Program-made: the position numbers and the translations under genes | The notes under the pieces: model-generated | Database searches by the model: none | What the model was told of the DNA's origin: nothing | What the model saw: the letters and a program-made list of their open reading frames with translations, nothing else | Assembly (NCBI GenBank): GCA_039545295.1 | Contig: BCIK01000005.1 | Location: 593,142 to 657,141, forward strand | From: Udeniomyces pyricola | Taxonomy: Eukaryota; Basidiomycota; Tremellomycetes; Cystofilobasidiales; Mrakiaceae | Direction: 5' to 3' | DNA: 64,000 nt | In this document: positions 1 through 64,000 of the stretch, piece after piece | Layout: each line of letters begins with the position of its first letter | Position numbering within the stretch: position 1 is the first letter of the stretch

Positions 1-226
1 ACAGGGCCAGGAAGGGAAAACAATTCGGAAAGAAAACAAAGAAAAAAGGACATGAACCGAAAGCATCGGAAGTGCGAATGCAACCCAAGACATGTCAAGA
101 TCTAGAAAGAAAGAGAGAAAACGAGCGACTATAACCCCCCAAAATAGAGACAAAGAAAAGAACCAGAAACGAAAACAAAAACAAAAATTGAAAACGAGGT
201 ACTGTGGATTCCCTCTTTTTTTCAGT

Positions 227-3200
227 TTAGGCCTGCTTGACAGTGAACGCGGGAGAGAGCCAACTCTCGTAGTTGGCCTCTTGGCTGTCATCGCCAAAGA
301 ACTTGAGGCCTCGGACGAGGACTTTGTAGGTGCCATTGGGAACTTTGGTGCCCGAGGCGGTGTAGAGTCCATCACCGGCTCGAGCGGAAAGAGAGGTGCT
401 GAAATCTGTCAAATCCCAAGCGTCGAAAAGACAAAAGTTTAGGATCGTTTTGTCTGTCTTTGAATTTACCCATCGAGTCAAAAGACACGATTGAGAACAG
501 ACGAAGAAAGGTGTAGGAAAAGGAGAAGAGATCGACGAACAGAGGACACCGTTAGGATCTGTGGCACTAAAGGCGGCGCTTGAATGCCCGTTTCGGTAAT
601 TGTACAGGGCCTACAAGAAAGCAAGCGGAACGAAGTTGTCAGGACAAGATTGGCCTTGACCACTAACAAAACTAGACGACTAGGAAAGCAATGAAAGGCG
701 ATAGAAACAAGAGGAAGTTTATCGGTTAAACGATTTCACTCACCGTCTGCAACCTGCCCAAACTTCCAACCTCTGGCTCACTCGCTCTCTTGACGACCCT
801 CAAGAATCTCTTCTCGGTTCCAGCGGTCACGTTAACGCCGGATCCACCAATCGTCGGGTTGAAGAGCGTCTCGGCTGGGACGAGATCAAACAGCAACTTT
901 GCCGTGCCACCGATGAGCCGGTAGACAAGGTCGGGCTTATCGCCGTTAGCAAAAGTGTAGACTGGAGCAGAAGAAAGGGTAGGGACGGTAGTGGAGTTGG
1001 TCGAATCAGTGGTGTTGCTCGAAGAGGTCGAGTTGGTGACTGCAGAAGAGGTCGAAGGGAGAGGGATAAAGGTCGAAGTAGCGTTGCTGGCAGGAGTAGG
1101 CGTAGTTGAGTTGGCGGCGGCAACGATGCTGAGGTCAGAGAACGAGGTAGTGATCATCGATCGAGCATTGATGACTGCGACACCCGTGGCCGTCGAGGAG
1201 GAAGTACCGTTGATGGGCTCGTTAGTGTTGGGATCCACGAGGGCCGGAAGGGCGTAACCAAAGATGTCGTCGCTAGTATCGAAGATGGGGAAATCGCTGT
1301 ACATGGAGGCAGCAGTACCAGCATACGGGATGCTGTAAGACTGAGCACCATCGGCACTCTCGATCTTTACGAAGCCTGAGTAGACGGGAACGTGAGTCGC
1401 ATCCAGGCCAGAGGGCGCCGCGATAGTGACTTTGACTTCGGCACTTGCACCAGAGGCAACCGTGATGTAGGTCTCGGAGAAGGAAATTTGGGCGGAGCCG
1501 TCGACCTGCGGGACAGGACCCAGGTTGGGTTGAACCCCTTGCTCCCCGAATGTGAGGGCGGCCAAGGCTGGGGCGTGAGAGATTCGGTAAGAGGTCGATG
1601 AAGTTCCCGTGTTGGCGACGGTGACGGAAAAGGAGGTGATGGCGTGAAGAGTATCGTTGAGGGGAACCTCGCCCGGAGTGATATAGGTCTGGAACTTGAC
1701 GGCCGAGTACGCGTCGACGAGACCCGCACCTTGTTGGGCGACGGTCTGGAGAGAAGTGCCGTTGACAACCGTGGGAACACTACGTAGGACAGGAGAGACA
1801 GCGAGAGAAAGGCCAGTAACGTGTCAGTCAAGACCAGAGTGGTGCCGAGGCAGTGGGGAAGAGGAACAGGACGAATTCTCACGGCACAGCCGTGGTCTCG
1901 AGGATGGATCGAATAGAGATGGGATCCATCTTGCCGTTAACTTGGAGCATCAATGCAACAACTCCAGAGATGAAGGGGCACTGGCAAAGGAAGGAAGAAC
2001 CCGGACAAAAGAAAAAGAAGAAGAAAGTATTAAGACGATCAAATCAACTAATGGCCCAAAAGTGAGCCTGTTATTGCCTTTTGATCTGTAGCACAAAACA
2101 CTCACAGCCATCGAAGTTCCCGAGATAACAGTGTAGTTGCCGAGGTTGACTGGCCACGTGCTCAAGATGTTACCGCCAGGGGCGGCAACGGCTTGAAGCG
2201 TTCAGGTATGACGCGCAGTGGGAAGAATATACGTCAACATGAGTCGTCGATCTTGCCGACGTTGGGACCTCGACAACCGCTTTCCTAACAATCGCATCAA
2301 ACACTCACAAGGCTTAAAGTACTGATCAAGCGTCAAACCATACGACGTAAAGTCGCTGACGAGTCCTGGGGTCAAAGTATTGGCAAGGTTGTAGTAGGTC
2401 GAGGGGAACTTGATGGTGATTGAAGGATCCGCTTTGTACGCTTGTACGATCTTCTGGCCATCAGCCATGGTGAACGCTCCGCCCACGATAGGCTCGGTTC
2501 CAAAGTCAGGGGTAAGGGTTCCGGCGACATTGTTGTAGACGACGAGAATGGAACCTCCAGCGTTCAGGACGTTCTCGGCTTTAGTCGTGAAGGCACAGGC
2601 GCCCCGCATGGCAATGACGACTTTTCCAGCGAGGTCTTCGTCGATAGCAGCGCAGGCATTGCCATCAGCAGGGACGTAGATAGGGAAGGCTTGGTCGTGA
2701 GGGGGTTCGAAGCTGAGGGAGCTGACGCCAAAGGGCGTATCGGAGAAGGCCGAGACGATAGCGACGAGTGAGGGGGTAACAATGCTAGGAAGAGAGAGCA
2801 GGGAAGAAGACAGGACAGACGACATAGGGAAGGAGGCGCAGGGACGGTTGTGAGCCTTATCGGTTGGAGGGTCAGAGGACTACATTTGAACCAGTGTCAA
2901 ACGACTCACTTGTCGACCGATGAGACCGAAATCACGCCCAGCCCACTAGCGGGGGCCGATGTGTAGAACAAACCCTCATCGCCATCGTTACCCTGGGAAA
3001 TGGAAACGGGGATCCCAGTCTCGACAATTCGCTGAGCGACGACAGATTGGATATCCTCCGACCAACCGGCCGCACCTCCAAGAGACATGGAGATGACATT
3101 GGCTCCATCGTTCGCAGCTCGAATCATGGCAGCAACAATCTGCACAAAGATCCATGGAGACATCAGATGAGCGGATAACCACAGTTGATACGACTTGAGA

Positions 3201-4825
3201 TAATTTCCCGAGCAGACACAGCAAGATTGGAAAGAATGGAGGACTCACGACATCGCTCCCAGCAGAGCCCGTGCAACCAAAGACTCTGTACGCGGCCAGA
3301 GTCGCCTGGGGGGCGACACCCGTGAAGTTGAGCGGGTTTTGGTTGGCACCGATGATGCCTGCAACATGCGTGCCATGGCCGGAGCAGTCCTTAGGATCGT
3401 CGTCGGGAACCTGAAGAGCCAATAAAATGGGAACGAGGACAACCAATCAGAGACAGGACATCGAGAGCGGAATCTAAGAAAGGAAGTCCTAACGGGAGTG
3501 TTGTTGCCAGTGTAGGCGTCCCCGGCGAAGTCGTATCCCTTGGCGACCTTGCAGCCAGATCCACTGTGGTGGGGGTGGTCATAATCGAGATGAGTCAAGG
3601 GTAAGATGAGGATCCTTCAACCATAGAGGAATAAAGAACACCAAGGCGTAGACTTACAAGCATCCTCCGAGAGCCGGATGAGTGTAATCAATTCCCTATC
3701 ATGTTTATGATTATCCAACAGCAACGATCGAGATAGCAAGGTCAGTCGTGGTCTGAGTTGCTTACTCAACGCAGCCGGGAAAGTCAACGAACCGTATCGA
3801 TGATGGCCACTTGGATGCCAGCTCCGTAAATACCCATGTTGTGCAGTCGATCGACGCCCGTCATCTGATGAGTCGAGCTACATTTGACGAAGATGCGAGG
3901 TCGTAGGTTAAATCAAGCCACGATATCGTCAATTTCAAGTGACATTCAAATGGCCTAAACGACGCGCAGCAGCAGCCGCCCATCGTAGGCTACAATTCGA
4001 GCCGATTGACGCGTCAGCAACTGACAAGGTATCAGTCGGATTCTCCGATGAGCCTGAGATGATGCTGATCTCGTCACCGTACGGGTGAGGTCGCGGGATG
4101 AGTCGGACGGGGTAAATGGCTTTGACGGACGACATGTCCTGGACGGCCCTCAAATCCTGGAAAGCACAGAATTCGGTATCGACCGTATAGACGGAACGAA
4201 AAGAAGAGCAAAACGATACAACAAAGCCCAAGAGATCAGTTGAATCGTACGTCGTTGAGAACACATGTCTCGAGGGACGCAAGACATCAAGGATATCAAA
4301 TGATACGCCAATGGGCAGAAGTAGGAAGGGAGGGGGGGGGGACATAGGGGCAGTGCATTCAACTCACGGCATCATTCAGCTCAATCGAAGCCCCGATGAG
4401 GTATTCTGGCGAGTCAAACATCGAAACGACGGCGTACGGGATGGAAGCGCGCTTCATGTGTGAGTCAAAGTGAGCGTGGGCATCGAGTCCGGACGATCGT
4501 TTGGAGAAGGCGGAGGTATCCGAGAGTTCGACGATGTAACGGTTGGGAACGATGTTGGACGGCTGTGGATGGGTGTCCCGTAGGGAGAAGGTTGAGTGGA
4601 AAATAAAGGATGATGGCTTGTGTGAGAAAACGAAGGTGAACGACAAGCCAAAGAAGGCTTCGAGCCCGACGAAATGACAGAGCCGGCAGCTTCAAGTTGA
4701 GACGAGGTGGATGAAGAAGGAAGACGAGGCCAAAGCCAAGCACGCACGGCGGTGTGCTTGTAAGTCGCGTAGGCCGAGACGGAGGAAGCGACGGCCGCAA
4801 GGAGGGTGAATGACTGCAGGAGCAT
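227..4825 (-). CDS. Secreted subtilisin-like serine protease (S8) with PA domain, multi-exon
   Basis: Probable extracellular endopeptidase. The start at 4825 is followed by a hydrophobic signal peptide (LLQSFTLLAAVASSVSA). The next exon (about 4560-4371) has an I9-like propeptide (RYIVELSD...SIPYAVVSMFD). The catalytic Asp lies in VAIIDT|GIDYTHP, split by an intron near 3700-3790. The His is in CSGHGTHVAGIIG (about 3370) and the oxyanion Asn in SISQGNDGDEG (about 3000). A protease-associated (PA) insert occupies about 2330-2790, and the nucleophile is in VISGTSMA (about 2110). An Fn3-like C-terminal region follows (from about 1600) and the stop is at 227. I count about 14 exons, and the junctions I checked keep phase. 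Layout matches fungal Vpr-like 'minor extracellular protease' subtilases. All catalytic residues are present, so it should be active. The exact borders of the last three exons (227-1560) are less certain. Confidence 0.9.
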
Positions 4826-6515
4826 GGCAGACAGTTGTATCAAGGTCTAGGGTTCGCCTCGATAGTGAGAGATGAAGAGGGTGAGTGAGAAGGAGCGAAG
4901 AAACTAGGGTTGTAAGGGAGTGGTTTGGGTTCAGGCTGATCCGATCTGGGGGACGGCGGAGAGAGATAGTCGGATTGAGAGGTATCTAAGGAAGGACAGA
5001 GTGAGAAGAAGGAGTCGAAGCGTCGTTGAAGGACGACAGGGGCTCGTAAAGACGGAAAGAGCGGTCAGATGTGGATCGTGAGGCGAAAGGGAACAGAAAG
5101 AGAGGGGAAAGCGCAAGAGGAGAAAGAGGAGAAAGAGGAGGGGGGGGGGGGTTGGGGGACAAGTCCCTGGAAGAAGGACACGGGGGAGTTGTTTTTCCTC
5201 AAGACGCGTCTCAAGTCGAGCTGTGTCGAGAGTTGAAAGCTTCCTCGCTCATGATTCCATGATGATCATCCTCATCATCAAATCACGTGGCCGGCCTCAT
5301 CAGCCTCCGATCGACTATCCCTCGGCCCACACGGCCATGTCTAATTCTTGTCGATCTCGACATGCACACAATATCTGGCTCAACTTTTCTTCCAACAAAC
5401 AAACGCAACTCAGTGTCATCTGACCATACATGGTACTATCATGCCTGCAATGTCCCAGACTATATCATACATAAACGCTTGTCCATCCAATATCCACCCA
5501 TCGCTTGCCGACCACTCCTCGTATCGAAGGCTTTGCAGAAGAAAGACCGCGATTATCTGACGCACATTCCCTGCGCACGTCGTCCCGGCCATACGCTCTA
5601 ACTTCTCCGGCCGGTGTCTCCACCCGGTCCATGCGGTCACCGTGGGTTGCCGTGGGAGCGTTGGTCACCCTCTGCGTTTGCTGAAAAGATAATACGCATC
5701 ACTACGCTTTATATTAGCCGCTCCATCGAGAGCTGCAGTTGTCTCCGGTCAGTCGACATGACGACAATTATATGACGACATCCGCCTGCATGCTGACGGC
5801 AGCCTTAATAGATCTATGTACACGCGTTCACGCAGTCGGCAAAAGAGAAAAACGAAGCAGTAAGAGATCGAGGTACTTTTGTCTATGACGTCGTAGTACA
5901 GCAAGAGACTCATCGCGTACTTGACGATTCCGTTCGTACATGCTCAACGATAGCGAACCGAGATCCTTGGTACATGGCTGCTGCAGCCTGGGCGGGAGCG
6001 CGTTTGACAGTACGGTTGATATACATATTTGTTTATGCATAGGTCATGTTGCATGGACCCATGAAGCTCTTGCAATTGCACGTATGGCCAGGTCTGGCAA
6101 CCCATTCCACAAGCTGGGGTCGGGTCAGTTTCCGGCCACTCGCTTCGACTCCCCCGCTCTTGTCCTAACCACCTTCCTTCCAATCAATCGCCTCCAGCCG
6201 AGCTGCTTTGCCGCCCATTCAACAACGCCATACCCTACCGGTTCTTTACCTGCACAATCAGCCTCACACTGGCCTCAACATCCGTCCCACTCCGCCCTTA
6301 TCGCCCTCTGTCGCCCTCGCCAGTCGTATAGCCGAGCATATCAATCTATAGCCAAACCCACGCGTTGGCCTCTCGCTCTCGGGAACCCCTCCCCCCCCCC
6401 TTTGTTTTTCACCTCTTCAATCCTCGAATCTATCTTACAGATCCATCCTACCTGTGTTTTCTTGGAGTTCTTCTTGCCAGAAAATTGAATTGATACCTTT
6501 GACTATACGCATATC
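4826..6515. promoter_or_regulatory. Divergent intergenic region between subtilase (-) and OPT transporter (+)
   Basis: About 1.7 kb between two divergently transcribed genes. It holds purine-rich leader DNA of the protease near 4850-5160, a C run near 6390, and short open frames without family motifs or plausible splice chaining. I see no RNA gene or repeat family. It presumably carries both promoters; no specific binding site could be supported. Confidence 0.5.
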
Positions 6516-9500
6516 ATGCTCGCTCATCGACTCGCTTCGAGGACCGTCATGACCTCTGAACGCGTTGGTCATCCCTCTTTACCCTCCCGCTCTCTTCCTC
6601 ATCTGTTCCTCATCCACCTCGGTAGCTCCCTTCTTACCTCAATACTGATTCTTTCCTATCAATCGAAAACACAGGAACAAGGAACTCAGACTTCGCTTTC
6701 CTTTGAGACGTCTTCTTCGATCCGAGAGGAGTTCATGGCGCTGTTTCTAGAGGAGCAAGAGGAGGAGGAGCGGGCTCGATTGGAGGAGGAAAAGAAAGAC
6801 TGGGATAATCGCGAAAGAGGCGAAGATGGCGGAGGAGATGATAGTGGGATGAGTTATCGAAGAGGAGTCGGAGAGATGGATTGGGAGGAGCTGAAAGAGG
6901 TATGTCATACGATCGGGCGTGATTGGATAGGTAGAAAGAACGGATCCGAGCTGATCGGTCAGAACCGGTCATACGACCTGTTCTATCTGTACTTGATGAA
7001 CCAACGCAGATCCATTTATCTCACCTCTTAGATCCAAACTACGACAAGTCGCTGCTCCTTCGAGAACGTCAAACGCTGCTCCGCTTCGAAGAACGTCGTC
7101 CCTCCGCGGGTTCGACCCTTTCTCCCCCTCGGCATTCGCGAACATCTTCCCGGCCATCTTCCATGTCATTTCCATTGAGTTACTTGCCGAGTCTGTCGGC
7201 TGGAGGGGCTGTAGGGGGGGAAACGCGTTGGAGGGGAAGTACAGCTGGGATCGATGAAGCGGGCGAGCAAGGGACTGGTGGCAGAACAGGGCCTAATAGA
7301 TTGGAAGGGTTGTCCATCCACAACAGTAGCCGAGGAGAGCACATGGGGCAAGACTTAACTATGGGACTGGAAGATGTGTATACCGAGTGGGGATTTGATG
7401 AAGGGGAGGAGGACAGCGTCTACGCAGAGGTCAGGGCAGCCGTCGCGAATACGGACGACCCAACCATGCCAATCAATACGATTCGGGTCTGGGTATTGGG
7501 TGGCTTGGGGTCTATCGTACTCTCGGGAGTCAATCAGGTTGGTTCCCAATCTTGAAACAACCAGAAACGAGGGAGAGAAGTGTGTTGAGAATATGCTGAT
7601 GACGCTGGAGTCCCTCCAGTTCTTCTACTACCGCTACCCATCAGTTTCCGTTGCCTCTCTAGTCATTCAACTACTTTGTCACCCACTTGGTATAGCCATG
7701 TCGGTCATCATACCTCGTGGCCATTGGTTCTTCAATCCAGGCCCGTGGAACATCAAGGAGCACACGATCGTCACCGTATGTGCGGGTGTCGCCTCTGGCA
7801 CGGCCTACGCCACGAATAGTGAGTTGATATGGAGCACACTATCTCTCAGATATTCAAAGAGGATGAGAATACATAGAAGTTGATGATGGACGGGCCTCGA
7901 TTGGGTTGGATGGACCGCGGAATTGGCTGACAGTCGACATCCCCCCTCCCCTCCCCCTGTCTTTTTTTTTTTGCTTCTGATCCGACTTGTTTGGATCACC
8001 GGATAAAGTTATCACTGTTCAGAAATATTTTTAGTGCGGCATCTTTCTGATCATCGACCTTTGCTCTCGCTAACATTCTGAATTGTACTTATCTCGACCG
8101 ACCAATCTATTTGAACCCTTTTTTCGCACCGTTTTTTTTTTTTTTGCTTCATCTCCCTTCCATCCTATTTCCGTCCCATCCTGCAGCAACCAAAATTGGT
8201 CTTTCACCTACCAAGTCATGCTTGTTCTTTCGACGCAGCTCATCGGATTCTCCATGGGTGGCCTTCTGAGGAGGTTTCTTGTTTGGCCTGTAAGGACATT
8301 GTTCCTCTTATGGTATCGTAACGGGCCCATACATTTATGTTGGCTTGGAGGGAAAAAACAGAATATTCCCTCTGAATTTGGGACTGCGTTTCTGATCTTT
8401 TTGAATATATTGTTTTCCTGCTTGCTTGACTTCCATGCATCCCTGGATCCCCATTAGGCGGCAATGATTTGTAAATACATCATGATTTCTAGAAGCTGCC
8501 CTCTGTTGGCCGAGAAGAGATCTGATGTGTCTCGCTCTACCTCTTCAAATTGATCCTCATACGATTTTGATATGCTCCGATATTATTACTTATAGGGCCT
8601 GCAACGCTTGTCAACACTGCTCTCCTCAATACCCGTTCGTAGCCTTACCCAATGCCGCCATTCGCGTTTCCTACCGGTCGGCCGTCCCCCCTCCCCTCCC
8701 CCTCAATGCACTTGCTCTCGTCTGAAATATCCCACCCAGCTCACTCGTATCCTCTTCCTTTGCCTTGAAATCAATGTGGACACTCTTTCTTCAGTCCATA
8801 GCGGCGGTGTTTCATGTGGAGATTCCTCACGGGGCAGATTTTTCTATCGCGTAACGGCTGTGATGTTTGTTTGGACGTGGATGTGAGTTATCGATCCCAT
8901 TGCTTCATTTCCTTCTTCGCCTCTGGATCTTCGGTGTCGCTTCGCGTTTGGTGCCTTGTTAATTACGGATGTGCCCGCTCTTTCGTGATCGACATACGTT
9001 TGTGCAGACCATCATACCTCTTTACTGCTCTCAGCCATTTTGATTGGGTCACTTGGATGTACGTATATACCTCGTATTTCTTCGACCGTTCGGCATCAGT
9101 CAGATCGCGCGGAACAGACAAACGATGACTGAACGCCACTGCTCTCACATCGGTTTCTCCTTCGTCTTGTTGTCTGCACATCTCTATCTGCATCTCAATC
9201 CTCATATCCTCTTCGCTCACAGAGTACCAAACAATGCAGTCGTCAGCCAGTTGTTTGGTTGTTCGTTCCTCTCTCTCGTTCTTCGCTACAGCGTCCCATT
9301 CCATCCCTTCTTCCGATAGATTAACCATTTAATTCTTATTTATTTTGACCTTTTCAACACGCACTTAAACTCTTACGGTCGACCACCTAGACTCGCACGG
9401 GCTAGGTCTTTCCCTCATCACACTTGATTGTAAGATCGTCGCGCATCTTCTTTTTCCATCCCTGATCTGTCTCATCGACATAAGTCATGTATAGCCTCTT

Positions 9501-12500
9501 GAATGTTTCCTGACGCTTCGCTCCAAATTACTTGGATCACACATATCAGGGGGAATGGTGTCATCGATCGGAAACCCCTTAGCGATGCCTTGGTGGGCGT
9601 GTGCCAACAGTGCGTGTCTCGCTTGGAGCTTTGAACAGCTTAGCTGGCATCCTGCCCGTCTCATGCTCAGTTTGTTGATATTCCTACAAACTTGTTTTTA
9701 CCTGCTTGGCTTGTCTTGTGGTTGGTTTCCTCATAGTGCTTTTCGGGGTACGCAGTTCCTTCTTTGTTCTTCTGTCATTGTTGCCGGGTCCCCATGACCT
9801 AGGTCTCACCCTTTCTTATCCTCTCTCTCCCTTTTCCCTATGTATGTTGTTTCGGCGAACCTTAGTTCTTCGCTATTGTCTGTACACTCTACCCTGCGCT
9901 CTACTACAACGGTGCCTTTTCGAGTTGGTATATGCCCTTTGCGAGCTCGGGGTCGGTAAGTTTGGTCATTCATCATGTCATCTCGTATACCGTTCAAGTG
10001 AATGATAAGACGACCACTGATCATCGTGTACTACCATACATTATCGCGATGGTATATCATAGTACGACAACAGAGGTCGGATCTACAATACGAGTCGAAT
10101 CCTTACCTCCGACGCTGCGCTCAATGTCACGTTCGTCCTTCCATTCATTTCTTGTTGGCTCACCATCGATTGTCCAATGTTCATCCGAGACTGCACTCAC
10201 TCATTTTTCGGAACCCTTTTTTGGCTTTGGACCCAATCAGGGCGTACGAAGAGTACTCTGAAATTTACATCCCTATCACGTTTAGTATGAGCTACGCTAT
10301 GTCATTCGCCTGCGTCATGTCGACGCTTGTGCACACACTGTATGTATGCTATCTGACTTTAAGACCTCGTTTGCTGGACTCGGGGAAGGGAGAGAGAGGG
10401 TCTGCGATGAAAACGTGATGAGTTTCGCGGGCATTGACTTGCTTGCAACGACTGTTTTTGGACATAGGCTTTACTACCGCAAAGTTGTACGTCTCTCCTT
10501 TTTTTTTCGTGTTGCCGATCTTTGCCCTCGTTTTCAATGTCTTGGTTTCCAATCCATTCGGTATCTCGTGGTGAATGGCTCTCTTCTGGCTTTGCTCTAC
10601 GCTCCATTCATATATCCATCTCTTCAGATCTGGGCTCAAGCTCGCAAGGGATTGTATGACGAAAACGACATCCATGCTCGCCTCATGCGCAAGTACAAGG
10701 AAGTTCCCCGTGCGTTGCCTTGTCCCTAACCATTCGTTCTCTCATAAACCTTCCTTCCTATCAAGAAAACATGGAAACATGAAAAACATCCATGACTGTC
10801 AAACCAATCTTTGCTCACTTGCTAATCTCTCTGCTTCTTCTTCTTCTTCTTCTTCTCCTTCTCTTTTTTCGTGCAACCCGTCCTTGTGTTCAGAGTGGTG
10901 GTACATTGCTACGTTTCTTATCAATCTCGCCCTGGCCATTGGTGCTGTCGCCGGGTGGCCCACGTACGTCGCCCTAAGTCAATTAAGGGACGTGACTCGT
11001 GTAAGACTTTCCGACAGGTCGCTCACTCATTCGCTGCTTTCTCATTGACCGATGACGTATTGCGCGAATCCGACGACAGACGGATGCCAGTATGGAGTCT
11101 GTTCCTCGCGTACGTCATTTGTTCATCCTTGTCTTCATTTGTCCTGCACCTTCTTTCCTTGTGATTTCTTGGCCTCGCACCTGCTTGCCGTCCTTGTTCG
11201 TACAGAGAAACAATGCTGACAAGAAATGTCCCTCTTGCTTGGGCTCTCGATTCAACAGACTCTTCGTCGCCTTCTTTTTCGCCCTGCCGATCGGGATTGT
11301 CCAGGCTATCTCCAACCAACAGGTCGGCTTGAACGTGTACGTCATCATGGCTCCTCATCCGTACCATATGCTGGTTTGTAAATGATGTACTCAACAATCG
11401 TCTTACTCTGTTCTTCCATATCCTCGCGCTGCTGTATGCATCATCTCAACTTAGCGTCTCGGAGTTGATCATGTATGGCTTTCCGTCTGACCGATTATCT
11501 ATTCATGCACGAACACTCTGCTAGGTGCTGACTTCTGATCATCAACCTTTTTCTCCCTCTCCTCACTCTCAACCCCCCCCCCCCAACTTCTTTCTTCTCA
11601 CTTTACTTTCCTTTTCCCTCTCATCTGCCTTTGGGCGAAACAGAGGCTACCTGGTCCCTGGTTCGCCCGTCGCCATGATGATCTTTAAGACCTTTTCGTA
11701 CATCACCCTCGCTCAGGGTCTGAATTTTGTCTCGGACATGAAGCTTGTACGTCGTTGAATCGAGGATCAAAGAACATTCTCCCATTATATTCTTGTTTCT
11801 GTCTTCTTTTCGCCTCCCCTCCTCCCTCCCCACTTTTCCCCGGGAGGTCAACCTGTATCGTTTGTAAGCGCTTAGAATCTGACTTGGTCCATTCCTTGTG
11901 TTCTGCATCGTCGCTACCAATTGCTTTTTCAGGCACACTACATGAAGTGCGCGCCCCGGACAACTTTTGGTAACTCCTCTTCCCCCCCCCCCTCCTCCCC
12001 AAAGCAAAAGAAACCGTTTTCCTCTCTCGAGTTAGCTTCCTCGGCCCGTCGTTCAATCACGACGAACAAATCGAGAGATAGTTCTTTCCATTAATCCTCC
12101 GCTCTCAGACGGTTCATCATTCTTACCTTTTTTTTCTTTTGTGGCACTGCGATTCTAGTGGCGCAAGTACTGGCTACTGTACTTGGGGCATTCGTTCAGC
12201 TTGCCGTTAGCTCGTGGATGTACAACAATATCGATGGCAGTCAGTCAAACCTATCTCTCTCTCTTCCTTTTCATCTCTTCTTCCTGCCACTTTTTCCTCC
12301 TCTCTCTCTTGTGGAAACTACGCGCTGTGAAACGATCGTAAACATTCCCCTCTTCTCCTTCAATTGGGCTTGTGTATTCCATCCTTAGTGTGTGACTCAG
12401 AAAAATCCACCAATTTCTGGTGTCCGTCGGCGCAGACATTCGGGACATCTTCAGTGAGTCCAACCCCTGTTGAGGCCTCCTGTGCTTTTCTCAAATCGTT

Positions 12501-14141
12501 TGGTGGCCGCCGCGAGCTTGAATATCGGGCTCTTCTGATCTTCGGGTGTTTGATTCCTTGCCTTTGACCTCTAGATCATTTGGGGGCTTATTGGTCCAGG
12601 TATATCAGACCCTTCCCTCATACCATTGCCAATTCCTTCCTCATACCCTAAATCTCCTTTTTCGAGACTAACGTGACAAGCCTTCTCGGTTTTTGTTGAT
12701 TCTTATTCTTGCCAATTTAGCCCGTCAATTCTCGCCTGGTCGATTGTATTCTCCCATCCTTTGGGGCTTCCTTCTTGGAACGCTCGTACCCGTCCCGGGC
12801 TACATTCTTGCGCGAAAGTATCCGACGTCGTGGTTCAAGTACATCAATTTCCCCATGGTCTTCAACGTTACCGCCGTCAGTTGTCGTTTTTCTTTTGTTT
12901 CAAATTCATTCGCCCCATGGGTGGTTCGGAGTCATTTGTGGTTCAGAGTTTGGACGGTTCCCCGAATGCGAGACTGACGGATTGTATACTTGTATGCTTT
13001 TGTTGTTGTTGGTCACTTACATCTCTTGTTTTGGACTGATCTACAGCTCATGCCACCTTATCTACCTATCAACATCATTTCGTTCTGCTATACGAATTGT
13101 CCGTTTACCTTCTCGTCTTCTCTTCTTTTCCTCTCTCATTCTTCTCGCTTGTCTGTTTTGTCCACTCTGATCAAACACCTGAAAGCGAACCTTGACCTCT
13201 CTTTCTTCCTCCGCCCGTTCTTGGATCCCTTTTTCTAAGTTCTTTTCGAATATTGTAAGTTGACCTAATTCCCTTCTGTTCAGAATGCCATCTTCCTTTC
13301 TCTTTCTTTCGTATTTGATTGTCCAAAGTGTCCGAGGGAGCGAGGATGAATGTTGACTGATCTTTACTTGCCGGATTCTAGTCCTTCGCAAGTACCGTTT
13401 CAGATGGTGGTCTCGTTTCAACTACATCCTCTCCGCGGGATGTTCCACCGGATATGCCATTGCCGTCGTGCGTCCTCTATCCCAATCGTTTTCGTTTTCT
13501 TTCTTTTTTTTGCGTTCTTTAACCCATGCAAAGAGCCACATATTCGGATCCCTATTCGTCATGCCCTTCTAATTTTCTCTCACACGTTTCTCGTTCTTGT
13601 GGGCGGGATCAGATCTTTATCTTCTTTGCGTTCCAGTTCCCAATGAATGGCGAGATTGGCCAGTCTACCCTCGGAAGCTGGTGGGGCAACTCGGTTTATG
13701 AGTCAGTTTCTTTCTCCTCTTTCTTTCTCTCTTTCTCTCCGTTCTTTCTTTTCTTGATTTCGGTTGCCAGGTAGTGGGGTGTCCTTGTTTGAGACTGACC
13801 AGGTGTGACCGCTATCTCCTTTCGTTTGATACTACCTTCTCTTCCCTTTCAACTTCTTGCTTCTCTCACTGCCTTCCCTCCTTCGGTAATATATCAGACA
13901 CACGGCCGATGCCCATCGGGTACCTTACAAGACGCTTAACGAGGGTCAAAGGATCGGTCATATTATCCCAGTTCGTCTCCACTCCCTCTTCTCCTTCTCC
14001 CACGTGCATCCAGTTGCAGTCACGAAATGCATGAAGGCTCACATCCACATGCCTTTCAATCTTCTTGTTCCCTGCCTGCTCGATGGACGCGTAGATATCG
14101 GGTACGCATCCAACGACCAACTTCTTGGAGAATTGACCTAA
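6516..14141 (+). CDS. OPT-family oligopeptide transporter, 33 exons
   Basis: Proton-coupled oligopeptide transporter of the plasma membrane (OPT family). Chaining exons by splice signals and phase gives 33 exons and 1024 codons. Exon ends: 6516-6899, 7010-7537, 7620-7818, 8009-8033, 8187-8289, 8458-8470, 8596-8634, 8795-8882, 9008-9058, 9223-9257, 9391-9429, 9550-9609, 9737-9747, 9866-9955, 10063-10130, 10241-10339, 10468-10486, 10628-10709, 10894-10963, 11080-11109, 11259-11336, 11455-11472, 11644-11746, 11933-11969, 12159-12239, 12389-12453, 12575-12593, 12721-12875, 13047-13098, 13240-13254, 13382-13467, 13613-13701, 13898-14141. Family marks include EVRAAVANTDDP, NQNWSFTYQ, IGNPLAMPWWA, DIHARLMRKYKE, ISNQQVGLN, YLVPGSPVAMM and KYRFRWWSRFNY. 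A Glu-rich cytosolic N-terminus precedes the first membrane segment. Many membrane helices are assembled across tiny exons. The first exon's start and the last exon after HTADAHRVPYKTL are the least certain parts. Confidence 0.88.
8009..8033 (+). other. 25-nt exon of the OPT gene
   Basis: Flanked by AAAG and GTGCGG. It carries phase 1 to phase 2 and encodes IITVQKYFY across its borders, the family segment between AYATN and NQNWSF. Without it the flanking exons are out of frame with each other. Confidence 0.8.
8458..8470 (+). other. 13-nt microexon of the OPT gene
   Basis: Flanked by ATTAG and GTAAAT. It supplies A-A-M-I plus the first base of W, joining FLVWP to PATLVNTALLNT. This restores the expected VWP..MIWP motif and the frame. 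Confidence 0.8.
9737..9747 (+). other. 11-nt microexon of the OPT gene
   Basis: Sequence TGCTTTTCGGG, flanked by CATAG and GTACGC. It shifts phase 1 to phase 0 and gives PWWACAN-MLFG-FFAIVCTLYP, matching the spacing expected in OPT proteins. No other AG/GT pair nearby restores the frame. Confidence 0.72.
13240..13254 (+). other. 15-nt microexon of the OPT gene
   Basis: Flanked by TCTAAG and GTAAGT. It joins INIISFCYTN to FLRKYRFRWW through LFEY, the usual hydrophobic bridge before the RWW motif. Incoming and outgoing phase are both 1. Confidence 0.75.
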
Positions 14142-14925
14142 CTCTTCAAAGAGAAAAAGAAACCACTATCCGTCTAGATCACATTGTTTGCTTTTGCTCT
14201 GTTATTCTCCTTCTATTTCTCTCGCTCTCTTCAATACCTAGTTCTCATTCTATTCCCTATCTTTCTCTCTCTTTTTTTTCGCTCGTAATGTTTCGCGTTG
14301 ATGTCCTTCCTTGCCTGTGTTTAGTCAATCTACCCCTGCTTCTTACTCCATCGCCTCTAATCTCCTTTCATACATACGCCTGGACTTGGTCCTCGTCAAA
14401 CCCTTGCTCTTCCTCGCACTTCTTCTCTCCTGTCAAAATCGGCGTTGTACAGATATCTTTTCTTAACCCCCCCCCCTTCCTTCCTTCTTCCTTCTTCCTT
14501 CCCCTTCATCTAGCTCGATAGCTTTGCCAGTAACTGCCTCTTCTCTTTTTCTTCCATCTTTTCGTGCATGTTTCACATCTCCATCTTGTCGCAGCTAGCT
14601 TATGGTTTTGTTCTTCTTCTTTCCTTTTCTCCTCCTATATCATCTCTCTTTCTCTATCAGCTCAAGTCTATCTCACGTTCGATTTGTTGATGAGTCCAAT
14701 CAGCTTCGTCATGGATCGATGCTGTTCCAGCTTCTATGACATGATTCGAATTAGGTTGCGGCCAGTCGACTTTGATTCGCGAGCGTTGACACATTGCAGC
14801 AGCTAGCTCATGCTGGTCGAGTCGTCGTCGATATGGATCTAATGTCCTTCTCTCTCTGACACAAACTGAATAGAAATTTGATTTGATTCGACATGGATGA
14901 TTTTTGCGAGAACGATGTGTGAGTG

Positions 14926-14958
<33 letters not shown>

Positions 14959-15160
14959 CATATTGATGAGATGGGCGTGACGTAATTAATGGATTGGGCC
15001 ATTGGGAGGCTCGATCGATCGAGAAATGCGATCGGATCCATCGTCATCTGCTCATCATCACCGCTTGCATCCTTCCCTGCTTTCCACCGTCTCACTCAAA
15101 CCAGCACATACACCCACACCCAAACACACAATCCTCACCACTCCTACTACATCATCAACC
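14142..15160. other. Intergenic, pyrimidine-rich, with (GAT)n tract
   Basis: About 1 kb of T/C-rich DNA downstream of the OPT gene, then AT-richer DNA with a (GAT)n run at about 14925-14956. I found no gene-like exon chain. It holds the 3' end of the transporter transcript and the promoter of the next gene. Confidence 0.5.
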
Positions 15161-15793
15161 ATGTCCGCTACTTCCCTCATGCAGTCCCTTCGATCAGCCG
15201 TCCGAACCCCTACCCTCGCTCGGTCGTTCCGAACGACTCTCCCCGCTTGCTCCACTCACGGTTACGGTTCGTCGTTCATGTTTCTCTCTCTCCTCCGCTC
15301 CTTCGTCCTCTTCCTCTCCTCCCGACGTTCATGTTTCGTCTAACGTCCTACATCACGCCACCTGGTGGATTGACGAAACCTGGCTCTTGTTCACGGGGAA
15401 TGAAATCATGTCACGATGGCATCCAATTCAAATATATCTTGTACTGACTTTCTCTGTCGTGTTCTGTCTTGCTCTGTTTCGCATCCATCTCCTTTTCCCA
15501 TTCTTCCATTCGGCATCTCTCATCTTGATTCCCATTCCCTTACCTCCTCTCTTACCTCTACAGGTCACCCCGTTCAGCCTGAGGATGTCCCCTCTGCTGC
15601 CACCGAAGGCAAGGACTCCTCTTCCTCTTCCTCATCGCCTTCTAAGGGTGAATCCGTCGAGGGCATGCCCACTCCCAACGCCGACGCCAAAGAGTCTGCC
15701 GGTGATCAGTCCAAGCCTCACTACAAGTGCGAGCCCGAGAACGAGGGTGGAAAGGAGGATCCCGCTAAGCTCGTCAAGCCTGAGGACAAGTAG
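15161..15793 (+). CDS. Small protein with mitochondrial-type N-terminus, unrecognised
   Basis: Two exons, 15161-15266 and 15564-15793, joined in phase (GYG|HPVQPEDV; donor GTTCGT, acceptor ACAG). The product is about 111 residues. The first 30 residues are rich in Arg, Ser and Thr without acids (SLRSAVRTPTLARSFRTTL), which looks like a mitochondrial presequence. The rest is polar and acidic, with a run of Ser, and ends KLVKPEDK. There is no membrane segment or known catalytic motif. Many fungi encode short mitochondrial proteins of this type, but I do not recognise the family. The ATG has a good context (ACC ATG T). A pyrimidine-rich 3' flank follows. Confidence 0.72.
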
Positions 15794-16468
15794 AGATGCA
15801 GATTGGGTGAGTTGAATCGGTTGATTGGTTGGGAGGGGGGAGCCTGAAGGTGGCGATTAAGGCCTGTTCCATCTCTTCATTGCGTAGAAAAAAAAAGAAA
15901 GAAAAAAGCGGTGCTGACGATTAAATTTTTCTCTTTTTCTTTTCTCATCATGGTTTCATCAATCCTAGCATCGAATGAATCCGGAGGCAGATGATGAAAA
16001 CCAACGAGGGATTCTTCCTTAATCTTTCCTTTTCTTTTCTCTCACTCAAATAAGCTCATCTGTATCGATATGTCATTTGCTCTGTAACGATCTTCCCGGT
16101 GCTATTTGTGAAAACTCCCCTTGTATCTCATTCAATCCCCCCCCCCCCAATGCATGACCTTGAAGGTATCTCGACTCTGACATCGATCCTGGGGACGAAA
16201 ACGGCAAACGGGGGTTTGTGCGATATATAGTTAACAGATCTCGGCTCATGAGGGCGTACTAGTGTGGGCATGATATGGTGCATGATGAGCAAACTGTCCT
16301 TGCTCGTCGGTCGGGGGACTCCACTCCAAATGCTCGATCAAAGGGAACGGAATGGCGATGATGATTTATACCGTTCGGACACGTTAATTCTGTCGAAAAG
16401 TGTCTTTGCTGTGATGCTAGCTACATCCCTTTGTCTTTGACGACTGCTCAGATCCTAGATCTAGGGTG

Positions 16469-16501
<33 letters not shown>

Positions 16502-16923
16502 CTGGAGGCCCGCAACATGAATGGCAACTGGCGAGAATAATAGCGCGCGCATGAACGATGCCGGACGGACGGCCTTCGCGAGGTGACTCTCCTATAGACG
16601 ATCACGTCCGACTTCGCTTCGAGCCTCTCTGCTTGCTTCCCTTCTCTCCTCCGACCTGTCGCATCAGTCATCAAACTTCGTAGAGCTGCTCGATCCCTTG
16701 CTCACTTCAATGTTGTTTTCGGGTACAAAAAGGAAAACGATCTGGGCAGAGAGGCTAACTGCTAACGATCATTCTCCTCTGATCCTTTTCAAAACATCAC
16801 GTCTCCTCCGTTGTCGTCATCATCATCATCATCATTATCTTTTTCTTCTTCTTCAACCACATACCATCTAAACACTCTTCCAGACAACTGTCTCTTTCTC
16901 ACCCACTACCTCTAATCAAATCT
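15794..16923. other. Intergenic with C run and (GAT)n tract
   Basis: Contains a poly-C run at about 16138-16148 and a (GAT)n microsatellite at about 16470-16501. Further CAT/CTT repeats lie near 16815-16860, in the leader of the next gene. No supported coding exon. A minus-strand open frame across 16417-16674 reads the microsatellite as poly-His and is rejected. Confidence 0.5.
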
Positions 16924-17772
16924 ATGCCCAACTCTCAACACTCCTTCACCATGAGCACCGGTTGCTCAAATTCCCATCCGCGATCTATCTCTCTCAGTAC
17001 TATCAGCGTTCCTCACGTCTTGATGTCGTCTCCAACTTTACTCCATGCCTCAGCGCCCGCCTTTTACCCCTCGCATCGCGATCCTCTTCGCATTCCGACT
17101 CAGTTTAACCCATGCCTCACTAACCACTCGTCGCAGGTCGACGCGTGGGTATCACCTTTGATGACGACTCCTACCGATGTCGGAGAAGAGGAGGCATGGA
17201 CGACCAATTCTCTCCTCGACGTCCATGAACCCACTACCAACTCAGCTTATCCTCCTCCTTTGACGCTTACCTCGGACGACGAGTCTCTCTCCCATCATCG
17301 CCTTCCTCGGATCTCCAAAGAGGACAACACCGTTCTAACTGGCTCTTCGACGTCTGACTCCTCTCAATCTTCTTCTTCTTCTTCGTCTTCTTCGTCTTCA
17401 TCTTCTGCGGCTTCTTGGTCCTCTGCGCCCTCCTCCTCCTCTGGGTCCAACCTGTCTTCGATCTACACCGCCCGTTACATTCCATCCCACTTCGACTCCT
17501 CCTCCTCCTCCAATCTACACGAAGACCGATTCCTTTCGTGGCCCCTTCCTCATCAGCAACCTCCAACCGCTATCATGCTCACCCATCATCCTCATCCTCC
17601 TCGACATCATCATGCGATCATCAGCCAGCGATGTCGACCGACGCTCTCGGATACGTTCATCGGACGCGTTTGGGGGAAGAGAATGATGGGTGACCTCGAG
17701 GCGAACCAAGGGAGGTTATTTGGAAACCGACACGAGAAAGAAGAGGAGGGAATGATGGATGAGGAGGCATGA
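16924..17772 (+). CDS. Ser-rich low-complexity protein, unrecognised
   Basis: Single open frame of 282 codons starting MPNSQHSFTMSTG and ending in an acidic tail (EEEGMMDEEA). A poly-Ser block lies near residues 140-175 and His/Pro-rich stretches near 210-230. No known domain is visible. The frame has no internal stops over 850 bases, starts after a pyrimidine-rich leader ending TCTATG, and its C-terminal third (TFIGRVWGKRMMGDLEANQGR) is less repetitive, which supports real coding. It could be a small regulatory or disordered protein. Function unknown. Confidence 0.5.
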   Translation: MPNSQHSFTMSTGCSNSHPRSISLSTISVPHVLMSSPTLLHASAPAFYPSHRDPLRIPTQFNPCLTNHSSQVDAWVSPLMTTPTDVGEEEAWTTNSLLDVHEPTTNSAYPPPLTLTSDDESLSHHRLPRISKEDNTVLTGSSTSDSSQSSSSSSSSSSSSSAASWSSAPSSSSGSNLSSIYTARYIPSHFDSSSSSNLHEDRFLSWPLPHQQPPTAIMLTHHPHPPRHHHAIISQRCRPTLSDTFIGRVWGKRMMGDLEANQGRLFGNRHEKEEEGMMDEEA

Positions 17773-18311
17773 GGATGATGAGGACGATGAAGGAAGAAAA
17801 AGAGAATTGATGGAATGATCGTGGGCGGGCATAGGTTCAGTTTGGTTCTGTGAATCGACAGTTCCTCGGAGATGAAAAACCTGTCTGTCTATCTTTCTCA
17901 ACAGCTAGGATACTTTTTTTTTTTTTTTATCATCTCTCTTTTGCTTCTCTTTTCTGATTCTGTGGCGCTTGTGTTTTTTTTTAACTTGTGGGATAAGAAT
18001 GAACGGAAGTGGGTCTTTCTGCTTCGTTCTCTGCTGCAAGTTGTGCCGTTGAAAAAAANNNNNNNNNNNNNNNNNNNNNNNNNNNNNNNNNNNNNNNNNN
18101 NNNNNNNNNNNNNNNNNNNNNNNNNNNNNNNNNNNNNNNNNNNNNNNNNNNNNNNNNNNNNNNNNNNNNNNNNNNNNNNNNNNNNNNNNNNNNNNNNNNN
18201 NNNNNNNNNNNNNNNNNNNNNNNNNNNNNNNNNNNNNNNNNNNNNNNNNNNNNNNNNNNNNNNNNNNNNNNNNNNNNNNNNNNNNNNNNNNNNNNNNNNN
18301 NNNGTTTGAAT

Positions 18312-18344
<33 letters not shown>

Positions 18345-18504
18345 AAGCGCATAGGGGGTTAAGGGGGGGCGTTTCAGGTGAGTGAAAGGGGATAAGAACC
18401 AAAAAGAGAAAGAGAAAGGAGAAGAAGAGTAAGAAAAAAAAAAAAAAAAAAAAAAAAAAAACCAACCCCCCCCCCCCCAAAAAAAAAAGAAAGAAAAAGA
18501 ACGT
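17773..18504. other. Gap-containing stretch with homopolymers
   Basis: Includes a 245-base N run (18059-18303), flanked by an A run on its left and a (GA)n tract on its right. A poly-A and poly-C stretch follows at about 18430-18490. The 3' end of the minus-strand gene to the right may lie in or beyond the gap. Nothing else can be supported. Confidence 0.6.
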
Positions 18505-20840
18505 ACGTAATAGATTTTGTCCCCGACAAGGCGTACGATGCAGAAACAGGACCGGTCGTCGTCGTCGTCAGTCCTGGCATCGAAGACGTTGTCCCAACAA
18601 ACGAAGAGACTCCATGGATGGAACAACAACTACTACCACTCCCACTCCCACATTTATCTCTGGAAGGGACGGCATGTCTGTTTCTAAGAGGTGATTCGCG
18701 GGGGAAGGACAGCTTGCAGGAGGAAGAAGGGTAGACGACGGATGGTGAACGGTCTTGGTTGGCGTTCGAGGGCGAGCACGGCTGGAATGAAGTATGAGAA
18801 GGATGGGGACGAGGGAAGAGGGCGGATCTTAAGGTGGGAGTTTGAGATGGAGGTAGGGATGGGGTGTAGGCATGACTTAGGAAGTCTGTTCGAAGGGGTT
18901 TTTTTGATTTTTTTTTTGGGGGGGAGGGGGGGGGGGNGGGGGGATCGGAGAAAGCCTTGGTGAGTTGAAAATGAGAAAAAACCCGAACAAAAACACCCAG
19001 ATAGACAACTCTCACTCTGGGAAGAAGGAAGTGACTTTGGCCGTTTCAATGGACGATGGTTCCTCTTCTCTGGTTCCTCTTCATCTTCCGTCTCGCTACT
19101 CGTTTTGCTCTCACTTCTCGGCGAACCTACGAGCGGACCAAAAGAAGACGATTCTCCTTCCTGGTGGACGTCCTTTTTGTCGATAGGCGCCGATGTCGAT
19201 GTCGATGTCGATGTTGAGGCCGGAGCCGAGCACGACATCAGTCTGGCAGGGATCTCAATGCCTGAATCTGAATCTGAATCTGAATCTGAATCTGCAAATT
19301 CGAATATCTGCTGCTTTTGACTAGAGAATCCGAGTTAGGAATCCAATAAGAGGATACAATCACGGAGTAAACTGACCAAAGAGAAAGCAAGAAGATGTTT
19401 GGAGGAAGAGGGGGGGGGGGGGAGAGGGTGAACTTACTCCTTCTGACCTGGATTGGCCAAGGATCTGCCAGGGTATCGAACACGAGGACTAATATCTTCA
19501 AGCCCCAAGCATTGAGAAAAAAAAAAGAAGCAAAAAAAAGAGAGCGTACCAAACCAAAATCAATACTCCTTCAAGTTACGTTAGGTCGGACGTCCAAAAA
19601 AAAATCAAATTCTACACCCAAGGAAAGTGACGGATGGGAAACGGACTGACAACTTCCTTTCCTCGCCTGGTTTTGACTCTGACGCCCACCGGGAGCATCC
19701 TCCTCCATCGCCCTGACGAGTGCTTCCAACTCGCCGAGCTTCCTCTTTGTCATCTCATGGGACTTGGACTCTTGGACGAGGTCGTCTCGGAGGCGGTCAA
19801 GATTAGAGGTCGTCGATGAATCCAGGGAAGAAGAGGGAATCGAGGTTTGAGAGGATGAATCGAGGTGATTCGTCAGGGGTTTAGGTTTGGGACCCATGTA
19901 AAACCCGTTGGTCGACGAATGGAGAACAAACTGTCGAGACAGACCATCCAGCGTAATGAGGGGGGAAGGGGGATGATAGCGATGGAAACGTTAAGTCGTG
20001 GGAACCCAAAGGCGAGTGAAGCAAACGAATCAGATGAGATCAACCGCTCACGTCAGTGAGTAGGTTCAACGCAAGCAACCCGGCTTGTTTGGCTGGTAGC
20101 GGAGTCAGCTCGATCTCAAACGCTGTCCTTGGATGAGAAGGGTCATCTATTTGCAGCTGAAGTAGCCGCGAAGGAAACGAACAAGCAAGGGAGTGATAGG
20201 AGGAACCTTGTAAGCATAGACGGGGAGCCAAGAGGTGCGTTTGAGAGACAGACGAGTTTTTTGCTCTCACTTTGATGGGTCGAGTCGAAGCCTCAACGTT
20301 GGGATCAAAGTTAGAAATGTGGAGGTGACCAGATGTGATGTAGTTGGCTATCCGATGAGAGCTGTATGGAACGTTGTAGATGGAAGATTATTCGGCACAG
20401 GGTGAGAAAGAGGTTCAGGACACAGCTTAGATACGCGTCGGCACAGGATGATGATGGCCGGCAGATTTACAATGCGTGACCGGAGAGATCTGGAATCTTG
20501 TCACTGGTTTCCTGAGGAATGTAATCGAGTACGAGATCAGAACCGATGCCAACTGTGAAAGCCTCGTGATGAGAGAGAGAAAACTTGACGGGAATGGGTT
20601 CTGGGCAGGTACGGACCAATGTGTTGAGTTTACCTTTCCCTCGCCAACCGCCCTCCCAGCACCTTGCCCGAACATCACCCCCTATGGTCGTAGATGGTTG
20701 GGGCGCCTCGAAGAGACGAATGATCCATCCCGTTGTCGGTGAGCACGTGGAGTGGAAGAGGAAGAGATGTGGGTGTGGAGAACTATCGTGATGATGATGA
20801 ATCCTTTGGACGATGTTGTGCAGGAAAGAGTGGTCCTGCA
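18505..20840 (-). CDS. Head / coiled-coil / acidic-tail protein, gapped and partial model
   Basis: Unrecognised multi-exon gene on the minus strand. Exons that chain in phase: about 20840-20470 (contains TGWIIRLFEA, FTVGIGSDLVLDYIPQE), about 20385-20278 (HRIANYITSGHLHISNFDP), 20155-20053 (LQIDDPSHPRTAFEIEL) and about 19945-19640 (DRLRDDLVQES...ELEALVRAMEED, a short coiled coil). A later exon (about 19320-19020) has SD repeats and an acidic/basic tail (SETEDEEEPEKR, LKRPKS). A Ser/Thr/Pro-rich exon near 18505-18770 may follow. A globular beta-rich head, helix, then a disordered acidic tail recalls the XRCC4/XLF/PAXX end-joining scaffold family. That is only a shape-level suggestion: I see no diagnostic motif. 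The start exon upstream of 20840 and the stop (towards the N gap) are not resolved. Confidence 0.4.
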
Positions 20841-23777
20841 GTGATGGAGGAGGGAATAGCGTGTGTGTGAAGGGAAAGGCAAGGTCAAGATCAGCTACTA
20901 GTTGAGACGTGCCAAGTCAAGTCGAAGAAGGTACTGTACTGACGAGGGAGTGCATAACCCCGGCTGCAAGTTACACGTCGTCTGTGGTACTACGGGTTCA
21001 GGTCGGTCGTAAGCTCGAGGTGAGAACGCGACGAGGTTGAATTGGGTTGTTTGAGCGAACGAATTGCTGCGCGGCAGGCGCGTCATACGCGTTGATCATA
21101 GATCAACTAGTCATATCATACCGCGTACGTACCTGATGTACAAAAGTGTACACGAATATATCAGACGCGCCTTTTTTTCCGTCCCTTTTTCTTCTGGCCA
21201 CATTATATGTACCCCTTGCGTACGAACGTGTGAGCGACATCCCATATCCCATGATCTCAGTCAAGGTTCTTTGACTTGCAGCGTGTATACATCATGGAAT
21301 GTATCTCGTGAGCACTTCAATTCAACGACCTCTGCATGAAACATAGGTTCAATCGACATATTGTCGACACGTCTCAGCGCGTCAGCAGCTGAGCGCTGAT
21401 TATGTAATCTTCCGATCTATGTAAACTTGGCAAAACTACTCAATTAGCACCCACAGAGCCCGATCGGCATTACTTGCAGTAGCTTGTGGAGCTGACTAGC
21501 AGACTCCTCCACTTCCTGCGGCGTATAAAGGTAACGACTCTGGCCGACCGCGCGTTGATGCGTTGACGTGTGGCTCTGAGACGGTACGTATAACGTACAC
21601 CGTGCACCGATATCGAACCGATGATGGCAGATCCAAGCAGGTCCATACGGAATATTGCTCCCTTGCTGGCCAAGTGATGATCAATGAACGACAAGAAAGG
21701 GCTCGATCACCCGACCGAGAGATTCCCGGCTGTCGCCGAGCTGCCGAGCCAAAAGCTTGATTTCATGAAACTCATTTTATACAACCGGTACGGTATATTG
21801 AAAGATGCCGGTGCGCTAGTGGTCAGAACAACGGAAGATATATAGTACAAGCGAGCGTCTCGCAGACGCATACGGTACCACAATTAGATGTCTGAGCTGT
21901 AGTTGATGTCTGACGAGAGTAAAAATACAGTAGACGAAGGAATCGGCGAGGCATCGATGATGTCAATCGTATGGAAAAAGATTCGGAGGACGAATTACGA
22001 AACCACCTCGCGACGAGATCGATGATAAGAGGATGCGATCACTCGTGCCGACTGCCTCATCTTTACGCAGCATCTCAATCGACCTCAGGCCAAGCCGAGG
22101 CTCATCTTGACTCGACCCACTTTCGCTTTCTCTCCGATCTCAACGTCTCAACGAAGCAACGTGCAATCCCACCACACACCCCGGTCTGGCGGTCTGTCAT
22201 CTGAGCTCTGACCAGTACCTTGTCACTTTCGCTTTCTCTTCACCCGCTTCCTGTGATCCACACCAGGGAGGGCCAACCCCCCCCCCCTCTCGCCGCCTTA
22301 ATCATTGACTGCCTGAGTGGTCGTTTGCACTCGGAATCCTTGCTTCCCGGCCCTTCCTTCGTTCAACTCTCGACGCGTCGCTCGGCGCCCGCCGCCGATC
22401 TCGATCGACCTGAGCTTTCGTTGTTGCGGTGAGTGATTGGGATGATGGATGGAACTGGTGTATATATATACACATACATCAATATGATGACGACATGGCC
22501 CGTGATGGAGGGGCAAGCCAAAAAAAAAAAAAAAAAAAAAAAAGATTCNCCGACCNANGCNANCCNCTCTGCCTAGCTGGTCGTCTCTCTGTGGGTGTGT
22601 TTCCATGACTGACCGGGGCTTCCTTCCCTTCTGTCCTCCCCCTCTCTCCTTCCCCTCTCCTCTCCCTCTCGCCGGTTTCCCCTTCGTTCTCGCCCCCTGT
22701 TTCGTCCCATCTTCTGGCCACTCTTGGCACTCGGCATACCGTTCCAACCTCTCCCCTCTCTTCCCCCTATACGGACGCCTCCCCTCTTGTAGCATCCCCA
22801 CGCACGCCTCTAGAAGGGCCACTCCTCTCCGGCAGACCCCCTCTCTGGTCGCCTTCAGCCAGCCGAACGCGTGAGTTACTTTGCTTCCTTTTCTCTAGAC
22901 GTGAAACAAGTCGACGTCTCGCTCGTCATCCCTTCTCTGGCTCCCGGTCCTGTCCTCTGTCTCGTATCGGCTCCCTTGGTGTCCTCTCTCAGTCGACAGC
23001 TTGCTCGAGCTGTCATCCAGCTCCAACCTAATCCGTCCCAGCGCAAAGCCTTGCTAGCGTCTTCCCTGCGGTTGTCTCCGCTCGTCGCGTCTGGTGGAAT
23101 CAACTCCGCCCTTTCCTTCCAATTCGGCTCGCCCTTCCGTCCTCCGTTCCCGGCTCCCGTTCGCCTAACGCTCCTGGACTCTCTCTATCCGACGGTTTCC
23201 AACGACGTACCCACGGCCTGCTCTTAGATCCACGCTATTTCAGCCGGTCGACCATACACATTACTCACAAAAGAGGGTTCAATCCTTGAATAACTGTGGC
23301 TGACGATCCGATCAACTGTCCCTCTCCTTCGGCTCTTACTCCTTCCCCTTCTCCTTCCAACATCTTCCGCACGGTCCCCGACCCCCTGTTTCTTACCATC
23401 CTGGCTCGTCACCGATCCTCGCTTTTCCTTTTCCTCCCCTCCATCAAGTCCCATTTTCTCGCAAGACAACCTACTTGCGTCTGTCCCGATACTCGCGTTA
23501 CCTCTCCTCGATAGATGTATGTCACCGTTTCGATTCCCATCCAGTGCTCGAGCTCCGGGAGCCAGGGTGCGCCCTCGGGTCCCTGGGCTTTCTTGACCCT
23601 CCTTCTGCTCTTGCTCCTGAAAGCAAGCATCAGGGCTGACCATACCTTCCATCAATCACTGTTCACCTTGTCCCGTATCCACTTCCATATTCTCCTCTGT
23701 GAATCATATCCGCCTCCGCTTGCTCCCATGAAAACACAACCGCTAGCAACCCTTCTCTAGCACGCTACGCATTCGCA
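20841..23777. other. Long intergenic / leader region
   Basis: The left part (20.9-22.2 kb) is AT-richer, with short palindromes and no convincing exon. The first exon of the minus-strand gene may hide in 20850-21100. From 22.2 kb the plus strand becomes C/T-rich up to the start at 23778, as expected for a long pyrimidine-rich 5' leader with introns. A (TA)n tract lies at about 22461-22470, an A run at 22519-22543 and Ns at 22549-22566. Short frames here show no protein family. Confidence 0.45.
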
Positions 23778-26700
23778 ATGGACACCACCGCGACCGCCGC
23801 ATCGACCTCGACATCTTCTTTCTCTGCTCGTTCAGCACCTTCGTCTCCGCATCTGGTCAACCTCCCGACGTTGCCCTTACCGACTCGCTCCTCCCCGACG
23901 GGCATCTCGAACCGACGGCCGTTGCCTTCGCCATCGTCCTCGCCTCGCTTCCCTGCTTCGCCACGACATCTTGTCGTCTTTCCTTCATCTCCGGACTTGC
24001 CGGACTTCCTCCCGCTATCGACCTCTCTGACGACTACAAATCGAATCGATGGTGAACCCAGCCCGAGAAGCCCTAATGTGCTCGACGTTGCTTGGGGAAC
24101 GAGGAGAAACAGCTGTCACTCGATCGTCGAGGTCGACGAGAAGGATTCTCATTCCCAATTCTTGGAAGGGGCAGGTTTAACCCACGTCGAATCTGTTCTT
24201 GGCCTGACAACGGCACCAACGCTCGGATCGGGCTCCAACCAGTCGAGCTTCAACAGAGTCCCGCTGCCATCGAGCCCGTACATCACCATGGTCGTCGAGA
24301 GCGAGCGAGGTAGGCCGCGCAAGTTGAACGACGATGATGACACTCAAGAGCTGAGACGTCCTCAGCGGGCGTGGATCTTGGGCGAGAGCTGTGAGAATAC
24401 CGACTCGGGCGACACAAGGGTGAGTCTGTTGGCCATGTCACATTGTTTTCAATTTTCATTTCTATTTTCATCTTGATTTTCTTTTTGCCTACTTACGTTG
24501 TGCCTCCCGCCGTATTCTGCGCCGAGATGACCGTGTTCGTGTGAAGGAACTTTCACTGACTTTGTCTAGTATGCGTTACCCCTTGCCCAGTCATCTTCCT
24601 CGTCGACGGTATCATCCCTAGCACTCTCTACGCCGACGCCATCGCTCTCGTCGCAGGCCGCCTCTCCGAAAAGCTCGCTCAGCATCCAGCCCTCTTCTCA
24701 GAGCGAGGCAGACTTCCTGGCCGATTCATCGATCGAGATCCTCGACCCAGATGTCACCTCGGTGACCTTGCTTCCCCCTTTCAACGACGGTATCGGTGCA
24801 CGATCGGTGAGGGCGAAATCGAGGAGGGATAAGAACGGAAGTGGGTTCAGCATTCTCAAAGGTTGGTTTGGCGGCAGCAATGGTGGCAACGGCAGTGCCA
24901 AGATGAGCAAAAAAGATAGCCGAGACAAGAAGCAGAAGGCCGTCGCACTCGCCAACATCCTCACCCCTCCGCCCTCGACCGCTGTCAGTCCAAATCCGAC
25001 CCCTTCCCTCAGTCCGATCACGGCCCAAACCATCTGCTCTCACAGCCATGAACGCTCGTCTCCTGTCCGAGACGGCGGCGATTCGGATACGGACGAGGAC
25101 GAAGACGACATCGCACGCGAAACTCAAGCGGCAGAAGAGGAGCGTGTCGCCGAGAATGAACGCCAGCGCGAGTTGGAACACCTCCAAGTCGAGAAAAAGT
25201 CGAGGCTGTTCCTGAGCCCAATTCAGACGTTTAGCGGCTTTACTTCGGCATTTGGTGGACGCAAAAGTCCAGCTTCGAGCCCTGGCGGATCACCCATCCT
25301 GTCGTCCTTCCCCTCTGATAGTTTGAGCTCTTCCACCAAACTCGAGGGTCTTCCGACCCCCTCTGCATCGACACTTGCGCCACCTCCTACCAACGCTTTC
25401 CGACCAGGCCCCTCTCTGGGCCTTTCCTCGCCGCTGCCTTCGGGCCTGACCCCTCTTCAGTCGCTGCACCTGCTTTCTTCGCAAAAACTTTCGCTGCTTG
25501 TTCGTCCTCCTCCACCTGGACATCCCATCTTCTCGTCGTCGTCGACGACCGGCGCATCGTCGCGTCTTTCCGCCCCTTACACCGCGACGGATCTTGGCGA
25601 GACGACTTTGATAAACGATAAGCGCGAGAGACGGTTTCCTTCGAGTTCAAACATAGTCCGACGTGAATTGCAAGGTGGAGGAGGCGGAATGAGGGCTGAG
25701 ATGGGCGTTCGGGGACTGATGAAGAGGTTGGAAAAGGGAGGCAGAGCTAGAAGAGAAGAGGTCGAAGCTCTCATCGAGTCAGTTTCGATCTTGGTGTCCA
25801 TTCATTCTCTGCTGATCCTCGCGAGCAATTTGGCTGACGACCGAGATTTGTTTTTATTCTTTCACAGTCTCTTCAAGCGGCATCCTGTTAGCCTCTCGAA
25901 GGGTCCGCCTGGCTCGATTCCGACTGCTTCTATCGCGTCTCGATCGGTCGACTCCATCTCCATCGCGCCCGTTCACAAGCTCAATGCGCCATCCTCGCCT
26001 TTCTACCCTCCCGGGTCAGGCATCGTCGCATTCATGGCGCGTGCGTCGTTTGTTGATCGCTCTGCGGTCTGGTATGGAACGGCTCTGCGCAGTTTCGAGG
26101 GTGGCGTCGTCATCATGAAAGGTAGAGTCGAAGAGACGCGGAAGAGTGCGAGGCTTCAATTCTCGCTGGGCATGGAAACTCTCGGCAAAGAGGTTCGGAC
26201 AGGCGCGGTCAATCGATGGAGAAAGAGTCCCAGGAACAGTCTCAAGGCAGCAAGCGGCGTCAACATCCCCGTGACAATGCCGCCGATTGATGTGACAGGC
26301 AGATCAAGCCCAACGGATCGCGAGCTGACGAGGTTAATCGACGAACCAACCGTCGTCCAAGGCGTCCCGGGCTTGCCCAGTGTGGTCATCTCATCGACAT
26401 TGTGTGCGCCTGAAACACCCATCCTCTTAACTGCTCCTCTTACGGAACCGACTCCACCTCAGCCGCCCCTGCCCCGTCTGTCTACCGCGCCCCTCAAATC
26501 TTCGCTCAAGCCTCCCTCAGCTTCCGTCGGATCCCGCTCTCTCTCGGCACCCACCCATCCGACGCCTCACTTTCTGTCGAACCGTTCTCAGCGCATTTCT
26601 CCTCTCTCTCGTCAATCCTACCCAGCTCCGCTGACGATTGATCCGTCATATGATGCATCCAAGGGAGGACCAAACTCCTCGGCGTTGAGCGAAGAGGACG

Positions 26701-28199
26701 AAAGCGAGGAAGACGACTTGCCCTTGGCTGAACTCCGGACCCGACGAACGAGCCTTCTCACTCTTTCAAAGGGAGGAAGGTCGCCCCTTTCGCCCATCCT
26801 CTCGCCGACGGACTCGGCTTCCTCCGAAACATCGACCGTCCAAGCTCGATCGATGCCACCGACCCCAACCCTGCCCGCTGCCGTACCGGAGTCCTCCTCA
26901 TCGCGGGAGCCAATGCCACGTTCGACGTCAAGAGACCGCGTGCTTCGATTCGCCTCGGACACGGTTGACAACGCCACTGCTCGAGACGTAGCTGCCGCGA
27001 CCAAGCGAAAAGAGGAAGCCGCAAGACGAAGAGAAGAGGTCGCCCGTCGTGCCGAGGAGGAAGAAGCTCGAGAGAAGGAACGTATCCGAGTCGAGGCAGA
27101 GGAGGCGGAAAGGGAGCGAAAACGACAGGACCGCCTGCGGGAAGAGGTCCGCAACGCAAGAGAGAGGAGGGAGAAGGTCAAACTCGGCGAGAGGAAGGGC
27201 AACGGGGGCAAATGGGAGGAACCTGCTGAGCAATCACAGCGGTCGTCGATGCCGCGGAAGAGCGAGAGTTCTAGGACGCTCAGTACTGAGATTGCTCCTA
27301 CCCGTACCTCGACTAGTCGGCTGGTGTCGACCGGTGGCGAAGGCCGAAAGGTTGACCATTGGGGTCCCAGATCGACTCACGAGCGGCCGCCGTCGCTTGT
27401 GTCCAATACAGCAACTTCATCACCCCAAACAGACAGCCCGCGTTCGTCTAACTCGTCGCTTCACAATCTCGCAAGCGGAGGAATCGTTTCGCCTTCCTCG
27501 ACGTCGAAGCAACACCCATCTCGCTCAGCCTCTTCGTCCAACATTCACTCACGCTCTTCGCTTCATCTCCCGGTTATGCCTTCGCACGCCATGCCGTATC
27601 AACATCAATCCCAAGGGCTTTCGCCCAGCTACTCTGCATATGGTCTCGCTCAACCTGTCATCTCTCCGTCGGGACGGTCGCCTCAACATCACGCTCGATC
27701 CTATTCGCAGTCCCACATGTTCCCCTCGGCCTCAGCTCCTCCTCAGCTTGCTTACCCCATCTCGCCTTACGCTCTCCCATCTCCGTACCCACTCACCTCG
27801 GCTGGCTACATTGTTCCTCCGCCTTCGTTGCCAGCGTTTAATCCTTACTTCCCGGCTCCGCCACAGCCGTTCTTTGCTCAATCCGCGTCATACTCCCAAC
27901 CGTCGAGTCCCAAGGCTAATCGCCCGTACCCACAGCACGCGCACTCTGCGAGCCAACAATCCCACCCACACCCCTCTTCGTATGTCCCTCACCACCAGAT
28001 CACGTCGCAACAGGCCAGTCACGAGTCGGTTGGCAAGCGAGCGAGCATGAGCTTTGGCACCTCTGCCCATGCCGTAGTGGGCGCTTCGCAACCGCAACAA
28101 TCCTCCACTGCGCCGCACTCTAGGAGCCGCACGGCGACAGGCTCTTCGGGTCAGCAGAGCTCGGGAGGTGTGCTCAAAAGGCAGTCGAGCTTCATGTAG
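23778..28199 (+). CDS. Large disordered Ser/Pro-rich protein with charged helix, unrecognised
   Basis: Exon 1 (23778 to about 24420) starts MDTTATAASTS. It joins at GDTR|YALPLAQ to a long exon after an intron ending TTGTCTAG (about 24569). A further probable intron (GTCAGT about 25778 to CACAG about 25867) joins EALIE to LFKRHPVS. The product is about 1300 residues. A moderately ordered region lies around FMARASFVDRSAVWYGTALRSFEGGVVIMKG, then a Lys/Arg/Glu-rich helix (about 26990-27220, REEVARRAEEEEAREKER). The C-terminus is Gln/His/Pro-rich and ends LKRQSSFM. No enzyme motif is seen. It resembles large fungal scaffold or polarity proteins in composition only; function unknown. The very long open frame and in-phase introns make coding certain. 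Confidence 0.85.
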
Positions 28200-29460
28200 G
28201 CTAGGTTGCTGCCCACTGTCCACCACCTTTTTCTACCCTCATTTTGCATTGTCCTCGTCCTTTGAATCGGCTTCACACTCTTGTTTGCCTCGCTCGTTTC
28301 TTTTCACTCCGCTTTCTCTTGCTTCTTACACATCTTTTGTTGCCTGCCTCCTACACCCTTCTTTGGTGCCTTTGATTTCCAACACACCCCAATACCATTA
28401 CATTTCCTTGCATGAACGTCCCTATCTCCCACAACTCCCCTTTCTTCATTCTGCCTGTGTCCCATCGTCTCTTCCATTTCCGTTTGTATCTTTCTTTCTC
28501 TCTCTCTCTCTCCCCCCTGCCCGCCCCTTCCTTCCCTCCGGAGGCAGGACAATGAAAAAGACGCCCACACCTCCTTCTTTCTTGTTTGTTTCCTGGACTT
28601 CCACATCATGCTCTCGTCTTTTTCCCCCGTTTGCCGTCAGCTTCATTTCTAGCCATCGATTTGCCTTCGTCGTTTCCTTATAATCTACCCATCTATCTAC
28701 TATTTTGTCCACGCGACATGCTTGGCTCTCTCTCTCTTTCTCTTACATAATCCCCACTCCCTTCACCTCTCCATTTTTATAACATCGTCCCCTTTTCCGA
28801 TGTCTTAGCCTTTACCTGTCCTCCCTCCGTCTCCCCTCTTCCATCTCGCGTCCGTCCGTCCGTCTTAGCATTCTCCGTCTCGCCTTTCCCTCCTCCCCTT
28901 ATTACGATTCTCCTCGACCCATCCACGTTCCTTTCCTCTCTCCTTCTCTGCTCAAATCCTTCCCTTCTTTCTCCTCTCCCACTCTGTCCCATTAGGTCAC
29001 ACCGTGTCACGCCGTATCACACCCAAATCTCATGGACTTTCTTTTCGTCTTGATTCTTTGTTGCTCTTCTGGTCTTTTTTTTTCTCTCTCGCGTTCTTTC
29101 TCTTTCTACAATGTATTTAGTGCCTTTCTTATGACTGGCCGTCAATACCAAATAATGCTCGTGAGACTTGGCTAAGGATGATATGCACTATCAGATGCCG
29201 GCAGGCGCTATATAGCTTGAAGCTTCACATCGATCACATGCATATATCATATAAGCACGTGTGTGTACAAAGACAGTTGAAACGGTAACGGCTTATATAT
29301 AGCAACAATCCGTACGTACGTACGTACGCGCATACTACTACTACTACTTATTACTATGGAGTCGGATTACATCTAGCTAACGAAAGGCAAAAAAAAAGAC
29401 CATTTTGGTTTTGTCATGACCAGGTCATCGACTGAGATATCCTGTTGCCTCTTCATGGGA
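28200..29460. other. Convergent intergenic region, pyrimidine-rich then AT-rich
   Basis: From 28200 to about 29110 the DNA is strongly C/T-rich on the plus strand (3' flank of the preceding gene). From about 29150 it becomes AT-rich, with a (GTAC)n palindromic tract at about 29312-29329 and (ACT)n just after. No gene is supported. It is the shared downstream region of two converging genes. Confidence 0.5.
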
Positions 29461-30017
29461 TCATCCTCGTCTGACGCATTCTCCTCCCTGTATATAATTC
29501 CCACTCCACTTCACTCCACCGACGATGGCGAGCATGAGGCCTAAGCACATGAAGACGGTCGTTCCGACGTAGACTCCACGAGCGGTAGGAGTCGTCGGAC
29601 CCCCCTTGCTGCTACGCGGACTTTGGAGGGAAGGGCGGAGATTGCTGGTGATGATACGGGAGGAAGGAGGAGGAGGATGAGGAGATGAAAGGGGGTGATA
29701 GAGGGGAGAGTTCGTCGGTAGTGGTAGTGGTGGTGGTGGTGAAGAGGGAGGGGTGGGAGAGCGAAGAGCGAGGAGGAGTGAGGGGAGGGTCGTTAAGGTC
29801 GAAGCGAACCCGGTTTGAAGGGATGACAGGGCCTTGGGTCGTTCGAGAAGAGGTGAGGGAAGAAAAAATCGGGAGATGGGAATGGGGAAGGGGGGATGGC
29901 GGAATAGGTTCAAGTTTCAGTTTACAAGGCAAGGGTTTTTTTTTTTTGGAATCGATGCACGTTAAAGAGATGGTTCCTCAAAGAAACTCTGTTTCAGATC
30001 TGGATCTTTCTCCAGAT

Positions 30018-30058
<41 letters not shown>

Positions 30059-33000
30059 AATTTTCCTTATATGGACTGACTGTACATGCAGATACGCCGT
30101 CTTGCCTTTGCAGCACCCAAGCGACGGCCCAAACGACGGTGCCCAGCGAATTTGCACTCAACGTACCCCAAGGCATGATCTTCCCCCACTCAACCAATCG
30201 CCGCCCTCTATACCTTTTCTCTACCATGCCGCCGACGCCTGTTTCAAAGTCGGCGAGTGCACCCTGCCTCTTAGGGTCGAGGGTTTGTACAAGGATAGAT
30301 CGGAGGAGACACCCTGGAGGAGCGAGAAGCATAGGATACAATAGTTGAGTCGCTGGCCAATTGGTGGAGGAAGAGTCGAGAGGTGGGAGTAAGATGTAGA
30401 GCAGGAGGATGACGAGGTAGAGGGAGAGGCAGAAGAATGTCGTAAGGCAGTCGAGGCGAAAGGTCGATGGAGGACAAGATTGCATCAGGGAATGTCGATC
30501 AGAGGTTTGATGAGTTGAGATGAAAAACGAAGAGAGTTGAGGAGGAGAAGGAGGGGGAGAAGGAAGAGAAGGTGGGTCGGTTGGAGGAAGGAGAGAGGAG
30601 AGGTAGATTCCAAAGGAAAGAGCCGAGTAGGAAATGAAGAGGGTCAAGAGCAGAAGGGAGATGCCTTCCATTGCCTAGGGAGAGAAACAGGAAAACAAGA
30701 CCGGCAATAAATGATGAATGAGCTCATTATCCGTCGTGATTCGTTATGAAGCGATGACCGAGCATAGGGAAGCACCCAACGATAACAGAGATACATGGTG
30801 AGGGAGAACAAGAAAGGATTGGGGAGGAGCAGGGGCAATGAGGACGGAAACTACATACATCTTCCATCCCACCTCGATCCGGGACGGAGTCCAAATTGGC
30901 GAAGCCAGCAAAGACGGAGTAGATCCAGCTGGGCAGGGAAGTGATAGAGCAAGCAAAGCCACTAGCGAGACCCGTAAAGACTGAAGGACCGAGAAGAAAG
31001 CACGTAGGTTTCAGTCTTAGGTGCGTGTGCCTCTGAGTATGAGGTGCAGTTAGGTTTGACGCAAAGGAAAGTGACAGTAAGACGGAACGAACGAGGAGGA
31101 TAGCTGTGGGGTACAAAAAGAAGGCGCATCATGACCATCAAAGAAAAAGAAAGAAGGTAAGAAGGACAAAACAGTGTAAGTGTGAAAGTTCAATCACAGC
31201 TATACAATCAAAAGTCATCGAAAACCTTGATACAATGTCGTGCGCCATTGTCGATCGATTGTTGTCAAGGCATCGAGAAGTGAGGACGACCTACATAGCC
31301 ACGAACTCTTGCTTTTTGTCTATGACGAGTCCAAAGACGGCACATCCTATTGCTTGAGCCCAAACCAGCCCCGAGAGCGCATAGCCGGTGTACGAGAGAA
31401 AATTGATCATACCGATCCTCTGGGAAGGGTTCAAACGACGCGATGACGAGGTGAACATGAAGGTGAGGGGAGGAGAGGTGTGAGGGGGCGTGATATTGTA
31501 GCGGAATAAAAATGAAACAAGGGTAAGGGCGTCAATCGTCGTAAAGGACCGTGTCACGTCTTTGTCTGGCTCCCCGCTCGTTGACGCTGCTCGCCTGGTC
31601 GGCTGCCGTTGTTGTCGCTGGCCTTCAACGTCTTCAAGCAACAAGATGCTACCCTCCTCCTGACGTGACATGGACTGAGCTTTGGACGTGCGTCTCGGGT
31701 AGCTTCGTCGTTGATTCCTCACGCTGCCATCGCTTGCGCTTGGGGGGCTCAGAGGCAGGGCGATGGGACCACTTGGTCGTCTCGATCCAGCGTCGAGAAT
31801 GAGTCCTGAAAGCCGGGAAGAGGATGAGGGAGGAGGTTCAGATGGATCAAGGTCGATGTGAGAGGTGTATAGAGTATGGGGCTCGGAGGACCGACGTTCT
31901 TGTTCGATGAGATCCGCGATGGCTTCCTCGAGTGCTTTAGCAGAGATATCGTCCCCTTGCCCGACTCCGTCATCCGAAGAGAGCTGAGAATCAGCATCTT
32001 CATCGTCGTATTGAAATGGCTGTGAACTCAAGCGTCTTTGACGAGATGATGGGAGGAGAGAGAAGGGGACGGCAAGCGAGGCGGTGGGGTATGGACGATC
32101 CGAATGAAGCTCACGGGCTGGAGCGTCGTGATCGAGGGAAAAGTTTTCTTCGTCAGGGTCTAGGTTAAGAGACGTAAGCTCAAAGGCTTGGTCGAGTGAG
32201 GAAGTGCAGGACACGGTCTTCTGGGTAAATGATGCAGAGGGTGGAGGGGATGGAGGTAAAATCGAGCTGCCCGATATTGGAGGGCCCAAGATGGGCAGAG
32301 ACGCGTCGCCGTCCTCAGAGACTGGAGGCGAGGGTATGTAGGAGTTGGCCAAGAGCGACGTCGGTCGCCTTGATTGTCGACGCGGTAAAGTGGTGTACTT
32401 GTCCTTTTGCTGGTGCTGCTGATGTCGAGGACTACCGATGAGGCTGGGTAACGATCTTTTCGGGGACAAGCTGCTCCTACCCGCATGAGCCTCGTGCCGA
32501 ACCTTGTATTCAGACTCAATCCGAGCATCGATCGCCCGCATCTCTGCACCAGCCCCTGTCGTCGACCCCCCTTCTGATCTTACCGGCACAATTGAAATTG
32601 GCCTGAGCGAAGGCAAGGCCGGAACAGGAGGAGAATCCTGACCGACTTTAAACTCTCTATACTTCTTACTCTCCCTCCTCGCTTTCCAGCGCAATTCCGA
32701 CTTGGTCATCAAGAACTCGATCCTAGCGGCCTCCTGACGATCACGATCCTCTTTCTCTCGCTGAGTTTGCTTAGGCGGATGACTCTCAGTCCGCTCGAGC
32801 TTCTCGGCGTTCGTGATCAGAGATCCGGATGAGATGTATGGAAGAGGTATGAGGGGCGCAGACGTGATAATAGGAGTGAGAGGTGTGTTGGACGAAGCGA
32901 TCGAAGAAGGCGGTAAAGAGGGTGAGTTCAAAGTAGATGGAAGTCGAAGTGGGCCTGTCGAGATGACAAGCTGCGAAGGCGTCGAGCGAAAGGACGTCGT

Positions 33001-33669
33001 GGTGCTATCGATAACTAAGCGACTGCTGCTTTGCTTCGGCTCTGTCCCGGTTGAAGCCGCGTTGATCGGGGAGTTCCTGAGCTGGAGCTGACGTTCGGCC
33101 TCTTTCGTCAAGGGAGGTGTGCCCTGACTTGGCCGACGCGAGCCAAACGAGAACTTGGACGACGCTCGGGAGCCATGCGAGGAGGTTGAAGAGGTATTTG
33201 AGCGGATTGAGGATGGCTTGTTCGAGACGGTTGCGAGAGGAATCAATGAAGGTGGGTCGGTTCGACTCGGCCGTCGATCGAGGTTCTTGCTGAGGTGAGG
33301 GAGCGTGTCTGATAGAGGAGGAGGAGAGAGAGCTGGGGAAAACGTGTTCGAACGAGCTCGGGGACTAGCGCCAAATTTGATGATTGACGCGTCGCTTTCT
33401 TCGTCGTCGTTGCCGTCGTCGTCGTCCTGGCTGTACTTGGACATAGCAGAGTCCTTGCGGTCACTCGTGGCCCTTTTGACTTGATCTATGTGATTGCTTG
33501 ATACATCTGGAGACGATGGAGCCGCGGACGAGGTAGTCGCGTTGGATGAATTTCGTCGGCTCCAGAAAGATTGGGGCTGCGGCTGTGGTGCTGGCTGCCG
33601 GGCGCTCGCAAGGTACTCTGAGAAAGAGGAAATACGCCGTTCTTGGGTGAAGGGTACTGCAGGAGCCAT
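29461..33669 (-). CDS. FEX/CrcB-type fluoride exporter with very long N-terminus
   Basis: Fluoride export channel of the plasma membrane; eukaryotic FEX proteins carry two CrcB repeats. Five exons close in phase: 33669-31295, 31103-31093 (11 nt), 30980-30859, 30674-30096 and 29832-29461, giving 1152 codons. CrcB repeat 1: LVWAQAIGCAVFGL, then YPPLFTGLASGFACSITSLPSW. Repeat 2: PWGTLSANSLGTVVWAVAW, then LQTGFASTLTTLPSLLLAL. A last membrane helix (YVGTTVFMCLGLMLAIVGG) follows. The first 700 or so residues are Ser/Pro-rich and disordered, with RRPSR-like basic patches that could be phosphorylated. In repeat 1 the family Asn of the WAN motif is replaced by Gln (WAQ). The start MAPAVPFTQERR was chosen because it is the first ATG of the open frame with coding-like composition. 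Whether the disordered part and the channel are always one protein is an inference from the open frame. Confidence 0.86.
31093..31103 (-). other. 11-nt microexon of the fluoride exporter gene
   Basis: Read on the minus strand as CTATCCTCCTC, preceded by CCCACAG and followed by GTTCGT. It links phase 2 to phase 1 and encodes YPP between FVAI and LFTGLASGF, giving the YPPL(Y/F)TGL motif expected before the CrcB Gly-Phe segment. Skipping it breaks the frame. Confidence 0.78.
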
Positions 33670-36152
33670 GGGTGGTAGGTCGGTCTGAGGCAAACACGTC
33701 TCGCGAAAGAGGAAGAGGTGGAGACGAAGAAGATTCAAGTGGTGAATGGACTGGCGGCGACTTCTAGGCCTGCAGGGCCAGGCCGATTGAGGGTGGTAGG
33801 CTTAATCTGATCAAGGGGGATCGGCTGTCGTCGCGTAGAGGTGAGCGGATGAGACAAGAATGACTGGCATGGCGAACCATCAAGCGAGTCAAGATAGGCG
33901 ATGAGCGAGAGAGCAGGGATGAGAAAGAAGGCAGAAGCAAAGTAGATGTGTTACATGATCAGTAGGATGCATTCATCAGCAGCAGAAGATGATGCCAGGT
34001 TGCAGACAAAAACAAACACAAGGAAACCAGATTAGCCAGGTTGGACAGACGATCAGACATGCGACTGGCAGGCACGAGATTATCAAAGCACATCGTCGCA
34101 AAGATGAAAATGAACGACCAGGAGACGAACGCGATGATGAGTACACAGTGTCGAGCGGCGGGTGAGCCGGCGAAGGCAGGATAAATGGTAGTGATGATGG
34201 TTGAGTGTGGGACACGAAGCATGATGAACGAGTCTAACACGTGAGGACATTCGTTCCTGATGAAGAAGCGACAGGAGATATGTCGAAGGGAAGCAGAGAG
34301 GGCAGTAAAAGGAAGTCTCGTCTAGTCATGCAGGTCATCGAGGTACAGTTTAGCATGTGACGCGAGCGCGACGATATGACGCGACGCGACGTGCATACAC
34401 GCAAAAGCGCAGGAGCCTCGGCTGCCTAGATCGCCCAAATTCAAATCTTACATTCGAAATTTAAGACCAGATCGATGAGGCAATCAATCGGATCGACCTA
34501 GTGCATGCAAGCTGCAAGTCTCGGTCACATGTCAGATGATCTGATAATCATGATCTCATGATCTCATAGTATCTTACGTTGCGCAACATCCGACTTCAAT
34601 CAGATCGATCTCACAGATCTCGGACCAGATCAGCCAAGCGCAACTGTCTGATCAGCATATCACGCTCGATACAACACATACCACCGCAAGGGAAATTTTA
34701 TCATTTTAGGGCGCATACGTACAGTAATTCATACGCAGATCATCTGATCAGCCTCTTCGTCTTGAATTTTGATTCGGTTGTTGCCGCCTACGGCCGTCGC
34801 TTATAAATGTCTGAACTGAGTTTGTGGCGCGGTCATGATGCATGATCGGCCATATAATCGCAGACAACCGACAAACTATCGGTCAATCGATTAATCATGC
34901 AGCATGATATTATGACGGACATAATCATACATGGTACGTACCATATCTGCATATCTGCATCCAAGCTAAAGATCCCACGACCTTTTCAAATTTAGCGTCC
35001 TCTAATCGTACTGCGAATACTAGAATTCAATATTCAAGTCCTATCGTTCTTGGCAGTCCTTTGTCTCGTAATCTGCAAGCACTACAACATATCTACAATT
35101 GAGCTGCATGAGTATAGATGACCCAAACATGATCTTTGGCGTACAGTGTGTCTTCTATCATCTGTATTGGGGAAATTATCACGAGCGAACCGGCGTACGT
35201 ATACAACGTGCTGTACGATAAATCGTCTGCACTTACAGGCTCCATCACTTTCTTTCGACTTCAGCGATGATCTGTGCGTTGGAGAGGTAACTATAAGATC
35301 GTGACCCTAATAAAGTAGGCACGCCAAGCCTTTCATGATGAGTACTTCATCATGTCGAACCGTTCATCTCAAACCCAAGCTGCACATGGGCATTTTTGGA
35401 GCTGAAAGGGGCTTACCGAACACCTTCCATCGTATCCAAGGCCGCGAGATTGGCTATACACCGACCAACACTACATACGGATGGAAGAAACCCGTCGTCA
35501 GCTGGTGACAAATTACACAATCTTACTGACGCGGTGCAAGATCCACACAACTTGAAAGACTACCTGAAAACTTACACTTCCCCATCCACCATTAGATGCT
35601 GCATCTCAGGCATCCCAACGGCTCTCAACGCTGAGAAAGCACCCTTCAAGAGCACTTCTGACATTCGCCTGGCCTCATGGCGATCGCCCGAGAATGATGG
35701 TAGATAGGAAGCCGAGAGCTTGAACGGCATCCTCGAGACGACCTTTCATGGAAGGGCACGCAAAGTGAGAAGAGGAAGAGGCGCCCGCTGTAGAGACAAG
35801 GCTGTACTGAATGAATGACAGATCATCAGTAAACGTTGAACGTTGAACGGTCATGCCAGCCAATTCATACATAACTTGTAGATATCGACTCCCTCACTCC
35901 CTATACGTGACGCCCGTCATGACCACGTACAAACGGCTCAATAAATGATGAATGTTGATGAACGCGTGGGAAGTTATGTAACTACTGACCGATTGAATGA
36001 TTGATGATTGATTCCGCAGGCCACTCCGTCTACATTGAATCAGGATATCTCCGTTACTCTCTATCTCCCACCAGGCTTTCACCTCAGCACTCGTCCCCGC
36101 CGAACGTCAGACCTCTTAAGCGGTTGACTTTTCTCTCCAGGCCCCAAATCAC
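33670..36152. other. Gene-poor intergenic region
   Basis: About 2.5 kb. 33.7-34.3 kb is likely the leader of the minus-strand exporter gene, with one 93-codon hydrophobic minus-strand frame at 33959-34240 that I could not link to any gene. 34.3-35.3 kb is AT-richer, dense in GATC/TGATCA and CATGATCTCAT-like short inverted repeats. 35363-35900 has short open frames on both strands without family motifs. No RNA gene was recognised. Confidence 0.45.
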
Positions 36153-38037
36153 ATGCCCAAACCCGTGGAGGTCCTGTTCCTCGGAACGTGCTCTGGCGGT
36201 GGTCCCACGCCAACGCGAAACTGTTCCTCCCTTGTCCTGTCGTATGAGAATCGAGCTTGCCGTTCGTTCGCCTCGGGCTTCCTGTCTCTCACACCACGCT
36301 CGATATTGGGGTGACTCGGTCTCGATAGATATCATCTCATTCTGAATGTACAATATCATTTACTGATCTGCTCGTTTGCTTTGTGACTGAACAGTCGTCG
36401 ACTGTGCTGATGGGACGTTGATGCAGCTTCTGAAATTCGGGTTCAAGCTTAAGAAGATCGATACCATTCTCATCACGCACATGCATGGTGTCTTGATGTT
36501 TTCCTTCCCTCTTTTTTCTTTGCGTATAGCTGAACTTGTCGCTCAGAAAGGGGATAGCTGACTCTCTTGCTTTTTTTTTCTTTTTGTGAATATGTGGGGT
36601 GGTTTTGGACCGCAGGCGATCATGTGCTGGGTCTTGCACCTTTGCTCTCACGCTTACTTACAGGCGTGACCAACACTCCTGAGAAGCTGGCACGACTCAA
36701 AGCTCGACCCGCTGGTTCCAAGGTCCGTCGAAGGTTGACCAACGATAGTTAGGATATCATATCTCCGCAGGCCTTGATCCTTGCCTTCATTCCCCTCGCC
36801 GATTGCTCGTTCAGCCAGCCATCAACATCTACGGGCCCTCTTCTCTCCGACTTCTTCTCCGGCACACCTTGAATCTTACTTCAAGTCATCTCGGCGACTT
36901 TTACGCTGTTCATGAGCTGCTTCGACAGGGCGATCCTGTGGCGAGCTGTGAGGTGAATGACCTGCATCTGAACGAGCTGCCAGGACGGAATCTCTATCTC
37001 GAGGACAGTCCAGAGCGCCCAGGTGCAGCACCTTGTTGGAAGGACGTTTTCGAAGAAACCTCTGTCAAAGCGTCAAAAAAGCGTGGATGGAAAGTCGAGG
37101 CAGGGGAGATTGAACATAGAGGTGCGCACGCATGCTATCGGAACGAGTGGTTGATTGACTCGGTCTTTTCAACGTGCTGACATGTTGCGTCCAACTCGAT
37201 CAGTCACTTCCCTCGCCTATAGCTTGACTTTTCCTTCCACGGCATACCCTCTTCCTCCATCGTACCCTGAGAAACTGTCATCCCATGCCCTTTCGCCGTC
37301 GCTACTCGGTCGCCTGCTCTCGACTGGCGAACCCATCATCCTTCCTGACGGAGAAACGCTCACCCACCCGGGGTGGGATCCAGGGTTCAAAATCGCCGTT
37401 TTAGGAGACACTAACGATGCAAGTGGATCAAGGCACGTCTGCGATGGTGCTGATCTGTAAGATAACTAGATCGGTTGTCCTACAGGACTTACGAGGGATT
37501 CAGAGAGTTGAGGATATTGACTGATCCATGGGCATGTGTCGTCTGGTTTCCGACTACCATTCGCACACAGTCTGATTCATGAATGTACTAATGCCTTCAT
37601 CCCATCATCACTTGATCCCACCTCTACCACTTCACCACCGTCTGAGCACCCGTGTGTCTCCACCGATTCTCCATCGACAACTCACGATGCCTCTTCCAAA
37701 AAGACCTCGAAGTCAAGCTCAGGACCCAAGATGGGGATGAGACCGGATACCGCCGAGTCCGTTCGGATGAAGTCTCAGGCTCGAGGTCATAGCACTCCCT
37801 TGGAAGCCGGTCGGTTCGCGGCAGAGATCCGGGCCAAGAACGTCGTTCTCAACGTACGTTCTCATGGCTTTTTCTACGCTCTTGTGTTTCTTTTGTTTTC
37901 TCTCTTTGTTTTGTTGGTTCAGACGATTCGCATACGGTTGAGACTGACTCCTTTCTCTCTCCCTTTTTTTTTTTTTTTTTTTTTTNTTTGTCGTCTTGTC
38001 GTTGAAAATCCCCTGCTGTGTTTGATGCCCTCTTCTT

Positions 38038-38069
<32 letters not shown>

Positions 38070-38401
38070 CGTTTCATTCCGTTCTTTCCTTGTTTCGCGA
38101 GGGGAATCAGCATTTCAGCGCGATGTTTGGTCATCCATGGCAAATGCGAGAGATTGAACGTCAAACCCAAGAGGTCATCATGGATCGGCGACGGGACCAC
38201 CTGCAAAATCAAGATGCACTCTCTCACCAAGGACCCGAAGGCATCGATAGCGGATGGGAGGATGGGAAGAACGGATCGGGAGTTGGTAAGGATGGGAAGC
38301 GAGGGGAAGAGACTAGAGTTAGAGTTGTATGTGCAGATGATGGAATGAGGGTCATTCTCAGGTCGGATGGGATGGAAGTGTTTGGGCATGAGGACCCATA
38401 A
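36153..38401 (+). CDS. tRNase Z (tRNA 3'-end processing endonuclease), short form
   Basis: Metallo-beta-lactamase-fold endonuclease that removes the 3' trailer of pre-tRNAs. Exons: 36153-36261 (VEVLFLGTCSGGGPTPTR), 36395-36487, 36616 to about 36722, about 36816-37120, about 37201-37457, about 37571-37853 and about 38112-38401. The metal motif THMHGDHVLG is split by an intron (36488-36615) after the His-Gly. Other family marks: VDCADGTLMQLL, PAINIYGPSSLR, VLGDTNDASGS, LIHECTNAFIP, ARGHSTPLEAGRFA and LNHFSAMF. Junctions checked stay in phase. The length (about 420 residues) and single catalytic half resemble the short ELAC1-like class rather than the double-domain long form. The usual Arg in the HFSxR motif is Met here. 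A Ser/Lys-rich insert follows the HEATNA-like motif. The start ATG leads directly into the first beta strand, so no organelle signal is visible from this start. Confidence 0.92.
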
Positions 38402-38652
38402 GGGAATAAGAAGCCTAAAAGGGGAAGAGGGTTTCAAATATGCGATGACTATATTGGCCTTATGGCTCTGCAATTGCTCATTGATAGGCTCAAATGGCCA
38501 TAGCTGCGTTGTTCAGGATCAAGCTGTTGAGATCTTCACAAAAGTCAATCGTCGGTTGCCTAGTCGAGTACGTACGCATCGGTGGGATTTCCATTCTTCA
38601 ACAGCTGGGGCTTGGGTCTATGTATACACAACATCTATCTGAAGTACGTCGT

Positions 38653-41236
38653 CTACTGTTCGATCTCGTCCCCGCCATGATCGTTCCAAGCTTTTGGATT
38701 TTCTATCGCGACGATCCAGCTGGACATGGTCGATTTGGGGGTTCCCATCGCGACCCTCGCACCGGCTGCGATCAAGCCGTCTAAGAACGGGACGAGGAAG
38801 GGGAAGAGGGGTACACCATCGGAGGCATTATGTAGACGTTTCAGTCGGTTGATCCTGGATGAAGATGAAGAGGTGACAGAGGTTGAGGAGGAGGAGGAGG
38901 AGGAGGACGACGACGATGTGTTTGTGGCTTGAAGTGAAAGAGGTATGAGATCGTTGAGATAAAACAGGCAAGGAAAGAACGAGGAGAAGATCTCGAGGGC
39001 TGGATGGGACGGTTTGGAATCGGTAGCGATGAATAACGGGGTATTGAGCGAAAGAAGGTGCGTTGGAGTCGTGTACAGGGGTCGTGGACAAACGAGGGGT
39101 CGTTGAGATGCGGGAACGGTCGTGGAAGAAAAAACAGACGTGAATGAAGAAACAGGATGCGGTGACTTGAATGATGGCGATGAGTTGACGGTGTTGGAGA
39201 CAAGGGATGGAGGAGGCGGGAATGCAGTGTCTCCGTCGGCAGCGTCGTCTCCGAGGACGACTGCTCGCCAGCTGGCAGAGGTCTCCCAGAGGGAGCGTTC
39301 GAGATCTTCGGCGACGGTTGGCGAGAGCGAGAAGTGAGTCGTCAAGATGGCATAAAACAGGCGTCGGGTGGTCAGACCAGAGGTAGAAGAGAAGAGACTG
39401 CATGACAAGCAGAGAAAGTGAGGTTAGGCGAGAAAAGGTCAGAGGAGCAAAATCAGACATAGCCATCAAAATCCTGACAATTGTATCAGTGAAGAACATC
39501 CAAATTTGTACTGACCTCTCATCAAGCCTACAATGCAATCCGATGTACCCGGACGGGCCTCCCGTCGCTTCCTTACCACCCTCCAAGTCTCCCGATCCTG
39601 TCTTATCTGGCCGATAAATATCTATCCCGCCATTCAGTCGCTCCCTTTCTGCCATCACGACCGCACTCAATGTTCCCCCATCACTCAACTCGACTGCCAT
39701 AGCCCTTTGCACGACGAGCTTGAGGCGAGTCCAATCCTCTGACGACTGATCATCCAAATCATTACTGCTGGTACTGGTGGCCGTAGGGCTAGACGATGGA
39801 GCGACGATGAGTCGCTCTGTGCCAAAGAGGGATCCAAAGCGAAGGTGTCGCTTGCCTTGACTCTCCTTCCGTAAATCTTCGAGTGTCGATTGAGCGGTAT
39901 AGATCCCAGAGGACAATAACGATAAATCTTCGTCTCCTACTTCCCCGATGATGATCTGTCGATCGTACCGATCCGCATCTTCGCCCCACATCTGGACAGA
40001 ATCTCTTCCCAAGACGTCTAACCCGATCGGTGCCCTTCCTAGCGACTCGTCCTTCAAATCCCACCACTCGGTCCATCTGAATCCTTCTTGACGGAGGGAT
40101 TCGAGGTCAACTAGCCATTCCCACGAGACGAGCGTCGTCGAATTCCACCCCTCGCATCTACGGGCGTGTTTCTTGGGAGAGCCACCCACGACGCCCGCAG
40201 CTTTACGGTGACCGGGTCTGCCACGAGCCCTGTCTACGGCCGCTGCTGCTGCCTTCTTTCCTCTTACATCCCCTGACACCTGGACTGCATCAGATCCATC
40301 TTTTGTTGAACCCCTCACGATCATATCCTCATCGCCTTCTCTGCCCTGCCCACTTGCTCGTGCCAGCATTCGTGGGTGACCTCCGGCGGCGCACGTCGCC
40401 GCATTGTTAGTCCTCGCGGCGATCGTCTTGACCAATTTCGATCTCAGCACAGGAATCGATCGGAACGCGATTGGTTTCGAAGACAAAAAGGCAGGCGGAA
40501 GGAGGAGGGTTGCGTTGAGAGCTCTCGAGAGTAGGAGAGCGTTGGCTAGGGAGACGCGACCGTTGTGGTAGCCAGAATGGGGAAGATAGCTGAGGAAAAT
40601 CTCTTTAGAGTTGGGTTGAGTAGAAGAAATGGATGGCGCCCGTGTGTCGATGAAGATTGGGGTCATGTCAGGCGAATCGTTATTTGTAGAGGAGGAAGAA
40701 GAAGAAGACCCGTCTAATGGAATCACACCGTTGGAGTCGTCAGCTGGACGCAGTGCAGATGAGTGGTCGACATCGAGGTGTGTTGACGGTTGAAAATCGT
40801 AGATTGGGTCATCTGTGTGAAGAGGTACCGAGGTGAATGATGGAGTAATTGAGGGCGGTGGTAATGGTGGTTGAGCCGCAATTGAGGCAAGAATACCAGT
40901 TGAAGACCGAAATAGTTCGGATCCCTGCTCTCCTCGCAAGAGGTCCCCAGCAGAGGGCTTCCCTTCAAATTCAGCGAGCCGTTCCTGACCCTGACTCCCT
41001 CGCCAGGAAACCGCTGATGAGCTCCAAACCAGGCCCCAGCAGACGAGGAAACCAGCGAGGAAAGAGAGCGAGACGGCGTAGCGCTTGAGCACGGTCAGCC
41101 GAAAGAGGCGGCGCCAGGTCGGGAGGTGAGCGGTATTCCGACGTCGAGAGGAGTAGGCTGGGGGCGAATGGGTGGGTGCAGATGCAGGGACGTTGATGAG
41201 GGGACGTCGGGTGGACTGCCTCTTGTCGAGGGGCAT
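38653..41236 (-). CDS. O-fucosyltransferase-like type II membrane protein
   Basis: Two exons, 41236 to about 39514 and about 39397-38653, joined in phase (LDER|SLFSSTSG). A short basic cytosolic N-terminus precedes one membrane anchor (YAVSLSFLAGFLVCWGLVW, about residues 50-70), so a Golgi/ER type II topology is likely. The motif SYLPHSGYHNGRVSLANALL and YIGLHCRLDE are typical of GDP-fucose O-fucosyltransferase-like proteins in fungi. LFIATDSKP and VAMGTPKSTMSSWI match the C-terminal nucleotide-sugar region. There is a low-complexity insert with poly-Ser near the end. Donor and acceptor sugars cannot be read from sequence. It is transcribed divergently from the hydrolase at 41694. Confidence 0.8.
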
Positions 41237-41693
41237 ACTGGATGAGTAGAGGAAAGAATGTCAACGGCACTCTGACAAGTAGTTGATCGTACAAGACCCA
41301 TGAACGGAAATTGGAAACGCAGTCGCTTCAGTTCGTTGTTTCATCAGGCTGTGCGCTGTTTCGGGAATCCGCGTTGGCGTTACATAACTGATATCCATCA
41401 CTTTGACTATTCACTGTCGGTTTCGCAAGGTCATCATAAGTATGAGTGACTTGACGCGTATCAAGCATCGGAGAAAGCCGGACGAACAAGCTACAAGGGC
41501 AAGTGCAAACCAAACGGAATCAACCACTGGCAACTGATTTCACTGCATCATGAGTTAACTTGCTTTCACGTCCGCAGTCTGGACTCCCTTTCCCGTTCCA
41601 TTCCGTTCATCTCTTTATATATTATGTCCTGTATCCATCTATCCATCTATCCCTTAACCCCTCTCCCCTCTCTTCCCCCCCCCCACCCCCGAC
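41237..41693. promoter_or_regulatory. 457-bp divergent promoter region
   Basis: Lies between the starts of the glycosyltransferase-like gene (-) and the hydrolase gene (+). It carries a C/T-rich block just before 41694 (CT tract and poly-C), typical of leaders here. No specific factor site could be supported. Confidence 0.5.
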
Positions 41694-43746
41694 ATGTTCT
41701 CTCCCTCTCTCACACTTCCTCCTCCCACCAAACGCATCCTATGGCGCCCGATCCCAAACTGTCAGAATCAGGGACTCAGCGCAGACGTCTACCTGCCATC
41801 CAAGCCTCATGATGACACCTCCGTTCCAGTACGCCTCCCTTGTTACTAGTAGTTCACCCTCTGCAGCCCACAACCATGTGTCGCTCGCCATCGGCTTCTA
41901 CATCTCTTCTCCTCCCATCCATTGCATCCCGTTCGATGCACGCTCATCCACTTTTCTCTCTCATCCGGTCAGGTCGCCATCTGCTATCATGGTGGCTCCT
42001 GGTGTCTCGGCGCGAGTACCGACATCCAACCCCAACAGGTCAACTATCTCCTCCATCAAGGCATCGCCGTTGTCTCACTCGAGTACCGGTTGGGCCCTCA
42101 GTTACGTCGTTATCTCCCCTTCGTACATCTCCCATACGAGTAGCCCGCCTGTGGGGACATGGATATCGCATGTTGAAGTTATTGATGATTAACATGACCC
42201 CATCTCTGTCGGTTTTGCTAATCCGCTCCAAATAGATCAAAGCTCCCTGCTATCTGCGAAGACGTTCTTGAGGGCTACAAATGGGTTCTCGAGCGTCTAC
42301 CCGCAGCGTTAAACCAAGAGCAAACGGGAAAAATTCCTCAAGCGGCAACGCCTACTACTGATACTGATGCTTCTCCTGCCACGATTCGCGATAGAGACTC
42401 ATTCGGGGGCAACGACGGCTTAGCGAGGATCGATGCGGGTCGGGTCGCGGTGATTGGGTACTCTGCGGGAGCCCATCTCGCATTGTTGATGGTGAGTCCG
42501 ATATCCTGTCAGCCGCTAGGTACATAGGTGGCAGGAACAAGAACGCTTTTCCCTGACTAGATCTAGAATTGAATGACTGTCGTTGTCATCCCTTCTAATC
42601 TTGCTTATCCTTCACTTTGGTGACTTTTGACCAACCCTACGTCGATCGTCCAATTCAGATCACTCAGCTCCCTCCGTCCATCCGGAAACCCCTCGCCGTC
42701 CTCGCGTTCTACCCTCTGACGAAGACCGACGTCGGCTCGCTTGGTCCCAAGGAAGCGTGGGAACACCATCGCAAGATCAAACCGGACGAAGTTGCGTTTG
42801 CGGAGCAGGTATATCAAGGAGAGATAATGGTATCTGTACCGATCTTAGGGTGAGTCAGTTATCTTGAAGAATCGATCAAGACCTATATGTGTATATATAA
42901 ACTATGCTTTGAGGCTTTTTCTGATGGGTCGAACCTTTGCTGAAAGTTTTGGCTTCTGTCCATCTCTTTTTCTTCTCTCTTTTTTCTTCTTCTGCTTGTT
43001 CTATTCATTTCGTCTCCCTTGCTCTTCCGTCGCTATCACCTGTCATCTCTCTCTCTCCCACCATCCCTCTTTTTCTCCCCCTCCCTTCCTCTCCCTCTCT
43101 CCTGCCGTCCCAGCGTCAAACCAACGACGACACCCCGTCGAGTCTTCCTCGGCATCGCCGCTGGCTACGACAACCTCTTCTCCCTCATCTCCGACCCTTC
43201 CGACCCGATCTCAACCCGGGAAGCCCAATCGCCATACTATCAAGCGACGGCGTCGTTCCCACCGACGTTTCTGGCGTGGGGAGAGAAGGATGAAATGATC
43301 AAACCGACTCAATCGAGGTTGATGGAGGCGAGATTGAAGGAGTTGGGCGTGGAATGTGTAGGCGTCGAATTGAAAGGCGCCATTCATGGATGGGCTGAAA
43401 AAGTTAGGCCAGAGACTCAAAACACTCAAATCCTTTTTTTTTCTGGATTTTTTTTTTCAATATACTTCTTCTGTTCTTTGTTTCGGGATACATCTTGTCG
43501 ACTGACTTCCAGCTCTTCTCACAAAAAAAAAACCATCATCCCCCTGCCCTCGTTTTTTCCCTTTATCTCCCCCCCCCCTTCCCTGCTCTTCAGGATTTTA
43601 TCGAAAGTCGACCGACCGGATCGTCCGGTCCTGACGGACCGGGTAACCCTTACTGGACCCAAGCCATCGTACCAGCCCTCGACTTTATCATCAACAAACT
43701 TTCCACGTCGCTATCGTCGTCGTCTATCCCTGCTGCAGACTGCTAG
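41694..43746 (+). CDS. Alpha/beta hydrolase (carboxylesterase/lipase-like)
   Basis: Serine hydrolase, substrate unknown. The start MFSPSLTLPPPTKR leads into GLSADVYLPSKP. Exons: 41694-41830, about 41974-42103, about 42236-42492, about 42659-42848, about 43115-43401 and 43596-43746. Junctions are in phase (for example SVP|VAICYHGGSW, and LG|VKPTTTP). The oxyanion motif is HGGSW and the nucleophile elbow GYSAGAH. The acid is probably in WGEKDEMI and the catalytic His in AIHGWAEK. The fold order fits the DUF/BD-FAE-like esterase group. No signal peptide is seen, so the protein is probably cytosolic. Last exon ends SSSIPAADC. Confidence 0.87.
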
Positions 43747-44237
43747 CTCAAGACTTTAGTTAAAAGTGACAGCAGGAGCAGAGACAGCTCAGTATGATCT
43801 GGATGTGAAGCGCTTGGAGGTTTTGACTTTGCGTTGGCGACTTACGTATAATAGACCGATTATATATATGGACCATTGACACATAACTAGACCCCTTGAT
43901 CGATTACGGACCGGCTACCCTAGGTCAGACACCATGAGTCGGGATGTATATATGATGGTGGTAGGGTCGCTTTACAACGAACAACGTACCATGGTGTTCC
44001 ATGCCCCCCCCCCCCCCCTGGCGCGCCCGGCTAGCCCAAGATTTAGTACATCCAAGCTAGTCTATGCCAGCTGTACATATATGTACAGCGTGAGATCAAT
44101 CATGTCCGGTCCACTCTTCAGATCCCGGATAGCCGTGTCACAGCTATGTGCTGCATGAGTATCATATTGTGTGGTATCGCACCGAATTTTTTTTGTTTAA
44201 TTTTTATTTTTTTTTCTTGATTAAAACGGAAGATCAA
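43747..44237. other. Convergent intergenic region
   Basis: About 490 bases between the hydrolase (+) and MED11 (-). Contains a poly-C run (44005-44018) and T-rich stretches near 44190-44220 that may serve 3' end formation. No coding feature. Confidence 0.5.
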
Positions 44238-45639
44238 TCATGATCCATCAATATCGACTTGCATCGATCCACTCCTGCCCTCTCCTTCCTGATAATCGTC
44301 TCCCGCTTGGGTCCCATGCGCCTCATCAGCGACCGCATTCGAAGCGTGTGGATCGAGTCTCTCGGGTAGATCACGACTCCCAACATCTTCCTTGGTCTCG
44401 TCAGAATCCGCAATAACCCCACGTCGTACTTTCTCTGTCCTCGATGATCCCACCTGTTCCTTCTCCTCCCCTTGTCTATCAACTCCATCTCCTTCCTCTC
44501 GTTCTTTCCCTTCCCATCGTCCTCGGTTATCTTCAGCTCCGACACCCATCGTGCTTCGTTCCTCCTCTCCTCCTCCTCCTCCTCCTCCTCTCAACTGCCT
44601 CAACCCATCTCTCATCCGTCTCCAACTCTCCAACTCGACCCTCAACCCATTTAGTCCCAGATCATCCTCGATCCCATCCTTCGTTTCCCTCTCGTTCTCC
44701 CCTCCTGAAGAAGTCGACGATCGAACCGCATCTCGACCAATCACGTTCACACTCGCAAACGGCGTCAAAACCCCTCCTCCACCACCACCACCACCACCTC
44801 CTCTCATCCCTCCTCCTACTCCGGAAGCCATCGTCGAAAACTCGTTCGGCCTCGGTAAACACCTCGCCAACTTTAATTGATGGATCGTCGACCTCAAGAC
44901 GAGTTGGACGTCGTCCAATTCGGAGTAGTATGCTTTGGCGGCGTGAAGGAAGCGTTCGGATTCGTCCTCTTCGGCTTCGTGGTCGATGTCTGGATTGGGT
45001 CGGAGGGATGATGTTGGGGTCGTTGTGGAAGAGGGATTGATAGAAGCAGTGGTGGCAGGTTGAGATGAGTTGGGGTCTGAAGAAGGGAGTAAGGAAGTGA
45101 GGGATGTAGAGAGGAGAGAAAGGAGGTGAGGGATTCGCTGAGAGGAGAGGAGATAGATGCGGCGGGAAATACCGTTCAAAAAAAGAAAAAAGCAAAGAGA
45201 AGAAAAGAGAAGACGATTGTTGTTAGTCATGCGAAAGGTGTTGTCATGAGTACGGAAGGGTACAAGTGGTCCGTTGTGTTTGTCAGTGTGCAAAAAGGAG
45301 AAGAAGAAAAAAGAAAGAAAAAAAACACGTGTGATTGGCGTTTCCTTAGTGGCAATCCCCCCCCCCCCTTCCCCTCGGTTTGACACCTGCTGCGCGAATC
45401 TCAACTGATTCTCGTCGTCGTACGAAAAGAAGCAACCCAATAGACCTCCAACCGCAAAGTTCTCCTTCCCTTCCCTTGACCGACCAGTCCGTTGTGGTTG
45501 CGCTGCATGTCGCTTGCTTCGTTTGTCATCGCATCGGCCTGTGTGTTGGTTGGGATGCCTTTTCTTCTCTTTGGTTTGCTTACCGTGTCAATGTCGATGA
45601 GGTCCCGGATCTGAGACGATGCGGATGGAAGAGCCATCG
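44238..45639 (-). CDS. MED11: Mediator complex subunit 11 with long C-terminal tail
   Basis: Head-module subunit of Mediator, acting with RNA polymerase II and TFIIH. Exon 1 (45639-45586) encodes MALPSASSQIRDLIDIDT. An intron of about 448 bases (GTAAGC to CTCAG) leads to exon 2 (45137-44238), giving the MED11 heptad pattern LIDIDT|RIPHLLSLLSTSLTSLL and later FLHAAKAYYSELDDVQLVLR. The core ends near residue 130. The remaining 190 residues are a tail with two poly-Gly runs and Glu/Arg-rich acidic stretches, far longer than usual for MED11 (roughly 120-200 residues in total). Gene and assignment rest on the helix pattern, so homology search is advisable. Confidence 0.72.
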
Positions 45640-46315
45640 CAAAAAAAAAAGAAAGTTGAGGGTCGGGGAGGATGGTGTTGGGACCTGTTGAGGGGACGAT
45701 GATTGATCTGTCGATGATGATGATGATGATGATGAAGGTGGTGGTAGTATGAGGATCGCGGACGCTTTCCCGAAGCGGGATGCAGATCAATGAACACGAT
45801 CGAACTCCCTCTCGGCCTTGACCGGGGAGTTGGACGCACGTGTCTCGTTGTGCCATGATCAGCGAGCACCGCCTCTGTCGATCATCGGCGTCACTAGATA
45901 TACAGTACTGTTTTCGTCTCTTTTTTTTTATTTATGGTCTCTGATTTTTTCCCTCCTTCTGATGAAAAGGGACAAGTTTTGAACAGAAAGGAGTACGTGA
46001 GGCGAAAATGAAGATATGTATACATACGTATGACTATGTATACCAATGATTTGGGAGGGTGACCGAGCTTATATGTCATATACAAGCTATAACTGCATGA
46101 TGAGCCGCATGCGTCATAGTACCTGCAGAAGAGAGGGAGAGTCGAGGAAGAAGTCGTCGCAGGCGTCTCTCGGCCAGAAACGATGGCCCGGCGATTTCTC
46201 TCTCTGACATAAATAACACCCCACGGCCTCGCCTCACCCGTCCGCATCGTCAGGTCATCATCCCCCCTCCTCCATACCTACACACTCAGCTCCAGCTCAG
46301 CCCACCCTCTTGCCC
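45640..46315. promoter_or_regulatory. Divergent promoter between MED11 (-) and Mam3-like (+)
   Basis: 676 bases. Includes a (GAT)n tract at about 45715-45737 close to the MED11 start, an AT-rich centre, and a C-rich block just before 46316. No specific site supported. Confidence 0.5.
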
Positions 46316-49300
46316 ATGCCATCCACGGCACCCACATCCTCATCCCTTGCCCGGACAATCCCCTTGCTCATCTCTCTGGGATCCCGTCTCGTCCGAGCCT
46401 CACCCCTCTATGCGATCAACGCCCTCGCCGACACTGGCCTCGCCCACGTCGCCGGCCACAAAAAGCACGATGAGCCGACAATGACGCAGCAAGAGTATTG
46501 GCTCAAACTTGCCATCTCTATGGTGCTTGTAGTGACAGGTGGGGTCTTTGCTGGGTGAGTCGTCTGGGAGATGACCGAATACATAAGCCCAGATGGGCAA
46601 GGGGGCAAGGGGGGGGGGGGGGGTCAATCGTCGGCTGGATGGATGGGCTGATTGATCCTTGGGAAAGTGGTGACGATTCCCCCCTTCTCTTTGCTTTCCT
46701 CGTCTGTTTCCTTCCTTGCTTTCCTGCTAGCTAGTCGCCATCTTCCATCACCAATTTGCAATCTAGCTGACTAAACTTTGTTGTCGTATTCAACTCACAA
46801 TCCACCTCCCTGCACACTTCTCATGACGCTCGCCCTACCCCCAGGGTAAGCATTCGACGCGTCGTCCCTTTTGCTCGGACCGATCCTTTTCGCTCGCTCT
46901 TTCGCTTTCCATCGTCTTGGGACCTGACATGAAACCTACTGCGCATTCGCTTGCTTTCTCCGTTTCTCTTCCTGCCTCTTTCTCTTCTCTTTCCTCACAT
47001 CACCTGTCCTTGTCTTGTTCTCCGACGTCTTCTCGATGGCGATCGATCGATATTTGACGTTGGGCCGAAACAGTTGACGCTCGGTCTCATGGGTTAGCAA
47101 TTCTCTCTCACTCTCTGCTTCTTCTGTTCCTTTTTCTTTCCCTGATCGAAATTAAACCATCGAGCCTGCTCTAGCACATGCCAGCGATATAACAACAACA
47201 ACAACAACAAAACCCATTCTTCACTTTTCTCCCAACAAAAACTGAATCAATCGTATTCTCTCCCCATGTGTGCTTTCATAGGTCTTGATCCACTTCATCT
47301 TCGAGTCCTCCAATCTTCGTCCGACGACGAGACCGAACGCAAGCATGCTCGCAAGGTGCTCAAACTGCTCAATCGAGGTCGCCATTGGGTCCTCGTTGTT
47401 CTTCTCCTGGGGAATGGTCCGTCACAGCTTCTTCACTCTCGCCTTTTCATTCTTTTTCTCTCCTGTCTTTCAAGGGAGGACTCGCGCATGTAGACATCTT
47501 CATCCGTTCTTACGTATATCTTCTCTCCTTCCTGATGATGATGTAACGTCCGATCAGTCGTCGTCAACGAATCGTAAGCTATTCAACCCACAATCCTCCA
47601 AAGGGAAATCATGGGATCGAGCTTTCACATTCCTCTCCCTCGGATGACGAATGGATTCTCTGGTTTCAATCGACCATTCCACCGTCTACATTCCTCACCC
47701 TTATGTTTTCTTCTCTCGTCTTCCCTTCTATGGCGGCGCACGCGTAGCCTTCCGATCTTCCTCGACTCGGTCCTTGGCGGTAAGTGCGGGTTTGCTCTTT
47801 CTTAACTCATTGTCTCTGCTCACGCGCGATCCATATTTCTCACCCAGGAGCGAGAGGGATGAGAGGAAATGATACCTTCAACCAAAACTTTACAAACCAT
47901 TGAGACTGACAAATCGACCTTGACCGGTTTACTTTCTTGTTGCTCTTTCTCTTGACCGGGTGCTTGAACATGCACTATCAGGCGGTATCTCAGCTGTCAT
48001 TGCGTCTACTGTCCTCATTGGTACAGATCTTATTTCCGTTTTCTTCTTTCTCTCTTCTTCTTGCTCCTATATTGCTCCGTTCATCGTTCACTAATCTCAA
48101 GTCCAAACCCTCTTTCCCATGCCATCTCTTTTCGCCCTTCTATCGCTCGCGCTTTTGCCTTTCTCCTTCTCCTGCCTGTGCATTGTCACTACCTCTCCAT
48201 CGGCAGTCATCTTTGGAGAAATCATTCCTCAATCGGTCTGTGTCCGGTACGGGCTTGGCATCGGAGCGTTCGCCGCGCCGTTTGTCTTGTTTATGATGTT
48301 CGTATCGCTTTTCCCATCTTCTCGCAACTCATTCACTCGTACGCGCAACTTCTCCTCCACGAGCCTTCGATTCATCACCGCTCCCTTGACTACCTCCTTG
48401 TATCCGACTCCTTCCGCCTTGGATACATCTATCCAACCATCTCACGTCATGTCTCATGCCTTCCACTCCACCTTTTGCTTCCCTACTTTGGCTCGCACCC
48501 ACTCAAAAAAAAAAAAAAAAACCGTGACCTCAACTAACCCATCAATCGACCAAAAAAACCAACACAACCTTAGGTATCTCTTTGCCCCGGTCGCGTGGCC
48601 GATCGCAAAGTTCCTCGATTATGTATTGGGTGCGAACGAAGAGCACGTACGTTGTCTTTTCTTGAATTTTCTCGCTTATCTGATTCCACGAGAATCTCCC
48701 TTCTTATCACGGTCTTCTCATCCCGTGGTTCTCCTCTCCCGCCCCTTTTTTCTATTCTTATTTTGTCACTTTCACATCTCCACTCATTTAACCAAACGAA
48801 CATTTTTACTCTCCAGACGTACAAGAAGGCCGAGCTCAAGTCGTTCTTGCAGTTCCACCGAGAAGGCGAAGAGTACGTTTTTGGTTTATTCTTGGCTCTC
48901 TTTTCTTTCTGCTCTTCTGCGTCGCGTGTAATTTTTCTGGTTTTCAACATTTCAGTCGGGGTTCAGTCGGGGGAAAGAGCGGGGGAAAGAGGAGGGGCGA
49001 AACGAAGAAGAGTTAGAAAAGAAGGAGAGAGGAGACGAGTAGTTGGTTCGAGTTTGACTGATCCTTCCTTCGTTTCTTTCTCTCAGGCCCTTGCGAAACG
49101 ACGGTCAGCAGATTTCGCATTCTATTGTTTGCTTTCCTTATGTGTGGATCTAGTCATTGAGCTGGTAGCTTAATCGGGTTCCGTCCCAATGCATCGCGTA
49201 TCCCCTCACCCTCTCTTGTGTTCTTCTCTATCTTGCCCGCCTTTCTCCTCCTTCTCTCCCCCCCCCCCCTTTCGGACTTTTCAGAAATCACGATTCTCAC

Positions 49301-51172
49301 TGGCGTACTCTCGCTCAATAATACTCAAGCCAGGGACATCATGACGCCTATTCAAGACGTCCTCACTTTGAGTGCCGACACGAAACTCGATCACGAACAG
49401 ATCGATCAAATCTTGTGAGCATTCCTTTTGTTTATCTATATATACATGTGTTCTGTTCAGTCCTCATGTTCTCTTCCCTGGCTTCCATCGTCAACCTTGT
49501 TTTCCTGACTCTTGTGTTCTGTTTCTTCTCCCTTTTGTAACGTACGTGTGTATCTCCTGCTTTGCTGATCTGACCTGGGGTGGGGATCAATAGGCTGAGT
49601 GGGTTTTCTCGAATCCCAGTCCACGAGCCTAAGCGACCGAAATCGTTCATTGGGATGCTCCTCATCAAGAAAGTCAGTCCCTTCATACCTCCTTTCCTTT
49701 TCTTTTTCTTCTTTTTGTTCGATCTTTCTCTCTATATCTGTCTGTTTTCCTTCTTACTCTATCCATCTCCTTCTGACGAGTCTTGTTCCCTTGGACACCT
49801 GGTTCGATCCATTCTCACGCTCTCAATTATCTTATTCTTCTCGTTCTTCCTTGATTTCACCATCCCCCGCTCGTTTACTTTCCTCTCCCTTTTAGCTCCT
49901 TCTGTATAACCCCGAAGAAGCGCTCCCCGTGTCGTCATTCCCGCTCTCGACGCTGCCAGAAGCCAAGCCGACGATCAACTGCTTTCAGGCGCTCGATTAC
50001 TTCCAAACGGGCCGAGCTCATCTGCTTATGATCTCAGAGACACCTGGGTTGGAAGGCGGAGGTTGGTCACATCTTTCCCTTTTTTGAAGTCAAGGCGAAG
50101 GGAAAGGGGGAGGGGGGGAGTAAGATGTGGATTTCAGGTTTCTCTTGTTTTGTTGTTGTTGCTCGGTATGTTTTCGATGCAAGATGACTGACTATCTCTG
50201 CACCTTTTCGCTTCGTTTCCTGCATCATCCGTCGCCCCTACTTCTCTCCATCTTATGTCCTCTTGCAAAAACCTCCTTGGCGCCCCTCCACTCCTCCACT
50301 TCCACTTCCTCCCCTTCAGCTATCGGCGTCATTTCCCTCGAAGACCTCATCGAAGAGATCATTGGCGAAGAAATCGTCGACGAAACCGATCGATACGTTG
50401 ATAACCGGGGTAAGAAGGCCGCCCGTCGGACCTCGAGCGCCGACGTCATGAAGGGTATCATTGAGCGCGAGAGACGGAAGTTGGTCAGGGCCGCGACGGG
50501 CTTGGGTGGCAATGGAGGTGGTCTTTCAGCGGTGGGAAGCCAGGTCCCGAGTCGAGCGGATGTAGGTTCTCTCTCTCCATCTCTTTCTCTCTTTTCCGCG
50601 TGATTCGTTCTCTCTTACGCAGAGCGTTGTCTCGGTTTTCTCACCTACTATCTCATACCGACCGTAAACATCCCAACTGATTCATCACCCCCACCCTTCC
50701 CGCCTCCCCTGCCCTGCCCTTTCTCCTCTTCCTCCTCCTTCTTCTTCTTCTTCTTTCAGACGCCGTTGCGGATCGATGAAGAAGACGCGATCGATGACCA
50801 AGATCTCTCGCGCGCCGAGACCCGAAGCTTGCTCGAAGCCCGGAAAGCCCCGGACTGTACGTTCCCATTTCTCCTCCTCCCCCTTCCCTCTTTCACACAT
50901 ACATCACTTTACGCCCTCCTCCCAATTGCCATTTCGGGTCGTTGAGATGAAGTCGCCAGTGAAGACGTAACTTAGGGGATGAATGAAGCATCTCTTTCTT
51001 TACTAATCCCATATGATGTCTATGTGTGTATGCCTTTCTTGCTTCTATCCCTTTTGCCCCCCCCCTCCCTCCCTCCTTCCTTTCTCCTTCCCTCTCTTCT
51101 GTCCGTCCATCGACGTGAACAAACTCGACAAAAGACGGCTCGACTCTCTCGACTTCACCTAAGAACATCTAG
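46316..51172 (+). CDS. Mam3/CNNM-type DUF21-CBS membrane protein, 17 exons including a 1-nt exon
   Basis: Fungal relative of yeast Mam3 and animal CNNM proteins, linked to divalent-metal homeostasis in vacuolar or plasma membranes. Exons: 46316-46554, 46845 (1 nt), 47074-47092, 47282-47416, 47558-47573, 47748-47779, 47982-48020, 48207-48297, 48574-48646, 48817-48872, 49087-49103, 49285-49414, 49594-49672, 49896-50061, 50320-50561, 50760-50856, 51135-51172; 1470 bases, 489 codons, all phases consistent. DUF21 marks: [44 protein letters not shown] part: [48 protein letters not shown] and [19 protein letters not shown]. The N-terminus (before DUF21) has one hydrophobic segment. The final short exon ([11 protein letters not shown]) is the least certain. 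No signal of a fused domain. Confidence 0.88.
46845..46845 (+). other. Predicted single-nucleotide exon (G)
   Basis: In the context CCCCCAG|G|GTAAGC. The upstream exon ends with two bases of a Gly codon (donor GTGAGT) and the next exon begins exactly with the Leu codon of LTLGLMGLD. One inserted base makes the conserved AG-LTLGLMG. Direct joining would give a TGA stop. No RNA evidence is available here. Confidence 0.65.
47558..47573 (+). other. 16-nt exon of the Mam3-like gene
   Basis: Flanked by GATCAG and GTAAGC. It encodes VVNE across phase 1 to phase 2, joining LLLGNV to SLPIFLD as in DUF21 proteins. Confidence 0.8.
49087..49103 (+). other. 17-nt exon of the Mam3-like gene
   Basis: Flanked by CTCAG and GTCAGC. 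It encodes PLRND and joins FHREGEE to [11 protein letters not shown], the start of the CBS region. Phases 2 to 1 fit both neighbours. Confidence 0.8.
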
Positions 51173-52752
51173 AACGCAAAAAAAAACCAAAAAAAAAGGA
51201 GGAAAGGCCGTCGCCCCCAACAAGGCTCCCTTCATTCCTTCCTTCCTTCCTCATTTTTTTTTCTATTTTTTCTTTCTCTTGAAAGAGAAAGGAGGAAGAG
51301 AAGAAGAAGAAGAAGAACGGACAAGACCCCCGCGGAGTCATCATGGGTGTTGTACCAGGTTTCCCTTCCCTTTCCCCCTATTTATCGGCTTTTGGTTTCC
51401 TCTTTGTTCCCTTTATATATATATATATATCGCACTTCAACGAAACCCGTTCCCTGTATTCTCCCCTCTCCCCTTCTCCCTCCAAGTCTAGCTTTCCTCT
51501 TTCCTCCTCTTTCCTTCCCCCCCCCCCTTTTTATATCATAACAAAACAAAACAAAAAACGTCTCAAAATTTGATCGCAGTGGATGATTTTTTTTTAAACC
51601 CATCATTCCCGGCCCACGGCTCTCTCCCGTCTTCCTCTCAAAGAAAACACAAGAAACGAGAACCAAAGGAAGCAGAAAGGGAAGACAAAAACAAGTGAGA
51701 TGATCATATGAAGGATTGAATTCATGGGATATATATGTATGTATATATAATTCATCAAGAAGATAAAAAGTGCCGTCTAGGCCGGATTGAAGTCATGTAA
51801 AACTCAAAAGAAGTTTTCGAATGGATTGACGACACTCGAAAGGACTTGAAAACCCCAAACCAAACCAAACTAAACGAATGAAGGAATGAGATGCGATAAG
51901 AAAAGAAGAAGCAAAAAAAAAAGGATGGACCATATATGGTCGTGAAGCATGACGGAGAGAACAAAAGAAAAGAAACAAAGGGGAAAGAGAGGGGAGGGGG
52001 GGGGGGTTCCAAGGAAGTGAGAGTTGTGACAAGTCAAAGAAAGAAAGAAAGAGGATAGAAAGGAAAACAAATTGAGAGACAAAGCGATGCATCATGACTG
52101 GAAGAAAGAGAGAGGGGAGGAAGAACAACTGAGAGATACGGCAGGAAAGGGAGAAGAGAGAGTGTGTGTTGGGGGGGGGGGGGGGGGGAGAACTTGTGAA
52201 TCGAGACGAGATGGGCGAGATGAAGGATCGGGTAAAGACGGAGACTGGTAGGAAAGAGGGAAGGAAGAGGGCGAGAAGGGGGAAGGGGGGATATTCCGAG
52301 CCATGATAGTAAAAATCGAAACAGAACATGGATGGTGTAGTGGGAGAATCGAAGACGGCCGACGTGAATGGATGGGGTCGATACGAAACATGGTTATACT
52401 CAAGGCGCAAAGGCTTGGTTGGATGATGTTGAAAACGGATAACAGAGCGCAATGGCAGGGGAGGAAGGGCAGGGAATGGAAGGAGGGGAGGGTGCTAGTG
52501 ATGGAAAGATGTGCAATGAGGTATGTTGTATGTTGTGGGTTAAGGGCGAAGAGAATTGAACTACTGGGATCGGAGAAACTGGACTAGGATCGGAGGAATT
52601 GACTGCATAGTGAAGGAGAGAGAGGAACATTCGTAGACGAGACGGAAAAATCAGAACAGCAAAAAAAAAAAAACGAGGGAAAATGAAAGAAAAACGGTGA
52701 ATAGAGGAATTCATATATGAAAAGGTAGAAGAAGAAAGAGGGGGCCTGCTTC
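51173..52752. other. Convergent intergenic region, 1.6 kb
   Basis: Between the Mam3-like gene (+) and the minus-strand gene ending at 52753. It contains C/T-rich and (TA)n tracts (51414-51430, 51730-51750), then G/A-rich DNA on the plus strand with a G run at 52171-52188. No exon is supported. Confidence 0.5.
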
Positions 52753-55700
52753 TCAGGCAAAGAACTGCGTGTTACGAGCTGAAGCAGGATGAACGCTCAT
52801 CTCGCTAAGCTTGAACTCGTTCAGGAACGCTTTGATCTCGGCTGCGAGCTGTGGAGTGAGTCGATTGCAAGTCGCCGGTTCGGAGCCTTGCAGGAGAAAA
52901 TGGATTCGAAAGTTGCGTTAGGTCAACAGCACAGATATGGTTCCTTGGACGGGGTGGCGCAGGGCAAGAACATGACTCACTACGATCGTAATCGAGCGGA
53001 CTATGAGTCAAATACACGGCGCATGACTCAGACCAGACAATCTCTCTCCTCTGTGCGGGAGCAGTGATGCTTCGTTGGCCCATGCCTCCATGGCCGCCCT
53101 CGTTTGCGCCACCCGACAGCGACGGGAAGTGGGAGAGTGCAGGAGCAGAAGAGTTGTGCGTCGGGTTGGCATAAGGGAACGAGAGGCGCGAAGACTCGTC
53201 GTTTGAGGTCGAAATGGTGCTCTCAAAGAGAGAGAATGAGGGTGAGAAGGGGTCATGGGTATCAGACGCAAAGGAGGGATGATTGCCTTCTTTAGCATTG
53301 GGTGACCGAGGCGGATGATGGTGAGAGAGACCGTCGATATGGTCTGGATCGGTTGGAGGGATGAGGGCAAGTGGAGTCGGGTGAGAAGACGAGGTAGAGT
53401 GAGGGGTTTGTTCGGTTGAGTTGGAGCGCATTCGGTTCCAGACCGGCTCCGGTGCGTCCAGATGAGGATCGGCAGAGTAAGATGAGACAGCTTAAAATGA
53501 ACAAGAAGCATGGGTAGGGAGAGAGCAACAGGTTTGGTTGTGATCAGCAAAAATTACGCGTCCTACCGCAGTGAGTTGATCTTGATTCGAAACTCACATT
53601 TCAGAATTCCTTTCTTAGGCCTCGCCTCAGGCCGGATGACGCTGGTCACGCCCCATCGGTCCCACTCATCGCTAGGATCATCAAGCCCGACAGCTCCAAA
53701 CCTCGCCCGAGCCTCCTCCATGGCACCATCAGCCGGCGAAACCTCCCCATAGTCGTTCTCCTCCTCGCTGTCCATGATGCTCCTCGTATCGAGCTCATCA
53801 CTGATGCTTGCGCCATGGCGCGAGTACTCGCCTGACTGTCGAGCGAGTTCGCCATGTCGAGTAGCGGTATTCTTCTCCCATGTCGGTGGAACGTCCGAGC
53901 TCATCCTTCGTCCGGCATCGTCAACGGTGGCTCCACCTGCAGCAGCGCGACGCTCCTGCTCCGCGGCCTTAGATCGAAGTGTATGCTGCCTGGCAAGAGC
54001 AGCGGCAGGGGAAAGACCTCCAATGGCTTGATCTTGATCACGATCGTGCTCGATGGCCGCGTGGGTCACTGATGGTGGAGGCGCCACTCCCTTCTTACCC
54101 GACCGAAACAGAGCAGACTTCTTCTTGCCCGACTCGGAAGGAAGGTCGTCCGTATCTTTGGCCTTTTTCTCCTTGTCCTTAAACATACTTGAGATGCCCG
54201 ACATTCTGACAAGACGAGTGCGCCAAGGAGCGTCATGGAGATGTCAGACTACAGACATTGGGTTTGAGTAGGTAAGAGCGCGAGGAGGACATACGAGTTG
54301 CGTTTGGCCAACTTGCCAAAGCTGCCAATCTTGCGGATCATCATGCTCGCACTACTGGCAGCACTTGCAATACTGATGTTGTCGGTGCTCGCGTTCTTCA
54401 TATTGAAGAGACTTCGACTCTTTTTGGGTTGACCTGTTGTTTGGGCGTTGTCCGACAAGGCGGCCGAAGTGAATGGGATGCCGGACGCAGAAGAGAACGT
54501 CGAAGTCGGGGATGAAGTCGAGGGAGCAGCAGCAGCCGAGCGAAGATTTGAAAGAGAACCACTCGTGGGTAGGGTTTTGGCCGCCGACGGAGTGATGGCA
54601 GGCGTCATGGTCGGTGTCGGCGGGGCAGCGGCGAGCGAATCCTTCTTTTTCTTACCAAACATGCCCTTGAGCCCACCACTCTTCTCCTTGACAGGGACCG
54701 TAGTGATAGGTGGAGGCGTAGGAAGAGCGCCCGACGATGGGATCGATTTCTTCGCTTTCTCGGGTTCTCGTGCCGGGGCGGCCTGCTGCTGGGAGAGGGG
54801 GGATGGCTTGGAGGGCTGTTTGGACGCGGCTGGCCCGTTGGATGGGGAGTTGGGTCGCCCAATCGCAGGGGACGGGCCATTGTTGGCACCCGGAGTAGCG
54901 GTCGAGGCGGAAGAGGAAGAAGAGTGCGTTCGGTGGGTGTTTGGTTGTTGGACGTTGGGTCGGTCAGATGAGAACGATTCCGTGCGACCTGAATGGCTCG
55001 AGGTCAACTTGGGCGGCCCATGAATCGATGAGACCGACCCGCCAGATGAATGACCCCCTATCGAGGAAGATGCCGATGCTTGTCGGTTGTGCTCATCCTT
55101 GCGAGGGCCGTTCCTGGGACTTGATTTAGGCGGGGCAAGAATCTCCTGTTCCATCCCCCGATCTCGCTCTCGTTCGCGATCCCGTTCAGAGCGCGACTTG
55201 TTGCTCGAGTGAGCAGAGTTGACGCTCGAGTCAGATCGCGGCGCCTCGGCTCGAACGTAAGGTCTTGAAGGAGGCAGAACGGGTTCCCTCGCAGCGACAC
55301 TCGAGACGCTTGTGTCCCTCGATGAAAGAGCGCCCGATCTTTTGTCGGGCCGTCGATAAGGGTGGAAACCTCCAGGTTGCTCGGAGCTCTGCGAGGAGGC
55401 GGGAGTCGAACTAGGCGAAAACGGAGGAGGTTGATGCCTCGTCGATGACGGGGGTTGAGAGGATGAAACCTGGCTCTGAGGCTTTGAGTAATAGGCGGGG
55501 TTCGATGATTGTTGAGAATGAGTGGGATGAGTAGGACCAGACGAAGTCCGGCGTCGATGGCCATCGAGATGGGGGGGAGGTCGTTGATGGTCGTTGGGAT
55601 TTCCGTATGGAGAAGAACTAGGAAAGGGGGAGATAGGTGGGGTACCGCCATTCATCATCATCTGCAAAAAGAGTAAGAGTATCGTTCCCAAACAACAGAA

Positions 55701-56235
55701 GCAAAATCATTTCAGCGGACTATCGGGCAGATGGAACTTGCACGATAATGCCCATGTAATCCTTGCATGGATTGCATGGCTTGGGGGGTCCGGAACGAAC
55801 CTGCTGATGCTGGAAAGCCGCTGCCCACCCCGCAAGATGCTGTTGTTGCTGGAAGAGTTGTTGCTGATGGTTGAAGCCTACGCCGCCCATGCCTCCGTAC
55901 CCGCCCATGCCGCCCGGTTGAAACTGATTCGGATAGAAGCCAGGGTGTCCCGCTTGCTGTCCTGGAAACTGTTGGAAGGGCAAGGATGCCATCAGGTGGG
56001 ATTGCGGATGAGATAGATGGTGATCGTGTTGCGATGAGTACTGATGATGCGAACTCGGCTGGCTCGTCGGCAAAGTAGCGCCGATGGCGCTGTGATGCGA
56101 CTGGAAGGGTGGGGTTGATCGGGAGCGTGGTGGGAGATCGAACGATTCGCTGCGGCTGTTGGAGGGACGGTGTTGCATCTGGGGAGCGTTGGGATGGGTG
56201 GAGAGGGAGGACTGGGTTCGGTCCAGGGCGAGCAT
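52753..56235 (-). CDS. Large fungal protein with conserved C-terminal signature, unnamed
   Basis: Five exons join in phase. Exon 1 from 56235 (MLALDRTQSS, Gln/His-rich, ends QHQQ). Exon 2 from 55662 (MMMNGG, Ser/Pro-rich, ends KLAKRNS). Exon 3 from about 54204 (MSGISSMFKDKEKKAKD, ends PKKGILK). Exon 4 from about 53492 (SVSSYSADPHL, ends PLDYDR). Exon 5 ends RNTQFFA at 52753. Continuous motifs across junctions are IGSFGKLAKRNS|MSGISSMFKDK, PKKGILK|SVSS and YDRSSEPATCNRLTPQLAAE, followed by IKAFLNEFKLSEMSVH. I recall a similar C-terminal segment (YDR..ATCNRLTP, then IK.EL..FK..EM.VH) in fungal proteins related to polarity or protein-phosphatase scaffolds such as Bni4, but cannot confirm the name here. 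About 1050 residues, mostly disordered. Confidence 0.8.
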
Positions 56236-58556
56236 GGATGACGTCTGGTAGTCTAGGATGCATGGTCGATCATGACGGCGACGGGGACAGAAAAGGGTAG
56301 AATAGTTGCCGCCGGGTCGAATTTAGGGGTAGGCAGGAGGTAATGGGCGAGGAAAGAGGGCGCACAGCGTGAGCTTATGTCACACCGAAGCCTTCAGATC
56401 AAACAAGCCATATGGCGATCAGTAGACCAGAACACTCACGTCCGTCGCTTTGAGTCAAAGGGTGAAGCCGGGGCTCAAGTTGACGTCGAATCAGTTAAGA
56501 AAACCGCGACGAGCTTGTCTATCGATCGAGAGAGTAGAAGAGAGAAAGAGAGGGAAGGCCGAGGCGTGTCAGTCAGCATGGGCTTCACTTGAGATGGCAA
56601 GTCGGGGGTTCCAAATCAGCGTAGCCGCGAACGTCGAACCCGCGCGCGATGGATAGAGGGATGTACAGCGAGCGAGAGATATGTGTCGTTTAGCTGGACC
56701 AGATCTCGGCCAGGTAGGGTACACGTCTGGACAAGTATCGGGTGCAGGTTCCCCACCAAGGCTGTCGGCGTCGGGTTCGACTGGCGACTCTGCCCTCCCC
56801 TTTCCACCGAGAGGGAGCTATTTGTCTCCTGGGCACAGGATCCAATCGACGCCTTGGATCTCGCGCGCACGCGCACGGATTCGAGACCGTCGACACCGCA
56901 TTGGAAATGGAGACGCGTGTGGAGGGACTAAGAACGATGAGAAGAATGAAGGATGAAGGACTGACTAGAGAACGGAAGAACGTCTAGCTCCGCAGAGACA
57001 AAGTGAGGGCGACGAGGGGTCCTGGAAGGCAAAGGAGGCGAAGCAAGGTGACGTCCAAAGAAGGGGGTCGATTAAGCAAGGGCCTCGAGCGGGGTCGATG
57101 AAGATCGATGCGTAAAAGGGGCTGACGATTTTGCGATCGAAAGAAGGTGACGAGAGGGATGAAGATGTTTGAGCGCGGTGAGGGATGCCGAGGAAGAAGG
57201 GTTGAAACGGGCCAAGGAGAGGTGGCGAAGGAAGAAAAGAACGACGTGGGAGGAGGGAACTGCGGGGGAAGGAGATAGAGGGTCGTTGGAAAGAGAACGC
57301 AAGAAGTGACGATGGGCGCGAAGGATGACAACGACAGAGAACAGCGTCGAGTTCAACGTACGAGGCAAGACAAAGTCAGCATCATGTGCTCTTGAGAAAC
57401 CAACAAGTATATGTTATGACCCAATGATGATGGGCTCTGAGCGAGTGACCGGGGAAATCAAGCAAAAGGCAAGGATTCCACACCGCGGTGGAGGGAGAAC
57501 GACAAGGCCAAGGAGCAAGGAAAGGACGATGGTAGGTTTCTTGCTTGCCTTCAGGTCGAACGGGCCCACGACCAGTCAAGGGAATCAGACTCACGGGGAA
57601 ACCTAGACTAAGGAGAGTCAAGGGTTGCGTTCGGACAACGAGAGGGCGAACAGATTGGGGGGGAGAACGAAAGACAAGGGGTGACTAGGATGAAGGAGAG
57701 GCAGCTGGCAGGGGAAAGCGAGAGACGAAGAGAGAGCACAAGGTGAACTAAACTAGAACGCTCGATGACCTGGTCTATTACGATCTAGCTCATTGACCAA
57801 CTGCCCGAATTTCAAGATAGTCCGTCTGGTGCGTCTGGTCAAGTCTGGTGATGATGATGATGATGATGATGATTTATTGGCTTGATTTCTTTTCCGGCCC
57901 CCTGTCGATCAGAGTGTATATATACGGTACTCAGTAACTTATACAGCGAACATCAATGTCGACGTCTACATCTGTGATTCATCATCGTTCGATGTCAGGG
58001 ACTGCACGGCCAACTGCACGTACGTACATGCAAATATACATAATTATATAATACAACACGTCCCGGATGGACGGATAACGTTCAACGGATCGGAGAGTGG
58101 AGAGCGAGAGTACGGCGGTGTCACCACTTGTGTCGCCGTAACCGTCCGTTCTCGGCCGCCGACGTGGACGGTGCTTCGCTCATCTCCATTGTCACCGTCC
58201 ACAGGCAGGACTCAAGAGCTCGATGAAGACAACAAATTGGCATGCGATATGGCTATTCAAGTCAACAACAACCAATTGCGACTCGCACGCCAACGCACAT
58301 CCTCGCTTGCACCATGATAGCCTTCAAGGGATGAGCCAGAAATTCCTGACAAGCCGAGGCTATTGTTTGTTTGGTTTTGTCGGGAAAGACCCTTTAAAAA
58401 GGTCTTTCTCTCTATTGCTTGACTCGCAATCTGCACGCATGCCAGCTAGCAATGACACCACTCAACTCGAACCAGCCAGTTTTCAACCAGTCGCCTCAAA
58501 GAGTAGACAATCGGGACCAAGAAAAATGACATGTGGATTCCCCTTCAAATGCATAT
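56236..58556. other. Intergenic region, 2.3 kb
   Basis: Upstream of the large minus-strand gene and downstream of the minus-strand rhodanese gene. 56.3-57.7 kb is G/A-rich on the plus strand (probable long C/T-rich leader of the minus-strand gene). A (GAT)n tract lies at 57849-57873. 57.9-58.2 kb is AT-rich. The open frames here have no family motif. Confidence 0.45.
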
Positions 58557-59664
58557 CTAGTCGTCATCCTCCTCCTGGGTCTTTTTGTTCTGCTGATCGT
58601 ACTTCTGGACCCAGTCGAGCCACGATCCCTATAATAAGAATCCAAGAGAGAAAACGCATCAGTCTGATGGGTTCTTATTAATGATGGCTACCCGGATGAG
58701 AGGTCAGACTAACAGTGTAGTTTCGGATGCTGAATGACGGAAAACAAGACAGAAACATAAGAAAGAACCAGGAGCGAATAAAGGAGTGTTTTGTGGTCCC
58801 ATTTGTCAGCATGGCTTTTTCGCCACTTCCTACCGTTCGCATCAACATTCGACCAACCATCGACCGAGAGGAAAAACTCACTTGGTAAAACTCCTGTCCA
58901 AATCGACAGCCTCCATCTTCTCCTTTGCACTCTGACTCCTCCTTCCCGATCGGCAGTAAACGACGATTTCTTGGTCTCGGCGGGGCTTCTTGAAGCCATA
59001 CGTTCGCTCAAACGCGACTTCGTCGGTCACGAGGGCTTGATCAAGTTGGGAGAGAGGAAGAGGAAGAGAGAAGGGGATATTGCCTTGAGCGATCTCGTCG
59101 GGCTCGCGGACGTCGAGAATCACCACATCCTAAGAGGGAGGTAGAAGGGAAATAAATCAAAGAAAGGGTTAGTCGGCCAATCAGTTCGGTCTCCTCATTT
59201 CCAGTCTTGAGACGCGTGAAGCACTAGAAAGTACGGCTCGAAAATTGACAGTCGAGTCAAGGAGGATAAGAAAAGATAAGAAAAAAAAGGAAAAAGAGAA
59301 AAGGCAAAGGGCCGCATACACTCACGGATGGCTGCTTAGTCAAGCTGAGCATCTCGTCGAACGCAACGGGACCTTTGTCGTGCCAATCCCTCTTCAACCC
59401 CTTGGAGTGGTCGTGATCGTTGAGTATCCTCTCTCCGGCTACAGTCGAGGGAGGAGAAGCTGTGTTGAGGTATCGGACGGACCCTGAAGAAGACGCCGCC
59501 GCGGACTGAGCGCAACACGCATGGGGGTGGTTGGCAGCCGACGAGGAAGAGGAAGCCGAGGCGAGAACTCGGAAGGAGGAAGAGGCTCCGGCGACGGAAG
59601 CTCGCTTGAGCGAGCTCGAACGGAGAAGGGTTCGAGGAATAGAAGTGGCGGCTCGAGCGGACAT
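58557..59664 (-). CDS. Mitochondrial single-domain rhodanese-like sulfurtransferase
   Basis: Start MSARAATSIPRTLLRSSSLKR, an Arg/Ser-rich presequence that should target mitochondria. Exon 1 ends at LTKQPS. Exon 2 (about 59130-58881) encodes VVILDVREPDEIAQGNIP and the active loop VVYCRSGRRSQ, with Cys as the catalytic residue. A 16-nt exon (58729-58714) carries IRNYT, completing SFTNIRNYTGSWLDW. The last exon ends KKTQEEDDD. All joins are in phase, and the order of motifs matches fungal rhodanese-domain proteins. Role: probable persulfide transfer; the physiological acceptor is unknown. Confidence 0.88.
58714..58729 (-). other. 16-nt exon of the rhodanese gene
   Basis: Minus-strand reading CATCCGAAACTACACT, with acceptor TTCAG and donor GTTAGT. 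Phase 2 to phase 0. It supplies IRNYT between SFTN and GSWLDW, a near-universal rhodanese motif. Confidence 0.82.
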
Positions 59665-59985
59665 GGCAGAATCTGAATGCGGAGGATTGACTACGTGGGA
59701 GATGGAATGTAGAAGCCGGGAGAGACGGCAAAAGCGCCAGGTGAGAAAACGAAAGTGTGTTGTGAGTTGGCCTGCCAAAGGCGTCATCGATTTCCATTTT
59801 CTTTTCGACGTGCATCATTCACCTGGATGCGATATGCATGGTCGTATCTGCATCGCTCATCTCATTTTCGCTCTTGGCTTTGAATAGTCGATGATTATGC
59901 ACATGTTACACACAGAATTCATTTAGACAATTATCTCGCATATATATTCCGCTCATCCCATCCCAGATCACGTCATCGGGTCCGC
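59665..59985. other. Intergenic between two minus-strand genes
   Basis: About 320 bases from the rhodanese start to the stop of the aminotransferase. It contains the rhodanese leader and an AT-rich stretch at about 59880-59950. No feature. Confidence 0.5.
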
Positions 59986-60853
59986 TCAGTTGCAGAGCAC
60001 GGTCCAACCCTTAGGTCCGGCGAGGGTTCCCTGCTGAATGCCGGACATGGTCGCGAGAAGCGAAGTGGCGATAGGGCCCAGTCCAGTCTCCGACGTCGGA
60101 ATGTGAATATCCTCAATCTCTCCAGCCTCGTTGGGGAGACCGACTCGCTCAACGGGGCAGATGACTGCAAAACGAGAATCGTTGCGCGGGTCAGACAACG
60201 TGAGGAGGTGACAAGGCAAACGACCAAAACGTTGGCCACTCACCAGCAGCAGTTCCAGCTCCGAACGACTCCTTGATTCGGCCTTCATCACTCCATTTCT
60301 TAAGGTCTGAAAGAGTAAACTCTTGCTCCTCAACGACGAGCTTGCTAGGCTCGGGGAAGCCCTCGACGGTGATCTCCGAGGCGATATGCGCGCGGGTGAG
60401 GGTCAGAAGGGAGTCTCGAGTGATACCGGGCAGGATTTGGTCGTTAAGAGGAGGAGTGATAAGGTGTCGTACTATGCCAGAAAAGGAGAACACAAGGGGC
60501 GGTGCACGAAACAAAAGGGTGGAAACGAAATCAATCAGTTTGAACTCATTGTTTATGTGCAACCAAATACCAGGTGAGGCATTGCAGATTAAACTCACCA
60601 CCGTCATCGGTCTCGTAGACGACAAAGAAGTTCATCTGTCCACCTGACAAGATTCCACAACGACAAGAAACGTCGAAACCAGGTCAGTATGAATGCACAG
60701 CGCCTGCGGTGCGACGTACAACGGTCAGTTGAACGTCACTCACACTCAGTGATAGTGCCTTGGGTGTGCCACAGGTTTTGCTGGTAACCAAGGGCCTGGG
60801 CCTTCTGCTGGGGGACGAAGCAGGGCGCATAGTTGAGGGCAAGCTGAAAAAAG

Positions 60854-60893
<40 letters not shown>

Positions 60894-62263
60894 AGAATGT
60901 TAGCGCCTGACCAACGGATGGAGAAATCAATGTTTTTCGCACGGTCTGTGATCAACGCACCTTGTACGAGCCAGTTCCTCCTGGCCAAGACCTGACGGCA
61001 TCCATAGCGGCCAAAAGCGAGACCGGCTTGAAACCCTCTGGGAAGAAGGGACCGACAGGGCTCAGGCTGAGTGAGAATGTATGTCACATGGCGAGCACGA
61101 GAATTCGATATCAGCGCGTTGACTCTATCCGGAGTCTTGAGTGAAACTTGAATGAGAGAGCTTACATGACAAAGAGCAAACAGTCATCAGATGCACCAAC
61201 ACCGAGCGTGGGTCGCGTTCCGATCATCGTCGGTCGGATGTAAAGAGAGTAAGGAGGAGGAGGAATGAAAGCCTCGTCGACCTTGACGAGAGTAGAAATG
61301 AGGGAAATAAGGGCCTCGGGATTGAATGGCTAATGACAGGCAAGAGCAAGAACCAGAAGAGTATCAGTATTGCGTGCATATTCCCGGATATATGCGAATG
61401 GAAAGGAAGTGCTCACGGGGAGAGCAACTCGAGCAGCCGATCGGTTCATTCGGGCCATGTTCATGTCGGGTCGGAACAGACGAGGCTCCTGGCCTTCGTT
61501 CTTGTACGCCTTCATGCCTGGTTGTAGGTATAGATGAGATAAGGGCAGGCATGACGGAAAGGTAATCGATTTGGTTAGTCGTTGAGACAACGGTCACCTG
61601 CAGTCGGATCAGTTCCCGACGGATTTTGACCACATGCTCCCATTTCATCCGCTGTTCCCCTGGCCTGAGCCCCTATTTAGTGGTGTCAATCAAAACTGAC
61701 CTTCAAAGAGAGAGGGAGCATAGTGGAAGACAGCGCTGGCAGGCGACATCTCGATCGGACCGTAGGGCTTGATTTCAGGTGCGCCCCAGCCCGAACCGGG
61801 TGTGTGCTTGATGCAGAGCATGTGGTCGGAAAAGACGCCTCCCCATGGCAAATCGCTTGGAAGGGTCTTGGGGTTTGGGTTGGGAGTGATGGTGAGCAAG
61901 CTCGGCTGATAGTGGAAGAATTTGGGGACGACGGGGAAGAAGGTGGGCGAGAGTCATGGTGAGAGCGGAAGCCACCGGAACGCGCACGGGGGTTGAGCGC
62001 AGAGGGATCACGACCGTGCCAGTGATGATTCGGGAAAAGAATCAGATGGGAGATGTTTCAAGAACAAGTTGAGAAGAGAAAGAGAAGAACATGAAAAGAA
62101 AGAGAGAGAGAGAACAAAAAAAAAACCCGGATAGTGAGAGAGCAAGATAAGCAAGCGAGAACATGTTAGGACGGCGACTTAACAAAATCAGGTGTCGACC
62201 GAAGAAGGCAGAGGATGAGGGTGGAGTACGGACGTCAATGTCTTTCCACTCAGCGACGGGCAT
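59986..62263 (-). CDS. Branched-chain amino acid aminotransferase
   Basis: PLP enzyme interconverting Leu/Ile/Val and their 2-oxo acids. Exons run from [10 protein letters not shown] (start 62263) through [86 protein letters not shown] and SYK|LALNYAP (the PLP lysine codon ends an exon). They continue through [23 protein letters not shown] and [17 protein letters not shown] to the stop at 59986. These are the family motifs in the right order, so an active enzyme is likely. An upstream in-frame ATG at 62458 would add about 65 His/Pro-rich residues that do not look like a typical presequence; I took the inner start. The intron before LALNYAP has a T run on the coding strand. Confidence 0.92.
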
Positions 62264-62765
62264 GTCTACAGATGGTGTAGGGTAAAGCAAGGAGTGTGGG
62301 GAGATAGGTAGAAGGACGGGCAGGAAGGAGGCAGCAGGCTGAGAGGGATCGGAGGTACGTGCAAGGGAGCAAGGGCCGAAAGGGAGAGGAAGCAAGGTGG
62401 GGGACAAGTCGATGGGACAGGACGCAGGGTGGAAATGATGATGAACCAAACTAGACATCGTAAATCGAGTCATTGAATAATTGGGATGAATATTGATATA
62501 TTGATAGTTGCACATCGAAAAATGAATATTGATCATTGAATGCAGGCAGCAGCAACATCATTCGGCCTCCTCCTCTTCCCCTCTCTCGATCAGCGCGCCA
62601 GCCTCGACCTCGACCGACCTCCTTTCCATTCTCTCTGTGCAACCTCTGTCCCCTTGCCTTTCCTCCTTTCGTGTCCCTCTCACCCGCTTCTCACAAGATA
62701 CATCGCGTTCCTTTCGCATCCCTTCCTTCACCGCCTTCCCTCTCTCCCTCGTCGACTGACCGACC
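62264..62765. promoter_or_regulatory. 502-bp divergent region between BCAT (-) and CHS7 (+)
   Basis: Contains the leaders of both genes. It is G/A-rich on the BCAT side and C/T-rich just before 62766. No specific regulatory motif could be supported. Confidence 0.5.
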
Positions 62766-64000
62766 ATGGGCTTCAAATTCGGCTCGTTCGACTCCATCTG
62801 CGCGACGGCGCCTCTCCAGGTTTGCCCTCTGCTCGGCACCTCTCAGGGGCTTGAACCCGAGTGTTACAGCAGAAGCGTCGACATCGGAGGAACTCTCATT
62901 TTCCAAGCCGGTACGTATACATCTATCATATGTCCTCCGAGTTCGGTCCTTGAACGTCTATTCAGTTGGGCCAGTCGGACACACCCTAAGGACGCGCTTC
63001 AGGGAGTCCGGCCTGAGGAACAGAAGCGGGGCCCTCGCTCATAGGGCTTCTGGAGGGTGTTGACGACCCACGATGAATGCTCACGATCTCCTGCTTGCGG
63101 ATGGTTTGATATCCAGGTGCTTGCTTTGTCCATATCATCGCCATCATCATGGTCGGCATCATGGTGCTTCACATCAGGTCTAAATACACGGCTGTTGGTG
63201 AGTCGCGCTCTGCCGCCTTCCCCTCTTGCTCTTCTTTCACCTTCCCCTTTCAAACATCGTCTCTTCCGTGTCACGCATCGTCTGGCTCGGCATGATTCAT
63301 TTTATGACACGTGATGCTGTTCGCATCTGGACAGCTTGCTAACATCCGTCTGTATGTACACTTTAGGTCGCAAGGAGATTGTTACGTTCTTCTACCTATA
63401 TGCCGTCATTGAACTGCTCGCTCTATTCCTGGATTCGGCCATCATCCCCACCGCTAATGCGGTCTATCCTGTGCGTATCAATCAAGCAAGAGCAACACCA
63501 CTCGAGCAGCATGTTTCGCTCGGATAGCGACACATCGACTGACATGGCGCTATCGCCTGCCTTTGTGCGCTCATCCCCGCTAAACAGTGGTTCGCAGCAA
63601 TCCACGTCGGGTTGATCGTCTCGCTCTTTTGGTGTCTTGTTGTCAATGGCTTCGTTGGATTCCAATTCGCTGAGGACGGAACTCCCATGAGTCTTTGGGT
63701 ACGTATGAGTGCTGCGCTCGCCATATAGCAAGCGCAAGTGGGCATGAACCACGTTTCGTGCTCAGTTTACTGACTCGGCTGTATGCTCTCACCCCATTTC
63801 TCAACCCCTCCTTCTGAACGCCTTGTGCTTACCCGTCCTCCAGGGCCTGCGCCTTTCATGTCTAGTTGTCTGGGCTGTCGGCTTCTTCGTCTCGATTGCG
63901 ACATTCAAGGAATTTGCCTCATTCTCCTACTCGAAGCCGATTGGGCTTTTCGTCGTCATGCTTGTCTTCCCTATCGCCTGCGTTGCCGTCTACCTCATCA
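62766..64000 (+). CDS. CHS7: Chitin synthase export chaperone (Chs7 type), 5' part
   Basis: ER membrane chaperone needed for exit of chitin synthase III from the ER. Runs off the window end, so the C-terminus is missing. Exons chain in phase: from 62766 ([20 protein letters not shown] to LIFQAG), then from about 63117 ([24 protein letters not shown]), from about 63367 ([25 protein letters not shown]), from about 63590 ([29 protein letters not shown]) and from about 63843 ([20 protein letters not shown]). Several membrane helices and the conserved EC-Y, AVGRKEI and GFQF-EDGTP motifs are all present. Start ATG is preceded by GACCGACC. Confidence 0.93.

Follow-up and report, generated by a model that had tools for sequence, protein, structure and literature searches.

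A putative one-base exon in a Mam3/CNNM-type gene of Udeniomyces pyricola

The Mam3/CNNM gene and its setting

The window analysed here, by which we mean the whole stretch of 64,000 nucleotides, belongs to a genome of 25.0 Mb in 38 contigs with a GC content of about 52%. Its positions 46316-50856 encode on the plus strand a Mam3/CNNM-type protein, recognised by the Pfam CNNM transmembrane domain (PF01595, E 8.8e-35). No match to a CBS domain was found in the query protein; PF00571 is present in some homologs. Among the best 120 of 2,408 homologs, P0001 from Mrakia frigida ranks first by a wide margin (79% identity, 711 bits; the runner-up reaches 594 bits), and P0023 from Phaffia rhodozyma (72% identity) is only found at rank 23, amid mushrooms of similar identity. 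Other genes predicted in the window include a 16-exon gene at 95-5338 (minus strand) for a subtilase-type protease (Pfam Peptidase_S8) and a 21-exon gene at 6516-15793 (plus strand) for an OPT oligopeptide transporter. Rfam gave no match on the window at the gathering score.

The intron density of this genome is very high. A simple gene finder was trained on 264 kb, about 1% of the genome, consisting of the window and 20 stretches of 10 kb, and in this sample 488 introns were counted in 58 predicted genes. This agrees with a published survey, in which the Cystofilobasidiales are the order richest in introns per gene, with 7.5 for P. rhodozyma and 8.2 for Mrakia blollopis (PMC5103461), and the high density is counted in favour of the one-base exon described below. 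Taken together, the top-ranking M. frigida homolog, the GC content and the intron count suggest a placement in the Cystofilobasidiales, which is tentative as it depends mainly on a single protein.

The gene model used here extends to 50856 and comprises 16 exons and 15 junctions. Its parts around the gap between exon 1 and exon 3 are as follows.

46316-46554, plus strand: exon 1, 239 nt; its last two bases, GG, begin the Gly80 codon
46555-46844, plus strand: intron 1, 290 nt, GTGAGT...CCCCCAG; presumably the younger intron, one base upstream of the old one
46845-46845, plus strand: putative exon of a single base, G, which completes codon Gly80 as its third base; sole AGNGT in the gap
46846-47073, plus strand: intron 2, 228 nt, GTAAGC...AAACAG; position and phase match an intron of the paralog L031
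47074-47092, plus strand: exon 3, 19 nt; LTLGLM plus one base
47282-50856, plus strand: exons 4-16, the remainder of the Mam3/CNNM gene, with introns of 141-276 nt from intron 3 on and exons of 16 and 17 nt included

Very short exons occur three times in this gene, each of them in phase: 47074-47092 (19 nt), 47558-47573 (16 nt) and 49087-49103 (17 nt). An earlier note on this DNA, in which the one-base exon was proposed, stated that the other 15 junctions of the gene keep phase. That they are in phase holds, and the count has to be corrected to 13. Of these, 12 lie inside the gap-free part of the alignment to P0001, and the last one, at codon 445, lies outside. The frame of exon 1 is upheld by the same alignment from VRASP (residue 26) onward.

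The base missing between exon 1 and exon 3

Exon 1 ends with TTT GCT GG at 46554, followed by GTGAGT, and the exon at 47074 opens with TTG ACG CTC; as assembled, the genomic sequence at the end of exon 1 is GCTGGGTGAGT. Joining 46554 directly to 47074 leads to GGVFAG and a stop codon, one base added at this join gives FAGLTLGLMGLD, and with the lone G at 46845 the translation reads GGVFAGLTLGLMGLD. The boundaries given in the earlier note are right (the sequence shows GCTGG/GTGAGT at 46554/46555, CCCCCAG/G/GTAAGC with the G at 46845, and AAACAG/TTGACG at 47073/47074), as is its statement that the direct join runs from FAG into a stop and that the added G restores the motif. The mature mRNA junction would be ...TTTGCTGGGTTGACGCTC with the one-base exon and ...GCTGGTTGACG with the direct join.

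The motif is conserved. FAG or FSG is immediately followed by LTLGLMGLD or LTLALMGSD in 114 of the best 120 of 2,408 homologs, and the remaining six deviate later in the motif and have likewise no residue at the boundary, so that G and L are separated by zero residues in all 120. Because these homologs join G and L without an insert, exactly one base is absent from the flanking exons. Together with the alignment to M. frigida P0001, which runs without gaps from residue 51 to 421, the motif indicates that the frame break is genuine in the given sequence and confined to one codon. The M. frigida protein itself is annotated with an ordinary join, a hint, counted against the present case, that the one-base exon may be missing there.

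Related proteins (E<=0.001) are encoded at two further loci, L030 on contig C24 and L031 on contig C4. L031 contains a phase-0 intron of 185 nt at the FAG/LTL boundary (GGG/GTAAGT...CTTAG/TTGACC), which is the same position as that of intron 2. The CNNM-like L030 (C24:52501-56500, minus strand) carries no intron there (GCCGGATTGACA).

All ways to obtain GGVFAGLTLGLM were enumerated for introns of at least 40 nt and a middle exon of at most 300 nt, with the start kept fixed and likewise the end of exon 3. Within these length limits no single GT/GC-AG intron yields the motif. Exactly one solution with two introns was found, namely 46555-46844, the G at 46845, and 46846-47073; an AGNGT occurs just once in the 519-base gap. 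Two related arrangements were rejected. In a [D1,2] stwintron the donor would be split; the GTAAGC donor at 46846 is intact and unsplit, and the two-intron enumeration yields the one-base exon alone (nested layouts were weighed by hand). A recursive splice site with a zero-nucleotide exon does not apply, as a G that is needed for the frame intervenes between AG and GT.

Splice sites, chance and rival explanations

The scores of the candidate sites are 5.53 nats for the donor at 46555, 4.30 for the donor at 46846, 2.67 for the acceptor at 46845 and 1.87 for the acceptor at 47074. They are not circular, since neither the final parse of the gene finder nor its final training set contains these sites. 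Nine of the gene's remaining 13 introns have a donor that scores lower than the one at 46555, and five a donor that scores lower than the one at 46846; for the acceptors the corresponding numbers are five (46845) and four (47074). All candidate sites thus score inside the range of these introns.

For a genome-wide comparison we used 159 high-confidence introns, 156 of them outside this gene, because the gene finder misses exons and its intron lengths therefore carry a false long tail. In the Mam3/CNNM gene, run unguided and with one-base exons allowed, it did not pick the one-base-exon path, missed exons 2, 3, 5, 6 and 7, and also put the end of exon 1 and that of exon 10 in other places. Within the reference set the donor at 46555 stands at the 51st percentile, the donor GTAAGC at the 21st, and the acceptors CCCCCAG and AAACAG at the 6th and 4th, so both acceptors are weak genome-wide. 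To call the acceptor and donor around the G perfect, as was done in the earlier note, is overstated.

Elsewhere, the gene finder predicted two exons of 0 nt and one of 2 nt, which we do not believe without homology. The two 0-nt exons (AG then GT) lie in the C2 block (L015-L019) on the plus strand at 0-based offsets 32928 and 39272 and are possibly recursive splice sites or artefacts of the model.

TGAC-type motifs are located 19 and 75 nt from the end of intron 1, and a TTGAC 17 nt from the end of intron 2. CTGAC and TTGAC are enriched 2.6-2.7-fold near intron ends in the 264-kb sample, and eight of the 13 other introns of the gene have an NTRAY motif at most 80 nt from their end. These branch-like motifs are taken as weak support, because YTRAC is present at just 62 of 155 sampled intron ends compared to 19 of 86 control stretches.

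As a single intron, the gap of 519 nt would be an outlier in length. The 13 other introns measure 141-276 nt, and a length of at least 519 nt is reached by one of the 156 high-confidence introns outside the gene. The likelihood ratio in favour of two introns is 156 if based on the gene's own 13 introns and 2.9 if based on the genome sample; given the latter value, intron length is treated as modest evidence.

A site of this quality is hardly expected by chance. In 31,543 positions of predicted introns AGNGT occurs 30 times, once with an acceptor of at least 2.6 and a donor of at least 4.2 nats, thresholds set just under the candidate's 2.67 and 4.30. This corresponds to 0.0117 comparable AG-N-GT sites in the 369 eligible positions of the gap, or to 0.007 if the whole sample is taken on both strands (10 in 528,000 bases). 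The one-base-exon path beats a direct join with an indel by 9.25, 7.25 and 5.25 nats if the indel is penalised with 12, 10 and 8, respectively; the true margin is smaller, because the exon-length term of the model favours one-base exons generously.

Since the enumeration yields no other canonical solution with one or two introns, and since this one outscores the direct join with an indel, the G at 46845 is probably a real, though still putative, one-base exon of the Mam3/CNNM gene. The enumeration and the margin of 5.25-9.25 nats in the splice model hence speak for the interpretation of the earlier note, as a reading of the genomic sequence.

The main rival is an assembly or sequencing error that shortened a GGGG run, where exon 1 ends, by one G. 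The genomic DNA would then read GCTGGGGTGAGT, the true gene would have one phase-0 intron of 519 nt (GGG/GTGAGT...AG/TTG), and the AGGGT at 46843 would be a chance match. This single added base mends everything and gives the exact position and phase of the L031 intron, and for that reason the paralog does not tell a dropped base from a one-base exon. Unresolved places do exist in the assembly, as the window holds eight single N and a 245-base run of N. However, the run at issue consists of merely three or four G, the intron would exceed the next longest of the gene by 243 nt, and an AG-N-GT as good as this one is expected only 0.007-0.012 times. The lost base is also the less likely reading because just one apparent frameshift was found in 106,835 predicted coding bases of 52 genes, in a count made at a penalty of 12 nats which includes well-supported shifts only, so that errors masked by false introns or weakly supported go uncounted. 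That a base was lost exactly where a good decoy site lies nearby is unlikely, though one-base exons are rare too. Overall we regard a lost base as quite improbable.

The N of the window are located at 18059-18303 (the 245-base run), 18937, 22549-22566 and 37986. The sole apparent frameshift of the sampled coding sequence lies in the C2 block (L015-L019), minus strand, at offset 14361.

Two further explanations are very hard to credit. A single intron could link exon 1 directly to LTLGLM if one of its ends were non-canonical (GT...CA, TG...AG or GA...GT). The enumeration gave exactly three boundary pairs of this kind, close to the two exon ends, that encode the motif, but all three break the GT-AG rule with canonical sites lying one base off. 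The other explanation is a cryptic exon of larger size with 3n+1 bases, for which the gap offers 12 stop-free AG...GT segments of fitting length (10-142 nt), all of which would add residues between Gly and Leu inside a conserved motif where none of the best 120 of 2,408 homologs has any.

Known one-base exons and possible history

One-nucleotide exons are known from few genes. We have to update the remark of the earlier note that none is known in fungi, since Nelson and Syed (2026, PMC12940212) have described such an exon, backed by RNA reads, for 20 orthologs of Fusarium CYP621A and claim it as the first in any fungal gene. Both cases concern a nuclear fungal gene with the lone base in an AGGGT and in the Gly codon of a conserved motif, in both the frame is broken on omission of the base, and both were overlooked by annotation. 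In contrast to the Fusarium base, which is central in its Gly codon and known from 20 orthologs and RNA reads, the one described here is the third base of the codon in a basidiomycete gene, known from genomic sequence plus a paralog intron at the same place. The plant precedent APC11 named in the earlier note is confirmed (PMC4674806), and VPS55 was added by Yu et al. 2022 (PMC8831610). In these genes a single base likewise stands between canonical sites, and the gap of APC11 is of similar size with the base 333 nt into 422 nt. However, they are plant genes and experimentally proven, while the present exon is predicted from sequence, and in moss APC11 the base can also belong to the preceding exon.

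Fungal [D1,2] stwintrons (PMC5639578) resemble the arrangement in that two introns are in direct contact and removed consecutively. There the internal intron splits the donor of the other between bases 1 and 2, whereas here the upstream intron is one exonic base away and neither intron is disrupted. At recursive splice sites, too, an acceptor adjoins a donor and the first splice rebuilds the donor context, but here one base separates the two and is retained in the mRNA. Mitochondria also have single bases between two introns, in placozoan cox1 (PMC5436844), where the introns are of group I and the base is proposed to have been cut off when an intron inserted next to it, and in Ophiostoma rnl (PMC12308204); these are self-splicing group I or II introns and not spliceosomal ones. 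A search of the microexon and intron-gain literature, covering titles and the beginnings of abstracts for 15 of 79 papers, found no one-base exon in Basidiomycota. If real, ours would be the second fungal nuclear gene with a one-base exon and, as far as our literature searches reached, the first in a basidiomycete. Genes of this type are likely misread by standard annotation.

We infer that two ordinary U2-type introns flank a single exonic G. Exon definition is hardly possible with one base, so recognition presumably proceeds by intron definition, with stepwise removal of the two introns. If the upstream intron is removed first, the joining would restore a normal exon end, GCTGGG/GTAAGC, for the second step; the reverse order would likewise yield GGG TTG and thus a correct mRNA.

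Comparison with L031 suggests how this may have arisen. Of the eight mappable introns in the predicted L031 model, two match introns of this gene to the base (P about 0.005 under random placement) and a third is one base off. Because its exact position and phase are common with L031, the downstream intron (46846-47073) is probably old. It would be a phase-0 intron between Gly and Leu of FAG/LTLGLM with the exon end GGG/GTAAGC. In the simplest history the upstream intron (46555-46844) would have been gained later, one base before that boundary (GG^G/GT), and thereby isolated the last G of GGG. An introner origin was rejected, as each of the two introns matches only its own place in the genome at E<=10 in a search that skips simple repeats and very common words. 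Intron 1 does not appear as a duplicate of intron 2 either; blastn gave short matches only, the best of 21 nt with E 0.008.

A different history was proposed by Nelson and Syed for Fusarium CYP621A (PMC12940212). Applied here, exon 1 would truly have lost one base at its end and been rescued by a cryptic AGGGT within a once-single intron. The one-base exon would still be real, so this explanation takes its share, a minor one, from within the probability given to such an exon. It is compatible with the paralog intron as well, but the ancestral intron would have to measure about 520 nt, exceptionally long for this gene, and to contain from the outset a site so good that only about 0.01 of its kind are expected. 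We consider it unlikely. The paralog points instead to intron gain beside an old intron, a route distinct from deletion and rescue.

The third, nearly matching pair of introns lies at Lys309. In the numbering of this gene, its own intron follows CDS nt 927 (window 49672/49896) and that of L031 follows nt 926 (2778/2937), an offset which is possibly a completed one-base intron shift. A one-nucleotide intron shift was reportedly described by Fekete et al. 2017. A tentative suggestion, which we would sooner doubt than believe, is that one-base exons are a normal, short-lived stage when introns slide in the most intron-dense fungi. A newly gained intron would settle at a distance of one base from an old one, and if either of them were lost later, a one-base shift would remain; Gly80 would then represent the intermediate and Lys309, compared to the paralog, the completed shift. 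More one-base exons would accordingly be expected in Cystofilobasidiales genomes, and the Mam3/CNNM gene would allow a clean test of the idea that introns shift by one base via a two-intron stage.
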